Origin: Planctomycetota bacterium
GTDB lineage: Bacteria > Planctomycetota > Phycisphaerae > WQYP01
NCBI GenBank assembly: GCA_021808485.1
Contig: JAKBBN010000010.1
Coordinates: 1 to 55,235 of the forward strand
Length of the DNA stretch: 55,235 nucleotides
Direction of reading: 5' to 3'
Position 1 is the stretch's first letter. Each line of letters opens with the position of its first letter. This document shows positions 1 through 55,235 of the stretch, one piece after another. The notes beneath the pieces are model-generated. The model was not told the origin of the DNA, searched no databases, and saw only the letters and a list, made by a program, of their open reading frames with translations. The translations under genes and the position numbers were made by a program.

Positions 1-120
1 TTTCGTCAAACCATTGATCGGTGCCTGGATGAACTGCCAACCACCCACCGCCGCACCATCAACACGCTGATGGCACCGCGATTCCAAACCATCGAAAATG
101 TCCCGTTAATAGCCGCATAG
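1..120 (+). pseudogene. IS630-like transposase C-terminal fragment (cut by window edge)
   Basis: Frame 1 is open from the first base to a TAG at 118-120 and encodes about 39 residues. The segment LPTTHRRTINTLMAPRFQT followed by a short hydrophobic end resembles the last residues of IS630/Tc1-type transposases, which often finish in a similar 'THK..L..LMTL.FQ.F' pattern. That resemblance is from memory of the family. No catalytic DDE residues fall inside the window, so this may be the intact 3' end of an element to the left or only a remnant. The surrounding debris (a broken GH116 gene and an IS4-type fragment at 2345-2614) favours a remnant. Confidence 0.3.
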
Positions 121-256
121 AGTATAGTCTGCGGAACAATTACCACCTCGCCGCAGGCCAGCAGAACAAAATGCGCACTGCTCCAGCACGCGTCCGGCAC
201 CGCCCCGCCGACCAGCAGCGCCAGCGCCGGAGGCGTGCGGATTTCCCAATTCAGTT

Positions 257-672
257 CGGCATCCCCATGTGACCGGCAGTTACGACGGCTGCGAAATAGG
301 CCAGATGCCGGGCCAAAGCTGGGCCTACCTGACGGGATTGGGGCAAATACTCGATCCGGCCAAAGTCGCCAAAGCCGTTGATTCGCTGTGGCGCTGCAGC
401 TTTACCACCAATGTGGGCAAATACCGCTGTCCAGCCCCCGTTTATGACTCCGCTTGTACGTATAGGTTTCGAACAAACTAACATGTGTAAATCCAATACT
501 ATCCGGCGGTTGGCTGGTCCCGCCGCACCTAAACGAATCCAAGTTGCGTGTGAGCCTGGCCGGTCGTCATACGGCTGCAGTTGTTGTATATAACGGCACA
601 TCGTATATAGTTGTATTTAAGCAGAAACTGCTGATTGCCGAGGATCCACCGCTGAGTATTTCGCTTGCTTAA
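257..672 (+). pseudogene. Broken GH116-type (DUF608) glycosidase, C-terminal fragments
   Basis: One frame carries [20 protein letters not shown] followed by a segment ending FTTNVGKYR (about 263-440). This matches the conserved C-terminal catalytic-domain region of GH116 / non-lysosomal glucosylceramidase-like enzymes (G.E.DQ..GQ.WA...GLG). A different frame, roughly 532-672, encodes SKLRVSLAGRHTAAVVVYN and ends ISLA-stop, like the small beta-rich C-terminus of such proteins. The two pieces are out of frame and about 90 bp apart, and no N-terminal domain is present. I read this as a decayed gene. The 5' fragment is the better supported of the two, and no function is expected. Confidence 0.45.
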
Positions 673-687
673 TTAGGGAACAACATC

Positions 688-1296
688 ATGATCATGTGTC
701 AAATGAGCCTTCGCGGCAGACTTGGTTTTTTCTCACGCTTGGGCTCCATGCCGGCGGCGTCTGTCGTGCTGCTGACACTCATGAGCCTCGTGGGCTGCCG
801 AAGCATGAGCAGCTCGGCCGCTTGGAGGGGCACGCTCCAACGCGACCTGCCCCTGTATGGCGACCGCAACTGGATTGCCATAGTAGACTCGGCCTATCCA
901 GACCAAAGCAAACCCGGCGTGACAACCATGGTCACAAAAGGCAGCATGTTCCCCACCCTTAAGTACGTGCTGGCAAAAATCGCCAAAGCGCCGAACATTC
1001 GCCCGGTGGCGTACACCGACAGCGAGCTTAATTATGTAACCGACCGGCAAACTCCGGGCATCAGCGCGTATCGTCAAAAACTTTACGCCATGCTCGCCGC
1101 CTCCGGCGTGCCGCATGAACAGCGCCTGCACATCGTCAGCATTTATCGGCTTAACAGCGACGGCAAACTGTTTAAGATTTTGGTTATCAAAACCAACTTG
1201 ACCATGCCTTACACGTCGGTCTTTATTCACCTCAAGTGCGGCTACTGGACCGACGCCGACGAAAACGCTCTACGTGCGGTCATGCAAAAGAGGTAA
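688..1296 (+). CDS. Putative lipoprotein of unknown function
   Basis: A 202-residue protein. Residues 1-35 form a bacterial lipoprotein signal: basic start, hydrophobic stretch, then the lipobox LVGC, with Cys about residue 37 as the predicted lipidated residue. The mature part starts with a Ser-rich linker and has a soluble domain with several aromatic and basic patches but no motif I recognise. A purine-rich GGGA lies about 10 bases before the ATG. It sits 62 bp upstream of the GH172 gene on the same strand, so co-transcription is possible. It is probably anchored to the periplasmic face of a membrane. The function is unknown. Confidence 0.6.
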   Translation: MIMCQMSLRGRLGFFSRLGSMPAASVVLLTLMSLVGCRSMSSSAAWRGTLQRDLPLYGDRNWIAIVDSAYPDQSKPGVTTMVTKGSMFPTLKYVLAKIAKAPNIRPVAYTDSELNYVTDRQTPGISAYRQKLYAMLAASGVPHEQRLHIVSIYRLNSDGKLFKILVIKTNLTMPYTSVFIHLKCGYWTDADENALRAVMQKR

Positions 1297-1358
1297 CCAT
1301 CAAAGGACGGCGGCCGTCAAGTCACCCTGCCAGCCCCCTGTTTTACGGGAGTACGTTT

Positions 1359-2339
1359 ATGCCCACACGTCGCGACATACTTGCATTCACCGGCCTCGCC
1401 GCACTCTCCGGCGTTTCCACAGAGCCGGTAATTGCCGGTGAACCGGCGTGGACGTCTGGCGTCAAGACCTTCAGCACGGCGCAAAAGCAGGTTAATGTGC
1501 TCTCGGCTGAAAAAGAAGCTGTTTTATTTGAGCGCAAAGGACCCGGTTGCCTCACCCACCAGTGGTTTGGCGGAAATTGGCCGCATTACAATCAGACGCG
1601 CGTACGGTTTTATGTTGATGGCGAGACCGCACCCTCCATTGACATGGAATATGGCCTCGGCCATGGTGTGGGCTTTGATGACGCCACCGCGCCTTGGGGG
1701 GTGCGTCAAATGGGTATGACCGGCCATGTCGGCGGCTTCTACAACACCTTTCGCATTCCGTTTGGCAAGTCTATTCGCGTTACCGGCCAGTTGGCTCCCG
1801 GCGTGCAGGGCAATCCCGACAGTTGGTGGATTTTTCGCGGCACTGTTGGCCTGCCAGTGCAAATTGCCGGCATAACGCTGCCTCAAGAAGCCAGGCTGAA
1901 GTTGCACAAGCGTGTCAATCTGGTCGTCCCGCGGCTTGAGGAATTCGACCTTCTTAAAACCGATGCGAAGGGCGCGCTATTTTTGGTTACCATGGCCGCG
2001 TCCAGCCCCAACTGGAACTTCATGGAAGGCTGCATGCGGGCCTGCTTTTCTGAGAGCCGAAAGCCGGAACTACTTTCGTCCGGGTTGGAAGACTACTTTT
2101 GCGGGACATATTACTTTGCCAGCGGCATGTATCACACGCCGATAGGCGGGTTGACGCACAAGGCACAAGTCGGCGGCGAGCATCAGTTTTCCGCATATAG
2201 GTTTCACGATGCTGACCCATTTTTTTTTCGCAAAGGCTTTCGGCTTACCGCACGCTGCGGCGAAACGGTCAACGGACAGGTCGTTGGGGATCCGCAGACC
2301 ACCAGCTACACCACCTATGCCTGGGCGTATGAATGGTGA
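1359..2339 (+). CDS. GH172 (DUF2961) family glycoside hydrolase, exported
   Basis: A 326-residue protein of the DUF2961/GH172 family, whose characterised members act on fructofuranosides and arabinofuranosides (established for the family; substrate here unknown). The N-terminus MPTRRDILAFTGLAALSG has an RR followed by a hydrophobic stretch and resembles a Tat signal. Family signatures include MEYGLGHG, YNTFRIPF, NWNFMEGCMR and GLEDYFCGTYYF. Glu223 and Glu244 are 21 residues apart, the same spacing as the catalytic glutamates reported for the bifidobacterial enzyme (E270/E291, recalled). I chose the ATG at 1359 because GGGAG precedes it and the signal starts there; the frame is open further upstream to 1236. 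It is slightly shorter than many family members. An exported role in polysaccharide breakdown is inferred. Confidence 0.8.
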   Translation: MPTRRDILAFTGLAALSGVSTEPVIAGEPAWTSGVKTFSTAQKQVNVLSAEKEAVLFERKGPGCLTHQWFGGNWPHYNQTRVRFYVDGETAPSIDMEYGLGHGVGFDDATAPWGVRQMGMTGHVGGFYNTFRIPFGKSIRVTGQLAPGVQGNPDSWWIFRGTVGLPVQIAGITLPQEARLKLHKRVNLVVPRLEEFDLLKTDAKGALFLVTMAASSPNWNFMEGCMRACFSESRKPELLSSGLEDYFCGTYYFASGMYHTPIGGLTHKAQVGGEHQFSAYRFHDADPFFFRKGFRLTARCGETVNGQVVGDPQTTSYTTYAWAYEW

Positions 2340-2344
2340 AGCCA

Positions 2345-2614
2345 ATCAGATTGGACTGCAAATGCGGTTGCGGCGCATTGATGCTTATTTGGGCGGTGTA
2401 ATTCACAACATTTGCCGTGATCCCGCATCACCACATCTCCAGCCCGCAGTAGAAAACGCGCGAATTTTTCACCGCCATGCATGTCGGTCAGCTCGAAATG
2501 TGTACAACTCAAACTACCAAGGTCCACGCACCAATGTACCCGCCACAGGCTGCCGGTTTCCCCTCGCTCACGAACACTGCTGGCGTCGACGGCCAGAAAG
2601 CGGCGGCCGTGGCG
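2345..2614 (-). pseudogene. IS4-type (DDE) transposase fragment
   Basis: The minus-strand frame reads RHGRRFLAVDASSVRERGE, then a segment with WRVHW, LSCTHFELTD, GGEKFARF and AGDVVMRDHG. This is the pattern of IS4/DDE_Tnp_1 transposases (LVDAT.V..PG..G.DWR.H, then GE.F..F....GD..L.DRGY). It includes the first Asp in AVDAS and the second in MRDHG. The Tyr usual after DRG is missing, and the region with the third catalytic residue is not recognisable. Upstream of about 2614 the protein-like signal shifts frame, so the N-terminal part is broken. The end overlaps the GH172 stop region. This is a dead remnant and no flanking inverted repeats were identified. Confidence 0.5.
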
Positions 2615-2873
2615 CATTCTATTTTCCCAAGCGGCAGGACGCCGTTGCCACTTTTGTATTGGCTAATCGGCGTGGCCCCGCCCGGCCGGGCGATCGCAAC
2701 AGTCCGTTTTGAATCAGGTCCGGTCGGCTCGTTTTTATTTGGCGCCGGCCGAATATTGCACCGGGGCGAAACCCGCGGGCGACTGAACGCCCCACCGGGC
2801 AATTGCCCTGCAAATGGTCTTGGCAATCGGCCACGCTCATGGGCCGCATTGCGGGCGCGGCATTGCCCTAAAG
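2615..2873. other. Intergenic region with no convincing gene
   Basis: About 260 bp between the IS4-type fragment and the minus-strand membrane protein. Several overlapping open frames exist, but their composition (Pro, Arg, Gly) is typical of non-coding GC-rich DNA. It may hold the degraded N-terminal part of the transposase at 2345-2614, because short minus-strand stretches in two frames run towards it. No terminator hairpin with a T tract was seen. Confidence 0.4.
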
Positions 2874-3863
2874 TCAACGCTTTTCACGCAAGATATTGTT
2901 GTGCGCCACGTTGAAAAACACCAGTTGGCCGGTAAGTTTCCATTGCTTGCCGTTACGCAACAAGATCATCGTCCGCATTCTCGCAACCTCGGCGGATTTC
3001 GTGCCCGCCTGCCCTTTTTCCGGCGCCTTCCTGAACAGTTTTATAATGCCCGGGTGCCCGAGTGAAGAAGTGCCGCCCTGCGGCATCGGAGAAGCGGACC
3101 AGGCCAAAATCCCCCGTGGAAACACGTGGAACCGAAGGTCCTGTGCGCCGCACGACCAGACGGTTCCGCAATTCTTAAGGGCAGCCCCCGCCATCACCGA
3201 GGGCGAGAATTGAGGCGGGAAATGCACGGTTGCCGGAAATACAAAAAGGGAGAACAAGCGTGCGGCGTCACGAGCCTTGGCCGCCGCGCATATCTTCGTA
3301 ACTTCCGCCGTCAGAAGTCGTCGGCAAGCTTGGTGGGACATCCGCGGAACGCGCCGCACATCCGGGAATGGCGGCTTGAACCCCGGGTCGCCGATAAGCT
3401 TGATGTTCACCGGTTGCCATTTCCCCGGTTTTGCGGCCAGGCGGCCCTTATATATCAGCTTGTCCTTTCCGTGCACGTAACGCGTCAGATCGATCAGCAG
3501 CGACTGGGGACCGTGGCTTTTGCAAAGCAGCGTAATTACGTTTGGGCCCGCCTTGATCAAATAGCCGAACGAGAGGATCGTCGAGCCAGCGCTCAGCCGG
3601 TCGTTCGGCACGCCGTTTACCGCGACCAACACGTGCCACGGCTTTTGCGGGTGAAAACCCCTGCCGGACGTGTTTAAGTTGAGATAAAGCACCATCGGGT
3701 GAACTTTCCCGGCACGCGCGGCGGCAAACAGGCCGGATCGCCATCCAACAAAGCCGGCCCAAAGGGCAATAGCCAGCGCCAGCCCGATTGGCGCCAGCAC
3801 GGAAGGCCTGCGTGCCGTATTACTCTGTTTTACGGGAACAGCGGATGGGGAATGCGATTCCAT
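2874..3863 (-). CDS. Membrane-anchored protein of unknown function
   Basis: A 329-residue protein. A cytoplasmic N-terminus of about 23 residues is followed by one transmembrane helix (PIGLALAIALWAGFVGW, about 26-43). The large remainder is predicted to be outside the cytoplasm. An early beta-rich segment (VLVAVNGVPNDRL, LLIDLTRYVHGKDKLIY) resembles a carbohydrate-binding-like or jelly-roll fold, but I cannot assign it. The C-terminal half has a Cys/Lys-rich helical stretch (about 185-205) and ends in a basic tail. A candidate 38-residue secreted peptide lies 27 bp upstream on the same strand and may be co-transcribed. No catalytic motif is visible. Confidence 0.6.
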   Translation of the reverse strand: MESHSPSAVPVKQSNTARRPSVLAPIGLALAIALWAGFVGWRSGLFAAARAGKVHPMVLYLNLNTSGRGFHPQKPWHVLVAVNGVPNDRLSAGSTILSFGYLIKAGPNVITLLCKSHGPQSLLIDLTRYVHGKDKLIYKGRLAAKPGKWQPVNIKLIGDPGFKPPFPDVRRVPRMSHQACRRLLTAEVTKICAAAKARDAARLFSLFVFPATVHFPPQFSPSVMAGAALKNCGTVWSCGAQDLRFHVFPRGILAWSASPMPQGGTSSLGHPGIIKLFRKAPEKGQAGTKSAEVARMRTMILLRNGKQWKLTGQLVFFNVAHNNILREKR

Positions 3864-3890
3864 AAGCGACTCCGGTTATTCGAACTCTGG

Positions 3891-4007
3891 TCACAAAAAC
3901 AATTTTAACCCAGGTGGATTTTTAAAATCATACCACGCCCTGTGCCGTAACCCAACCGGTCCCGCCAAAATCAACAGGGTGAAAACGACGACGGCACTCT
4001 GCTTCAT
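3891..4007 (-). CDS. Small hydrophobic or secreted peptide (38 aa), possible
   Basis: A short minus-strand frame starts MKQSAVVVFTLLILAGPVG, has the form of a signal peptide or single membrane helix, and continues with a short basic/aromatic tail. GAGGG lies 8 bases before the ATG, a good Shine-Dalgarno position for this genome. It lies 27 bp upstream of the membrane-anchored gene at 2874-3863, consistent with a two-gene operon. The length is far below family-assignment range, so support is the ribosome site, the hydrophobic profile and the spacing only. It could instead be a translated leader. Confidence 0.35.
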   Translation of the reverse strand: MKQSAVVVFTLLILAGPVGLRHRAWYDFKNPPGLKLFL

Positions 4008-4252
4008 CGAAATACCCTCAGCGAATGACAATACGCGATACGGTTAATCGAAATGGCCCTGCGGTCCGGACAATTTGATACAGGCAAGAATGTCTGTGCT
4101 GCACATGGCTCACGGTGACACAGGCTTTACGGCAGCACCGTAAGCAGCGACCGGTAATCCGCACGACGGGATTTGCCGCCACGTCCAATACCGAGCGCCA
4201 AGCCATGGAGACTCCCACGATTTCAGGCCGGTTTTCCGCGAAAATGGCTATT

Positions 4253-4280
4253 TTGCCTGCCGGGCCAAAAGCAGTATAAT
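4253..4280 (+). promoter_or_regulatory. Candidate promoter of tRNA-Ala
   Basis: TTGCCT at 4253-4258 and a perfect TATAAT at 4275-4280 are separated by 16 bp and end 14 bp before the tRNA. The expected transcription start is near 4287, giving a short 5' leader, as usual for tRNA genes. Confidence 0.6.
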
Positions 4281-4293
4281 AAGGTGCTCTGAA

Positions 4294-4367
<74 letters not shown>

Positions 4368-4369
4368 CT

Positions 4370-4638
4370 TCGTTGGAAATAAGTGAGTTTCACCAGGTAA
4401 CGCCGCCGCGCTCTCGTCGAGCGCGGCGTTGACGTGGGCAAAAGAACCTTGATTTACAACGAGTTTCCACGCTCCCCGTGGTTCCCAATTGAGTGTCCGG
4501 TTCGTTAACGTGAGGTTCGAACCGATGTGTTCCAGTTGTGTTCGTAATTCTTTCGGATTTCCCGCTTGAGCGACGTATTTCATTTGTTTTGAGCCATTTA
4601 CGAACCGTATGAGCGGTTCGAACCGTACGGTTTCCCCT
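4370..4638 (-). pseudogene. Site-specific recombinase C-terminal remnant
   Basis: The minus-strand frame encodes DRGETVRFEPLIRFVN, SKQMKYVAQAGNP, IGSNLTLTNRTLNWEPRGAW and KLVVNQGSFAH. These resemble the C-terminal tail of recombinase-family (serine recombinase/Pin-like) proteins common in mobile DNA; this is from memory and unverified. The catalytic N-terminal domain is absent. Near 4635 the homology-like signal switches to an unrelated plus-strand coding remnant, marking a junction. Downstream the frame runs straight through the antisense of tRNA-Ala before stopping at 4248, so the native stop has been lost or lies at the insertion boundary. A dead fragment. Confidence 0.45.
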
Positions 4639-4958
4639 CTGTCAAGGGCGAAGAGGTCATTGCCACTGAAGTGGCCGACAATCCGGGCACCAGTATTACC
4701 AATGCCTTTGAATTGTTGGCTGCCGATGTCTGCACCCGATTCGGGATTAATCCCGCGCTACTGGTCTGGATAGAGCATTACGGCTATCCAGCCGCAGCGT
4801 TCCCGATGGAGGCACGCGGGTATGACTTGGTGCAATTCACGGTAGCTCCGGTGGCCAGCAGCACCTGCTTTTCAGCGGTGTCCTGGCAGCCGATGTGTGA
4901 TGCGGATTGGCGTAAGCTGGGCTTACCGTCCCAACCGATGATGCTTGGCGACTTCTAA
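4632..4958 (+). pseudogene. Conserved cassette protein, 5'-truncated
   Basis: The frame encodes GEEVIATEVADNPGTSITNA followed by FELLAADVC, ALLVWIEHYGYP and YDLVQFTV, ending at 4958. Proteins with 'ATE.ADNPG.SITNA...A..VC......LVWIEHY' occur as small hypothetical genes near mobile elements (recalled, no name known). The frame is open back to 4593 but has no ATG before the conserved part. The first usable start is GTG at 4671, which would cut off the conserved VIATEV segment, so the N-terminus appears lost at the junction with the recombinase remnant. The function is unknown and the gene is probably non-functional. Confidence 0.4.
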
Positions 4959-5087
4959 TCCACAATCGGTAATCGCCTTGTCATAATCCACTGGCCGTAT
5001 CCAAATCGGCCCCAGCGGATCGTCGAGCATCTCCGGCATCGTGGTCAGAGAGCATTGGATACCCGCTGGTAGCGGGCTGGTGTGTCT

Positions 5088-5366
5088 GTCGCCCTCAATG
5101 ATGAGGTTTTCCGTTGCCTCAAAGTTTACGGACTCATTGGGCGCTGGCACGAGTGTCGCCATGCTGGGTCGTTGAATCGTCTTGAAACAATCCGTCTTGC
5201 CCGGCCAGCTCATCCCGTAGCGTTCTTTGCCGGCGTCTACGGATTCACCGAGCGTCAACTTGAGACGTTCAAAGTCAAGTGTGCCGTGCTCTGTAAACAC
5301 TTCTGGGAACAGCGATTTCAGTTTCGCCTTTTGCGCATCGGGGATATTGGCCGATGACGGTTCTAT
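5088..5366 (-). pseudogene. Type III restriction-modification methylase (Mod), N-terminal fragment
   Basis: The minus-strand frame contains AKLKSLFPEVFTEHGTLDFE, then LGESVDAGKERYGMSWPGK, RPSMATLVP and ESVNFEATENLIIEGD. This is the N-terminal region of type III Mod adenine-N6 methyltransferases, whose usual text is 'L..LFPEVF.EG.IDF..L...LG......ERYGL.W.GK......S.NF..TENLFIEGDN'. After the EGD the sequence changes to unrelated residues and stops at 4923, so the DPPY and FxGxG motifs needed for catalysis are missing. It begins at the end of the methyltransferase gene next to it, with no start codon of its own. It is a truncated, inactive remnant. Confidence 0.6.
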
Positions 5367-6151
5367 CCACCGCGATACGCGATAATAAATATCCGGGGGA
5401 ATGGGAACAGCAATCGACCATCCGGCTGGGGCGGATATGCCTTTGCGAGGTGCAAGCGATAGGCGGCAATAAAATCTTGCCGTGCGGATTCGTCCGGCAA
5501 TGCCGCAAGATACGGCCGCAGCGCCGAGCCGCGGTACCATTCAACAATGTCATCCAACCCGTTGAGCAGGTGAAAATAGGTTGTTTGCCAGATATCCATC
5601 CGGGGGGAGCATGATGCAAGGATCGCATAATACTCCTGCGGTAGTTGGCTGCGCCAATGTTTCCGCACCGGTTGGCGAAAGTATTTCGACCATGCGGGTG
5701 TCGCGGCGGCCTCCTGGAGAGCCTGCTGGGCCGGATGATCACGCGCGACCGGCATCTGCACCGCCAAAGCCCCGCCTGTTTTTACTCGTTGGATTAATTT
5801 GGGAAAAAGTTGCGCATGATCACCTAGCCAATGCAGCGCCGCGTTGGAAAAGACCAAATCATAAAAGTCCTCCGCCTGATCGGCAAAGGTTTGAATGTCC
5901 CGTTCTATCCAGCGCCATTGGGGATGATCCCGTTGAGCCTCCGCCAGCATTTCACGCGAACCATCGAGGCCTGTCACCATGGCCTGCGGCCAGTGTGTGC
6001 GAAGGGCCGCAGTGCTGTTGCCCGGCCCGCAGCCCAGATCCATGATTGATTCAGGGGAATCAATTTCGATCTGCCGGATCAAATCAAGACATGGCCGGCC
6101 CCGCTGATCACGAAATCGCAGATATTGTTTTGGATCCCATAAATTCGACAT
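5363..6151 (-). CDS. tam: Trans-aconitate 2-methyltransferase-like SAM methyltransferase
   Basis: A 262-residue class I SAM-dependent methyltransferase. Motif I MDLGCGPGNST lies near residue 38; LDGSREML, then FDLVFSN-like YDLVFSNAALHWL and GGALAVQMP follow in the usual order. The HWL block, YFRQPVRKHW and the LNGLDDIVEWYRGSALRPYL C-terminal cap are typical of Tam, which methylates trans-aconitate (family knowledge; substrate here inferred). The length is close to the family's (about 250-260). I chose ATG at 6151; an in-frame GTG exists two codons earlier. The 3' end overlaps the Mod fragment by a few bases. No neighbour suggests a pathway. Confidence 0.8.
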   Translation of the reverse strand: MSNLWDPKQYLRFRDQRGRPCLDLIRQIEIDSPESIMDLGCGPGNSTAALRTHWPQAMVTGLDGSREMLAEAQRDHPQWRWIERDIQTFADQAEDFYDLVFSNAALHWLGDHAQLFPKLIQRVKTGGALAVQMPVARDHPAQQALQEAAATPAWSKYFRQPVRKHWRSQLPQEYYAILASCSPRMDIWQTTYFHLLNGLDDIVEWYRGSALRPYLAALPDESARQDFIAAYRLHLAKAYPPQPDGRLLFPFPRIFIIAYRGG

Positions 6152-6477
6152 GCGCACTTTTTACCGCGCTGGGCTTTAACGGTAAAGTTCCGCCCAAAAT
6201 TCCAGCGGCAATCCTGATAGTCAGGACCGGTGGAACAATTCAATTGGATGGCGGGTATCCGGTGTTAAGATGGTTGTTAATCCGCGGCGACTGGTTTTAT
6301 TGCTGAAAAACCGCCTGCCTGCCGATAATATATAATGTTATCAGACTTTGGGGAGTTGAAGTGCTGATTGGCGGGCGAGTGAGGCCAAGTCTTCGGTTCG
6401 CCGAAGGAAACGCAGTGAAAATCGGTTGGCGGCGGGTTGATTGCACATCGCGGAGGGCCGCTATTCGAGGATAGCGA
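6152..6477. other. Divergent intergenic region with promoter-like sequence and leader hairpin
   Basis: This is the divergent space between the methyltransferase and the c-di-GMP gene. On the plus strand TTGCTG (6300-6305) and GATAAT (6324-6329) form a weak promoter with an 18-bp spacer; a TATAAT also occurs at 6331. A leader of about 140 nt follows, with a 6-bp stem closed by a TTCG loop at 6391-6406. I compared this leader with the c-di-GMP (GEMM) riboswitch core from memory and saw no match. GAGGAT before 6478 is a good ribosome site. Confidence 0.4.
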
Positions 6478-9400
6478 ATGCAAGAAATTGCGCAAAATGT
6501 TGCGGTGGCCACGGGGCGTGCGGATTGCGATGGGAATCATCGTAAACTGCTGGAATTGTGTGAACGGCTCTTTTCATCCGAAACGGAAACTGAATTACTG
6601 GGCGAGCTGGTGCAGAAGCTGGTGCACTCGTGGGGTGCGGATATCGCCTGGATCGGCCGCCCCGACGCCGACGGCCGGCTGAGCCTGGATGAGTACGCCG
6701 GGCCGGAAGCCGCGGACTACATGCGACAGGCGCGTATCGCCGTAATTGGCGAGGCGGTTCCACCCGGGCCGGCGGCGCGCTGCTGGAAGTCCCGTCAAAC
6801 CATCATGATCAATGACTGGAATGACGAGCCGGTCATGCAGCCGTGGCGTGAATTGGGCTTTGGTTGGCGGTGTTCCGTATCGGTGCCGCTGTTGGGGCGC
6901 CGCGGTATGGCCGGCATACTTTCGCTTTACAGCCGACAACCCGGCTATTTCGCCCCGATGCTGGATGTACTTACGGCCCTGGGCCGGCTGCTGGGTATGT
7001 CGCTGGAGCAGATTCAGAACCGGCAGGTTCGCCGCGCCTATGAAAATCTGCTGGACGCCATGACCCTGGTTCAACAGGAAACCAGCGAAGGTGCGGATGA
7101 AGAGCAGATTGTCCGGGCTTTTACATCCCGATTCTTTTCCGTGGGATTCTTTTCGCTGATTGATGTTTTGCGAGCCGAATCGGACGGCGGCCACCGGATT
7201 GTGGCCGTCTGTTCCAACCGGCCGGATCTTTCCGATTCGTTTTGCGGTCATATATTGCGACCGTCCGCCGGGACGCCTGTTCCGTTTTTCCTCCGGGCAT
7301 TTAATTCCAATACGGCGGTGTGCAGCAACGATTATCCGGACGACGTTCACCTGCAAACATTCGAATACGGCGAATGGCGAACCCTGGCGACCGAATTAAA
7401 ACTGCGGCAATTCGCGGCCATTCCGGTGCGCGTTGACAAGCAGGTATGGGGCACACTGTGCCTGGGTGCAAACCGCGGGCGGGTCGATTTCCTTTCAATG
7501 GTTGAACTGTTCACCCGGCTGGGAGACGTGCTGGGCGTTAAAATAGAGAAACGCCGCCATGAAATACGTCTGGAAGACAGCCTGAAGCGCCTGCGCCTGA
7601 CGGAAAAGGTGTTCGCCTCCACCCAGGAAGGCATATTAATCACCGACGCCAACGAACGCATCATTTACGCCAACGACGCCTTGACTCGAATCACGGGATA
7701 TACGGCGGCGGAATTGACCGGCAAGACGCCGCGGATGTTCAAGTCCGGCTCGCATGACCGGTATTTTTATCAGCGATTATGGAGCAGCGTGCATCATACC
7801 GGGCGCTGGCAGGGAGAAATATGGAACCGGCGTAAAAACGGCGAGCTTATTCCGGTCATCATCAGCATCAGCGCCCTGGCCGATGAAGCCGGACAGATCA
7901 GCCATTATGTGGGTGTATCCACGGATATCACCGATCTAAAGGCGAAAGAAGCGCATTTGCGGCAGTTGGCCGCCAGTGATTTTCTTACCGGTCTGCCGAA
8001 TCGCTACGCGTTGGAACAACATCTGCAAACAGCGTTGCCGCGGGCGGCCCGGCACAAGCGGGGTCTGGCATTGGCCATTCTGGACCTTGACTTGTTCAAG
8101 CCCGTCAACGATGCGCACGGCCATGCCGCCGGAGATCAAATTCTTCGTGAACTCGCGGTGCGGCTGAAAGCCAGCCTGCGCGATGCGGACTTTCTGGCCA
8201 GGCTCGGCGGCGATGAATTTGTAATGGTGTTGGAGGAAATCCTGGAAAAAAAGGATCTGGATCAGGTTCTCAACCGCATCCGCGAGGCGGTGGACAAACC
8301 ATTTGTGATTGATCAGGCCAATGTCCAGATCAAGGCCAGCATCGGCGTGGCCCTGCACGCTGCCGGCGCTCCGCAAAAAAACGATTTGCTGCGGGATGCG
8401 GACATGGCCCTGTATTCGGTGAAGCAGGATCGTGGAAGAAGCGGTTCATTTTACGCCGTTTATGACACGTGCGTTGATACCCCCGCCATCGGCGGCCGGT
8501 CCGGCGATGATTTTTTCCCGCGGCTGATTCAAACCGGGCTGGAAGTGCATTACCAGCCGGTGCTCAGCGTGCCTGCCGGCGAAATTCGCGAGGTGGAGGC
8601 ACTGGCCAGGCTCCGGTCCGGTTCTGAATTGTATTTTCCGGGCCAGTTCCTGTCCCGATTATCGCCGTTGGATATCCGTCGGCTGAGCCTCGCGGTGCTG
8701 GAGGAATCGCTGCGGCAATTGCATGCGTGGGATGCCGCGGGCCGGCCGGTTCGAATCGCGGTAAATTTTGAGGCCCTGGATCTTCTGGACACGGAAATGC
8801 TGCGCGATGTCGCCCGGATTATTGATCATTCCGGCATCCCCACGCAGCGAATCACGCTGGAAATTCTTGAGGGCGGTGAAATACTTTCGCATCGCGGGGC
8901 GAAGCAGGCGATGCAGCGGTTTAAGGACCTCGGCGTGCATATCGCCATGGATGACCTGGGCAGCGCCTACGCCAGCCTGCTGCGGGTGCGGGAACTGCCG
9001 GTGGATGTCATCAAGCTTGATCACACGTTTTGCGTGGGTCTGCAGCGCCGCCCGAAAGACCTGCAGTTTTTAATGAGCGTGCTGGATCTGGCGCGCGGCC
9101 TGACGGTTGACTGCGTCATCGAAGGGGTGGAAAACCCGGATGTATTCGCCGCGGTGCGCACCCTGGGAGCGCGCTTTGTGCAGGGTTACGCCATTGCGCC
9201 CCCGGCCCCGGCGGCCCAAATGCTGCAGTTGCTCAAAACCTCGCCGCTCAAACTCGATCCGCCGGAAGGATCGCTGGCCGCCTATGCCGGCCATCTGATA
9301 TGGTACCGTTCGGTGGTGGAAATATTGTTGCGGACGCCCGGCATTTTTTCGCCGCTGGCAGCAGGTGATATTTCCACGTGCCCGCTGACAAGGCAACTGG

Positions 9401-9630
9401 CGCGGTTTCCGGAACTTGACGCCCTGCACCGTGAATTGCACCGGCAGATCGCGGAAATTGCCGCCGGCGCGGTGCCCGTGCGGGATGGATTGCGGCATTT
9501 ACGCGATATCAGCCGGTCCCTGCGCGATGGGATAGAACAATTTCTTTCCGCGCCGCCGGAATCCGCGCCGGGGACGTCATACGGGCCGTGCGTGACTGCC
9601 GATCAAAATAACGCCGCACAGAATCAATAG
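6478..9630 (+). CDS. Multidomain c-di-GMP signalling protein GAF-GAF-PAS-GGDEF-EAL-CZB
   Basis: A 1050-residue soluble protein. Order: GAF-like (about 20-185), second GAF-like (about 200-355), PAS (about 372-490, ILITDANERIIYANDA), GGDEF (about 500-660), EAL (about 680-930) and a C-terminal helical domain. GGDEF is canonical (577-581) with an inhibitory I-site RDAD five residues before it, so cyclase activity is likely. EAL is at 707-709 (VEALARL) and DDLGSAYASL, KLDHTF and QGYAIAPP are present; the usual LEITE block reads LEILE, so phosphodiesterase activity is plausible but not certain. The end has H939xxW942, C968 and H984xxxH988, the 3His-1Cys pattern of CZB zinc-binding domains. No membrane helix. 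Its 3' end overlaps the convergent transporter gene by 54 bp. Confidence 0.9.
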   Translation: MQEIAQNVAVATGRADCDGNHRKLLELCERLFSSETETELLGELVQKLVHSWGADIAWIGRPDADGRLSLDEYAGPEAADYMRQARIAVIGEAVPPGPAARCWKSRQTIMINDWNDEPVMQPWRELGFGWRCSVSVPLLGRRGMAGILSLYSRQPGYFAPMLDVLTALGRLLGMSLEQIQNRQVRRAYENLLDAMTLVQQETSEGADEEQIVRAFTSRFFSVGFFSLIDVLRAESDGGHRIVAVCSNRPDLSDSFCGHILRPSAGTPVPFFLRAFNSNTAVCSNDYPDDVHLQTFEYGEWRTLATELKLRQFAAIPVRVDKQVWGTLCLGANRGRVDFLSMVELFTRLGDVLGVKIEKRRHEIRLEDSLKRLRLTEKVFASTQEGILITDANERIIYANDALTRITGYTAAELTGKTPRMFKSGSHDRYFYQRLWSSVHHTGRWQGEIWNRRKNGELIPVIISISALADEAGQISHYVGVSTDITDLKAKEAHLRQLAASDFLTGLPNRYALEQHLQTALPRAARHKRGLALAILDLDLFKPVNDAHGHAAGDQILRELAVRLKASLRDADFLARLGGDEFVMVLEEILEKKDLDQVLNRIREAVDKPFVIDQANVQIKASIGVALHAAGAPQKNDLLRDADMALYSVKQDRGRSGSFYAVYDTCVDTPAIGGRSGDDFFPRLIQTGLEVHYQPVLSVPAGEIREVEALARLRSGSELYFPGQFLSRLSPLDIRRLSLAVLEESLRQLHAWDAAGRPVRIAVNFEALDLLDTEMLRDVARIIDHSGIPTQRITLEILEGGEILSHRGAKQAMQRFKDLGVHIAMDDLGSAYASLLRVRELPVDVIKLDHTFCVGLQRRPKDLQFLMSVLDLARGLTVDCVIEGVENPDVFAAVRTLGARFVQGYAIAPPAPAAQMLQLLKTSPLKLDPPEGSLAAYAGHLIWYRSVVEILLRTPGIFSPLAAGDISTCPLTRQLARFPELDALHRELHRQIAEIAAGAVPVRDGLRHLRDISRSLRDGIEQFLSAPPESAPGTSYGPCVTADQNNAAQNQ

Positions 9631-9993
9631 GATTCCCAGCCAGCGGGTCGGATATATCCGCTCATGCAGAAGCCACGCCGAACAGAGCGCCACCGTTGCA
9701 AAACAGATGCTGCCCAGCGGAAATGCGACCGCCAGCGGCAGAAGATGCAGTGTCCATGTCCAAAAAACAGCTTCGGTCAAAAAAGAGATGATGGCAATCT
9801 GCACCCACAAGTTGGTGAAAATGCGGCGAAGCATGGCGCCCGGGCCGTGCGGCATGTCCCGCGTGCCTATTTTCAGCGTAAGCTGCCCGGCGGTTTCCAG
9901 AATGACGGCCGCGCCCACGCAGGCAAAGCCGGTAAACGTGCCGTCGGAAAACGTCAAATGCGCGACGCCGGAAGCCGGAAAAGCGGGGATCAT
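9577..9993 (-). CDS. Small four-helix EamA/SMR-type transporter, subunit B
   Basis: A 138-residue membrane protein with about four transmembrane helices, the size of SMR/half-EamA transporters such as ArnE/ArnF or EmrE-like pairs. Visible features are a helix containing ETAGQLTLK (a Glu in the first helix, common in SMR proteins), LLPLAVAFPLGSICFATVAL and a last helix LGILLILCGVILIG. It overlaps the preceding transporter gene by 4 bp and is the last gene of the minus-strand biosynthetic operon. The pairing suggests a heterodimer exporting the operon's product or moving a lipid-linked intermediate (inference). The 3' end overlaps the convergent c-di-GMP gene. Confidence 0.75.
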   Translation of the reverse strand: MIPAFPASGVAHLTFSDGTFTGFACVGAAVILETAGQLTLKIGTRDMPHGPGAMLRRIFTNLWVQIAIISFLTEAVFWTWTLHLLPLAVAFPLGSICFATVALCSAWLLHERIYPTRWLGILLILCGVILIGSHARPV

Positions 9994-10442
9994 GCCGTGC
10001 CCCCATCCGGAGTCGATCCGTGCGCCGGGTCATTCACGACCGCCGCGGAAGATCGCGCGCCGGGCGCCGTACGGCTTACCAGCGCCACACCGGCCAGCAC
10101 CAGTAGAATTCCGATCATTTCGCGGGGGGAAACCTGTTCATGAAAAAAGATTGCGGCACTGGCCGTAACGGTCACATAGCTCAGCGCGGTAATGGGCTGG
10201 GCGAAACTAAGATCCGCCAGCGCCAGCACCATCATCCAGTTGAAAAGCTGCCACACATGCAGAAACATGCTGGCGATAAACAGCGGTTTAACCAGTGTGC
10301 CGGTAAGGATGGCCAGGGGCCGGCCGCCGGCCGGAATGGAGGCTTTCCAGAACACCTGAACCGTTGTGTCCAGTGCAATGGCCAGGACCAGGCCGAGAAA
10401 CAGCAAGCCACGCCGCCGCGGGTGCAGATGGGCGGGTGTCAT
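9990..10442 (-). CDS. Small four-helix EamA/SMR-type transporter, subunit A
   Basis: A 150-residue membrane protein with about four helices (GLLFLGLVLAIALDTTVQVF first; last GILLVLAGVALVS) and a polar C-terminal tail of about 20 residues. The segment ADLSFAQPITALSYVTVTA matches the 'A....AYPL..L..V....' signature of drug/metabolite transporters. It overlaps the SGNH gene upstream by 4 bp and the second transporter downstream by 4 bp, which suggests translational coupling and fixed stoichiometry. A heterodimer with its neighbour is inferred. The substrate is unknown. Confidence 0.75.
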   Translation of the reverse strand: MTPAHLHPRRRGLLFLGLVLAIALDTTVQVFWKASIPAGGRPLAILTGTLVKPLFIASMFLHVWQLFNWMMVLALADLSFAQPITALSYVTVTASAAIFFHEQVSPREMIGILLVLAGVALVSRTAPGARSSAAVVNDPAHGSTPDGGTA

Positions 10443-11167
10443 GCGGGCATCCTTCGGAAAGGTATTTCTTCCTGCAACAATATCCGCCGCAACACCGGTT
10501 CAAGCTGCCGGGCGATTATTTCATGGGCTTGCCGGCTCGGATGCACGCCGTCCGGGCCGCACATTTGTTCAGGCGGCTGCATATGCAGGGCCTGGCCATA
10601 GTCCACAAGCGGGCAAGCCATGCGCTCCGCCACACGCGCGGCCGCAAGACGAAAATGCTGCAGACCGACATCGGATCGCTCCTGCCCGCCATTGGCGGCG
10701 ATCATGGCGGTAACGTCTTTTCCGCTGAGATGCGACAAATACGGACCGCGCACCGCCAGGTAGTGGTTGGGCATGTCCGTCAGGACGGGAATCGCGCCGG
10801 CGGCTTTCACCTTTCCGGCCAGCGTTTCAAGATTATGCTCGTAGGTTTCCACTTTTACGCGGCTCCGGCCGATCCGGCCGCCGCTGATCACAAATCGCCG
10901 CCATTCCACATCCGCGTCATTGCCCCCAAGCATGATCAGCACCGCGTCCGGCTTATGGGTCAGGAGCAGCTGCTCCAAAATGGGCAGGGCGTTGACCGTG
11001 GTGCGGTGAATGTCGGCATCCACATGGATGCGCACACCGGGTAATCCGTCGGCTATCAATTCCGTGTAAGACGGATGAACAGAGCCGACGATATCGTTGA
11101 TGCGCAGTTCGGCCACACCCAGGGAGATGCTGTCTCCAATGATCAGAAGCTCCGTGCACTTAGACAT
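10439..11167 (-). CDS. SGNH/GDSL-family hydrolase
   Basis: A 242-residue protein with the SGNH fold signatures. Block I is LLIIGDSISLG (catalytic Ser in GDS). Block III is MLGGNDADVEW (GGND, oxyanion Asn). Block V is CGPDGVHPS (catalytic Asp and His). There is no signal peptide, so it acts in the cytoplasm, probably as an esterase, thioesterase or acyltransferase. The start overlaps the PaaK-like gene by 8 bp and the end overlaps the transporter by 4 bp. In this operon it could release or transfer an acyl product made by the adenylating enzyme (inference). Confidence 0.8.
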   Translation of the reverse strand: MSKCTELLIIGDSISLGVAELRINDIVGSVHPSYTELIADGLPGVRIHVDADIHRTTVNALPILEQLLLTHKPDAVLIMLGGNDADVEWRRFVISGGRIGRSRVKVETYEHNLETLAGKVKAAGAIPVLTDMPNHYLAVRGPYLSHLSGKDVTAMIAANGGQERSDVGLQHFRLAAARVAERMACPLVDYGQALHMQPPEQMCGPDGVHPSRQAHEIIARQLEPVLRRILLQEEIPFRRMPA

Positions 11168-12533
11168 GCAGCGCCTCCGTGGAATGACAGGCCGGATCCG
11201 CCGCCGCGGGTTCCGCCGCGACCGGCGAATAACGCAGGTCCAGCATCCGCTTGAGTTTGCGGGCCACGCGCAAAGTCCCGGGGCGGTGAATGACGATACG
11301 CATGTCGAAAATGCCGATGGCCAGGTTTTTCATCAAATCCGGATACTGCTCCCGTGCGTGGCGGTAAATGGCGTTCTCCAGGTCATCCCGGCCGCCTTCC
11401 CCGGCGGCTTCCACGTTGAGCTCAAGTATCTCCCGTACGCCTTCAAGTCGGAACACCACCTGCCAGTCATGGGCAAGGCCGGGAATGCCCCGCAGAATAT
11501 TTTCAAACATCAGCGGGTAAAGGTTGCCCCCGCTGGCGACCACCAGTTCATCCCGGCGACCGCGCAGGCGGGCCATTCTCATGCCCTGGCGGCCGCACGG
11601 ACAAAGGCCGGGAAGAATGCGCGTGACATCCCGCGTGCGGTAGCGCACCAGCGGCATCACGCGGCGCTGGAGCGTGGTGAAGACGAGTTCACCGTAGCCG
11701 TCCGCACCCGCTTCAATGACTTCCGGAAGATAATTAAAGTCGTCCATATGATAGCCATCAAAGGCCGAGCACGGCTGATATCCCAGCGATCCGCCGAGTT
11801 CCACGCTGCCGTAACCCATGCGGACTTTTGCACCCTGCCAAACCTGCGTCATCCAGGGAATGGCGTCCGGCGGCATCTCTTCCGCGCCGCCGATCAGCAG
11901 TTTAAGTTTGACACCGCCCTGGCGCTCCGCGATCTCGGTGAGGCGGATAAGCCATGTGGGCTCGCCCAGGACAACGGAAAAATTGTACTGCCGCATCCGG
12001 CGGTAAACTTCCAGGGGATCCACTTTGCCGAAGGCCATGCAGAAATTGCCCGACCGCATCAGGGCGTAGTGCGCCAGCATGCCGGGAATCCACATGGAAA
12101 AATCAAAACAATTGGCGACGCGGTCTTCCGGTCCGATCCCCATCAGATGCAGGCCGGCAGCCATCAATTGGCCGATGCCCACCAGTTCCCGCTGGCTGTA
12201 ATAGACCTGCTTGTTTTTTCCACTGGTGCCGGAGGATTCAAATACGATGGAAGGCGGCCGGCAGATAAACGCCTCCGGATCGGCGGTGATATCTTCCGGC
12301 ATGGTATAAAAGTCGCCCAGGTCCTGCGGGCGGTGCACCGCCGCGGGATCAATGCCTCTCCGGGCGAAGGCCTGCCTGTAAAAACGCGAATGCTTTGCGA
12401 CATACCGCACGGTCCGGCGGAAATTGTGATTCCGCAGAAAAGCAAGGGCCGGCTGCGGCATGGCATTATAAACGCCGGCCACGGCGGCGGGCGCCATGCG
12501 GTCGGCGAACGTGTTGATAATTGATGTCAGCAT
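11160..12533 (-). CDS. PaaK / coenzyme F390 synthetase-like adenylate-forming enzyme
   Basis: A 457-residue member of the phenylacetate-CoA ligase (PaaK)-like branch of adenylate-forming enzymes. Motifs: the P-loop-like SIVFESSGTSGKNKQVYYS (about 95), GGAEEMPPDAIPWM, MGYGSVELGGS (aromatic-acid/AMP-binding block), YRTRDVTRILPG and a Cys-rich CPCGRQG typical of this branch. The expected reaction is ATP-dependent activation of a carboxylate to an acyl-AMP, then transfer to a thiol or amine; the substrate cannot be read from sequence. AGGGGAG lies 8 bases before the ATG. It overlaps the SGNH gene. Together with the aminotransferase and M20 genes it suggests amide or thioester chemistry in a small-molecule pathway. 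Confidence 0.8.
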   Translation of the reverse strand: MLTSIINTFADRMAPAAVAGVYNAMPQPALAFLRNHNFRRTVRYVAKHSRFYRQAFARRGIDPAAVHRPQDLGDFYTMPEDITADPEAFICRPPSIVFESSGTSGKNKQVYYSQRELVGIGQLMAAGLHLMGIGPEDRVANCFDFSMWIPGMLAHYALMRSGNFCMAFGKVDPLEVYRRMRQYNFSVVLGEPTWLIRLTEIAERQGGVKLKLLIGGAEEMPPDAIPWMTQVWQGAKVRMGYGSVELGGSLGYQPCSAFDGYHMDDFNYLPEVIEAGADGYGELVFTTLQRRVMPLVRYRTRDVTRILPGLCPCGRQGMRMARLRGRRDELVVASGGNLYPLMFENILRGIPGLAHDWQVVFRLEGVREILELNVEAAGEGGRDDLENAIYRHAREQYPDLMKNLAIGIFDMRIVIHRPGTLRVARKLKRMLDLRYSPVAAEPAAADPACHSTEALHV

Positions 12534-12716
12534 TTATGGATTCTCCCCTGCGGCCCGCCGTGGTGCCTGATGCACGGCGACAGCGCCGCTTGACGCCGTC
12601 GGACAAGGCCGGCCGCCTCCATGGCCCCGTTCGCCCGCAACATCCCCGCGGAAACCGTGTTGACCGCAGGCTCCCTGCGGGCCGGCCGGGCATGGCATTG
12701 GTTTTACAATGGTCAT
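12534..12716 (-). CDS. Possible small operon gene (60 aa), uncertain
   Basis: The 180-bp gap between the aminotransferase and PaaK-like genes is spanned exactly by one frame. Its ATG overlaps the aminotransferase stop (ATGA) and its TAA ends one base before the next ATG. Such packing is normal for real genes in this operon. The 60 residues are Gly/Pro/Arg-rich with several Cys and His and match nothing I know. A second frame (residues such as AGMLRANGAMEAAGLVRRR) runs through the same bases and ends over the PaaK start. No carrier-protein Ser motif (DSL) occurs. It could be an untranslated spacer. Confidence 0.25.
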   Translation of the reverse strand: MTIVKPMPCPAGPQGACGQHGFRGDVAGERGHGGGRPCPTASSGAVAVHQAPRRAAGENP

Positions 12717-14107
12717 TTGGACTGCACCTCGGCCATGGCGGCATTTATCGCGGCGATCGCAATGGCCAGATCATCCGCACCGTGCGCCGCACTGACAAAC
12801 CAGCAGGCGGATCCGGAACTGTTGATATGGATACCCCGGCGCAGCAAACCGTGGCGGAACGTGTTGTAACGCGTGCTGTCCGCGGACAGCAGGTCGCGAT
12901 AGTGCTTCAGCGGCCGGCCATCGCGATTAAATACCACCTGGAACATGGTGCCGGCGCCCTGCACAACGCAGGGAATATTGCAGTCGTGGGCGGCACGCCG
13001 AATCGCCTGCATCAGGGCGCATCCATGGCTTTCCATGGATTCCAGCACCCCTGGCTGGTTCAAGTGCCGCAGGGTTGCCAGGGCGGCCGCGGCGCATAAT
13101 GGATTGCCGTTATAGGTTCCGCCATGCTTGACTGTGTTGGCGGCAACCGGTTCCATGACGGCCCGTCGTCCGGAAAAGGCACTGACCGGCAGCCCGCCGC
13201 CGAGGGCTTTGCTGAACACGGCAAGATCGGGAACCACGCCGAAAGCTTCCGCGGCGCCGCCCCGGGCCAGACGGAATCCGGTGACAATTTCATCATAAAT
13301 CATCAGGATACCGCGCCGGTCACATTCGCCGCGGATCCATTCCAAAAAGCCTTCTTCCGGGCCGATACAGGCGTTGTTGGCCACCAGCGGTTCGATGATG
13401 ATCGCGGCGAGTTCCTGTTCATGGGCGTTTAATATGGCCTGCACGATTTCCCGATGATTCCACGGGGCGATAATCACATCGTGCACAACACCCGCGGGGA
13501 TGCCGCGGGAATGGGCCTGGCTGGAGGGATGCTGCAGCGGTCCGGCATCCGAAAGAGCGGGACGATTGCTGATGGCCAGCACATCCACCCACCCGTGATA
13601 ATGCCCCTCGAATTTCAGGATGCGGGTGCGGCCGGTAAAGCCGCGTGCCGCACGGATCGCGCCGCAAATCGCCTCTGACCCTGAATTTGAAAATCGGACA
13701 AGGTCCGCGCCGGGAACCATGCGCGTAATCTGTTCGGCCAGTTCCACCTCCACGGTATTGCATGTGCCGAACATGGTGCCCAAAGCCAGTTGGCGCGATA
13801 CCGCGTCGGTAAGCGCCGGAACCGCATGCCCCAGCACCACGCTGCCGTAACTCAACAGGTAGTCAATAAACTCATGGCCGTCGGCATCCCACACGCGTGA
13901 CCCCGCGCCGCGCGCCATATACAGCGGAAAAGGCAGCGGGCCGGTGGAGGTGGACCTTGCCGATGAGCTGATGCCGCCGGCAAGAACTTTCTTCGCCCGT
14001 GCAAACCATTGTTCGCTGGCGGGCGCCGCAGCGCCGGCCGACAATCCCAACCCGGCGGCTTGCGCCTGCGGCAAATCAACAGGTTTACGGGCAAGGGTGT
14101 CTGGCAT
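12713..14107 (-). CDS. Glutamate-1-semialdehyde 2,1-aminomutase-type class III aminotransferase
   Basis: A 464-residue PLP enzyme of aminotransferase class III, GSA-aminomutase branch. Visible: AKKVLAGGISSSAR at the N-terminus, GHEFIDYLLSYGSVVLGH, FSNSGSEAICGAIRAARGFT (PLP phosphate), FEGHYHGW, IYDEIVTGFRLA (Asp binding the pyridine N), the Schiff-base Lys in FSKALGGGLPVSAFSG and HGGTYNGNP. The N-terminus is about 25 residues longer than HemL. Its place in an operon with an adenylating enzyme, M20 hydrolase and HAD phosphatase argues that it makes an amino group in a specialised product rather than 5-aminolevulinate (inference). AAGGAAC precedes the ATG at 14107. Confidence 0.85.
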   Translation of the reverse strand: MPDTLARKPVDLPQAQAAGLGLSAGAAAPASEQWFARAKKVLAGGISSSARSTSTGPLPFPLYMARGAGSRVWDADGHEFIDYLLSYGSVVLGHAVPALTDAVSRQLALGTMFGTCNTVEVELAEQITRMVPGADLVRFSNSGSEAICGAIRAARGFTGRTRILKFEGHYHGWVDVLAISNRPALSDAGPLQHPSSQAHSRGIPAGVVHDVIIAPWNHREIVQAILNAHEQELAAIIIEPLVANNACIGPEEGFLEWIRGECDRRGILMIYDEIVTGFRLARGGAAEAFGVVPDLAVFSKALGGGLPVSAFSGRRAVMEPVAANTVKHGGTYNGNPLCAAAALATLRHLNQPGVLESMESHGCALMQAIRRAAHDCNIPCVVQGAGTMFQVVFNRDGRPLKHYRDLLSADSTRYNTFRHGLLRRGIHINSSGSACWFVSAAHGADDLAIAIAAINAAMAEVQSK

Positions 14108-14131
14108 TGCATCAAGTTCCTTTAATTCAGA

Positions 14132-15457
14132 TCAGCGGGGCAGATGGGTCCAGCGGATCGCAAGTTCGGCCATTTCCCGTGCGGCCTTCCGTACATCGGA
14201 TATATCAACGTATTCATCCGCGCCATGCGCCTGGGCCAGAGAACCCGGACCCCAGACCAGTGTCGGCGTGCCGGTAAGACCCCAACGCAGGCCGGCTTCA
14301 CACCCTGAATTAAAGGCGCACCAGCCTTCCTTGGCAAGGTCTTCACCTGATTTTTTCGACAGTGCCGAAACGGCCTGCCACGCCGTGACGCATAGCGGGT
14401 GATCCGGCCGGGTATGGTGGCCGGTGTATTCCTCGGTAAAGTTTATGCCGCAGCGGGCCTTTCCGGCGGATGCGGCTTGCAGCCGGGATTGGAGTTCATC
14501 GGTAAATCGCTTTTTCCAGCGGCTGATATCGTCATCCGGAAGCAGTTCAAAATAACCCTCGCAGGTCACCTGTTCAATCACCATTCCCTGCCATGTTCCG
14601 CCTTGAATGCGATCGACCGTGATCGGCCGGAGAAAGGGATACGCCGCAAACTGACCGGTCAACGGCCCGGCGCATTCACCGGAATCCGGGGCTTGAAAAG
14701 CCGCCTGCATATCGTCCAGGGCGGCCAGCGCCAGGCGGGCATCGGCCAGGGCGTCATGCCCCAGCCATTTGACGGTGCCGTGCACGGCGCGGCCCGTGAA
14801 CATCAACTGGAATCGCAGTCCCGCGCGGGAACTGCAGCGGGGCCGGCCTTCGGTTGGTTCCAGAATGACGGCGGCATCGGCTTTGTATCCGCGGGCCACG
14901 CTGGTAAGGGTGCCCAGCCCCACGCAATCTTCTTCGCCCGGAACAATTTCCAGCAGCACATCTCCCGGCAGTCCCTGCGGAAATTGCCGCTTTAATTCCA
15001 CCAGCGCCAAAAGTGCGCTGACGAGCGGCCCCTTCGTATCGCAGGCTCCGCGGCCGTAAAGCCTGTCGCCCTGCCGTACTGCCGTCCACGGGTCGTGCCG
15101 CCATTGTTGAAATTCCGGTGCATCAACCACATCGCTATGGGCGTTAAAAAGGATGGATCGGCCGTTTCCACAACCCGCGATCCGCAGGACCAATGTGGGC
15201 CGGTCGGCCAGCGGCAGGTGTTTGGCCCGTGTACAGGGCATATCCGGCAGGGCCGCCTCACTGGTTTCAAAGCAATCCGCGATAAGGCCCTGCTCCTCCG
15301 CCCACCGCTGCAGATAATGCACGAGCGGCGCTTCGCCGCCGCTGACGGATTTAAATGCGATAAGGTCTTGCAGCAGGCGGGCTGTACAGTCCGCATCCGG
15401 CAGCGTACCGGCGGCTGATATTCCTGCGGTCGGGGCATCCATTGTCATTGCGGCCAT
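14132..15457 (-). CDS. M20-family metallohydrolase (ArgE/DapE-like)
   Basis: A 441-residue zinc peptidase/deacylase of the M20 family. Metal-site motifs in order: NAHSDVVDAP (His), GRGACDTKGPL (bridging Asp), VPGEEDCVG (catalytic Glu and metal Glu), EPTEG, and SLAQAHGADEYVDI near the end (final His). The dimerisation lid lies between about 205 and 330. Such enzymes remove an acyl group from an amine (ArgE, DapE) or cleave a small amide. I start at ATG 15457, with GGAA upstream; an in-frame TTG lies two codons earlier. It lies 24 bp upstream of the aminotransferase. A protecting-group removal step fits the gene set (inference). Confidence 0.85.
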   Translation of the reverse strand: MAAMTMDAPTAGISAAGTLPDADCTARLLQDLIAFKSVSGGEAPLVHYLQRWAEEQGLIADCFETSEAALPDMPCTRAKHLPLADRPTLVLRIAGCGNGRSILFNAHSDVVDAPEFQQWRHDPWTAVRQGDRLYGRGACDTKGPLVSALLALVELKRQFPQGLPGDVLLEIVPGEEDCVGLGTLTSVARGYKADAAVILEPTEGRPRCSSRAGLRFQLMFTGRAVHGTVKWLGHDALADARLALAALDDMQAAFQAPDSGECAGPLTGQFAAYPFLRPITVDRIQGGTWQGMVIEQVTCEGYFELLPDDDISRWKKRFTDELQSRLQAASAGKARCGINFTEEYTGHHTRPDHPLCVTAWQAVSALSKKSGEDLAKEGWCAFNSGCEAGLRWGLTGTPTLVWGPGSLAQAHGADEYVDISDVRKAAREMAELAIRWTHLPR

Positions 15458-15514
15458 TATCAAAATTCCAGGAATATGCCGGAACCAGTATTCCCGGCAT
15501 CGGCATCAACCCTG

Positions 15515-16204
15515 TTAAACCGCTTCAACCTTGGCCGACCAGGCGCGGGAAAGCACGGCGGTTACATCGTGAAGCGTCACGTACGGGATAAATGGGATAT
15601 GTTCATGAGCAAGTGTGTTGGCCAGTATACCCTTGGCAAATACGAAATCCGCACTGCGGGCGGGACAAAGATCACTGCGGCCGTCGCCAATATAAACCGT
15701 TCTGCGCGCCGGATGGCGCAACGCATCGGCACTGGCGCATTTGCAATGCGCCGCATTGGACACGCATTCCCTGCTTGCATGCGGACAGGAAAGCGTCATG
15801 CGGCCGGCGCGATGCGAAACCTTATTCGCCCGGATTTCCAGTTTGGTGATGCCGTGGCGCAGCAGGATCCGCCGGATAAAGCGTTCAATGCCGTCAGAAA
15901 GCACGGCGGTTGGAACCCCATGTTGCCGAAGCAGCGCCAGCAAGGGTCCAATGCCGGGGTCAAGTTCTATCTGGTCAAGGAAGGAGTTAAGCTGCTCACG
16001 GCTAATGTTGATAAGCGAGAATTCCTGTGACAGACATTCGCGGGAACCAATAAGCCCCGCCAGCCAACGTTCTTCGATCAATCGCCAGGACTCATTGATG
16101 GCAAAGTTACGAATTAACTCATCCAGCACATCTTTGCGCGAAATGGTTCCATCAAAGTCGATCCAAACTTGGAGTGACTCAGGATTGGATAACAAAACAT
16201 TCAC
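15515..16204 (-). CDS. HAD-IB phosphatase, MtnX/SerB-like
   Basis: A 229-residue HAD-superfamily phosphatase. Motif I is WIDFDGTISRKD (nucleophile DxD). Motif II is VLSDGIERF. Motif III is YIGDGRSDLCPA with Asp residues for Mg. The helical cap between motifs I and II and the SDLCPA ending resemble MtnX-like (hydroxyketo-methylthiopentenyl-phosphate phosphatase) and phosphoserine-phosphatase members. A CSNAAHCKC cluster (CxxxxxxCxC) sits before motif III. It is the first gene of the minus-strand operon, so a phosphorylated precursor is probably dephosphorylated in this pathway (inference). Start GTG 16204; an in-frame TTG lies one codon before. Confidence 0.8.
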   Translation of the reverse strand: MNVLLSNPESLQVWIDFDGTISRKDVLDELIRNFAINESWRLIEERWLAGLIGSRECLSQEFSLINISREQLNSFLDQIELDPGIGPLLALLRQHGVPTAVLSDGIERFIRRILLRHGITKLEIRANKVSHRAGRMTLSCPHASRECVSNAAHCKCASADALRHPARRTVYIGDGRSDLCPARSADFVFAKGILANTLAHEHIPFIPYVTLHDVTAVLSRAWSAKVEAV

Positions 16205-16405
16205 CAATGCGAATATCCTTTTCTATTCAAGCGCCCGCGGCAAACCGAATCATAGCAACAAGTTAATAATTTTTGTAGCAACTCTGTCAGGTTTTTCCGC
16301 GTTGCAGGGGTAAATATATGCCTCCGCAAACGGCCTTTTCCGCATTAAACCCTCCAAAATATGGGCTGATTACCGTAAAAACAAATATTATGCTACTATT
16401 GGAAT
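16205..16405. promoter_or_regulatory. Divergent promoter region of the biosynthetic operon and JAMM gene
   Basis: This 200-bp AT-rich spacer must hold the promoters of the minus-strand operon starting at 16204 and of the plus-strand metalloprotease at 16406. It is visibly richer in A/T than its flanks. TATGCTACTATTGGAATAT just before 16406 offers a -10-like TACTAT on the plus strand, but I found no convincing -35. No palindromic operator stands out. Confidence 0.35.
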
Positions 16406-16918
16406 ATGATTAAATTGATGGATAACGTGCACCAACAATTATATGTAAGTGCACGCATGGCCTACCCTGCCGAGGCCTGCGGTCTTCTTGTGGCGCCTTG
16501 TGTTGATGGCCCGCAATTCCCGGTCACCGGACCAAATCCGGTGGAACCCAAAGGGGCGGAGGCTTTCGGCGACAGCCGGATCACGATCGTGGATTTCCTG
16601 CCCGCGGAAAATGCAGCGCCGCCTCATTTGAGGAACAGTCGATTCCAGATGGAACCTCGCTTCATTTTCGAGGCGCAGCGCCGCTGCCGGGAACGCAGTC
16701 GGGAGATTGCCGGCGTTTTCCACAGCCACCCGGATCATATCCCGGTTCCAAGTGCCACCGATTTGCGGGAAGCCTGGCCGATATATCTGTATCTGATTCT
16801 GCATGTGCGGCAGGATGGGTTTGGTTCGCTGATGGCCTGGCGGCTGGCGACGCAGGGCGGAGGGTTTGATCCGCTGCAGATCAGTGCAAGCCAGGCGCTG
16901 CCGCCGGCACGGATTTAG
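16406..16918 (+). CDS. JAMM/MPN-domain (M67-type) metalloprotease
   Basis: A 170-residue single-domain JAB/MPN protein. The JAMM zinc motif is complete: Glu23 in PAEACGLL, then His106 and His108 in VFHSHPDHIPVPSATD, with Ser117 and Asp119. Bacterial stand-alone members remove C-terminal residues or tails from ubiquitin-like sulfur carriers, or act in cysteine biosynthesis (family knowledge). No ThiS/MoaD-like or E1-like gene is beside it, so the substrate is unknown. A loop of about 30 residues (45-75) is inserted before the HSH motif. The cation-efflux gene begins 48 bp downstream on the same strand. Confidence 0.85.
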   Translation: MIKLMDNVHQQLYVSARMAYPAEACGLLVAPCVDGPQFPVTGPNPVEPKGAEAFGDSRITIVDFLPAENAAPPHLRNSRFQMEPRFIFEAQRRCRERSREIAGVFHSHPDHIPVPSATDLREAWPIYLYLILHVRQDGFGSLMAWRLATQGGGFDPLQISASQALPPARI

Positions 16919-16966
16919 ACGACTGCTGCGGACGGATACGGCGATGGCGGGTATCATAAATGCACG

Positions 16967-18064
16967 ATGACGGAAAAATCGCACATAGCACGGATATCGC
17001 TGCTGGCCAGCGCCCTTTTGTCGGCGGTAAAGCTGGTGGTCGGAATTCTGACCGGATCGCTGGCGCTGTTGTCGGATGGGATCCACAGCGGGGTCGATTC
17101 GCTGGCGACGCTGATCACGCTTATTTCCCTGCAGATCAGTGATCGGCCCGCCGATGCAACGCACAATTACGGCCATGGCAAAGTGGAGAACCTTTCGGCA
17201 TTCGCGGAAAGCATCACGCTGGGGCTTGCGGCGTTATGGATCGGCTCGCAGGCGGCGGTATTTCTGGCGTCTGCCCATAAAACACCGCCGGATGTGAGCC
17301 TCGCGGCGATTGCCGTCGTCGCGGTTTCGATTCTGGTTGATGCCTGGCGCAGCCTCCGGTTAAGTTGGGCGGCCCGCACCTACGGTAGTCAGGCGCTGCA
17401 GGCCAGCAGTGTTCATTTCAGCATGGATCTGTTAAGCAGCGGCGTGGTGATGATAAGCCTGCTGCTGGTGCGGTTCGGCGGACCAAGGTTTGTTCTTGCC
17501 GACAGCATCGGGGCCATTGTCGTGGCCGGCGTAATGGTGGTGGCCGGTCTGCGCCTGGGGCGGCATGCCGTGGATGTCCTGGTGGACCGGGCGCCGGCCG
17601 GTTTGGAACAGCGCCTGCAGGAATCGTTGCGGCGCGTGGCCGGTGTGGCGGATGTGCCGCGCGTGCGCGCCCGGCAGGCCGGCAATCGCCGCTTCGTGGA
17701 TGTTACAATCCTGGTTGATCCCAAAGTCACCATTGAAGAGGGCCACCGAATCGCCACGCTGGTGGAAATGGCCGCCGCTGAAACCGACCCGGGCATCGAC
17801 ATAACGGTGCATGTGGAACCCGGACCGGCGGACCAGGGCCCGGTGGATATGGTCTACTCTTTGGCGGCAGGCTTGAACCTGCAGGTGCATGCCGTTCACG
17901 CCTTCAATATCGACGGTCATTTATATGTCGGTTTTCATGTGGAATTTCCGGCGGTGGATTCCGTGGCCAAGGCCCATGCCGCCGTCAGCGAATTGGAAAA
18001 CCGCATCCGCCTGCGTCTGCCGGCGGTGGCGGAAATTAACAGCCACATCGAACCGGCGCCCTGA
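16967..18064 (+). CDS. Cation diffusion facilitator (CDF) with tandem C-terminal domains
   Basis: A 365-residue metal-ion/proton antiporter of the inner membrane. There are about six helices in residues 1-205. LLSDGIHSGVDSLAT carries the Asp residues of the metal site in helix 2, NYGHGKVENLSAF the linking loop, and HFSMDLLSSG the HxxxD site of helix 5. The HxxxD/DxxxD arrangement fits Zn, Fe or Co/Ni transport. Two similar ferredoxin-like cytoplasmic domains follow, about 212-285 (ending DITVHVEP) and about 295-365 (ending INSHIEP), where the usual protein has one. It follows the JAMM gene by 48 bp. Confidence 0.88.
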   Translation: MTEKSHIARISLLASALLSAVKLVVGILTGSLALLSDGIHSGVDSLATLITLISLQISDRPADATHNYGHGKVENLSAFAESITLGLAALWIGSQAAVFLASAHKTPPDVSLAAIAVVAVSILVDAWRSLRLSWAARTYGSQALQASSVHFSMDLLSSGVVMISLLLVRFGGPRFVLADSIGAIVVAGVMVVAGLRLGRHAVDVLVDRAPAGLEQRLQESLRRVAGVADVPRVRARQAGNRRFVDVTILVDPKVTIEEGHRIATLVEMAAAETDPGIDITVHVEPGPADQGPVDMVYSLAAGLNLQVHAVHAFNIDGHLYVGFHVEFPAVDSVAKAHAAVSELENRIRLRLPAVAEINSHIEPAP

Positions 18065-18085
18065 CGCGGAATGTTTTATCCCCAC

Positions 18086-18105
18086 TTGCGCCGGCAATGG
18101 CGCAA
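18086..18105. terminator. Hairpin between convergent genes
   Basis: TTGCGCC and GGCGCAA form a perfect 7-bp stem around a 6-base loop, in the 70 bp between the convergent CDF and FtsQ-like genes. There is no clear T run, so termination is inferred from position. Confidence 0.45.
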
Positions 18106-18134
18106 CTCCCCTTGCCGGAATTGAATCGGCGTGA

Positions 18135-19118
18135 TCAGTTCGCCGCGCCGGCGGGTTGCGCAGCGGCCGGTTTTGGCGGACGCGGCACCAGCACCTGGTC
18201 GGAGCGGATGTCCACGTATGCCCTGCCGGCATCCACCCGCCCGTATTTTTTATAAATGTCGCGGAGCAACTGTAATTTCCGGCGAGCCGGGACTTCGTAA
18301 AAGCCTTCTTTCCCCGGCGGCAATCCCCACCAGACGGCGGTATGCCAGCGGGTTTCCAGCGTGATGAGCGGCGCCATCGCGGATCCGGTGCCGGTATGCC
18401 CCTCGGCCAGATTCTTAACATTGACGGCCGCGATCTGCCGGGCGTAGGGTTCGGGCTCCAGCAGTGAAATAAGTTTCAATCCGGTTTTAATTCCACGCGC
18501 GACAAACTTTTTCCCCGGCGGCGGAACATTGCCCTTGGCACCGCGGATCTGCATCAGCCAGCGCAATGCCGGCAGGTCGGCGGGCAGATAGGCGCCGGGC
18601 AGGCGCGTGCCGCCGGCGGTAACCAGATAATACTTTCCATCCATTCGAACCAGACCGGCGGGCCGGCGATAAATTGCGTAAACCTCAATGACCTGTTCAT
18701 GGGTCAACCAAACCCGGCGAACCAGCAGAATACGCTTGATCCATGCATTCATACCGCGGGATTGGTGCTTCATATAATGCCGGGCGATCTTCCGCAATAT
18801 CCGGCCGTTGAGCGGATTACGCAGTGCGGCGGCATAATCAGGATGCTTTTTGTTGAAACAGGCGAATTGCACGGCTTCATCCGCCAGTTCATTAAGAATG
18901 GGCCGCGAAAGCCAGGGCGGAGTGTGCACCATCACCAGCCGGCGAAGCGGCAGATGGCTGTCCTGATGCATGATTGACCCGGCATACCGGTCAAGACGCG
19001 CAAAGCCCTCCACAACCGCCGCAAGAATGGCCAGCGTAACACACGCGGTCAGGATGGCGCGAACATGCGGCTGTCGGAAGAAGGATCGATCAGGTGGAGT
19101 AATGCCGCTGTCTGCCAT
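18135..19118 (-). CDS. Divergent FtsQ-like division protein
   Basis: A 327-residue bitopic protein: about 20 cytoplasmic residues, one helix (AILTACVTLAILAAVVEGFA), then a large periplasmic domain. It follows ddl at the position where canonical dcw clusters carry ftsQ. The C-terminal end, KKYGRVDAGRAYVDIRSDQV followed by LV, resembles the FtsQ beta-domain end ('..IDLR....V.V'). The POTRA part is not recognisable by eye. FtsQ bridges FtsB/L and divisome assembly; here that role is inferred from synteny, topology and the C-terminus. Next downstream is the convergent CDF gene, with no ftsA or ftsZ. It ends in an Ala/Pro-rich tail. Confidence 0.55.
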   Translation of the reverse strand: MADSGITPPDRSFFRQPHVRAILTACVTLAILAAVVEGFARLDRYAGSIMHQDSHLPLRRLVMVHTPPWLSRPILNELADEAVQFACFNKKHPDYAAALRNPLNGRILRKIARHYMKHQSRGMNAWIKRILLVRRVWLTHEQVIEVYAIYRRPAGLVRMDGKYYLVTAGGTRLPGAYLPADLPALRWLMQIRGAKGNVPPPGKKFVARGIKTGLKLISLLEPEPYARQIAAVNVKNLAEGHTGTGSAMAPLITLETRWHTAVWWGLPPGKEGFYEVPARRKLQLLRDIYKKYGRVDAGRAYVDIRSDQVLVPRPPKPAAAQPAGAAN

Positions 19119-19201
19119 ATGCGATTCTATGCCGGTTCCGCTGTCAATTTTCCATGGTCCGGGTGGAACGAATCAATTCGTTCCATCCACGAGGTACCCG
19201 T

Positions 19202-20134
19202 TTATATCCTATCACGAACCGCCATCTGCGCCAGCCGATGGCACAGCGAATCAAAATCCAGGCCGCTATGGGCGGCCGCTTTGGGCAGCAATGAATGGCC
19301 GGTAAAGCCCGGCAGTGTGTTTATTTCAAGAACGTAAGGCGCCTGTTCACGCAAGCTGACCATAACATCAACCCGCGCCAGGTGCCGTGCGCCAACCTGA
19401 CTGTAGGTTTGAATCGCCGCCGCCGCGGTCCGGCGCAATATTTCCTGCGGCAGATCTATCTGAAAATTGTACTCCGTATCATCGCGGATATATTTGGCCT
19501 GATAATCGTAAAACTGCGTTTTCGGCCGGATTTCGATAATCGGCAGCGCCTTGCCGTCCAATATGCCCACCGTCAATTCCGGCCCCTGAATGTACGCCTC
19601 AATCAACATTGTGGAATACCGGCCAAGAGTGTCGGCGAGGTGATCGCGTGCTTCCTGCGCGCTATGGCAAATTTTGCAGGCTACCGAGCTGCCTTCACTC
19701 GCCGGTTTGATGATGCACGGGAAACCGATGCCCGCCGGCTCCCAGGCCGGGGTAAAATCCCCGCGGCCGACCACCTGCCACGCAGGCGTGGGTATCCCCG
19801 CCCGATGCAGCACGGTTTTGGCGGCCTGCTTATCCATGGCCAGGCGGCTGGCCGCGGCCGTTGACCCCACAAAAGGGATGCCGCGGGATTCCAGAATGGT
19901 CTGCAATCCGCCGTCTTCGCCGAATTCCCCATGCAGCACCGGGAAAACCAGGTCGCAGGGACGGTGATTCAGCGCGGACAAATTATCCGGACCGATATCG
20001 GCGGTGAACACGCGATGGCCCTTGCGCGTCAATGCCGCGGCCACACCCGCACCGCTTTTAAGGGAAACCTCCCGCTCCGCGGAAATTCCTCCGCAAAGAA
20101 CGGTGATATCGCAGGGTTGAAAGGAGTCTTCCAT
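19202..20134 (-). CDS. ddl: D-alanine--D-alanine ligase
   Basis: A 310-residue ATP-grasp ligase that joins two D-Ala for peptidoglycan precursors. Signatures: VLCGGISAEREVSLKSG (N-terminal domain), VLHGEFGEDGGLQ, FVGSTAAASRLAMDKQAAK, IIKPASEGSSVA (omega-loop Ser), and the Mg/ATP site ARVDVMV...VLEINTLPGFTGHSLLPKAA. The length is that of a standard DdlB. It is placed between murB and the FtsQ-like gene, on the same strand with short gaps, as in dcw clusters. The start ATG 20134 gives the full N-terminal strand. Confidence 0.95.
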   Translation of the reverse strand: MEDSFQPCDITVLCGGISAEREVSLKSGAGVAAALTRKGHRVFTADIGPDNLSALNHRPCDLVFPVLHGEFGEDGGLQTILESRGIPFVGSTAAASRLAMDKQAAKTVLHRAGIPTPAWQVVGRGDFTPAWEPAGIGFPCIIKPASEGSSVACKICHSAQEARDHLADTLGRYSTMLIEAYIQGPELTVGILDGKALPIIEIRPKTQFYDYQAKYIRDDTEYNFQIDLPQEILRRTAAAAIQTYSQVGARHLARVDVMVSLREQAPYVLEINTLPGFTGHSLLPKAAAHSGLDFDSLCHRLAQMAVRDRI

Positions 20135-20213
20135 GACAGTCCTTAAAATAATGATGCCCGGTCGGCCGGCGGATCGGTCAAACAGTCGAACCCCGGCATT
20201 TCCAATCCGCCGG

Positions 20214-21092
20214 TTACCAAATCACAACTTCCGGCTCCAGGTCAATTTTCATTGTATCATGCACGCGGGATTTCACGGTTTCAATCAATTCAATCACGTC
20301 GGCGGCCTTCGCCTGCGGGTCGGCTACGATGAAATTGGCGTGTTGTGTGGAAATTTCCGCGCCGCCCACGCGCAGGCCCTTAAGCCCCGCCTGATCAATA
20401 ATCGCCCCGGCGGATTTGCCGTTGACATTGCGGAAAATGCAGCCGGCGCTGTTCGCCCGAAGCGGCTGCGTGTTTTGTTTATACATCCAGATTTCCTTCA
20501 TTCTTTCGGCCAAACGTTCCGGATTTCCCGGCTCCATGTCAAATGTCGCCGAAAGAATAAATTTGGCGTTGATGTTGCTCTTGCGGTATTCAAACACCAT
20601 GTCATCACGCTTGCGCGTGTCAAGATTACCCGCGGAATCCATGACGCTTATTTCCAATACGCGGGAGCCGATATCGCCGAAAGCGCCGCCGGCGTTCATG
20701 CGAATTTCCCCGCCCACGGATCCCGGAATGCCGGCCAGACATTCCAACCCGCCCAGGCCGGCGCGAACAACCTGCACGACCAGTTTGGCGACATCCTGCC
20801 CGCCGCCGGCGCGAACCTGCGCACCGGAAATTTCCACCTGGTTAAATGCGGGGGCCGTCAGCCGAATGACCGCCCCGTTTACTCCCTGATCCGAAATCAG
20901 CAGGTTGGCGCCGCCGCCAAGAATGCAGGTCGGTATTTTTTCCTCATTTAGCCGTCGCACAATCGCCGAAAGTTCCGCGGCATCACGTGGTTCAATCAAG
21001 TACTTTGCCGGTCCGCCAAGACGGAACCAGGTCAGCGGGGCCAGCGGGACATTGTGCTTGATGATCGGCTCAAAGCCGCTTTGCCAACTCAT
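20214..21092 (-). CDS. murB: UDP-N-acetylenolpyruvoylglucosamine reductase
   Basis: A 292-residue FAD-dependent reductase that makes UDP-MurNAc. Visible: TWFRLGGPAKYLIEP (FAD domain), CILGGGANLLISDQGVNGAV, AGIPGSVGGEIRMNAGGAFGDI, the Arg-containing YRKSN, and the substrate-domain NSAGCIFRN, where Ser/Cys surround the proton donor, then the C-terminal catalytic Glu in DLEPEVVIW. This is a type II-like short MurB. The start overlaps the end of murC by 23 bp, pointing to translational coupling. Confidence 0.95.
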   Translation of the reverse strand: MSWQSGFEPIIKHNVPLAPLTWFRLGGPAKYLIEPRDAAELSAIVRRLNEEKIPTCILGGGANLLISDQGVNGAVIRLTAPAFNQVEISGAQVRAGGGQDVAKLVVQVVRAGLGGLECLAGIPGSVGGEIRMNAGGAFGDIGSRVLEISVMDSAGNLDTRKRDDMVFEYRKSNINAKFILSATFDMEPGNPERLAERMKEIWMYKQNTQPLRANSAGCIFRNVNGKSAGAIIDQAGLKGLRVGGAEISTQHANFIVADPQAKAADVIELIETVKSRVHDTMKIDLEPEVVIW

Positions 21093-22527
21093 GCGTAATC
21101 TTCCAAACCGGGCCTGCGCCCATAGAAACTATCAGATCGCCGGAACGCGCTGCCTGTTGCAGGTGTTCCACAATGTCCCCAAATGACGCCAGATACATGG
21201 CTTCGCGGCCGTTTTCCGTCAATCGCCGCACAAGGTGCCCGGCGTTGACCATGCGGCGGTCTTCATCGGTATCACGCACGAAAAAAATATCCGGAACAAT
21301 GATGATATCCGCGTGGGAAAAACTCCGCGCAAAATCTTCCAGTAAAAGACGCGTGCGGCTGTGCTGGTGCGGCTGAAACACGCAGATCAGCCGTTGCGGG
21401 TTGTATTTTGTCCGCAGGGCCAGCAGGGTGGCGCGAATTTCAGACGGGTGGTGGCCGTAATCGTCCACCAGTGTGATGCCGTGATTTTCACCGATCAACT
21501 GGCTGCGGCGATCCACACCATTAAACTCGCGGATCGCCTTGACGATTACATCCCACGAAATGCCGCAACGATGGGCGATCGCCACCGCCACCAGCGCGTT
21601 GCCCACGTTGTGGCGCCCGGGAATGCTGATATCCAGCCACCCCATTCCCTTTTTGCGGAAATGAACCTGGCAGCGGGTTTTCCCCTCGGATACGGTGATT
21701 TGCGTGGCCGTCCAGTCCGCTTCCATTTCAATGCCATAAGTTTGAATTTCACAACCGGCGGCATTTGCGGATCGACGGCAGTTGCCAGCGCCGGCCTGGG
21801 TAATCAGCAGGCCGTCGGGCGGAAGTTTGTGGGCAAAGTCCGTGAACGCTCCGATAATTTCATCAATATTTTTGTAATAATCGAGATGGTCTTCCTCAAT
21901 ATTAAGGATGGCGGAGATTCGCGGATTAAGATTTAGAAAACTCCGGTCATATTCGCACGCTTCCACCACAAAATAGTCTCCCGCGCCGCCGTGGGAGGAA
22001 CCGCCAAGTTGGCGGCTTTTGGCCCCCACCACATAGGATGGGTCAATGCCGGCCTGACTGAGTATCCACGCGGTCATGGCGGTGGTGGTGGATTTGCCAT
22101 GGGTCCCGGCAATGGCGATGCCATGCTTATACGCCATCACCTTTCCGAGTAATTGTGCGTATTTGTAAATAACCAGCCCGCGACGCCGGGCCGCCGCCAG
22201 TTCCGGATGGTTTTCCTGAATCGCCGCGGAATAAACCACGATTTGAGCATTTTCCGCAAGCCCCTCCGCACTCTGGTTCTCACTGATCCTGATGCCCATT
22301 TCCTGCAGTTTGCGGGTTGTATCCGTGGCTTCCATATCCGTGCCGGTCACAATTGCCCCGGCCCCATGCAGCATGTGCGCCAAACCGCTGACGCCCGTAC
22401 CGCCAATTCCGATAAAATGGACCCTGCGCCCGGCAAAAGCTTCCGCAAGGGTGCGAAGCTCGGCATCAATCGTTGGTTCCGGAATGGTATTCATTGGAAT
22501 TACTTTACGATCCATAACTCTGGTCAT
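21070..22527 (-). CDS. murC: UDP-N-acetylmuramate--L-alanine ligase
   Basis: A 485-residue Mur ligase that adds L-Ala to UDP-MurNAc. Motifs: HFIGIGGTGVSGLAHML (UDP-binding Rossmann), IAGTHGKSTTTAMTAWIL (ATP P-loop), EACEYDRSFLNLNP, LNIEEDHLDYY, the H in GRHNVGNALVA and DDYGHHPSEIRATL of the C-terminal domain. I chose the ATG at 22527 because AGGA lies about 8 bases before it; an in-frame GTG at 22545 and ATG at 22494 are alternatives. It lies 30 bp downstream of murG and overlaps murB. Confidence 0.95.
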   Translation of the reverse strand: MTRVMDRKVIPMNTIPEPTIDAELRTLAEAFAGRRVHFIGIGGTGVSGLAHMLHGAGAIVTGTDMEATDTTRKLQEMGIRISENQSAEGLAENAQIVVYSAAIQENHPELAAARRRGLVIYKYAQLLGKVMAYKHGIAIAGTHGKSTTTAMTAWILSQAGIDPSYVVGAKSRQLGGSSHGGAGDYFVVEACEYDRSFLNLNPRISAILNIEEDHLDYYKNIDEIIGAFTDFAHKLPPDGLLITQAGAGNCRRSANAAGCEIQTYGIEMEADWTATQITVSEGKTRCQVHFRKKGMGWLDISIPGRHNVGNALVAVAIAHRCGISWDVIVKAIREFNGVDRRSQLIGENHGITLVDDYGHHPSEIRATLLALRTKYNPQRLICVFQPHQHSRTRLLLEDFARSFSHADIIIVPDIFFVRDTDEDRRMVNAGHLVRRLTENGREAMYLASFGDIVEHLQQAARSGDLIVSMGAGPVWKITHELAKRL

Positions 22528-22556
22528 ATTCGGTTTTCCTGCCACGGACGGTCAAT

Positions 22557-23852
22557 TTAAATCCCGGTTCGGGACCCGCCGGAAGCTACATCCCGGCTTG
22601 CCATATTTATCGGCCGTTTCCGGGCTTGTTCAATAAGCCAATCCGCCACGACATATGCCGCACCGGGCTTACCCTGTTTCCGGGCATTTTCCGCCATGGA
22701 ATTCAGCCTGGATATGTCCGGCAAAAGGCCCGCAAGGACCGATTTCAGCCCGGCCGCGTTTTTAGCCGCATTCAGCTGATCGGTCAATAAGACGGCGGCA
22801 TCGGCTGCCTGCAATTTTCGGGCATTCGCCGCCTGATGCTGGTCGCGATGGAACGGATATGGAATAAGAATGGATGGAACGCCGCAGGCGGCAAGTTCCG
22901 CGCAGGTACCGGCGCCGGATCGGGCGATCGTCAAATCCGCAACAGCCCACACTGCCGCCATGTCATCGCAATAATCCAACAAATGCCAATGATCCGCGCT
23001 ATAATCCTTTGCTCCGGGCCGAGGCGGGCCGGCCGCCATGGCCGCCTTTATGATCCCCGCCTGATCCATGCCGGTAAGCAGCAATACCTGCCAACCCGCA
23101 AGTTCGCCCACAGGCGTATCAAGCATTCGCAAAAAATCCGCATCCTGGCGCAATTCCACCATCGCCTCATTTATGCTGCGTGCTCCAAGTGATGCACCGG
23201 TCACCACCAATGTGCGGCGGTTGGCCGCAAGCCCCAGCCGCCGAATGCCTTGATCCCGCGGGAGGCTCCACAGGTTGTTGCGAATGGGGCAGCCAATTGA
23301 TTGAATTCGCGAACTGAATTTTTGACTGTACGAATCATCCATGGCCCATTGGGCAAAAACGCAATTTACCTGCCCCATCAAAAACCGGTTGGCCAGACCG
23401 GGTAATGCATCGGGATTCAACAGCCCCACCGGTATGCCCATTCGCCTGCCTACATAGGCCGCCGGGCCGGCGGCATATCCGCCCAGGGCCAGAATGGCGG
23501 CGGTGCGACGCTCGGAAAGGTGGTGCCGCCAGTATTTGCAGGATTGCCGCCACGCGGAATAGAAGGCCGGCCAGGTTAAAGGATTGCGCTTAAGCGGCGT
23601 CACTTTCTGGACAATATAGTTATCGCCAAACCCCTGCAGCAGTCGCCGATCCACGGCGCGGGGTGTGGCTCCCCACGCTATTTCCGCCGGCCCGCCCAGA
23701 CGATCCTTCAACGCTTCCGCCACGGCTATGCCCGGATAAAGGTGCCCCCCCGTGCCGCCGCCGGCGAATACGAAGCTGTAGTCTTCACGATTCGCTGCAC
23801 TAACGGCATGGCTTGATTGCGGATTGGTTTGCCGGCCTGTGTCCTGACTCAC
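22557..23852 (-). CDS. murG: UDP-GlcNAc:lipid I N-acetylglucosaminyltransferase
   Basis: A 431-residue GT28 glycosyltransferase that makes lipid II at the inner membrane. Motifs: FAGGGTGGHLYPGIAVAEAL (G-loop 1), LGGYAAGPAAYVGRRMGIPV (G-loop 2), the LNPDALPGLANRFL acceptor block, GASLGARSINEAM (G-loop 3), and the UDP-GlcNAc site ARSGAGTCAELAACGVPSIL...HRDQHQAANA. It is longer than E. coli MurG (about 355), with about 25 extra N-terminal residues, an insert near 255-285 and a tail of about 20. The start codon is probably GTG. It lies between ftsW and murC. Confidence 0.93.
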   Translation of the reverse strand: MSQDTGRQTNPQSSHAVSAANREDYSFVFAGGGTGGHLYPGIAVAEALKDRLGGPAEIAWGATPRAVDRRLLQGFGDNYIVQKVTPLKRNPLTWPAFYSAWRQSCKYWRHHLSERRTAAILALGGYAAGPAAYVGRRMGIPVGLLNPDALPGLANRFLMGQVNCVFAQWAMDDSYSQKFSSRIQSIGCPIRNNLWSLPRDQGIRRLGLAANRRTLVVTGASLGARSINEAMVELRQDADFLRMLDTPVGELAGWQVLLLTGMDQAGIIKAAMAAGPPRPGAKDYSADHWHLLDYCDDMAAVWAVADLTIARSGAGTCAELAACGVPSILIPYPFHRDQHQAANARKLQAADAAVLLTDQLNAAKNAAGLKSVLAGLLPDISRLNSMAENARKQGKPGAAYVVADWLIEQARKRPINMASRDVASGGSRTGI

Positions 23853-23938
23853 AACTCTGCTTCCACTTGCGTTTCAGCCGGATTACGCTTCCGGCGGATG
23901 GATGTCCGATGGCGTTACAGACCCGTGCCGACGGACAG

Positions 23939-25279
23939 TTACGGCGGCGGGTTGGGAACAGCTCTATTCTCAATTGCCGCTATCGGCAAAGGCGCACCAC
24001 CCGGCGACCCGGGACTGCTTTCTTCGTCCATTCGATTCGCGCGGTCAATGCTCATTAAAAGGCCTATGGCGCCGGCCGTCATGATCCAGCCGGTGCCGCC
24101 GGAAGAAATCAGCGGCAGTGCAATTCCCTTGGTGGGCACCGTCACGGTGACAACGGCAATGTTCATTGCCGCTTGCAGCGCGATGGTGGCCGTACAGCCG
24201 AATGCCGTCATTTGCCCAAACAGGTTCCGACACCGCGAGCCGATGCGCCATCCCGCCAGCGTAAGGCTGGCATACAGCATCACGATGACCATGCACCCGA
24301 AAAAGCCCAGCTCTTCGGCAATAAGGCTGAATATAAAATCCGTGGAATCTTCCGGCAGATAACCCATCTTTTGGATGCCGTTACCCAGGCCGCGCCCCCA
24401 GAAGCCGCCGCTGGCGAATGACAGCAAGGATTGAATGGGATTGTAGCCGGCGCCGCGCGGATCCATGTGCGGGTGCAGAAATATCAAAAGCCGCTCGCGC
24501 CGGTACGGGCTTTTAAGGATCGCAAAATACAGTACCGCCATCGCCGGTGGAACCAGAATAGCCAGGTGCCACCAGCGGCATCCGGCCATCAGCATCAGCA
24601 CCGCGCAAACGCCCACAATAAGCACCGTGGTGCCGAAATCTTCCCGCAGAATCAACAGACACGTTACGCCGATCACGGCGATCAAGGGTACAAAACCGCG
24701 GAAAAAATCCCGGATGTGTTTCTGCCGGTGAACCGCATAAACACCCACGAACACCACCAACGCCCACTTGGCGATTTCCGAGGGTTCAAATCCAATGGTG
24801 TGCGACCCGATATGCACCATCAACCATCGCTTGGCGCCATTGATGCTGGCGCCGAAACGTGTGAGCACCAGCGCCAGGCAAACCAGCGCCAGCAGCATGA
24901 CCCAGGTGGCCGCGGATCGCCACAATGTCGGGCCGATGAGCCGCCGGTAATCAATCCGCCACAAGACGATCATAAACGCGACGGCAATAAGTGCGTGGAG
25001 CACCGGCATACTGATAAAAAAGTGCCGCAGCAGGCCGCTGCGCGCGGTGGATATTCGCGCATCGGCGCTTTGCACCATTAATACGCCGAAGCCCAGCAGC
25101 GTCAGGCAGATGACAAAAAGAAGCTCGTCAAGATTCAGGGAGATAGGCCGCAGGGCGATGCTGATGCCGCGGCCGGCGTTTTTTATACGGGCGACGGTGG
25201 GAGAAGCCAGCACCGCCAAGGGGGATTTCGGCCAGCTGATCCGCGACGGCCACTGCACAGGTTGGGGTTTCTTCGCCAT
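23939..25279 (-). CDS. ftsW: FtsW/RodA-type peptidoglycan glycosyltransferase
   Basis: A 446-residue SEDS-family protein with about ten membrane helices. After about 50 cytoplasmic residues the core carries GFEPSEIAKWALVVF, LREDFGTTVLIVGVC (extracellular loop Asp region), YNPIQSLLSFASGGFWGRGL, LPEDSTDFIFSLIAEELGF and VPTKGIALPLISSGGTG, all SEDS hallmarks. It polymerises lipid II with a partner class B PBP in septal synthesis. Placement before murG identifies FtsW rather than RodA. ATG 25279 is preferred (start of MAKKPQ); an upstream in-frame GTG is at 25321. No pbp gene is adjacent upstream. Confidence 0.93.
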   Translation of the reverse strand: MAKKPQPVQWPSRISWPKSPLAVLASPTVARIKNAGRGISIALRPISLNLDELLFVICLTLLGFGVLMVQSADARISTARSGLLRHFFISMPVLHALIAVAFMIVLWRIDYRRLIGPTLWRSAATWVMLLALVCLALVLTRFGASINGAKRWLMVHIGSHTIGFEPSEIAKWALVVFVGVYAVHRQKHIRDFFRGFVPLIAVIGVTCLLILREDFGTTVLIVGVCAVLMLMAGCRWWHLAILVPPAMAVLYFAILKSPYRRERLLIFLHPHMDPRGAGYNPIQSLLSFASGGFWGRGLGNGIQKMGYLPEDSTDFIFSLIAEELGFFGCMVIVMLYASLTLAGWRIGSRCRNLFGQMTAFGCTATIALQAAMNIAVVTVTVPTKGIALPLISSGGTGWIMTAGAIGLLMSIDRANRMDEESSPGSPGGAPLPIAAIENRAVPNPPP

Positions 25280-25758
25280 GATCTGGCATCCTGCCGGTAA
25301 TTGAAACTGCACTTGCCGCACTGGAATTGCCCGGCTTGGTGCCGCAGTTATTTCGGCATTCAGGCGGCACGATTCCGTCCGGCGTCTTCCTGACGCATGA
25401 TAATATACCCTACTTTACGGCGGCAATACAGGGCTGCATCGAATTTGCGGCAATCGGCTTTGCGCCCCGCAATTGGCGGAGTATGATTGATTCGCCAAAA
25501 CCATGTTGGCCCTTTCCAAGGCAGTTTATGGTGGCACTGGTCAAACACATTTCATGTTGTAAACCACCGTATGTGTGGCCGCCGCCGGGCGGGATACCGA
25601 AGCTGCCGATACCGCCGCCATGGCCTTCCGGACCTTCCGGACTTCCCGTCGAGCCCAGGCTAAGAGGATAAGTTGACGAACTGGTGCAGATGACGATTTC
25701 CAGCGTGAGGAATAATGCCGTGACGCAAATAAAGGCAGGACAACAACCAGCATCCATT
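25280..25758. other. Divergent intergenic region upstream of ftsW
   Basis: About 480 bp between ftsW (minus) and the beta-propeller-like gene (plus). It should contain the promoter of the dcw cluster. On the minus strand TTGCCG and an AT-rich TATATTAT occur near 25405-25435, but with non-ideal spacing. Open frames here are Gly/Pro-rich by chance, and I see no supported gene. Confidence 0.35.
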
Positions 25759-26985
25759 ATGGCAGCCACTGATTTGGCGTATTACGGATTCCGCGTGGCA
25801 GCGCGCTGGGGTTTGGCTGCGGGATGCGCCATCATTCTATGTCTGGCCGAACTGCCGCGGCCGATACTGGCGCGTGCCGCCGCGCAAACCCGGCCGCAGG
25901 GGCCTCCGCCAGTGGTCTCCCACGTACTCCACCTTGCGGCGGAAAATCAGGGCAATTGTCTTGGATGCGCCGAAGTAGCGGGGAAAACGTTCGTCGTAAT
26001 CGGTTCCGCCTATGGTCTGACAGTTCTAGGTCTGCGTCCGCGTCATAATCCACTTTCGTGGAGGTCCGTATCATCAGACGGGCATTTTTGGATTTCGCTG
26101 CCGGATTTGGATGCGGTAAATTGCATAGCAATAAATCCGCTTAAGGGCCGAGTTGTCTTCGGAACAATAGGGGGGGCGGTAGAAATGTGTCAACTATCAC
26201 CGCTGCGGAAGTTGTGGAGCCGCCAGATATTCTCCCATGACGGACCAGTGACAGGCCTGTGCGTGCTGGATGGGGGCGCGAAAATCGGTGTGGCCGGATA
26301 TTCCGGAATGAAGGGCATTTTGGGCCTTTCCCCTGCACAGGCAAAGAAATACTTGATAAAGGGTGCGATTGTAATTTTAGACGCGAAAACAGGCGCGGTG
26401 GTCAGACGAATCGGTGCATCATCCCTCCCCTACCTTTCGCTTTGCGCTGTTGGGCGGTCCGAAGTGGTCACATCAATCGACCCTAAGCCCGGAGTGTCAC
26501 ACTACAGCAATCGGGTGCACTTTGAACTCTGGAACTGGCGAACCGGCACGTGCCGCCGCCGCATGGTCAACATGGCGGGAAAGCTGCCCGCCTGGCGAGC
26601 CGTAGCACTTCCGGGTAAGCGCCTTGCGGCCGTCTGCGGCTATAGGAGTTTGGTCGTGCGGTCCCTGTCGCCTGGGGCGAAGGCCCTGCACGTCCGTACG
26701 ACGGGCAACTGGCAGAACACTTTAGCGGTTTCACCGAACGGTCGGCTGATCGCAACGCCGATGTCCGGTGGCGGCGCGCAGCTATGGGATGCCAAGACGC
26801 TTCATCTTGTCGCCACGCTTGGCAATGTCGGTCGGGTGAATCAGAGCACCCTGGCGGGCATCGTGACGGAAATCGCCTTTACGCCGCACGGCCGATACGT
26901 GCTCACGCTTCAAATTAACCGGGCGAAGGTGGAAGCATGGCGCGTGCCGCGAAATGCGATGAAGGACGCTGCACCAATGAAATAG
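25759..26985 (+). CDS. Exported WD40-like beta-propeller protein
   Basis: A 408-residue protein. The N-terminus has a positively charged start and a hydrophobic helix (WGLAAGCAIILCLAEL, about residues 15-30), a signal peptide or anchor. The rest is built of repeated beta motifs ending in W-D/E-like strands: VEMCQLSPLRKLWSRQ, VHFELWNWRTG, AQLWDAKTLHLVATL and VEAWRVPR. This suggests a six- or seven-bladed propeller of the WD40/quinoprotein-like type. No enzyme motif is seen, so a binding or scaffold role outside the cytoplasm is inferred. The ATG at 25759 starts at the signal; the frame is open back to 25684. Confidence 0.65.
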   Translation: MAATDLAYYGFRVAARWGLAAGCAIILCLAELPRPILARAAAQTRPQGPPPVVSHVLHLAAENQGNCLGCAEVAGKTFVVIGSAYGLTVLGLRPRHNPLSWRSVSSDGHFWISLPDLDAVNCIAINPLKGRVVFGTIGGAVEMCQLSPLRKLWSRQIFSHDGPVTGLCVLDGGAKIGVAGYSGMKGILGLSPAQAKKYLIKGAIVILDAKTGAVVRRIGASSLPYLSLCAVGRSEVVTSIDPKPGVSHYSNRVHFELWNWRTGTCRRRMVNMAGKLPAWRAVALPGKRLAAVCGYRSLVVRSLSPGAKALHVRTTGNWQNTLAVSPNGRLIATPMSGGGAQLWDAKTLHLVATLGNVGRVNQSTLAGIVTEIAFTPHGRYVLTLQINRAKVEAWRVPRNAMKDAAPMK

Positions 26986-27059
26986 CCCTAAACTCGGGAT
27001 CCCTGCCATGAGCCAGGCCTAGCCGGATTTTTACAAATCGGGATAGGGTACGGTTTGCG

Positions 27060-27475
27060 GTGAGCCGGCTTTGCCCCGTGCGAGTGGAGCCGGAGTTTGT
27101 ACGGATCGTTCCGGCTTGGGGATTAACGATCGGTGTTGCCGGAGCCTTTTTGGCGATTATTGCCCCCGGTATTTTCTCATTTGGCAATCCTGTGTTTCCG
27201 GGGGGATTGGCGGCTGCGTCGGTGCCGCCATTAGCGGCGCGGTCACGCTCGTCCTTATGGCACGGCACATAATGGGCTCAACCGCTTTAAAATGTGCAGT
27301 CCGATTACGCAGGCCCGTTCGTATGCAGCTCACCGCCGCTGGTGTCGCGATCCTCGGCCGCTCCGTCGCGGGTGCGGCGATCGGAGCTGGTAAAGCGGGC
27401 TCCTTTGGGTGCGGCGGGCCAGGGGCATCCGTCCCGCGCCGGCCGTTGGATTCGCATCGCCATCAAAAGCCATAA
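27060..27475 (+). pseudogene. Frameshifted small membrane protein
   Basis: A GTG-initiated frame (27060) gives AWGLTIGVAGAFLAIIAPGI followed by FSFGNPVF, a clear membrane helix. After a run of six G at 27200-27205, another frame takes over with SGGIGGCVGAAISGAVTLVL followed by MARHIMG, a second helix, and stays open to 27475. Reading across the G run with a one-base change would give one two-helix protein. The C-terminal part beyond about 27320 is less protein-like. This could be a natural frameshift, a sequencing error in the homopolymer, or chance. No family was recognised. Confidence 0.3.
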
Positions 27476-27822
27476 TAATTGTCACCGGCAGGCATCAAGG
27501 CGATCGGCAGCCGCGCCGTTGTGCGGCACATCGCGGGGCAGACCGCGAACAGGCGGCACGAGAAGCCGGAATGTCGGCGCGCGAGAAAAACACCGGCGGG
27601 ATCCGGAAAGAAACTGGCCCAACGCCGAGCCAAGCTCACCCATTTTTTCAACCGTCATGAGAACATCCTTGTTCCGTGACAGCGCTACCGGCCCAGTCCC
27701 GTAAAATCCTGGGCGGAAAATACGATGCAGAAGTAATAGGACAGCCTTCTGGCGCCTTCCAAGCAACCTTTCCGTCTCATGGGTTCCGGAATTCATGAAC
27801 CCGGCCACAGCGGAGAATCGCG
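27476..27822. other. Intergenic region with no supported gene
   Basis: About 350 bp before the convergent PEP-CTERM gene. Several short basic open frames (Arg/Lys-rich) exist on both strands but lack ribosome sites and recognisable motifs. Confidence 0.35.
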
Positions 27823-29247
27823 TCACATATCCCGCGTGCAATCGCCTGCGCGACTACGGCCTCTTTGCCGAAAAACCAGCATGAGCGATGCGGCACCTGC
27901 CGCCAGAATGGGGAAGGAACCAGGCTCCGGCGTCGGCTGGCCATAGCCTACGAGCTGAATGCTGCCATCTCCAAGCATGGAGGTATAGTTCAGATAGGCC
28001 GTGGCTAACCCGGAAACTGTGGGGGAAAATTGAACTTCAAAAGCCGCCGGACCGGCGCCGCTGGGCAGGTCAAAATATCCTGTACTTGAAATGCCACTGG
28101 TCCCCGGTTGATATGGCGCCGGTAAAATCTTGAACTCGCCGGCCTGCGGGCCGGTCAGGCCGGTGATAAATCCCGCGTCGATGGGAAGGACAGCGTTTGA
28201 CACAACGAAGGGCTCCACGGCCGTATTGCCTGTAAGCGTTACCTCGTTGAGAGACTGTTGGCCGAGATTAACCCTGCCGAATTCGAATAAATAAGCGTTT
28301 GGCTGCGTTTGTCCGTAAGCAAACATGTCGGACGAGGCATTAACGGGGACCGGGTTGGATGTCGGTGTGAAATTGGTGCTTTCAATATACGCCGTGCCAT
28401 TGGTCCCGTGTGCTATCTGTCCGGATTGACCGCCCGACACTCGAATTACCCCGGCGGTGCCGAAAGTGATGACCCTGGCGGCCAGCCAAACGGTGCCCCC
28501 TGCACCGCCGCCTCCGCCGCCGCCGTTTAACAACATACTTCCGTTACCGCCGTTGGCCGTAATTGCAGCGTTGATATTTAAGTTATTATACGCTTCAATC
28601 TGGATGGCGCCGCCTCCTCCGCCGCCGCCATAAGTTCCGCCCCGATTGAGGGGTAATCCCGCCCCTCCGCCGCTGCCTCCGATAAAACCGAATCCCAAGG
28701 CGTTCGTGTCTGCAGACGTGGCGCTGTAGCCTGCTGCGCCGCCGTAATGCCCTTGTCCGTGGGGCAATGTCGGCGTACCGCCGCTATAACCGCCTGGCGC
28801 ACCAGCCCCCGCGACGTTGTACCCGCCATTGCCTCCGTTAAGGGAAATGCGTGAATCGATTGTGGCGCTCGCCTGACTCTGTAAAACCAAGCCGTAGGCG
28901 CCGGTTGCGTTGACCGTTACACCGGGGCCGATATCAATGGAGTTAAAATTAAATACCGAGGCAAAACTAAGTTCACCGGGAATGCGCTGCACGTTACCCT
29001 GAAACGTTTGTCCGTTAAAACTGATCGTCGGGCCACGCTGGGGCGTAGACCCGGCCGGGGAGCCCGTAAAGATATTCACCACCCCGCTTGATACGTCAAG
29101 AGATCCGATTGGAGATGGAGTATTGCTCAGCGGCACCGGGCCGGCAAAGATGCAATTTCCAGCGGTGAAGGCCGCAGCGTTGCAGCAAGCTGCGGCCAGC
29201 CAGGCAATATGCGTAAAGTTTGGACGAGAATTTAATTTGCGTGACAT
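27823..29247 (-). CDS. PEP-CTERM surface protein, glycine-rich (paralogue 2)
   Basis: A 474-residue exported protein. The signal peptide covers about residues 1-35 (HIAWLAAACCNAAAFTAGNC). A beta-rich N-terminal domain (SLDVSSGVVNIFTGSPAG, PTISFNGQTFQGNV) is followed by a long Gly-rich part (GGNGGYNVAG, GGGGGGGAIQIEAY) and another beta domain. The C-terminus has the sorting signal PTPEPGSFPILAAG, a hydrophobic helix and an RQRGRSR tail, so it is a substrate for an exosortase that cleaves at the PEP motif. It has the same architecture as the gene just upstream (29308-30867), 60 bp away: a tandem duplication. GAGGG lies before the ATG at 29247. No exosortase gene is in the window. Confidence 0.85.
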   Translation of the reverse strand: MSRKLNSRPNFTHIAWLAAACCNAAAFTAGNCIFAGPVPLSNTPSPIGSLDVSSGVVNIFTGSPAGSTPQRGPTISFNGQTFQGNVQRIPGELSFASVFNFNSIDIGPGVTVNATGAYGLVLQSQASATIDSRISLNGGNGGYNVAGAGAPGGYSGGTPTLPHGQGHYGGAAGYSATSADTNALGFGFIGGSGGGAGLPLNRGGTYGGGGGGGAIQIEAYNNLNINAAITANGGNGSMLLNGGGGGGGAGGTVWLAARVITFGTAGVIRVSGGQSGQIAHGTNGTAYIESTNFTPTSNPVPVNASSDMFAYGQTQPNAYLFEFGRVNLGQQSLNEVTLTGNTAVEPFVVSNAVLPIDAGFITGLTGPQAGEFKILPAPYQPGTSGISSTGYFDLPSGAGPAAFEVQFSPTVSGLATAYLNYTSMLGDGSIQLVGYGQPTPEPGSFPILAAGAASLMLVFRQRGRSRAGDCTRDM

Positions 29248-29307
29248 TTTTAGTTCCCTCATATTGGAAATATAACAGCTTACATGAACCGAATTGGTAT
29301 CCGGCTC

Positions 29308-30867
29308 TCACATCCGAACACCTATCTTCCGATTCTTTTTCTTAATGGCGATCGCTGCGACAGCCCCCCATCCCAGCAGTAGCAGCGAACCGGGTTCGGG
29401 GACCGCCGCGCCGTATCCAACAAGGGAAACAGAGCCGCTGCCGGCATCCGAAACATAATTTAAAGTCGCCTGGGCTTCTCCAACCGTGTTGGGATCAAAT
29501 CGAACGAATACGTAATACGGTTGGGTGCCGGTAAATGCGAACGGCAGCGCGTTCACCGCGCCGGATGTCGATGGATCAATCAGTTGAAATTCGGACGCAT
29601 TTGGTCCGGTGATACCGGTCACTTCTCCATTGAGCGTTCCAAGTTCATTGGATTGCGCCTGCGGGACCATGCCAACGGCCAAGGTCTTGTATGTCAGCGG
29701 AGCGATGGTGTTGAATGCAAGCGAATTTGTTGAGCTGGCAATTGCCACCGGCACCGCGGCAAGAATGCCGTTGCGGCCGTAACCACCCGGGCCCGGACCG
29801 GTCCCGCCCGCCACCGTCATCGGCTGGGTTGGTGATTGACCATACCCTGCAAAGTCCGAGGCGTTGGTCGATTGCAGTAATACCTGGCCGCCTCCGCCGC
29901 CCCCCGCTTCCTGACTGTTGCCTCCGTTGGCCGTGACCGATCCGCCGGTCCCCAAGACTATTTGTGCCGCACTGATGCGAATCCCTCCACCGCTGCCGCC
30001 TCCGCCGCCGCCGTTGACGTCAATGCTTCCATTGCCGCCGTCGGCGGTTATGGGCGCGTCAATGGATAGCCGTGAAATTGCGTCGATTTCCAGCGCGCCG
30101 CCGCCTGCACCGCCGCCGCCAACTCCGGAGGTTGAGGTCTGCAGGCCGGCTCCTCCGCCGCTGCCGGCATAAAGAGCTTTACTGGTATAGAGCCCGGCAG
30201 CATCATTGGCGTACATTCCGCCGTAGGTCGTGCTGGTTTCCGGGGTGGTGCCGACTGTATACGAGAACGCTCCAGAGCCTCCGAATCCGCCGCCTCCGCC
30301 CTGCGCGCCGCCTGCACCCGGGCCTTCTCCCACGGGCGAGGACGGTGAGCCGCCGTTGAAGCCGCCCGCGACGCCAAGTCCGGGGGTTTGATAGGAACCA
30401 TGGCCGCCATTGACGGATATTGCCGAGTCGATGGTCGCGGAGCCACGGCTCAACAACGCCAAGCCATTAAACCCCGTCACGTTTACAGAAACGCCGGCGC
30501 CGATGGAAATCCGGCTGAAATCAAACTTCGCGATTTGCGGGGCGCCCGTGGAAATCGGGCCTGTATATGAACTGATCGAATCCTGATATGTGCCGTTGTC
30601 AACAAAACCCTGATTCAGAACGATGCCGGCAAAGGTCTGGCCGTTGAAAGTGATCGTCGGCGCCAAATAGGAACTGTCGCCGTACGCACTGCCGGTGAAA
30701 ATGTCCACGGTTCCCGAGGTGACCACGAGACCTGCGGTTGGGCCGATTTCCGCGGTTGAAAAAGGATTGAGCAGCGGGCTTGCAATCGCCTGCGGAAGGT
30801 TAGCGGCGGCACCTATCAAAATCGCTTCAGCGGCAATCAACAGTCTGACAATACTTGCTCGTCGCAT
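29308..30867 (-). CDS. PEP-CTERM surface protein, glycine-rich (paralogue 1)
   Basis: A 519-residue exported protein with a signal peptide (VRLLIAAEAILIGAAANLPQ then AIAS). The N-terminal beta domain has VVTSGTVDIFTGSAYGDSS and PTITFNGQTFAGIVL, which align with SSGVVNIFTGS and PTISFNGQTFQG of the downstream neighbour. A central Gly-rich segment (GGGGGFGGSG, GGGGAGGGALEIDAI, GGGGGSGGGIRI) resembles parallel beta-roll sequences. The C-terminal part is Ig-like and ends VPEPGSLLLLGWG, a helix, then a basic KKKNRK tail: the PEP-CTERM sorting signal. It is probably co-transcribed with paralogue 2. An exopolysaccharide or biofilm-matrix association is typical of the class (inference). Confidence 0.87.
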   Translation of the reverse strand: MRRASIVRLLIAAEAILIGAAANLPQAIASPLLNPFSTAEIGPTAGLVVTSGTVDIFTGSAYGDSSYLAPTITFNGQTFAGIVLNQGFVDNGTYQDSISSYTGPISTGAPQIAKFDFSRISIGAGVSVNVTGFNGLALLSRGSATIDSAISVNGGHGSYQTPGLGVAGGFNGGSPSSPVGEGPGAGGAQGGGGGFGGSGAFSYTVGTTPETSTTYGGMYANDAAGLYTSKALYAGSGGGAGLQTSTSGVGGGGAGGGALEIDAISRLSIDAPITADGGNGSIDVNGGGGGGSGGGIRISAAQIVLGTGGSVTANGGNSQEAGGGGGGQVLLQSTNASDFAGYGQSPTQPMTVAGGTGPGPGGYGRNGILAAVPVAIASSTNSLAFNTIAPLTYKTLAVGMVPQAQSNELGTLNGEVTGITGPNASEFQLIDPSTSGAVNALPFAFTGTQPYYVFVRFDPNTVGEAQATLNYVSDAGSGSVSLVGYGAAVPEPGSLLLLGWGAVAAIAIKKKNRKIGVRM

Positions 30868-30959
30868 ATAAAGCCTTTCGCACCCTCGTTGCGTGCCTTC
30901 GATTCAAACACCGCTGAGTTGAAAATTATGTCAACTGTCGCTATTTCTCCGTGTGCAAG

Positions 30960-30986
30960 CTTATATCGGACTGTGCGTCTTGTCAA
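30960..30986 (-). promoter_or_regulatory. Candidate promoter of the tandem PEP-CTERM genes
   Basis: On the minus strand TTGACA (30986-30981) is followed by TATAAG (30965-30960) with a 15-bp spacer, shorter than ideal. It lies about 95 bp before the start of paralogue 1. A second TTGACA at 30934-30929 lacks a good -10. Confidence 0.35.
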
Positions 30987-31025
30987 GCACCAGACCTAGA
31001 AAAAAGGTCTTTCCACAAAATAACC

Positions 31026-31054
31026 TTGCAATTTATAAGTCCTCTTATTAGGAT
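31026..31054 (+). promoter_or_regulatory. Candidate promoter of the repetitive PEP-CTERM gene
   Basis: TTGCAA (31026-31031), a 17-bp spacer and TAGGAT (31049-31054) lie about 105 bp before the ATG at 31160. A stem AGACCT/AGGTCT lies just upstream near 30995. Moderate match only. Confidence 0.4.
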
Positions 31055-31159
31055 TAACACCTATCGGGTATTGTAGTGGTTATTTTGCTCGTCCGCGTTG
31101 TCGCGGGGGAGAAACACAATTTCCTTGATTTAAGCTCGCATACAGGGAGGAGCAGCATC

Positions 31160-34100
31160 ATGAAAAAGCCGCACGGCACCAACGGATACCAAACGCAATC
31201 GACGCGCTTTCCGGCTCGGAAACGATTTTTTGCCCGGGTCGGCGCGGCGGCAATCGCCATTCCCATTACCGTCGGCTTGGCGAGCGTTTCGGCGACCACA
31301 ACACCAATTACTTCCGAGGCAACCTGGCTGGGCACGCAAACCGGTGCCAACTGGAGCAACCCGGCCAATTGGTCCTACAGCGTTTCGCCAACCGGACAGG
31401 TCTACCCGAACAACGGAAGCGGTGGCATCAGTTACTTCGACGTGTCGATTAATCCACCAGTTGCCGCCAATCTGGACGTCAATGCCGGCATCGCCGATCT
31501 CTCCGTGGCTTCCGACGCCTTGCTGAATGTCAACAGCGGAGAAAGCTTGGCAATGACCGGCGCGAACCTTGCCAACGACGGAACGATCGTCATAAATTCG
31601 TCCGGATCTGCGAATGTCTCTTCGCTGGTCTTGGATAATTCCGTATCGCTGGCGGGAACGGGAACCTTGCGGCTTAATGGCATGGCCCCCGCAGATGCTC
31701 AGATACTTGGCGGGACCGGGGGTTATTTAACCGTCGGCTCCGGTTCCTCGATTACGGGTAGTGGACAAAGCTCGGTGGGGATTCTGAATAACGGAACCAT
31801 CGACGCGAACGTCGCCGCTCAACGGCTCTTTCTGACCGCGTCGGACGTCACCAACAACAATCTGATCGAGGCCGCCGGTGGCGGGATACTGACCGTTCAG
31901 GGGATCGCCGTTACGCAGGGCGCATCCTCGGCGACTATCCTTGCCGCAGGGGCTTCCAGCACTGGCGCAGCAAGCACAGTGGTGCTGCGGTCTGCAACAA
32001 TTGACGGCGGTGAGCTGAATTCATCAGGTCCCGGTCAGATATCCATTTACGGAAGCAGCACGTTGCAGGGCGTTACCAATAACGCGGCTATTAATATACT
32101 TGACGGTCAGACGTTAAACGTCGCTGGAAATTTGACGAACAATGGCACGATCAATGTCAACCAGGCCTCGACGGCTTCGTCGACCAGCAATTTGACTTTT
32201 TCGGGCGGAACGATCAGCGGTACCGGCTTTATCAACTTAAGTGCCGCCGGCACCGGCGCAGAGCTTAACTCCGCACAAAGCATGACGTTTGGCTCCGGCC
32301 AAACCGTTGACGGCCAGGGTACGATTACCTCAAATTTTACTAACGACGGAACAATTAATGCCAATGTGTCGGGACAATCGCTTATTTTAGGCCCAACCAA
32401 CGTATCCTTGGCCTCGCCTCTGGTGAATAACAACCTCATTGAAGCGACCAACGGGGGATTGCTTCAACTTCCGGCCTATACCGGACTCCTGCAGGGGCCT
32501 TTCGGTATTATCTCCGCCAACGGCGGCAATGTTTTATTTGGCGGCAATGGCGGCGTGGTTCAAGGAATCTTACAAAGCGCAAATGGCGGAGAGTTCATTG
32601 CGACGGCAGCGGGATCCTATGTGACCAATGTAACGTCCAACGCGGTGATACTTGTTCCCGGTGGGAGCCGCCTGTCGCTTGACGGTAGCTTCGTTGATAA
32701 TGCCCGCATCCAAGTTGGTTCGGGGTCATCGTCGGCATATGGCATCCTTGACGTCAGTAACATTTCCGGACCCGGCACGATTACCTTGGTAAATGGGCAG
32801 GTCAGCGGCGCGGGCACCACGATGGGAGTCCAGGCAGCCGGACACACGATAGATGGAGTCGGAGTTGTCAGCGGCCTCAATAACCATGGGCTTATCAATG
32901 CGAATGTTGCCGGAGGGACGCTCGTGATCGGGCCGTTCAACGCTTCAAATTCCGGGACGATTGAGGCTACCAACGGCTCGTTAATAATTGAAAACGCATC
33001 CACTACGATTAGTAACGACGGAACGATTTTGGCCGATGGCGGCTATGTTGGTTTTGCACCCCAGTCAGGCACGTCCGTCGGAACTTACGGCTACGTGGAC
33101 GGCGGGACGTTGAAAACCGTCAATGGCGGCACGATGACGATCTCCGATGAATTCCTTTCGAATGTCACTATCCCGGTGAATACTACGGTTAGCTGGAAGA
33201 ATGTCGGAATTTATCAGGCGGAGGTTGATGGGCATGTACTCGCCAGTGGGTCAACAGGAATATTTGGCATTTCTGGCGTGCCAATTCCGCTGGACCAGAA
33301 TTCCGAATTAACGGGAACGGGTACGATTACCTTTTCTTCGACTGCACCGACAGCCTCCCTGGCCGACAAGTCAGCCGGTGGATACCTGACTATTGGTTCC
33401 GGGCTTTTGATTAATGGTTCGGTGGAAATTGGCCCCAACGTGATAAATAACGGTGAGATTGAAGCTCAAGGTGCGGGGCAATATATCAGTTTAGCGCTCT
33501 TCGGTGGATCGGTTACGAACAACAATCTGATTTCCGCAGGTGCCGGTGGTGTCGTCGTTGCTGACGGCAACGTGGTTCAGGGCTCAAATGGCAAATTGCA
33601 GGCGACGGCCGGCGGATTGGTAGTTCTGGGCAATTCTCCTGGTGACAATCCCTTCACGCTTACTGGAGGATATTTGGACAACTCCGGCGACGGCCATATT
33701 AACGTCGGTCAACTTGATTTAGCCGGCGTTATAAATCTAGCCGCACTTTCAGTGGAACCGGGGGCAACGCTGGAGGTTTCCGGCAATTTCGAGAATAACG
33801 GCGTTATTTCCTTCCAGAACGCGCCGGTCCCAACCGGTTCGCCTGCGACTCCTGCGGTCGATCAACTGCTGTTTTCCACCGGCACGCTTTCCGGTACGGG
33901 GGCCATAGAGCTGGGGGCAACAAATGCGGGCGTCACGCTCGGCACCGTTGCCGGCGCTACGCTTACCCAGGCAAGCCAGCACACTGTCTCCGGGTACGGC
34001 ACTATCAGCGCAACGATGCTCAATGACGGCACAATTAATGCGAATTCGCCAAATCAAACAATCTTGGTGAACGGTCTTCTCACAAACAACGGCTTGGCCG

Positions 34101-34789
34101 AGGCCAGCAACGGAGGAACCCTGGAAATCAATGCCAATTCCTTGACAAATTATTCCTCCGTCGCGTTTCTCGGCAACTCACTGACAGGCGGTGTGTACGA
34201 ATCCGCGTCGGGCGGCAACCTGAATTTGGTTGGCGGAACAGTTCAGACCAATGCCGCGTATATTATTCTTGATGGACCAACCGCCGCTTTCGCGGCGGTA
34301 AACGCGCTGACCGCAAATACCGGAACGCTGGAACTTCTGCATGGCGCGACCTTGTCGCTCGCCGGCGGCCTTTCGAACAGTGGAACGATTGTCCTTGATC
34401 CCAGCACGCTTAACGTCGCCGGGAACTACCTGCAATCCTCGACGGGACTGCTAAACCTAACACTTGATGCAACTACCACGTCGCCATTATTGCAAGTCGC
34501 GGGAACCGCCTCGTTGAACGGCAGCATTCAATTGTCATTGGCGGCGGGATTCACGCCGGCCCCGGGGACCGATTTTACTCTTATTTCGGCAGGGCAGGGA
34601 ATTCAGGGGACTTTTCTCAATGCGCCGGACAACTCACTTGTCGACGGTCTATTTCGAATTGATTATCTGACTAATTCCGTGGAGGTTCAGGCAACGCCCG
34701 AACCTTCCTCGGTTCTCCTGACAATTTTTGGGGCATTTCCGATTTTGCTGTTATCGCGCAGATTTCGGGGAAAATTTGCCGCGATCTAG
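31160..34789 (+). CDS. Large repetitive PEP-CTERM surface protein
   Basis: A 1209-residue exported protein. The signal peptide (RVGAAAIAIPITVGLASVSA, about residues 27-46) is followed by an early segment TWLGTQTGANWSNPANWSYS, typical of autotransporter-like beta-helix proteins. The passenger consists of N-x-G-T-I repeats. A longer unit recurs with NNGTIDAN/NDGTINAN/NHGLINAN/NNGEIEAQ/NDGTINAN near residues 210, 395, 574, 763 and 955 (about 180-192 residues apart), each followed by NNNLIEA- or NNGLAEA-type text. The end has ATPEPSSVLL, a hydrophobic helix and SRRFRGK, a PEP-CTERM signal. GGGAGG lies 9 bases before the ATG at 31160, which I prefer over the open frame upstream. Confidence 0.9.
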   Translation: MKKPHGTNGYQTQSTRFPARKRFFARVGAAAIAIPITVGLASVSATTTPITSEATWLGTQTGANWSNPANWSYSVSPTGQVYPNNGSGGISYFDVSINPPVAANLDVNAGIADLSVASDALLNVNSGESLAMTGANLANDGTIVINSSGSANVSSLVLDNSVSLAGTGTLRLNGMAPADAQILGGTGGYLTVGSGSSITGSGQSSVGILNNGTIDANVAAQRLFLTASDVTNNNLIEAAGGGILTVQGIAVTQGASSATILAAGASSTGAASTVVLRSATIDGGELNSSGPGQISIYGSSTLQGVTNNAAINILDGQTLNVAGNLTNNGTINVNQASTASSTSNLTFSGGTISGTGFINLSAAGTGAELNSAQSMTFGSGQTVDGQGTITSNFTNDGTINANVSGQSLILGPTNVSLASPLVNNNLIEATNGGLLQLPAYTGLLQGPFGIISANGGNVLFGGNGGVVQGILQSANGGEFIATAAGSYVTNVTSNAVILVPGGSRLSLDGSFVDNARIQVGSGSSSAYGILDVSNISGPGTITLVNGQVSGAGTTMGVQAAGHTIDGVGVVSGLNNHGLINANVAGGTLVIGPFNASNSGTIEATNGSLIIENASTTISNDGTILADGGYVGFAPQSGTSVGTYGYVDGGTLKTVNGGTMTISDEFLSNVTIPVNTTVSWKNVGIYQAEVDGHVLASGSTGIFGISGVPIPLDQNSELTGTGTITFSSTAPTASLADKSAGGYLTIGSGLLINGSVEIGPNVINNGEIEAQGAGQYISLALFGGSVTNNNLISAGAGGVVVADGNVVQGSNGKLQATAGGLVVLGNSPGDNPFTLTGGYLDNSGDGHINVGQLDLAGVINLAALSVEPGATLEVSGNFENNGVISFQNAPVPTGSPATPAVDQLLFSTGTLSGTGAIELGATNAGVTLGTVAGATLTQASQHTVSGYGTISATMLNDGTINANSPNQTILVNGLLTNNGLAEASNGGTLEINANSLTNYSSVAFLGNSLTGGVYESASGGNLNLVGGTVQTNAAYIILDGPTAAFAAVNALTANTGTLELLHGATLSLAGGLSNSGTIVLDPSTLNVAGNYLQSSTGLLNLTLDATTTSPLLQVAGTASLNGSIQLSLAAGFTPAPGTDFTLISAGQGIQGTFLNAPDNSLVDGLFRIDYLTNSVEVQATPEPSSVLLTIFGAFPILLLSRRFRGKFAAI

Positions 34790-35016
34790 AAGCCCAAAGG
34801 CTGCCGGTGGTGAGCGCCCAGAGAGGCTTTCAGAGACTCAACGGCTCGGAACTGATCGCCGAGGTATTGGCGGGAATCCAATTCGAAAATGGAGTTAAAA
34901 AACAGGCCGCCTGATTTGCTTCCGTCCACAACTTTTGATAGTATCTCTTCGGTAAATAACATAATGCCCGATACGTACATTGTGAGCGTGGGAACGGCCG
35001 AAAGGGTGGTTACCAT
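34786..35016 (-). CDS. Possible 76-residue protein or gene fragment
   Basis: The minus-strand frame encodes a mildly hydrophobic start (TTLSAVPTLTMYVSGIMLFT) and a balanced, protein-like remainder (EEILSKVVDGSKSGGLFFNS, FELDSRQYLGDQFRAVESL). Composition is more natural than most chance frames here, but there is no ribosome site and no motif I recognise. It overlaps the stop of the large PEP-CTERM gene. It may be the tail of a lost gene. Confidence 0.2.
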   Translation of the reverse strand: MVTTLSAVPTLTMYVSGIMLFTEEILSKVVDGSKSGGLFFNSIFELDSRQYLGDQFRAVESLKASLGAHHRQPLGF

Positions 35017-35545
35017 CGGCAACGGCCCGGTGAAAAGGAACTTCAGGATTGGTCTTGCGCCGCGATAAACAGGGACTCAGCGGCGGCGAATTGCACGGCG
35101 ACTGATATTCTGCCCGTCATCTTGAGCGAACTATCGTCAAATATTGTTGACCGGTAATGTCAGGCTTGTGCCGGTGCGGTGGATACCGCCGGTATGCCGA
35201 CGTTACAATGCGGCTGTTCTGAACCGTCAACCGGGAGCTAATTGACATTCATGGCGTATCCCAGCGGCCGAGCAACTGATTTTAATCTCGCAGGCTCCAA
35301 CGCCAACGGAGCCAGCAATTAGGCGATTGGTAGATTACCGGGCAATGACCGCATCTCTACCCGGTCTGACGCCGACTACGTCGCAGCACCGCGGATCGGG
35401 AATCGCAGTGCCGCCAGTGATTGCGGCGTTCGCGGGCCGTTTTGCCCTGAACTCGCGTTGCCTGCTGCAATGCGGCAGTGGGCCGGTGCCGCCCGCATCG
35501 GTGTTTTGGGGCAGTGCAACTGTTTGCCGGACTAAGGAGCTGCAT
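35017..35545. other. Intergenic region with no supported gene
   Basis: About 530 bp. A plus-strand frame is open from 35327 into the small membrane protein, but its first 73 residues are low-quality, and a strong ribosome site marks the true start at 35546. Nothing else was found. Confidence 0.4.
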
Positions 35546-35993
35546 ATGTTTTCCGGAAAGACCGGTCCACTCCTTATTTTGTTGGCGATTGTTGCATTTC
35601 AGGCATTGTTCTTCGTGTTTTCCGGCCTCTGCGTCTATTTCACTCGCGAAAGCCGGGCGTCAAAATTTAGCCGGATCTATTGCTATCTTTTTTTCTTCGG
35701 GGCGGTACCGGTTCTTTGGATAACCGCCGTGGTGGTTGGTGTTTGGTGTTTGGGCGATGGCTCCCCTCAATTGGCTGTCGGCATCAATGATCTTCGCCGC
35801 ATTTGGCGGCGCCTGGGTTGCACTGCTTATTTTTAGAAAGCCGCGGATTACGGATTGGTCTGAATTGATCAATGCTGGCGGGCGCAGCTTCAGGCTGAAT
35901 ATGGGTCGATCCAGCCCTTCGGGAACGGAGAATTCCGACACTGATGAACCACCATCCACCGGGCGAATCGGCGGGCCGCCGCCGCGTCCATAA
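35546..35993 (+). pseudogene. Small membrane protein interrupted by a 7-bp tandem duplication
   Basis: From ATG 35546 (AAGGAG 6 bases before it) the frame encodes two membrane helices (GPLLILLAIVAFQALFFVF; LFFFGAVPVLWITAVVVGVW), then turns into unlikely residues and stops at 35836. At 35738-35751 the heptamer GGTGTTT occurs twice in tandem. Removing one copy joins VVVGVW to AMAPLNWLSASMIFAAFGG followed by AWVALLIFRKPR, a third helix, and a polar tail ending at 35993. The intact protein would have about 145 residues and three helices. As given, the gene is frameshifted: recent inactivation, a reversible on/off switch, or an assembly error. No family was recognised. Confidence 0.55.
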
Positions 35994-36135
35994 TGACATC
36001 GTATAAACCGGTGGTAAATACGATGTAAATCGAACCACGGCGGATACGGCAGCCACGGTACCAACCGGCCAATCGGCAACACGCCCCGCCGGTGCATCAA
36101 TCAATGTAAAACATGTCAGCCGCAGCAGATTGTTT

Positions 36136-36483
36136 TTAAAATAAGGTCAGAAATTCCCGCAACGCGATGGCGCCATTGTGCCTTTCATCAGGAGCTGCAT
36201 AAACAAATGTAACAACGCCCTTTTTTATATCCTCCCGCAACACCTCCAATGCCGGCTGATTATGCCGCAGTTCTTCCCAATATCGTTTTTTGAATTGTTC
36301 CCATTTCGCCGGATCGTGCCCGAACCATTTCCGCAGTTCCGCGCTGGGTGCGGCATCTTTGCGCCACGCGTCAATTTTCGCCCCGGCTTTTGTAATGCCG
36401 CGCGGCCAGAGCCTCTCCACCAGAATACGCACTCCATCATCTGAAGATGGTTGTTCATACACCCGTTTAAGGCGGATATCCAT
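36136..36483 (-). CDS. DUF488 family protein
   Basis: A 115-residue protein of the DUF488/YeaO family. Characteristic segments are IRLKRVYEQPSSDDGVRILV, ERLWPRGI, WRKDAAPSAELRKWFGHDP, then FKKRYWEEL and a final TFVYAAPDERHNGAIALREF. The family is small and cytoplasmic; its biochemical role is not settled. It follows the cupin gene by 6-9 bp, so the two form an operon. Two adjacent ATGs exist; I use the second. Confidence 0.88.
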   Translation of the reverse strand: MDIRLKRVYEQPSSDDGVRILVERLWPRGITKAGAKIDAWRKDAAPSAELRKWFGHDPAKWEQFKKRYWEELRHNQPALEVLREDIKKGVVTFVYAAPDERHNGAIALREFLTLF

Positions 36484-36492
36484 CATTCCGTG

Positions 36493-36840
36493 CTACTCCC
36501 GTATCATGGTCAGCAGCATGCGTAATTCCACCGGCGCATAAACTGCGTGCGGCTTGCCCGCGGGCAGAAGCACCACTTCCCCCGTCCGGACCATTGCGGG
36601 ATTACCCGCTATGGTGATTTTTGCCTCACCCTGCAGCACCTGGACAAGTGCATCAAACGGCGCCGTGTGCTCGCTAAGCTCCTGCCCGACATCAAACGCA
36701 AATAGCGTTATATTTCCGCTCCCGCGTTTCAATAGAACCCGGCTGACCACGGCTCCGGGCTGGGTCGCAATCAGCCGGGAAATGTCCGCCGCTCCTTCCG
36801 GCCAGGGTCTGTGGCTTTTATCCACCGGCGAAGTTTCCAT
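36493..36840 (-). CDS. Cupin-domain protein
   Basis: A 115-residue single-domain cupin. The conserved beta-barrel motifs read GQELSEHTAPFDALVQVLQG (motif 1, with His and Glu ligand positions partly altered) and GEVVLLPAGKPHAVYAPVEL (motif 2, PxGxxH). A perfect AGGAGG lies 6 bases before ATG 36840, which excludes the longer upstream frame. Small cupins bind metals or ligands; no substrate can be named. It is co-transcribed with the DUF488 gene. Confidence 0.85.
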   Translation of the reverse strand: METSPVDKSHRPWPEGAADISRLIATQPGAVVSRVLLKRGSGNITLFAFDVGQELSEHTAPFDALVQVLQGEAKITIAGNPAMVRTGEVVLLPAGKPHAVYAPVELRMLLTMIRE

Positions 36841-37116
36841 ATTAAGCCTCCTGTAGCGCATTTTATGGCAGCGGATGCCGCAAACCAAATCCCGTTTGCC
36901 AACCGGCCTTATTTTTGTTTCTGCATGTCTTTGGCTTTTTGCAGCATGATCCAGGCCTGCCGCCCGGTCAGGAATTCATGGATATTCCAGCGACTCATAG
37001 CATTCAGGACGCTTGAATAATATCTGTCGGCGCTCAGTTAGCGGTATTGCATCCCGCGGGTTCTTCCGCGGAAAAGCCGTTGCAAGAGCGGCTTAAGATG
37101 CTTGCCGGGACGCCGG
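36841..37116. other. Intergenic region between ketosynthase and cupin genes
   Basis: A 276-bp minus-strand upstream region of the cupin gene. A 29-codon frame (36909-36998, ending QKAKDMQKQK) is present without a ribosome site; I do not call it. Stems such as GCAAGAGCGGC near 37083 are short. Confidence 0.3.
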
Positions 37117-38388
37117 TTATTTTTCCGGTTCCACCCGCACCGCAAGGGCCGAATTCTTGGAACCAAATGCGATGCAGTTGCATATCGCCCATTGCGCTCC
37201 GCGGCTGTCGGCCGCGGCATGGGGCACGTAATTCAGATCGCATTGCGGATCCGGTTCCATCAGATTAATGGTGGGATGAATAAAGCCCGCACGCAATGAA
37301 AGTATCGTGGCGGCAACGCCGGCCGCCCCGCAGGCCCCCTGCGGATGACCGATCATTGATTTCGTCGCACTGGCGGGAATTTCCCCGGCGCGCGGTCCCA
37401 GCGCCATGTGAATCGCGGCGGTTTCCAGCGTATCGTTCAGTTGCGTTCCGGTGCCATGCAGATTCACGTAGTCGACATCCCGCGGCCCGATTCCGGCCTC
37501 CTGCATGGCCAGGGAAATTGCCCGCGCACATTGCGCGCCATCCGGCGCCGGCGCCACCCGGTGATATGCATCGCATGTGGAACCCCAACCGCGGATCTCC
37601 GCCAGTACTTTTGCCCCGCGGGCGGCGGCATGATCCGCATCCTCCAGTAAAAAGAACCACGCGCCCTCGCCCAGCACAAAACCGTTGCGATTCAGGCTGA
37701 ACGGCCGGCTGGATTGGGTTACCGGCTCGGTTGGGGATGCGAGTATTCGCATAAGCTCAAACCCTTTTAAGATTCCCTCGGTAATCGGGGCATCGGCGCC
37801 GCCGACGAGAATCATGGGAATATCGCCCCGCTGGATGTGCATGGCGGCATAACCGATCGCATCCGTTGAACTGGCGCAGCCATTGCTTACAACGTGGGAA
37901 AAACCGCGCAACCCTAGGGCGATGGACAGTTCGCTTGAAATATTGCCGTGGGTTCCCGCCGGGACGGTAAAGGGTGAATATTTGCCTTCCCCGGTAAAAT
38001 ATGCCTTGTATTGCGGTTCAATAAAACCCAGCCCGCCGCCGCCGGTTCCCAGCAGTACGCCTGTTTGCTGGCTTTCCTCAATTGCAGCCGGATCAATTGC
38101 CAGACCCGCCATAGCCATCGCCTCCCGGCAGGCCGCGAGGGCCAATGGTACCAGCCGCCCCACCCGCCGCAGATCCCGCGGGTCCATCACGGAGTTGACA
38201 TCAAAGCGTTCAAGATGAGCCGCGAACCGCACTTGAAGGGCGGAGGTATCAAACGAATGAATATAGTCTATACCGCTGATTCCGGCCCGCAGATTCCGTG
38301 TGAATTGATCCACACCGATGCCGTTGGGCGATACCACGCCGATACCGGTAACAACCGCCCGCTTTTTTCCATTGTTCTGGGATACCAT
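37117..38388 (-). CDS. Beta-ketoacyl-ACP synthase (FabF-like)
   Basis: A 423-residue thiolase-fold condensing enzyme. The active-site triad is present: Cys171 in SNGCASSTDAIGY, His in NLHGTGTQLNDTLE and His in MIGHPQGACGAAG, with the Lys of ATKSM before it. The nucleophile loop SNGCASST differs from the usual DTACAS/ATACATG, suggesting a side branch rather than housekeeping FabF. It elongates acyl-ACP with malonyl-ACP. No ACP, FabG or FabZ is adjacent. The frame is open to a TTG at 38469 that overlaps the kinase stop; I chose ATG 38388 (MVSQNNGKKRAVVTG), where the KS fold begins. Confidence 0.85.
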   Translation of the reverse strand: MVSQNNGKKRAVVTGIGVVSPNGIGVDQFTRNLRAGISGIDYIHSFDTSALQVRFAAHLERFDVNSVMDPRDLRRVGRLVPLALAACREAMAMAGLAIDPAAIEESQQTGVLLGTGGGGLGFIEPQYKAYFTGEGKYSPFTVPAGTHGNISSELSIALGLRGFSHVVSNGCASSTDAIGYAAMHIQRGDIPMILVGGADAPITEGILKGFELMRILASPTEPVTQSSRPFSLNRNGFVLGEGAWFFLLEDADHAAARGAKVLAEIRGWGSTCDAYHRVAPAPDGAQCARAISLAMQEAGIGPRDVDYVNLHGTGTQLNDTLETAAIHMALGPRAGEIPASATKSMIGHPQGACGAAGVAATILSLRAGFIHPTINLMEPDPQCDLNYVPHAAADSRGAQWAICNCIAFGSKNSALAVRVEPEK

Positions 38389-38465
38389 CCGCCGCTCCGG
38401 GGACTCCACAACCGCGTGCCGACGCCCCGGCAAACGGCTGTCAATTTTTAACAGCACCGAACAAA

Positions 38466-39266
38466 TCAATGCGGCTTGCGTGCCGCATCCTGGTAACGCG
38501 CCAGGAACCGCCGCCGCCAGTGAATAATAGGCTGCGCAATTCGCCGATGCAGGCGGATATACCAGCTGCGGTTGCCGGCGCGGTCAAAGTCTTCCTGAGA
38601 GCAGATGTCCGGAGCCAGGCGGGTTTTGTGTTTATAATAATGGTACCAGTCCTCATGCTGCAGGCGTTTAAGTATAAACCTGCCGATGAAATTATTGGTT
38701 ATCCCCTTGCACTGAAAGGATATCTGAAAATCGATCAGCCAGGGGTGTTGATCGGAACCGAAGAGTATGTTTTCCCGCTTATTTGTATCCACATAGGCCA
38801 CGCCGCGGGCATGAATTTCAGTCATCAGCACTTTAAGCCGGTCAAAAAACGGCCCGCCAGGCCGGCATTCCGGACACAAATCGACACCCGGAATAAATTC
38901 ATGCATGTAGCCCGTCCGGCCGTACTCACCCAGAAATTCCGGAATGCCCGCGATTCCCTGAAGCTTTTGAAACACGGATATCTCATGCCGCGCCACAATT
39001 TGTCCCAGCCATTGCATCGGCAGTCCGTACAATGGATAGGTCCGCTGCATTTTTAATACGGCCAGTTTTGGCTTCCGCCCATCCGCGGCCGCGTTGCCGC
39101 CGGTTTGTTCATAAAGCCCCGTAGCGGCGAAAAAATCGTGCTTAAATATTTTTACAATTCCGTAAGTGCGTCCGTCCACGGTCATATTCTGCGGCAGCGA
39201 TCCGTAGCCCAAGGCAAAAAAGCCGGCCGGCGCGCGTTTTAAGGAGCTTTGATCCGCATCTGCCAT
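38466..39266 (-). CDS. Kinase-like protein (InaA/Kdo-kinase type)
   Basis: A 266-residue protein with a small protein-kinase-like fold. An N-lobe Lys occurs in LAVLKMQRTYP; YMHEFIPGVDL is hinge-like; the catalytic loop YVDTNKRENILFG has Asp and Asn in place; and the DFG equivalent is WLIDFQISF. Absence of the glycine loop consensus and the short C-lobe fit lipopolysaccharide kinases (WaaP/KdkA/InaA) rather than Ser/Thr kinases. It lies directly upstream of the ketosynthase, so modification of a surface glycolipid is a reasonable inference. It ends in a basic tail. Confidence 0.65.
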   Translation of the reverse strand: MADADQSSLKRAPAGFFALGYGSLPQNMTVDGRTYGIVKIFKHDFFAATGLYEQTGGNAAADGRKPKLAVLKMQRTYPLYGLPMQWLGQIVARHEISVFQKLQGIAGIPEFLGEYGRTGYMHEFIPGVDLCPECRPGGPFFDRLKVLMTEIHARGVAYVDTNKRENILFGSDQHPWLIDFQISFQCKGITNNFIGRFILKRLQHEDWYHYYKHKTRLAPDICSQEDFDRAGNRSWYIRLHRRIAQPIIHWRRRFLARYQDAARKPH

Positions 39267-39604
39267 GAAAAAATTATACCCTACTGCGTGCCCCTTTGCC
39301 CGTTGCGTTTAAATGCCGCACCACGCTGCCCGGTATTCCCGGCAAGAAGCGAGCGAAATCTTCGGGGCCGGTCGCGTTTGACCCATGCCGGCGATCAAAA
39401 TTTTGTTCCACCGTTAAATGCCGCCCGCCCAAGGGCGGCTGCCAAGGGGAATATGATTCTACGCAAACACGAACAGCAAGGAAAAACCGCCACAAAAAAA
39501 TTAATCTTTCCGAACCATTGCCAAGTTCGTGCGTATCATTCACCAGAGGCAGTGACGTTGAAGGCATTTACTGCCGATGGATTCCTTCCTTCTCCCCCAC
39601 GAAC
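39267..39604. other. Intergenic region, possible non-coding RNA on the plus strand
   Basis: No protein gene is supported. The plus strand holds TTGACC (39378-39383) with a weak -10-like element 17 bp on, a strong stem GCCGCCC/GGGCGGC (39420-39439), a GTTCGTG/CACGAAC pair (about 39525 and 39598) enclosing GGCAGT/ACTGCC, and then a terminator (39605-39644). Together these could be a structured RNA of about 200-240 nt. It matches none of 6S, SRP, tmRNA or RNase P as far as I can tell. Confidence 0.3.
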
Positions 39605-39644
39605 GCCGATGGTCGCCCCCCTGCGGCCATCGGCCTTTTTTTTT
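39605..39644 (+). terminator. Strong rho-independent terminator, plus strand
   Basis: GCCGATGG (39605-39612) pairs with CCATCGGC (39627-39634), followed by nine T at 39636-39644. No plus-strand gene precedes it; the flanking genes are both minus-strand. Confidence 0.85.
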
Positions 39645-39721
39645 CTACAGTCCGCAACCGTATCAGCCCTTGCCGCTGAAAAACGGCCCGTGGTTGCACG
39701 GGTAGTGCATTAACAATGTAG

Positions 39722-40429
39722 TTAGTGGTAAACAAGCATCAACAGCAGAATAATCAGTGAAATCAGCGACATGATAAACGCCGCGTTGATCATCCAAGTG
39801 TGGCGATTTCGTGATTTTACATTCCATTCCTGAACCTGCAGCAGGGTAAAGGCACAGGTATCCCGCACCTGTTGCAGGCACTCCACCGCGTGGCTGTTGG
39901 CCGCCTGTAAACGGTCCACCATCATGGAAAAGCGATTAAAAGATTCCACGAGTTGCCGGTCCAGTTCATTTCCGGTTTCCAGATGCTCACGAATGGCGGT
40001 CATCGCCGCCGCCGCATCCTTATTAACCGGCCCCACCGCGGCCAGTGCGTCGTTTACCTTGCGCTGCCGCTCCGCATGCATGGACATCCTGTCGTTGATC
40101 ACCTGCAGGGTATCGGATTGCAGGCGGCTGGTTTGGGGCAAAGCTTCAACCGCATGCGGCAGCGTACCCAGCCGTGCCAGAAGTTCTTCCTGCCGCTGCA
40201 ATTGGCCATCCAGTGCAGAACGCAATTCCTGAACAGTGTGCAGCAAGGCGTCATAACTGTGCTGAAGTTTATATGAATTCGGCTCCGGCATGATGCCCCC
40301 CGGCCCTACACGGCGCAGCACGTCCGGATTTGCATCACTCTCACCGCCGGCTTGGCGCAGAGCATCGTAGTTCATAACAGTAGGGCTGTCTGAACCGATT
40401 ATTTTTCGCAAACTGGACATTAGACCCAT
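39722..40429 (-). CDS. Tail-anchored coiled-coil protein
   Basis: A 235-residue protein. Residues about 50-200 are helical and rich in Leu, Gln, Arg and Glu with heptad-like spacing (SYDALLHTVQELRSALDGQL; QEELLARLGTLPHAVEAL; DRLQAANSHAVECLQQV), so a long coiled coil is likely. The C-terminus is one hydrophobic helix (AAFIMSLISLIILLLMLVYH) ending at the last residue, so it is tail-anchored with the coiled coil in the cytoplasm. There is no enzymatic motif. A structural or signalling adaptor role (methyl-accepting-like arrangement without a sensory domain) is inference only. Confidence 0.7.
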   Translation of the reverse strand: MGLMSSLRKIIGSDSPTVMNYDALRQAGGESDANPDVLRRVGPGGIMPEPNSYKLQHSYDALLHTVQELRSALDGQLQRQEELLARLGTLPHAVEALPQTSRLQSDTLQVINDRMSMHAERQRKVNDALAAVGPVNKDAAAAMTAIREHLETGNELDRQLVESFNRFSMMVDRLQAANSHAVECLQQVRDTCAFTLLQVQEWNVKSRNRHTWMINAAFIMSLISLIILLLMLVYH

Positions 40430-40514
40430 GGCATTCCCGTTTTTATTCCTTTTTCAGCCTTCGCCTTAATACAATTTCATCCGTCACCCGCCGGAACTCC
40501 GCGCGTGAACTACC

Positions 40515-42095
40515 TTAAGTATACCAACACGGCATCTGATTGTTGATTGCCAATGAACATGAAAATTGGGATGCCGTATTTTTCGCATTTATCAACGCTT
40601 GGTAAAAATCCGCCGTTTTTCCAAAATTCCCGGGGGCTTCCGGGTAGCGTGCCTGCCCATTACCCCCCTCACCGGCGGCGTAGCGGTATATCGCGGCGAG
40701 ACAAACAACCGTGCAAAGCTGAATGGGCGCAATTTCCAGCGGGTAATCAAACGCCGCATGGCAATACACACCCAGCAATGCCGTCATGACACAGTAAAAC
40801 AGTACCGTGTCGGAATAGGATTCCGGCCCGTGCATTCGCCTCACCGACTGTGGCCGCCGATGCGGCAGCAGCCATCCCCAAAGCAGACCCATCCATGCCA
40901 AGGCGCCGACGAAGCCAAACTGCACCAGGTTCTGCAGATAATCATTGCTGGCATAGCTCCATTGGCTCACGTGGTGACCGGGCCGGTAAAAGGTTTGAAC
41001 CCAATGGCTGTAAAGGTCCGGCAGCCAATGATGGGATATCGGGAACCGCAGTTTGAAACTGCCCGCGCCCGTGCCCAAAACCGGGTGGCTTGTCACCATT
41101 CCCCAGGCAACGCGCCAGGCCAGTACGCGGCTGGAATGGAGGGTATCAAAATACTTCCCGAACGAATGCCATCGCGGATTGATCAAAAGGGAACCGACCG
41201 CGATTGCCGTTATACCCACGCCGCAACACAAAATTAAGACAGGCCGCCTGCAGGATTTGATTGCCGCGGTCTGAGTTGCGGATTGCACCAACGGCCGGGG
41301 TTGGCGTAAATGCAGCCGCAGCAACAGGAAAGCAAGCAGGATGGTCTGCAACAGGCCGATCAGCACCGCCCCGCGGGACACGTTCACCAGCAGGCCAAGC
41401 AGCGTGATACCGGCGGCCGCGGCAAAAATGCCGCCGTAAACCGGACGGCGCGGTTGGCGAAACTCAATTGCCGCCAGTCCAATTTGCAGCGGAATAGCCA
41501 GATTAAGAAAGGCGCCCGCCGCACCATGATAATTAAACGGGCCGAATGGCGAGGTGGGAAATGAAGGGCGGCTGACCATCGCCGGCAGCCACCCCCACCG
41601 CGCCGCGACACCGTAACCAGCCACCGTGGCCGCCACCAGAGCCATCCATTGGAAAATGAATTTCCGGCAGCGGGAACATCCCATCAGATCCCAAGCCACC
41701 GGCAGAGCCATAAGCAGAACGGTTACATGCAGCATGGAGGCAAAGCAGATGTTACGGTCTGAAGCACCGGGCAAAAAGCCGAACCAGGAGTGAATGGGCA
41801 CCAGCTGATGCGTGGCGGCGTTGTAAACACTCTTCGCGTTAAACACCAGGAACCATCCCTGCAGCAAAATCCAGCCGATGCACAGTTTCAGGATTCGCGG
41901 AAATGGGGCACGGCCCGTCGGCCGAATCCAGCCCGGGAGCAGCAGGACAATGGACAGCCCCAACAGTTGCTCCAAAACGTGAAGAAACGCCGGCCGGATA
42001 CAGGCCCATGCCCATGGCGCATACGCGATTGACAGGAAAAACAGGATGGTCGCCAGGCGGCGGCATAAAGGTTTGGCCGGCTTTCCAGTATTCAT
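40515..42095 (-). CDS. O-antigen ligase / Wzy-like membrane protein
   Basis: A 526-residue protein with about 10-12 membrane helices and a large periplasmic loop (about 330-400). The loop has HSSRVLAWRVAWGMVTSHPV and GTGAGSFKLRFP, the R-x-x-x-W and G-x-G pattern of the Wzy_C domain, and the next helices carry ASNDYLQNLVQFGFVGALAW, typical of O-antigen ligases/polymerases. It joins or polymerises lipid-linked glycans on the periplasmic face (family role). I chose ATG 42095, at the start of the basic N-terminus; the frame is open to 42179. It follows the Minf_1886 gene by 92 bp. No other polysaccharide genes are adjacent. Confidence 0.8.
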   Translation of the reverse strand: MNTGKPAKPLCRRLATILFFLSIAYAPWAWACIRPAFLHVLEQLLGLSIVLLLPGWIRPTGRAPFPRILKLCIGWILLQGWFLVFNAKSVYNAATHQLVPIHSWFGFLPGASDRNICFASMLHVTVLLMALPVAWDLMGCSRCRKFIFQWMALVAATVAGYGVAARWGWLPAMVSRPSFPTSPFGPFNYHGAAGAFLNLAIPLQIGLAAIEFRQPRRPVYGGIFAAAAGITLLGLLVNVSRGAVLIGLLQTILLAFLLLRLHLRQPRPLVQSATQTAAIKSCRRPVLILCCGVGITAIAVGSLLINPRWHSFGKYFDTLHSSRVLAWRVAWGMVTSHPVLGTGAGSFKLRFPISHHWLPDLYSHWVQTFYRPGHHVSQWSYASNDYLQNLVQFGFVGALAWMGLLWGWLLPHRRPQSVRRMHGPESYSDTVLFYCVMTALLGVYCHAAFDYPLEIAPIQLCTVVCLAAIYRYAAGEGGNGQARYPEAPGNFGKTADFYQALINAKNTASQFSCSLAINNQMPCWYT

Positions 42096-42187
42096 CCGCC
42101 GGCCCGCCGGCTGCAGGGAATTTTCACCATGGATTGCATATCGAAAATCAATCCCTACGTGACCTGCAGCGGAAGCCACGCTGCGGA

Positions 42188-42613
42188 TTAAATATGGAAC
42201 GTCGGCGGCACGGGAGTTGTCACCCGCTCCGGCAGTTCAAAAACTTTGTCCAGATCGTACACATGATCAAAGTCATGAATGGAATCCTGCGGCGTCTTCC
42301 GCATGATCCCATCGTCCACCATCGCAAATACAATGCGGCCGAAGTCTTCCGTGCGGTTTATATTCCAATGCCGCAGCACCGCCCGGGCCACAACGCCGTA
42401 ACGGCGGATCGCGAAATCCCGCAGCCCCCAGCACAATTGCTGCCCGGTGATATGCTGCTGCCCCTCCTGTAAATCGATCTGCGCCTCATGAATCCGGGAA
42501 ACAGCAAACGCCAGGCCATGGCGCACGAATTCAAATGCCTCAAGCGGATACAGACCGGTATTCCGGGCGATCTGCTGGAGATTCTTTTTTTCGACCTTGT
42601 TCACGCCGCTCAC
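42188..42613 (-). CDS. Minf_1886 family protein
   Basis: A 141-residue protein of the conserved Minf_1886 family found mainly in Planctomycetes/Verrucomicrobia-type bacteria. Its pattern is clear: LYPLEAFEFVRHGLAFAV, HITGQQLCWGLRDFAIRRYG, VLRHWNINRTEDFGRIVFAM and VDDGIMRKTPQDSIHDFDHV followed by YDLDKVF. The function is unknown. GTG 42613 overlaps the TGA of the small upstream frame by 4 bp (GTGA), which implies translational coupling. Confidence 0.88.
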   Translation of the reverse strand: MSGVNKVEKKNLQQIARNTGLYPLEAFEFVRHGLAFAVSRIHEAQIDLQEGQQHITGQQLCWGLRDFAIRRYGVVARAVLRHWNINRTEDFGRIVFAMVDDGIMRKTPQDSIHDFDHVYDLDKVFELPERVTTPVPPTFHI

Positions 42614-42822
42614 CAGTCCCTTTCCCGCTTGTATCGGCCGGCCGTTGTACCCGGCCTTCCGAGGTAATGCCGCAATTCCATGAAATCGTTATAACTCTCC
42701 CGTGTCCGCGTATCAAGCCCGGCGGATACCGGAATCTTCTTGCCGAAAACCGGATACGGAAATTCAGCGGTTTGTTTCCCGGCCGGACCGCAAAAACGGT
42801 CCGCTGCCGCGCCGCATCCCAT
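42610..42822 (-). CDS. Small protein coupled to the Minf_1886 gene (70 aa), tentative
   Basis: A 70-residue frame ending exactly over the Minf_1886 start codon (4-bp overlap). Cys residues occur at the N-terminus (MGCGAAADRFCG) and the C-terminal half is polar (TRTRESYNDFMELRHYLG, then a basic end). An in-frame stop lies just upstream, so the frame cannot be longer. No ribosome site is obvious and no family is known. The coupling is the main support. Confidence 0.35.
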   Translation of the reverse strand: MGCGAAADRFCGPAGKQTAEFPYPVFGKKIPVSAGLDTRTRESYNDFMELRHYLGRPGTTAGRYKRERDW

Positions 42823-42995
42823 CTTCCATATATCGGTTCACCGGCTTACAGCGTTTCAATCGGAACGGTTTTCCACTAATATCCATGTTCGTACAGGACC
42901 ATGGTCCGTATAAATACAGGCCTTCCAAACGGAGACGATTTTTGACTGCCGCACCACTGCTGACAACACGCGAAATCCGCTGGAAAACCCGCCGA

Positions 42996-43499
42996 ATGAG
43001 TATTCACCGGATTGCGGCGGCGGCGATTATTTTAGGCATGATGCCCGCCGGATCGCCGGCCGGCGTCGCGGATAATCACCTGCCTTCGCTTCCAACCATT
43101 GAGGCGAAACTGGGTAAAACGAAATTTACATTATGGATTGCCGCCACCAATGCCCAGCAGGATAGGGGACTCATGTACATCCGGCGCTTGCCGGCGAATA
43201 CTGGAATGCTGTTTTACTTCCGCAGGCCGGTGATCGCGCGATTCTGGATGAGGCACACGCTGATTCCGTTGGATATCCTGTACATTCGAAAATCCGGAAA
43301 AATCGTGAACTGCTTTACAATGCCGGTGGACAACGGGAAAAAAACCTACATCAGCAGCCGTCCGATTACCATCGCCATTGAACTTGCGGCCGGCGCCATT
43401 CATCGCCTCGGTTTGCACACCGGCCAGGTGTTGCATTTGCCGGAACGCAAACTTTTGCGGCAAGTTAAAATTGCCGACGGGGAGGCGGTTCAGCCATGA
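42996..43499 (+). CDS. DUF192 family exported protein
   Basis: A 167-residue protein with a signal peptide (IHRIAAAAIILGMMPAGSPA). The DUF192 domain follows: FTLWIAATNAQQDRGLMYIR, TGMLFYFRRPVIARFWMRHT, then LIPLDILYI and a C-terminal AGAIHRLGLHTGQVLHL. The family is small and periplasmic with unassigned function. ATG 42996 begins the signal; an in-frame TTG at 42942 with GGAG upstream is a real alternative and would add 18 residues. The stop overlaps the next start (ATGA). Confidence 0.85.
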   Translation: MSIHRIAAAAIILGMMPAGSPAGVADNHLPSLPTIEAKLGKTKFTLWIAATNAQQDRGLMYIRRLPANTGMLFYFRRPVIARFWMRHTLIPLDILYIRKSGKIVNCFTMPVDNGKKTYISSRPITIAIELAAGAIHRLGLHTGQVLHLPERKLLRQVKIADGEAVQP

Positions 43500-44344
43500 C
43501 GGTACCCGGCCAACCAACACTGCCCGCCCGCGGCCGCCGGGTATTGTTCGCGCAGCGCATTCTGCGGCAACTGCGGCCGACCCGTCCGGCGCATTACCTG
43601 GCGATTGGCGCCGGGCTGGTACTCGGTTTTATTCTGCTGCTGGTTTTGCTGGCGGCCAGTCCGCCGGGCTGGTACCGGCCCTTGAACCCGATGGATCGCG
43701 GCGTGCGTGATTACGCAAGCCACGCCCAGGCGTCCTGCGTGGCCCTGCACGATGAACTGCAGAATCCGCGGTTAAAGAATATTACATGGCGGATCACGCA
43801 GGATGAGGTTAACGCCCTGCTGGCCGTCACATTGGAAAATATTCAGCAAGGTCACCGCCGGCAGACTGCCGCGGCAATGTCCAATCCGTTTATTCGCTTT
43901 GAAAATAACACCGTTATCCTGGCTGTTCAGAACAATCAACTGCCTCTGCATCCGGTGGTGTCGCTGGCCATGAGCGTTCAGATGATGCCGCATGCCGGCA
44001 AGGTCCCCTCCACCGCGCGTATTCAAATTCAATCGCTGCACATCGGATTGCTGCCGGCGCCCAAGTCAATCGTGGTACGAAAAATAAGCGGTCGGTTGCA
44101 GGGAATCCACGACGCGCTCCAACGGATGGTGGCCCTGTACGTCGGGGCAACCTATGCGCGCTCCAACACGCCGAAGTTAATGGGCTGGCTGCGATCCGTC
44201 CTGACCGGCCGGCCTTTTCCTCTGAATATTCAATATCGCCGGCTTATGATCAAGAGAATCATTATTCGGGGGAGGCATCCGGGCCCGCGCGGCAATATGG
44301 AACCGCCTGAACTGACTATTGAGTTATCCGCAGGGTCATTTTGA
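43496..44344 (+). CDS. Single-pass membrane protein of unknown function
   Basis: A 282-residue protein: about 35 basic cytoplasmic residues, one helix (LAIGAGLVLGFILLLVLLAA), then a periplasmic domain of about 220 residues with alternating beta strands (NTVILAVQNNQLPLHP; ARIQIQSLHIGLLPAP; FPLNIQYRRLMIKRIIIRG). The later part resembles lipid-binding or LppX/BPI-like repeats, but I cannot assign it. It is translationally coupled to the DUF192 gene (4-bp overlap) and followed 11 bp later by rsmA. Confidence 0.6.
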   Translation: MTVPGQPTLPARGRRVLFAQRILRQLRPTRPAHYLAIGAGLVLGFILLLVLLAASPPGWYRPLNPMDRGVRDYASHAQASCVALHDELQNPRLKNITWRITQDEVNALLAVTLENIQQGHRRQTAAAMSNPFIRFENNTVILAVQNNQLPLHPVVSLAMSVQMMPHAGKVPSTARIQIQSLHIGLLPAPKSIVVRKISGRLQGIHDALQRMVALYVGATYARSNTPKLMGWLRSVLTGRPFPLNIQYRRLMIKRIIIRGRHPGPRGNMEPPELTIELSAGSF

Positions 44345-44355
44345 AGGCATAGGCA

Positions 44356-45297
44356 ATGCGGCGTCAGGATATACAAGCCATTCTTGCGGCGGCCGGCAGC
44401 GGCCCCAAACATCACCTCGGTCAGAACTTTATGATCGATGCGTTCGTGCTCGCGGCGATCGTTGACGCCGCCGAAATCAGTCACGATGACATCGTCCTGG
44501 AGGTGGGACCGGGTCCGGGGAATCTGACAAACCTGCTGGCCGGTCGCGCCGCCGCCGTGCTGGCCGTGGATGTGGATCGGGCCATGCTCCAGGCGGCGAG
44601 CCGCCACTGGGCTGATCTGCAAAACGTGCAGTGGCTGGCCGCGGATATCCTCGCAAAAAAGCATGAAATTAACCCGGTGGTCATAGATTCCCTCAGGCAA
44701 ATTCGCGCAGCGCGCGGCAAGCCCGGCGCCAAAATCAAGCTTGTGGCCAATCTGCCCTACAATGTCGCCAGTCCGCTGGTGGCGGAACTTCTTATCCTGC
44801 ATTGCCGGCAGCGGACGGCGCCCGCACCAACACCGTTTCAGATCGACACACTTGTTTTTACGGTGCAGTGGGAGGTTGGGCGGCGCATGGCCGCAGCCGC
44901 GGGCGAGGCGGATTATGGCGCACTCGGTGCGCTGATTCAGTTGCTGGCGGAAGTGGAAATATTGCGGCCGATTGCCGCGGGATGCTTCTGGCCGCCGCCC
45001 AAAATCCGTTCGGCCCTGGTGCGAATCCGTCCGGATGAAACCCGAATGGCCCGAATTCCGGACGCCCTCCGCCTGCAACGGGTAATCACTCATCTGTTTA
45101 CCCACCGCAGACAGAATTTGGCCAACACCCTTCGCCACGGGTTTAAGGAAATTCCATTTTCCAAGATTGCCGGGGCGGTTACGGCGGCCGGCATGGACCT
45201 TAAATCACGGGCCGAAACCCTTGAACCGCAAAAGTTGCTCCGCCTTGTTGATATTATTTCCGCGGTGGAGAATTCGTCGGCCGAAGTGGACAAATAA
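44356..45297 (+). CDS. rsmA: 16S rRNA dimethyladenosine transferase
   Basis: A 313-residue KsgA/RsmA family methyltransferase that dimethylates two adjacent adenines near the 3' end of 16S rRNA. Motifs: HHLGQNFMIDAFVLAAIVDA, motif I LEVGPGPGNLTNLL, the acidic end of strand 2 AVDVDRAML, motif IV LVANLPYNVASPLVAEL, FTVQWEVGRRMAA, FWPPPKIRSALVRI and the C-terminal helical domain with FTHRRQNLANTLRHG. It is about 30 residues longer than the E. coli protein, with a short insert around 105-120. It is last or near last in the DUF192-membrane protein-rsmA operon. Confidence 0.93.
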   Translation: MRRQDIQAILAAAGSGPKHHLGQNFMIDAFVLAAIVDAAEISHDDIVLEVGPGPGNLTNLLAGRAAAVLAVDVDRAMLQAASRHWADLQNVQWLAADILAKKHEINPVVIDSLRQIRAARGKPGAKIKLVANLPYNVASPLVAELLILHCRQRTAPAPTPFQIDTLVFTVQWEVGRRMAAAAGEADYGALGALIQLLAEVEILRPIAAGCFWPPPKIRSALVRIRPDETRMARIPDALRLQRVITHLFTHRRQNLANTLRHGFKEIPFSKIAGAVTAAGMDLKSRAETLEPQKLLRLVDIISAVENSSAEVDK

Positions 45298-45369
45298 TGT
45301 CATGACGGCGCTTTTTGCTTTCCGGATTTTCGGCCATGGCCGCGCAACCCATGAAAAAAGGATTTGATC

Positions 45370-46242
45370 ATGTCGGATTATGTATCACTCAACGGCCAGA
45401 TTGTGCCCTATGAACATGCCCGAATTGCACCCTTTGACAGCGGATTTCTGCACGGTATCGGGCTGTTTGAAACGATGCGGGCCAAGGCAGGCCGTGTGGA
45501 ACTGCTGGATAAGCACCTCGCCCGCCTGCAGGCGAGCAGTCTGGAACTCCAGTTGTCCGTGGAACCGTCGGCGGAGGCGATTTCCGCCTCAATTTCCGAG
45601 TTGCTGGAGGCCAATAACCTCTCCGACGCGCGCATCCGCCTTACCGTATCCCATGGGGATATGACCGCGGCGGACCCGGATCAGACGGATCCGCCGCACA
45701 CGGTGCTATTGTCCGCGGCGCAATTTACCGCCTACCCGCCGCAGTTCTATGAACAAGGCATAACCGTGGAAATCTCCAATTTTTACCAGAATCCGGATTC
45801 ACCGTTGTGCGGGCATAAATCAATAAGTTACATGGACCGGATGTTTGTATTACGCAGCGCCCAAAAAACAGGCGCTGCCGAAGCGATCTGGTTCACGGCG
45901 GGGGAAAAGTGGCTGGCGGAAGGATGCATCAGCAATGTTTTTCTGGTCAACAAAGTTGGCGAGCTTTGCACGCCCCCGCTGCGAATGCCGGGCAAACCGC
46001 ATCTGCGGCTGGTTCTACCGGGAATCATGCGCCAATTGGTTATCGACACCGCGCGACAAAGGCAGTTGAAAGTGGAGGAAAAAATGCTCCGCGTTGAAGA
46101 TCTGTTGCTGGCGTCGGAGATTTTTATCACCAATAGCATCATGGGCATTACGCCGGTTGTTCGCGTAGAACGGCATCCGGTTGGCAATGAGAAGCCGGGC
46201 AGCGTTACACAAATGCTTCGCACCGCGATGGCGCAAGTCTGA
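45370..46242 (+). CDS. Class IV PLP aminotransferase (IlvE/PabC/Dat type)
   Basis: A 290-residue fold-type IV PLP enzyme. Signatures: LNGQIVPYEHARIAPFDSGF, LHGIGLFETMRA with the conserved Arg for carboxylate binding, the Schiff-base Lys in CGHKSISYMDRM, the cofactor loop AEGCISNVFLV, and FITNSIMGITPVVRV. This group contains branched-chain aminotransferase, D-amino-acid aminotransferase and 4-amino-4-deoxychorismate lyase. The T/S-N-S-x-x-G-I-x-P-V segment and size cannot separate these. AAGGA lies about 7 bases before ATG 45370. It is 72 bp downstream of rsmA, same strand. Confidence 0.85.
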   Translation: MSDYVSLNGQIVPYEHARIAPFDSGFLHGIGLFETMRAKAGRVELLDKHLARLQASSLELQLSVEPSAEAISASISELLEANNLSDARIRLTVSHGDMTAADPDQTDPPHTVLLSAAQFTAYPPQFYEQGITVEISNFYQNPDSPLCGHKSISYMDRMFVLRSAQKTGAAEAIWFTAGEKWLAEGCISNVFLVNKVGELCTPPLRMPGKPHLRLVLPGIMRQLVIDTARQRQLKVEEKMLRVEDLLLASEIFITNSIMGITPVVRVERHPVGNEKPGSVTQMLRTAMAQV

Positions 46243-46266
46243 TTCCGACATCCAAATATCTTGGTT

Positions 46267-46276
46267 TGTGCGCATA
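46267..46276 (+). promoter_or_regulatory. Candidate LacI-family operator (9/10), TGTGCGCATA
   Basis: It differs from the palindrome TGTGCGCACA at one base. It lies just after the aminotransferase gene, 216 bp upstream of the perfect copy at 46483. It could serve as an auxiliary looping site. Confidence 0.35.
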
Positions 46277-46482
46277 TTTTGATTCATTTGCGAATATTGC
46301 GCTCTGATTTGCTGGATTATCCCGCGTTCTTGACGGCATGCCGCACGGCGGTTGAGCGTTCCATCGGGAATTCATCATCAATATACGACACGGATAAAAA
46401 TCAGTCGCTGCGTTAATGGTAAATAATAACTGCCTAAAGCGGCGAAATCAGGTACTATCTAATTGAATCAGTTTATTAACTT

Positions 46483-46492
46483 TGTGCGCACA
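46483..46492 (+). promoter_or_regulatory. Candidate LacI-family operator (perfect), TGTGCGCACA
   Basis: A perfect palindrome with a central CG, as is common in LacI/GalR operators, extended to TTTGTGCGCACAAT. Its centre lies 53 bp (about five helical turns) upstream of the copy in the promoter spacer at 46536, so both would face the same side of the DNA. Confidence 0.6.
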
Positions 46493-46529
46493 ATATAGAA
46501 TATATTTTTAGATTTTTTCCAATTTTTAC

Positions 46530-46558
46530 TTGACACGTGCGCAATGATGAAGTATAAA
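46530..46558 (+). promoter_or_regulatory. Strong sigma70-type promoter with operator-like spacer
   Basis: TTGACA (46530-46535), a 17-bp spacer and TATAAA (46553-46558), a near-consensus promoter. The spacer starts CGTGCGCAAT, a 7/10 match to the TGTGCGCACA palindrome, so a bound LacI-type regulator would block RNA polymerase. The predicted start is near 46565, giving a leader of about 245 nt before the PEP-CTERM ATG at 46811. That leader has no supported gene. Confidence 0.65.
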
Positions 46559-46810
46559 GCTTTCATAAGCCTGCAATCATCATGCTGCATTGAAAGCAGG
46601 CTGCTTTTCATAGGTCTTGAGTCCTGGGCATTTCGCCCTCGCGCAGGCAAAAATTCGGCGGCCGTTAATGCCCCCGGAATTTATGCCATAGACGAATAAC
46701 TTCCGCGACAAAGTGCGACGGAAGGTTGTGCATGTAATCCAAGTTTTGCCTTCAGCGGAACGGCGCGTTGCCGTCGCCGGTGCAGGGTGCTATTTTCAGG
46801 AGTGAGAATC

Positions 46811-47683
46811 ATGATTCTCAAGTCTACAGGTCGTATGATTGCCGCCGCAGCCTGCCTTGGTGGAGCGATGGCGATTGCTCCGATTGTCAACGCCAGCAGC
46901 ATCGGAGTGAAATTTGCCGAAACGGGTGACGGCTATACTTTTCCGACATTCGCCGGCACGGCGGGCGTTACAACCGCCAACGGCGGCAGTGGAAATTATG
47001 CGCAAGGCAACTGGAACAACTTGGCCGGCGAAGAAGGCACGAAGATCACCAGCGGTTCGCTTACTTCACTGACGGACAACACCGGGGCTACGGCACTGGG
47101 CGCCGGCGGTAACGATATCACCTTTGCCTATACCACAGCGCATTATCTTAATGCCACCAAATCCGTGACATCCACAAACAATGCCACATCAACACCGGAT
47201 CAGCAGCTGGTATCCGGCGCAATTGAAAATGACGAAGGCACGCCGGCCACGGCGGAATTCAGCAATGTTGCCCCGGGAACTTATTCGGTTGTGATTTACA
47301 CCCTGTTTCAAGGCAGCGGCGCCTACAGCGGCGGCGCGAATTTCAGCATTAACGGCGGGACGGCGGTTACTCTTCTGGAACAGAGCGGAACGGCCTTTTC
47401 CATCCCCGCAACGACGGCCTGGATGAGCAATCCCGGGGCCACCTCCACCAGCAGCGGTGTAAGCAATTATTATGTATTTTCCGGCATATCTCCGGATGCC
47501 AGCAGCAATGTTACACTTAGCTGGTTCAAAAATTCGCTTGGCGGTGTGGACGGCAATGGCAACGGCTTGGCCGCCATCCAGCTCGTATCCGCGACCACGC
47601 CGGAACCGGCCTCGCTGGCCCTGCTGGCGGCGCCGGCGATCGGCTTGTTGCTGGTGCGTCGCAAGGCCCGGGTAACGGCGTGA
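46811..47683 (+). CDS. PEP-CTERM protein adjacent to the LacI regulator
   Basis: A 290-residue exported protein. The signal peptide ends near ...IAPIVNASS (hydrophobic MIAAAACLGGAMAIAPI). The mature part begins SIGVKFAETGDGYTF and contains many Gly, Ser, Thr and Asn residues and beta strands. A segment with GTYSVVIYTLFQGSG and a later YYVFSGISPDASSNVTLSWF suggest a jelly-roll or carbohydrate-binding-like domain. The C-terminus has TTPEPASLALLAAPA, a helix and RRKAR: the exosortase sorting signal. CAGGAG lies about 10 bases before ATG 46811. The promoter and operator sites upstream point to control by the LacI protein encoded next. Sugar-responsive surface display is inferred. Confidence 0.87.
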   Translation: MILKSTGRMIAAAACLGGAMAIAPIVNASSIGVKFAETGDGYTFPTFAGTAGVTTANGGSGNYAQGNWNNLAGEEGTKITSGSLTSLTDNTGATALGAGGNDITFAYTTAHYLNATKSVTSTNNATSTPDQQLVSGAIENDEGTPATAEFSNVAPGTYSVVIYTLFQGSGAYSGGANFSINGGTAVTLLEQSGTAFSIPATTAWMSNPGATSTSSGVSNYYVFSGISPDASSNVTLSWFKNSLGGVDGNGNGLAAIQLVSATTPEPASLALLAAPAIGLLLVRRKARVTA

Positions 47684-47723
47684 TCGCACTATCCGTTACA
47701 CCATTTAATTTATAACCTCCCCG

Positions 47724-47756
47724 GCTTGCCGGTATCGCCAATCGATACTGGCAAGC
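47724..47756 (+). terminator. Long hairpin terminator after the PEP-CTERM gene
   Basis: GCTTGCCGGTATCG (47724-47737) pairs with CGATACTGGCAAGC (47743-47756), 14 pairs including one G-U, with a 5-base loop; outer AACCT/AGGTT can extend it. ATTTATT follows, a weak T tract. It separates the PEP-CTERM gene from the regulator gene. Confidence 0.75.
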
Positions 47757-47786
47757 AGGTTATTTATTCCATCAGGAGGCCTGATC

Positions 47787-49046
47787 ATGGATGAAGTGTC
47801 GGCAGATATCGCCCGGCATCCCCCGCAATTGCCGGGAGCCGGCCGTGTAAACGCCCCGCCGGAAGGAGTATCCGCAACCAACTCCGGCGATCTGGTATTG
47901 CCGGCGGCAGGCGGAAAAATTTCAGTGAACTTTCGCACAGATCCGCCTCCATTGCAATCTGTGCGCACAAAGCATATTTTAGCTGGCATGGCGAAAGCAC
48001 CTAATCAGACGTTCATTGCCCGTCAATTGAATTTAGCGCCCGGTACGGTATCCCGGGCGTTGCGGCAGGAGCCGGGGATAAAGCCCGAAACCCGTGAACG
48101 TGTGTTAAAACTTGCGCAACAGCTCGGCTACACGCTGCGGCGGCGGAGCAAGAATGGCGGCGAAGCCGCCGCATGTTATCTTGGGGTTCTGGTGCAGGCG
48201 CCGGAAAGCAATTGGACGCACACCCGTTATCTGGTGGGGTTAAGCGAAGCGGCGGCGGCGATGAATGTGACGCTGATCGTGCATCACGTGTCGTTTCAGG
48301 ATTGTTTGAGCATTTTGCATGCCGACCGCCAGCCGCCGGCGATGCGTGACGGCCGGGTTAAAGGCATCTGTCTTGTGCACCGCTGGCCGGAGGATGTGGC
48401 CAAGCGACTCTCGGAGCAATTTGCCGCCGTATCGGTGGTGCATTTTTATCCGGATACGGGGATTGATCTGATTGACATGGATCACCGCAGCGGCATGAAC
48501 CTGCTGGCGGAGCATTTGTATGCCCTTGGCCACCGCCGGATCGGCTATTTTGGCTATTGCGGGGAGATATCCTGGTCGCGGGCACGCTATGCCGGCTATG
48601 TGGAGGCGATGACCCGACTGGGGTTGCGGCTTAACCCGGCATGGACGGTGGACCTGACGGCGGAAAGTTTTGATCAGCATGTGGTGGCCGCGGAAGTCGG
48701 CAGTCAGGCGGCGGCGCTGATGCATCAGGGGGTGACGGCATGGATGGCGGCCAATGAATGGTCCGGTCAGGCATTGACGGAAATAGCCCGGCAGGCGGGC
48801 CTGCGCGTTCCGGAGGATATATCCATCACCGGGTTTGACAGTTCCGATACCCAGCCGCGAACGTTTATTGAATTAACCTCGGTGGGCGTGTCCTTGTCAT
48901 TGATAGGCGCGGCGGCGCTGCAGCGGCTGAACCATCGATTGACGAATCCAAGCGAACCGCGGCGGAACATTCTGTTTGATGTGTCGCTGGTAGAGGGAAA
49001 ATCCACCGCGCCGGTGAATCCTCGCCTCAAGAGCCTGCCCGGATAA
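47787..49046 (+). CDS. LacI-family transcriptional regulator with N-terminal extension
   Basis: A 419-residue regulator. The helix-turn-helix FIARQLNLAPGTVSRALRQE is at about residues 75-94, followed by the hinge region and a periplasmic-binding-protein-like sensor domain (YLGVLVQAPESNWTHTRYLV; GYFGYCGEISWSRARYAGYV; WMAANEWSGQALTEIARQAG; PEDISITGFDSSD). The family normally starts at the HTH; here about 67 extra residues with no known domain precede it. Start evidence conflicts. AGGAGG stands 8 bases before ATG 47787. But ATG 47988 begins exactly at the HTH and has its own promoter-like element with an operator just upstream. It probably senses a sugar or sugar acid and controls both flanking transcription units. 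Confidence 0.88.
   Translation: MDEVSADIARHPPQLPGAGRVNAPPEGVSATNSGDLVLPAAGGKISVNFRTDPPPLQSVRTKHILAGMAKAPNQTFIARQLNLAPGTVSRALRQEPGIKPETRERVLKLAQQLGYTLRRRSKNGGEAAACYLGVLVQAPESNWTHTRYLVGLSEAAAAMNVTLIVHHVSFQDCLSILHADRQPPAMRDGRVKGICLVHRWPEDVAKRLSEQFAAVSVVHFYPDTGIDLIDMDHRSGMNLLAEHLYALGHRRIGYFGYCGEISWSRARYAGYVEAMTRLGLRLNPAWTVDLTAESFDQHVVAAEVGSQAAALMHQGVTAWMAANEWSGQALTEIARQAGLRVPEDISITGFDSSDTQPRTFIELTSVGVSLSLIGAAALQRLNHRLTNPSEPRRNILFDVSLVEGKSTAPVNPRLKSLPG
47952..47980 (+). promoter_or_regulatory. Promoter-like element with perfect operator inside the lacI-type gene
   Basis: TTGCAA (47952-47957), a 17-bp spacer and TATTTT (47975-47980); the spacer contains the perfect palindrome TGTGCGCACA at 47960-47969. 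The predicted start, near 47987, falls on the ATG at 47988, the natural first codon of the DNA-binding domain. This would give an autorepressed, leaderless transcript. It is within the coding sequence of the longer form. Confidence 0.5.
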
Positions 49047-49110
49047 TCGGCGGAAACTGCAACAAAACGCGGGGATGTATTTTGATTAACGCCCGGTACA
49101 TTTCAGTCAA

Positions 49111-49142
49111 CGGCCTGTCTGCATCATCAGGCCGTGCGCACA
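49111..49142 (+). promoter_or_regulatory. Hairpin plus candidate operator upstream of the dehydrogenase operon
   Basis: CGGCCTG (49111-49117) pairs with CAGGCCG (49128-49134). Overlapping its right arm is CGTGCGCACA (49133-49142), a 9/10 match to the operator palindrome. The site is 120 bp before the first dehydrogenase start. A clear -35/-10 pair was not found between it and 49263. The hairpin may end the regulator transcript. Confidence 0.5.
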
Positions 49143-49262
49143 GGTTTTAGGAAACGCAAATTTAACATCAGCTCATTTTAATAATTACCTATGGCAAACA
49201 GCCGACGGCCGGTTAGAATCTTGGCCTCATGATTCAACCATGACAATGGGAACAAGGACACC

Positions 49263-50228
49263 ATGCGAATACTGCTTACCACCACAAGTTTTCAGGATAC
49301 ACCGGGTAAACATCATGACATTCTTGCGCACAGCGGCATGGAAATTGTTCGTGCGCGAGGCCCGATCAATGAAGCCGATATGCTAACTCTGGTTCGAGAG
49401 GGCGGCGGCTTCGACGGGCTGTTGAACGGCGATGACGCCATTACCGCCAAGGTCATTGACGCCGCGCTTCCCCGGTTGAAGGTGATTGCCAAATATGGCA
49501 TAGGTCTGGATTCGATTGATGTTGCGTATGCCACATCCAAACGCCTGCCGGTGCTTTTCACGCCGGGCGTCAACGAAACGACCGTCGCCGAACACACAAT
49601 AGGGCTGATGGTGGCGGTATCAAAATTTTTCTGGATTCATATGCGGGCGGTAAAGGCCGGCCGCTGGGACCGCAAAACCGGCTGCGAACTTTACAACAAG
49701 ACACTGGGAATTGTGGGACTGGGCAGGATCGGTAAGGAAGTGATCAAGCGCGGCAAGGCGCTGGGGCTGAATATCATCGTGTTCAGCAATCATTACGATG
49801 CGCCGTTTGGACAGGAATATGCCGTGCGTCGCGTGGCGACAACCGACGAACTTTTTGGCGCGGCGGATATTATTTCACTGCACACCAATTTGACGGATCA
49901 GACACGCGGGCTGATCAATAGAAGATCTTTGGCGCTTATGAAACAGGGCGCGATTTTAATCAACACCGCGCGCGGCGGACTGGTGGTGGAGGAGGATGTG
50001 GTGGAAGCCTGCAAAAGCGGCAAGCTCTGGGGATACGGCGCCGACGTGGTAAGCCATGAGCCGATCCGTCCCGATCACCCGTTCACCACCGTGGACAACA
50101 TCATCATCACGCCGCACATCGGCAGCCGGACGCTGGAAAGCGTGCAGCGGCAGGGGATGCGCGCCGCCAATAATCTTGTGAACTTTTTGAAGGGAAATCC
50201 CGATTTTATCCAGGCCAATCCGTTTTAA
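49263..50228 (+). CDS. D-isomer-specific 2-hydroxyacid dehydrogenase
   Basis: A 321-residue NAD(P)-dependent dehydrogenase of the SerA/PdxB/GhrB group without an ACT domain. It has AKYGIGLDSIDVAYAT, NETTVAEHTIGLMVAVSK, the Rossmann motif VGLGRIGKEVIKRGKALG, catalytic Arg in LINTARGGLVVEEDVVEA, Glu in SHEPIRPDHPF and His in ITPHIGSRT. It interconverts a 2-hydroxy acid and a 2-keto acid. It is the first gene of a three-dehydrogenase operon downstream of the LacI regulator. AAGGACACC lies before the ATG. Use of a sugar acid is inferred from the operon. Confidence 0.9.
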   Translation: MRILLTTTSFQDTPGKHHDILAHSGMEIVRARGPINEADMLTLVREGGGFDGLLNGDDAITAKVIDAALPRLKVIAKYGIGLDSIDVAYATSKRLPVLFTPGVNETTVAEHTIGLMVAVSKFFWIHMRAVKAGRWDRKTGCELYNKTLGIVGLGRIGKEVIKRGKALGLNIIVFSNHYDAPFGQEYAVRRVATTDELFGAADIISLHTNLTDQTRGLINRRSLALMKQGAILINTARGGLVVEEDVVEACKSGKLWGYGADVVSHEPIRPDHPFTTVDNIIITPHIGSRTLESVQRQGMRAANNLVNFLKGNPDFIQANPF

Positions 50229-50270
50229 AATTGCCTGACTTTACACCCCTGATTAATGAGGCTGGTTTTC

Positions 50271-51365
50271 ATGGAATATTTGATTATGCCCTTCGCCGTA
50301 CACGATCGGATCGTGGCGGCCGCCTATAAAAAACGCGGCTACAACCCCGAAGAGTGCAGCGCCGCGGCGCGATTCTGCCGCACCGCGTCCCGCCACGGCA
50401 TTCGCACGCACAACGCGATCAAGGCGATTCACCTTGACGACCATTTTGGCTCCGGCGCCGGAGGCTGCACGCCGGGCGCGGCCGTCGAGAAACTGCCATC
50501 CCGCTACCCGGCCGTGGAACGCTGGAACGCCAATCAAAAACTGGGCATGGCCGTTGCGTTTGACGCCATGGCCCGCTGCATGCAACTGGCGGATCAATAC
50601 GGCAGCGGCACGGTGGCGGTGGACAATGCATTTCATTACCTGTGGGGAGGCGGCTATGTGCTGGATGCCGCGGAAAAAGGGTATATCGCCTACACCTGCT
50701 GTACCGCCGCGCTTGCCGAAGTCGTGCCATTCGGCGGTAAATTCCCCACCCTGGGCACAAATCCGCACTCATGGGGCCTTCCCACCCGGGCGGCGATCGG
50801 CTTTGATATCTGTATTGACTGGGCCACCAGCACCGTCGCAATGGGCAGGGTGCAGCAGTTTTTGCGGGAGGGAAAACCACTTCCGCCGCGATCCGCCGTG
50901 GACAGTGAAGGACGGGAAACAACAGACCCGAAAAAAGTCGCCGCACTGCTGCCGTTCGGCGACCATAAGGGGTATGGGCTGGCCCTGCTGGATGAGTTGC
51001 TGGCCGGTTTCATTGGTGGATCATTGCCGACCTTGCGCAGCCGGCGCAGCCCGGCAATTAAAGATGAAAAGCATACGCCCTGTTTTTACTTCCAGTGCCT
51101 GCGGGCCGATGCCTTGGACTGCGGTTCTTTCGCACAGGGACGATCCCAGGCGGAGAACATGAAGCATGTCATCGCCGATATTCTGGGGCACGGAAACGAC
51201 AAGTGCCTCCTGCCCGGCCAGCCGGAAGCGATGGCCGCGAGCCTGACGGATTTACACGGCGGACTGCTGTTCACCCGCGCCGAGGCGCAGGCCTTTGAGG
51301 AAATTGCCCGCGATGCGGGCGAACAAATAAATACGCATGAGTTCAAATCTATTGAGGTGAATTAA
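50271..51365 (+). CDS. Ldh-family (malate/L-lactate/diketogulonate) oxidoreductase
   Basis: A 364-residue NAD(P)-dependent dehydrogenase of the Ldh_2 (YlbC/YiaK/DpkA) family, a fold unrelated to Rossmann enzymes. Segments: SRHGIRTHN near the N-terminus, VAVDNAFHYLWGGGYVLDAA, AEVVPFGGKFPTLGTNPHSW and LLPFGDHKGYGLALLDELLA. Members act on ureidoglycolate, 2,3-diketogulonate, sulfolactate or keto acids; the substrate here is unknown. I chose ATG 50271, with GAGG 10 bases upstream; ATG 50256 is five codons earlier without a ribosome site. It is 42 bp after the hydroxyacid dehydrogenase and 3 bp before the SDR gene. Confidence 0.88.
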   Translation: MEYLIMPFAVHDRIVAAAYKKRGYNPEECSAAARFCRTASRHGIRTHNAIKAIHLDDHFGSGAGGCTPGAAVEKLPSRYPAVERWNANQKLGMAVAFDAMARCMQLADQYGSGTVAVDNAFHYLWGGGYVLDAAEKGYIAYTCCTAALAEVVPFGGKFPTLGTNPHSWGLPTRAAIGFDICIDWATSTVAMGRVQQFLREGKPLPPRSAVDSEGRETTDPKKVAALLPFGDHKGYGLALLDELLAGFIGGSLPTLRSRRSPAIKDEKHTPCFYFQCLRADALDCGSFAQGRSQAENMKHVIADILGHGNDKCLLPGQPEAMAASLTDLHGGLLFTRAEAQAFEEIARDAGEQINTHEFKSIEVN

Positions 51366-51368
51366 TCT

Positions 51369-52160
51369 ATGAGTTCCACGGCTTTTTACAGCGGGCTGGC
51401 TATCAATGGAAAAACGTGCCTGGTAACCGGCGGCACCAGCGGCCTTGGCAGGGCCATTGCCCTGGGGTTGGCGGCCGCGGGGGCAAAAGTGGTGGCGGCC
51501 TCTTCCAATCCGGAAAAAGTGAATGCAATGGCCAAGGAGCTGGGCAAGGACCACCTGGCCGTGGAGCTTGATGTAGGCAATGAAAAGCAGGCCGCGGATG
51601 TAATGGCCGGTATAGCCGCGTCCTGCGGCCGGATTGATGCGGTGATTCATGCGGCGGGCATTATTCGCAAGGTGCCTTCCATGGACATGGCCGTGGCGGA
51701 TTTTGACAAGGTTGTGCGGACCAATCTCACCGGCAGTTTTATCATCAGCCAGGCGGCCGGCCGGCTGATGCGCGGGCAGTCGCCGGACGCGCAGGGAATG
51801 CGCGGCTGCATTGTGCTGGTGGCGTCATTAAATTCCTACATGTCGCTTTCAGAAGTGCTGGCGTATGCGGCCAGCAAATCAGGCGTGCTGGGGCTGGTTC
51901 GCGGCCTCGCCAACGAATGGGCCCAGTACGGCATCCGGGTCAACGGCTTGGCGCCGGGCGTATTTCCCACGGATCTGAACCGTCCGCTGATTGAAGGGAC
52001 GCCGCGGGGAGAATGGTTGAAAAAGCACACTCCGCTGAACCGCTTTGGAAACGCGGATGAAGTTGTGGGAGCGGCCATTTACCTAGTTTCGCCCTCGGCG
52101 AGTTATACCACGGGCCACACAATGGTAATTGACGGCGGATTTTTGACCCGGGGAGTGTAA
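51369..52160 (+). CDS. SDR-family oxidoreductase (KduD/gluconate 5-dehydrogenase-like)
   Basis: A 263-residue classical short-chain dehydrogenase. The cofactor motif is VTGGTSGLGRAIALGL. An Asp-containing strand end (VELDVGN), HAAGI, the NLTGSF Asn, Ser in VASLNSYMS and the YAASK catalytic Tyr/Lys follow, then the C-terminal GHTMVIDGGFLTRGV. The sequence AINGKTCLVTGGTSGLG and the length resemble 2-deoxy-D-gluconate 3-dehydrogenase (KduD) or gluconate 5-dehydrogenase. Its ATG lies 3 bp after the previous stop, with GAGGTG upstream. It closes the operon. Oxidation of a ketone/alcohol of a sugar acid is inferred. Confidence 0.9.
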   Translation: MSSTAFYSGLAINGKTCLVTGGTSGLGRAIALGLAAAGAKVVAASSNPEKVNAMAKELGKDHLAVELDVGNEKQAADVMAGIAASCGRIDAVIHAAGIIRKVPSMDMAVADFDKVVRTNLTGSFIISQAAGRLMRGQSPDAQGMRGCIVLVASLNSYMSLSEVLAYAASKSGVLGLVRGLANEWAQYGIRVNGLAPGVFPTDLNRPLIEGTPRGEWLKKHTPLNRFGNADEVVGAAIYLVSPSASYTTGHTMVIDGGFLTRGV

Positions 52161-52663
52161 ACGGATTTATCCGTCGGCAGAGTGGGGAACGCACACCGTT
52201 AAACGGCCAACGCGGTCCGCTGACGTGGCACGAGCTGGCCCAACCGCAATTAGCCATGATTTCAATCCGGCCGGAGGATGCGGGTGGCCAAAAGGCCGGC
52301 ATTACCTGTGCGATGCTCATGAATCCCCAAGCCTTACGCCCGTATTACATTACCGTCTGATTTCCCCGGTTGTCATAGCCGGTAAGGGTGAAGATGGTAC
52401 CTGGTTGCAAAGCGCCAATTGACAGTTAACTGAAGATGCACAATTTAAATGGGTACAAATTTAAGGCAAAATCGACCCACAAAATCGCGAAAAAAATAAT
52501 CATTTATAAACCACCCGATCGGCTTATTCCGGGGAAACTACGGTTTAGTAACATAAAAAGTGGTCTCACGTCTCTGCTTGCACAGTGCACGTCGTGCAGC
52601 AAAACTCCAATCCCGAACGCCTGCACGCACCGCATGTTTCGTGCGTCTTTTCACGGAACGCCG
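52161..52663. other. Intergenic region with a possible coding remnant
   Basis: About 500 bp between the dehydrogenase operon and the convergent membrane gene. A plus-strand frame without a start reads TWHELAQPQLAMISIRPEDA followed by NPQALRPYYITV and stops at 52360. It looks protein-like and may be the tail of a lost gene; I cannot name it. Beyond 52430 the DNA becomes AT-rich with no gene. No terminator with a T run was found for the operon. Confidence 0.3.
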
Positions 52664-53011
52664 CTAACTCGGAGACAATACCCGGTGAAATGTCAGGACG
52701 AAGCACGCCATTACCGCAACGCTTAAGGCCAGAGAAAAAGCCGCCGGCCACAATGCCTCACCGGCAAAATTGCGCGGCCAACAAAAGCGCCTAAATAATC
52801 GCGCTAAGCTCAAAATGGCCGCAAGGCCTATCAAGACCGACGAGCCAAGGAACGCGACCTCGGCCGCACGAACCCGATCGCCGGGCTCAATACCTCCATT
52901 GAAGGTTACATCAGCGAATGCCGTCGCCCCAACGAACATCACTGAGACGATGATCGTAAAAATGGGCAATGCCAGATTGCACCAACAAACCTGCCAATTA
53001 CGGTTTCTCAT
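52664..53011 (-). CDS. Small membrane protein downstream of RHS locus
   Basis: A 115-residue protein with about three to four membrane helices (ALPIFTIIVSVMFVGATAFA; FLGSSVLIGLAAILSLARLF; LWPAAFSLALSVAVMACFVL). A short extracytoplasmic loop VTFNGGIEPGDRVRA lies between helices 1 and 2. It starts 9 bp after the stop of the 410-residue gene, on the same strand, so the two are an operon downstream of the RHS gene. No family is known. An immunity or accessory role for the RHS protein is possible from position only. Confidence 0.6.
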   Translation of the reverse strand: MRNRNWQVCWCNLALPIFTIIVSVMFVGATAFADVTFNGGIEPGDRVRAAEVAFLGSSVLIGLAAILSLARLFRRFCWPRNFAGEALWPAAFSLALSVAVMACFVLTFHRVLSPS

Positions 53012-53019
53012 TGCCGTCC

Positions 53020-54252
53020 TCAGAAAACGAAACTAAAAAATGTACCCCGAGGAAAACTCGAACCCCAGCGAGATGGCAACGGTTTAGGTATCCCCCGGAT
53101 AAATCCCGCCACGGCAGCTACCTTCGCAACGGCCCGGCTGGTTGATGATACCTTTCTGCAACTCACATCCCCGAAGCTCAGACAATTTCCCTTGGGACCA
53201 AAAAAAAGCCATCTCCATTCCGCGTAGCCTTCCGCTATTGGCATAACCCACATTCCATGCCTCCCCGATAGTTTGAGAATATATAGGGTACCGTCTCTTC
53301 CTGCGCATTTGACTATCTTGGAAAAGTACGGCCCACCCTCCGGAAAAGCCATCAGGATTGAGGCGATCTGCACGTACCGCGATCCCGGTCCCGGCGTGGT
53401 GGATAGGCTGGCAGCGGTTGTAAATAACTGCTCGGCATTCATTCGATCGGCCAGTTTCATCGCCGTTGCAGACTCGGAAACGGAGGTCCAAGGATCGCTG
53501 CCCGCCCTCTCTAAAATACGGGTCATGCGGCTTTGCAGTGCCGCGAGGCCCCGTTGACTACGGGACACCACCCATGCCCATGGCGGCGATGTCGCCGGCC
53601 ATATGCCCATTACCGTTGTGTTGGTGTGCGGATTGGTTTGGCCTACGGCGAAGCATCTTGGCGGGACCGGATCGCCGGTAGCGAAAATTTTCAGCCGTCC
53701 CGGCGATTTCGGCACGGAGACATACAAAAGGTGATCTGCCATAAGCCAGTGCCGAGGCGGCAGGCGCTCAGACCCGTTGAAAGCGAAAGTGCGAAATCTC
53801 TCAGCTGCCTCAGGTCTACGCCAATTAAACGGACTGACCTTGTGCAACGGCCAAGATGATTTGGTACCGCTCCATGTTACCCGAACGGTCTTCGGGTATT
53901 GCGGAAATCTTGATTTCGCTGGCCAGCCGATCTGGAGAGTACCGGATGCAACCGGCAACCTGAACCGCATTCCAAACGCCATTACATGCACGCTCGGGCC
54001 GTAAAGGCCGGCCAAGGCGACCATTTTTGCCCAGGGCACCAACTGCGGCGCAACCTCAAAATTTGCGAGCCCATTGGAAACCGGCAATCTGTAAAGCCGG
54101 GAAAGGACTCGAAATGGTCCCCGTTCAGCTTTCTCAAGCCAAATTGAACAAATAAGGAGCCACAGGCAAGCCAAGACGGCCGGCAAGCTGCAAACCGCGA
54201 TCCGCCTAATCAAAAGCCCGGCACCATCATGATCAGCTCCTGGATTGGCCAT
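53020..54252 (-). CDS. Membrane-anchored protein downstream of RHS gene
   Basis: A 410-residue protein. A short N-terminus is followed by one helix (IAVCSLPAVLACLWLLICSIW, about 17-37), then a large extracytoplasmic domain rich in Trp, Pro and beta strands (TLQIGWPAKSRFPQYPKTVR; HLLYVSVPKSPGRLKIFATG; ILMAFPEGGPYFSKIVKCAG; WVMPIAEGYAEWRWLFFGP). A helix near 250-290 has ARG/LEU-rich turns (GLAALQSRMTRILERAG). The function is not recognised. It begins 42 bp after the RHS stop and precedes a small membrane protein. Such genes after an RHS C-terminus often encode immunity or partner proteins, but the size is unusual for immunity (inference). Confidence 0.6.
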   Translation of the reverse strand: MANPGADHDGAGLLIRRIAVCSLPAVLACLWLLICSIWLEKAERGPFRVLSRLYRLPVSNGLANFEVAPQLVPWAKMVALAGLYGPSVHVMAFGMRFRLPVASGTLQIGWPAKSRFPQYPKTVRVTWSGTKSSWPLHKVSPFNWRRPEAAERFRTFAFNGSERLPPRHWLMADHLLYVSVPKSPGRLKIFATGDPVPPRCFAVGQTNPHTNTTVMGIWPATSPPWAWVVSRSQRGLAALQSRMTRILERAGSDPWTSVSESATAMKLADRMNAEQLFTTAASLSTTPGPGSRYVQIASILMAFPEGGPYFSKIVKCAGRDGTLYILKLSGRHGMWVMPIAEGYAEWRWLFFGPKGNCLSFGDVSCRKVSSTSRAVAKVAAVAGFIRGIPKPLPSRWGSSFPRGTFFSFVF

Positions 54253-54294
54253 CGAACATCTCCTAGTCTGGCGGCTGCCGCGCCCGTTGCCAGC

Positions 54295-55235
54295 CTATTC
54301 CTGGCCCTGCATCAACTTCGAAATTTCTTTTATCAACTTCGTGATATCGTCTTGCGCGGCGTCCATTTTGGCTTTTTGACTGCCTATATCTAGCGGATTA
54401 TGGTTGTACCACTGGCTCGCGGGAAACCAATCCAGATGCCGGTCCTTGTGGCGGGTCGTGGACTCCCACTTGATATCATTGTAATGGGTTCCACATTTAT
54501 ACGTAAAGAATCGGGTATCCTTCCACACCATCCAATATTCGTACTTATAGTAGGGCGTTTCCAGCGTGGAGGAACTGAGAATCGGGTTTATGATCTCCCC
54601 AACTTCAGTGATTTCCGAAAGTGGCCCTCTCACCCATTTTATCAATTTTTGAAAATCCGAGTTTGGGCCACCTGCGGCGCTCTCGTTGATACCGAAGTTG
54701 ACACCGAAATAATAGTTGCGATAGAACCGGCATTTGCCGTCCGAACCACATCCCATATTCACCGCGCGCCCTACCTTATAAAGGTAAGGCGTATTCAGCG
54801 GAGCCCGCTCCAGCCAGGTTGGTGGAAACAATTTTCGCAGCCCATCGGCATCCACCGCCCCCACCGGCGCGGAGCCCACATATCCATACAAATTTATCCC
54901 ACCCGCATAGCCAATCGGATCACGCTGTATCCAGCGGCCAAGAACGGGGTTATAGGTCCGGTTGCGGACGTAATAGTTCTGCGCTTCCGGATCGAAGCGG
55001 TAGCCGCAGTAAATGATTTCATTTGCTCCGTAACTGGATTGCACAGCCGCGTCGCCCCACCAATTGCCGGTTGTGTCCGGCGCGGTGAAGATCAAGGTGC
55101 TGCCATACGCCTCGCAATCGTAGGCTTCCACAATTTGCCCGCTGGTATTGGTTAAGGCCACCGCACGGAACAGCAAATCTTGCAGCAGATAATACGTTCC
55201 GGCGGCCAATGATTGTGGCCCGGCCGCCACAAGCA
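54295..55235 (-). CDS. RHS/YD-repeat protein, C-terminal part (continues beyond the window)
   Basis: The minus-strand frame is open to the window edge, so the N-terminal body is missing. The segment TYYLLQDLLFRAVALTNTSG, then EAYGSTLIF, YGANEIIYCGYRFDPEAQNY, YVRNRTYNPVLGRWIQRDPI and GYAGGINLYGYVGSAPVGAV is the conserved RHS-associated core that closes the shell. After DADGLRKLF the last about 175 residues are specific to this protein: a Cys-containing region (MGCGSDGKCRFYRNYYFGVN), WVRGPLSEITEVGEIINPIL, WMVWKDTRFFTYKCGTHYND and a helical end. That position usually holds a toxin or effector domain; no nuclease or protease motif is visible. Confidence 0.85.
   Translation of the reverse strand, partial: LVAAGPQSLAAGTYYLLQDLLFRAVALTNTSGQIVEAYDCEAYGSTLIFTAPDTTGNWWGDAAVQSSYGANEIIYCGYRFDPEAQNYYVRNRTYNPVLGRWIQRDPIGYAGGINLYGYVGSAPVGAVDADGLRKLFPPTWLERAPLNTPYLYKVGRAVNMGCGSDGKCRFYRNYYFGVNFGINESAAGGPNSDFQKLIKWVRGPLSEITEVGEIINPILSSSTLETPYYKYEYWMVWKDTRFFTYKCGTHYNDIKWESTTRHKDRHLDWFPASQWYNHNPLDIGSQKAKMDAAQDDITKLIKEISKLMQGQE

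Follow-up and report, generated by a model that had tools for sequence, protein, structure and literature searches.

Seven genes on the minus strand of a planctomycete genome form a conserved operon. They are one variant of a larger cluster, seemingly undescribed, that occurs in rhizobia, Roseomonas, and Xanthomonas as well. I propose, tentatively, that its product is a building block of the cell envelope with an amine or amide group, the probable form being a lipid-linked head group, and that this is flipped across the inner membrane. A literature search, with most subscription journals outside its coverage, found no published description of the cluster and nothing on DUF6309, on an MtnX-like protein with arginase and EamA, on a GSA-type enzyme with PaaK and SGNH, or on PEP-CTERM with FemAB. 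Nor did it find a characterised pathway with the present combination of genes, in agreement with the first-pass annotation. Judged by sequence, the kind of operon would be a familiar one, synthesis of a head group or small molecule coupled to an ArnE/F-like transporter, and it is the combination of genes that appears to be new.

Layout and conservation of the operon

The window, i.e. the whole stretch of 55,235 nucleotides that was analysed, comes from a planctomycete MAG. The operon runs head to tail from 16207 to 9577:

15515-16207, minus strand: HAD-IB phosphatase, MtnX-like, of a cluster-specific subclade (TIGR01489, invariant motifs, plasmid homologues)
14132-15463, minus strand: M20 (ArgE/DapE-type) metallo-amidohydrolase (PF01546, 85 bits; invariant residues)
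12713-14107, minus strand: GSA-type class III aminotransferase, not HemL (TIGR00713 score, tree, active-site changes)
12534-12712, minus strand: gap of 179 bp between the aminotransferase and ligase genes
11160-12533, minus strand: PaaK-like AMP-forming acyl ligase of the ANL superfamily (PF00501 and PF14535 above cut-off)
10439-11167, minus strand: SGNH acyl hydrolase or acyltransferase (PF13472, 59 bits; catalytic blocks; AlphaFold/Foldseek)
9990-10442, minus strand: SMR/EamA half-transporter 1 (EamA, 26.5 bits; ArnF/ArnE models; fusions in relatives)
9577-9993, minus strand: SMR/EamA half-transporter 2 (EamA, 31.3 bits; ArnE model; fusions in relatives)

All seven reading frames lie in the order and at the positions that the first-pass annotation gave them, its family assignments agree with Pfam and NCBIfam, and the overlaps it gave (8, 4, and 4 bp) hold to the base pair. 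It put the gaps at the start of the operon at 24-60 bp, which holds for HAD-M20 (51 bp, or 57 bp if M20 begins at the in-frame ATG at 15457, a more likely start than 15463) and for M20-aminotransferase (24 bp). The 179 bp between aminotransferase and ligase were overlooked, and they make the block looser than first described. The catalytic motifs, said to be intact, are present in the HAD, M20, aminotransferase, PaaK-like, and SGNH proteins and are invariant in 10-19 relatives. In NCBIfam, all seven proteins stay below the curated equivalog cut-offs. Upstream lie genes for a JAB peptidase and a cation efflux protein.

Elsewhere in the window, near the operon and on the same minus strand (19202-25321), are genes of cell wall and division: Ddl, a Mur ligase, a MurG-type glycosyltransferase, and FtsW/RodA. 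This neighbourhood was not seen adjoining the operon in the relatives that were read. The plus strand has an open frame of 1237 aa with no Pfam match (31076-34789) and, antisense to the PaaK-like gene, one of 475 aa (11097-12524) that is probably a shadow ORF of GC-rich coding DNA.

Sixteen more genomes of the host family (L022-L027, L029, L030, L036, L038-L043, and L046) share the order HAD-M20-aminotransferase-PaaK-SGNH, at about 45-75% identity, varying by gene, and so the block is not the result of chance. By this check of synteny the operon is conserved across the host family, and at least its first four genes are kept in five genomes of the same class outside that family. Of 397 genomes of the class, 26 have a match to the HAD profile, 21 of them among the 28 genomes of the host family and five outside it. 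Of the 151 genomes that both searches covered, 24 have HAD and the very same 24 have the ligase, save for one ligase fragment at the end of a contig (G015), a match that is uncorrected for shared ancestry and that includes three genomes from outside the host family. No ligase orthologue beyond the host was found among 392 genomes sampled across the phylum.

The size of the unit varies. Three genomes (G028, G046, and G524) have only HAD-M20-aminotransferase-PaaK, with no SGNH gene beside them, and these four genes are therefore the invariant core. SMR and SGNH are both absent beside the core in L033, L034, and L098. The SMR pair varies between genera, being present in the host, L026, L029, L038-L041, L043, and L046, and absent beside the operon in L022-L025, L027, and L030. 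The most complete version seen (L099, in G525, 9554-17983) is a single run of nine genes, HAD-M20-GSA-PaaK-SGNH-FemAB-arginase-SMR-SMR, and the version in G125 is split over two contigs, HAD-M20-GSA (L100) and GSA-PaaK-SGNH-FemAB-arginase (L032). The earlier view that the seven genes make up a complete pathway is thus unsupported: only four are constant, SGNH and SMR are variably absent, and L099 and L032 add FemAB-like and arginase-fold proteins.

The enzymes, the transporter, and their nearest named families

The phosphatase scores 108.7 bits against TIGR01489 (cut-off 81.6), and its DFDGT, SD, and GDGxSD motifs and five cysteines, including a C-K-C, are invariant in 19 relatives. It is not a true MtnX, since TIGR03333 gives 86.2 bits against a cut-off of 303.2; plasmid proteins annotated as MtnX-type are only 25-28% identical to it. 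In the M20 protein the metal and catalytic residues H109xD111, D142, E177-E178, E202, and H413 are invariant in 13 relatives, and the nearest solved relative is 3pfo, a putative acetylornithine deacetylase. The ligase exceeds the cut-offs of both PF00501 and PF14535, its ANL motifs (ESSGTxGxNK, YGSVE, YRxxD, RGRRDE, and RKxxR) are invariant in 14 relatives, and its nearest solved relatives are the PaaK structures 4r1l and 2y27. While it shares with PaaK the ANL fold and the adenylation motifs, it is only about 29% identical and its partners are not those of phenylacetate catabolism: there are no paa genes within the operon. True PaaK is rejected, with 132.9 bits against a TIGR02155 cut-off of 646.3. 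The GDS, GGxD, and DxxHP blocks of the SGNH protein are invariant in its relatives. Its AlphaFold model (pLDDT 85.9) finds TesA acyl-CoA thioesterase/lysophospholipase and acetylxylan esterases as best Foldseek matches, and this predicted structure fits acyl release or acyl transfer without choosing between them.

The aminotransferase had been judged unlikely to be HemL, and that judgement stands on the tree and the changes in the active site; the N-terminal extension then cited shows little conservation and counts for nothing. The protein scores 394.3 bits against TIGR00713 (cut-off 527.3), and a true HemL is found elsewhere in the host genome (G000:C107, 593.9 bits). In a maximum-likelihood tree it shares one clade (99/97) with every planctomycete protein of the cluster and with two proteins from Streptomyces plasmids, separate from the HemL clade (100/100) and from the Roseomonas-type enzymes (100/100). 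It has the fold and family of HemL and retains the S-x-x-R motif and the PLP lysine (Lys300 in SKxxG, invariant in relatives), but in the window clade the conserved Glu (E406 type) before the C-terminal F-x-S is Ala (ACWF) and YQAGT has become KHGGT, replacing the Tyr, and the gating loop of the window protein is seven residues longer. The Glu and YQAGT are features of the HemL active site. With its score below cut-off, its separate clade, and these changed residues, HemL identity is rejected. The residues kept and those changed suggest that the enzyme probably still performs transamination near a carboxylate, on another substrate.

Other GSA-type enzymes offer comparisons. The protein matches the structure 4zm3, the 3-aminobenzoate synthase PctV, a GSA-type enzyme recruited to specialised metabolism, with partners that differ entirely from those of the window operon. 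In the guanitoxin pathway GntE, likewise GSA-type and specialised, catalyses a transamination (PMC10367076). The window protein scores 397 bits against the GntE model and 394 against HemL, but the former is far below the cut-off of 525 and the partner genes are entirely different. The closest aminotransferases outside planctomycetes, about 61% identical, are found at two Streptomyces plasmid loci (L053, 13349-16287; L054, 12794-16287) among natural-product-like neighbours: a PhyH dioxygenase, DUF6309 (L053 only), and an aldo/keto reductase or SDR.

The first of the two short membrane proteins falls just below the Pfam cut-off for EamA (26.5 vs. 28.2 bits) and gives 31-33 bits with the ArnF/ArnE models, below their cut-offs; the second, at 31.3 bits, is over the EamA cut-off. 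ArnE and ArnF are the best-scoring models for both halves, and membership is rejected (at best 56.3 vs. 92 and 46.2 vs. 99 bits, for the second half; NF011625/NF002816). The two genes are adjacent and overlap, and in L029 and L031 they are fused as one ORF, supporting the earlier suggestion of one two-part transporter; the proteins are predicted, very probably rightly, to be a heterodimer. ArnE and ArnF handle an amino-sugar carrier lipid. They too, as the 4-amino-4-deoxy-L-arabinose-phosphoundecaprenol flippase, are two short adjacent EamA/SMR halves linked to amine-forming enzymes, but the window halves score under the equivalog cut-offs and none of the enzymes ArnA, B, C, D, or T is encoded within the operon.

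Related clusters in Proteobacteria

A search of plasmids with the HAD protein found 47 proteobacterial records at 36-43% identity, the next proteins, MtnX- or SerB-type, standing at 25-28%. Around these HAD genes lies a common cluster (L057-L071 and L104), for which no name was found, of a class III aminotransferase, an arginase-fold protein, an EamA half, an alpha/beta hydrolase, a FemAB-like acyltransferase, and a second EamA half. Its hosts include Rhizobium, Agrobacterium, Roseomonas, Aureimonas, Azospirillum, and Xanthomonas, and plasmid searches with HAD, FemAB, and arginase-fold proteins return the same genera in matching numbers. The ligase found only generic PaaK-like matches in plasmids, SGNH found none there, and FemAB had no homologue in phage records. 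All six metal ligands of the family are kept in the arginase-fold proteins of the clusters.

The cluster is often enlarged, by a fatty acid desaturase and a cyclopropane synthase (L059-L061 and L070) or by an ACP and a FabF-like synthase (L063, Xanthomonas). In most of the Rhizobium, Agrobacterium, and Bartonella cases it has a two-component system next to it, and in several it also has MipA/OmpV or MacB/TolC genes there. Roseomonas, Aureimonas, and Azospirillum carry a GSA-type aminotransferase, whereas Rhizobium, Agrobacterium, and Xanthomonas carry another enzyme of class III; at least one replacement must therefore have taken place at this step.

Particular versions may be noted. That of Xanthomonas sacchari (L063, 7986-16573) has a DegT-type aminotransferase along with its own ACP and FabF-like synthase. 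On plasmids of bat-associated Bartonella (L064, 7908-11739; L102, 13908-17780) there are HAD, an alpha/beta hydrolase, two EamA/DMT halves, and a DegT aminotransferase beside a two-component system, with the arginase-fold and FemAB homologues on the same plasmids but outside this stretch.

The window operon shares with the clusters of Alphaproteobacteria and Xanthomonas a homologous HAD protein (36-43% identity, with C-K-C in common), a class III aminotransferase, a serine acyl hydrolase, and two ArnE/ArnF-like halves. It differs in having no arginase-fold, FemAB-like, desaturase, ACP/KAS, or two-component genes, in having M20 and PaaK instead, and in the replacement of the alpha/beta hydrolase by SGNH. 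The two versions are joined by the nine-gene run of L099 and the gene sets of G125, the arginase-fold and FemAB-like genes being present in the planctomycete loci L099 and L032. A search of the host genome for hidden partners found none convincing: PF00491 has no match and PF13480 a single short one, unlinked. The phylum-wide sample, which held no positive control, yielded no arginase-type homologue.

What the operon may make

If the envelope reading that I tentatively favour is correct, then family chemistry would assign the steps as follows. The HAD phosphatase would convert a phosphate ester to a hydroxy or keto intermediate, and the GSA-type enzyme, with PLP, an aldehyde or ketone to an amine. 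The PaaK-like ligase would activate a carboxylate, by way of acyl-AMP, to acyl-CoA for formation of an amide or ester, the M20 enzyme would yield the final amine or acid by cleaving off an acyl or amide group, and SGNH would transfer or trim an acyl group. The two SMR halves would then serve as one heterodimeric, ArnE/ArnF-like flippase.

Joint function is suggested by the order of genes, which is kept within the host family and by five other genomes of its class, and by the co-occurrence of HAD and ligase. Lipid is suggested by L099, which connects the operon to proteobacterial clusters with a desaturase, a cyclopropane synthase, or ACP/FabF-like proteins, and the envelope by relatives that adjoin two-component systems with MipA/OmpV or MacB/TolC and by a MacB-type ABC exporter just downstream of the operon in three host-family genomes (L040, L043, and L046). 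The best matches and natural fusions of the SMR halves point the same way. A modified lipid head group, one of the products mooted in the first-pass annotation, is tentatively favoured by the proteobacterial relatives. Against it, no gene of the window is lipid-specific in itself, lipid genes being confined to distant relatives, and the ArnE/ArnF scores are below those of membership. Some genomes have no SMR and/or SGNH gene next to the core, so export is either inessential to the core chemistry or supplied elsewhere. Two distinct class III aminotransferases are in use among the proteobacterial clusters, so the chemistry may differ between versions.

The Streptomyces neighbours, PhyH and DUF6309 with an aldo/keto reductase or SDR, also weigh against a lipid and suggest a soluble natural product. 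The operon might then make a small diffusible amino compound or amide, with no link to lipid, that the SMR pair exports. The use of GSA-type enzymes in natural-product pathways (the GntE score and the 4zm3 match) agrees with this idea. I nonetheless consider it doubtful: the desaturase, cyclopropane synthase, ACP/KAS, and neighbouring envelope-stress genes of the related clusters point to membranes, and most genomes of one family carry the operon, unlike the patchy distribution usual for secondary metabolism.

It is improbable that the amine or amide block is destined for a cell-surface polysaccharide, attached to glycan by a neighbouring glycosyltransferase system. A family 1/4 glycosyltransferase does directly follow the operon in seven loci (L022, L024, L026, L030, L038, L041, and L042), with another upstream in L026, L038, and L041, the versions of Bartonella and A. 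larrymoorei have rhamnan or glycosyltransferase genes nearby, and the ArnE/ArnF substrate carries an amino sugar. The window operon, however, adjoins no glycosyltransferase, and neither do several relatives (L023, L025, L033, and L034). Quite improbable is a mere sharing of a promoter by a phosphatase, aminoacylase, aminotransferase, and ligase of different salvage routes: every enzyme is from a promiscuous superfamily, and the 179-bp gap and the losses of SGNH/SMR show that the unit can split, but it is hard to explain without joint function how HAD and ligase come to match across 151 genomes, with three positives outside the host family, or how the order of four genes persists across several families.

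The envelope reading can be extended, speculatively and with the chances rather against it, to an undescribed class of biosynthesis-and-flip operons that crosses phyla, of which the window operon would be one branch. Its members, in Planctomycetota, Alphaproteobacteria, and Xanthomonas, would make an amine-bearing lipid or head group, many of them under adjacent two-component regulation as a response of the envelope. Were the cluster to make a new envelope lipid or head group, this would explain why plant-associated, clinical, and mine-water bacteria have a group of genes now annotated piecemeal (MtnX-like phosphatase, 'HemL', arginase, EamA, and GNAT), and would provide a defined set of enzymes.

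Some annotations of glutamate-1-semialdehyde aminomutase in such clusters are probably wrong already from the present data. The alphaproteobacterial cluster aminotransferases at L057 (7950-9293), L058 (7950-9287), and L068 (6249-7589) make up a separate clade that excludes HemL, and so some of their annotations (where there is one) as glutamate-1-semialdehyde aminomutase or aspartate aminotransferase are probably in error.
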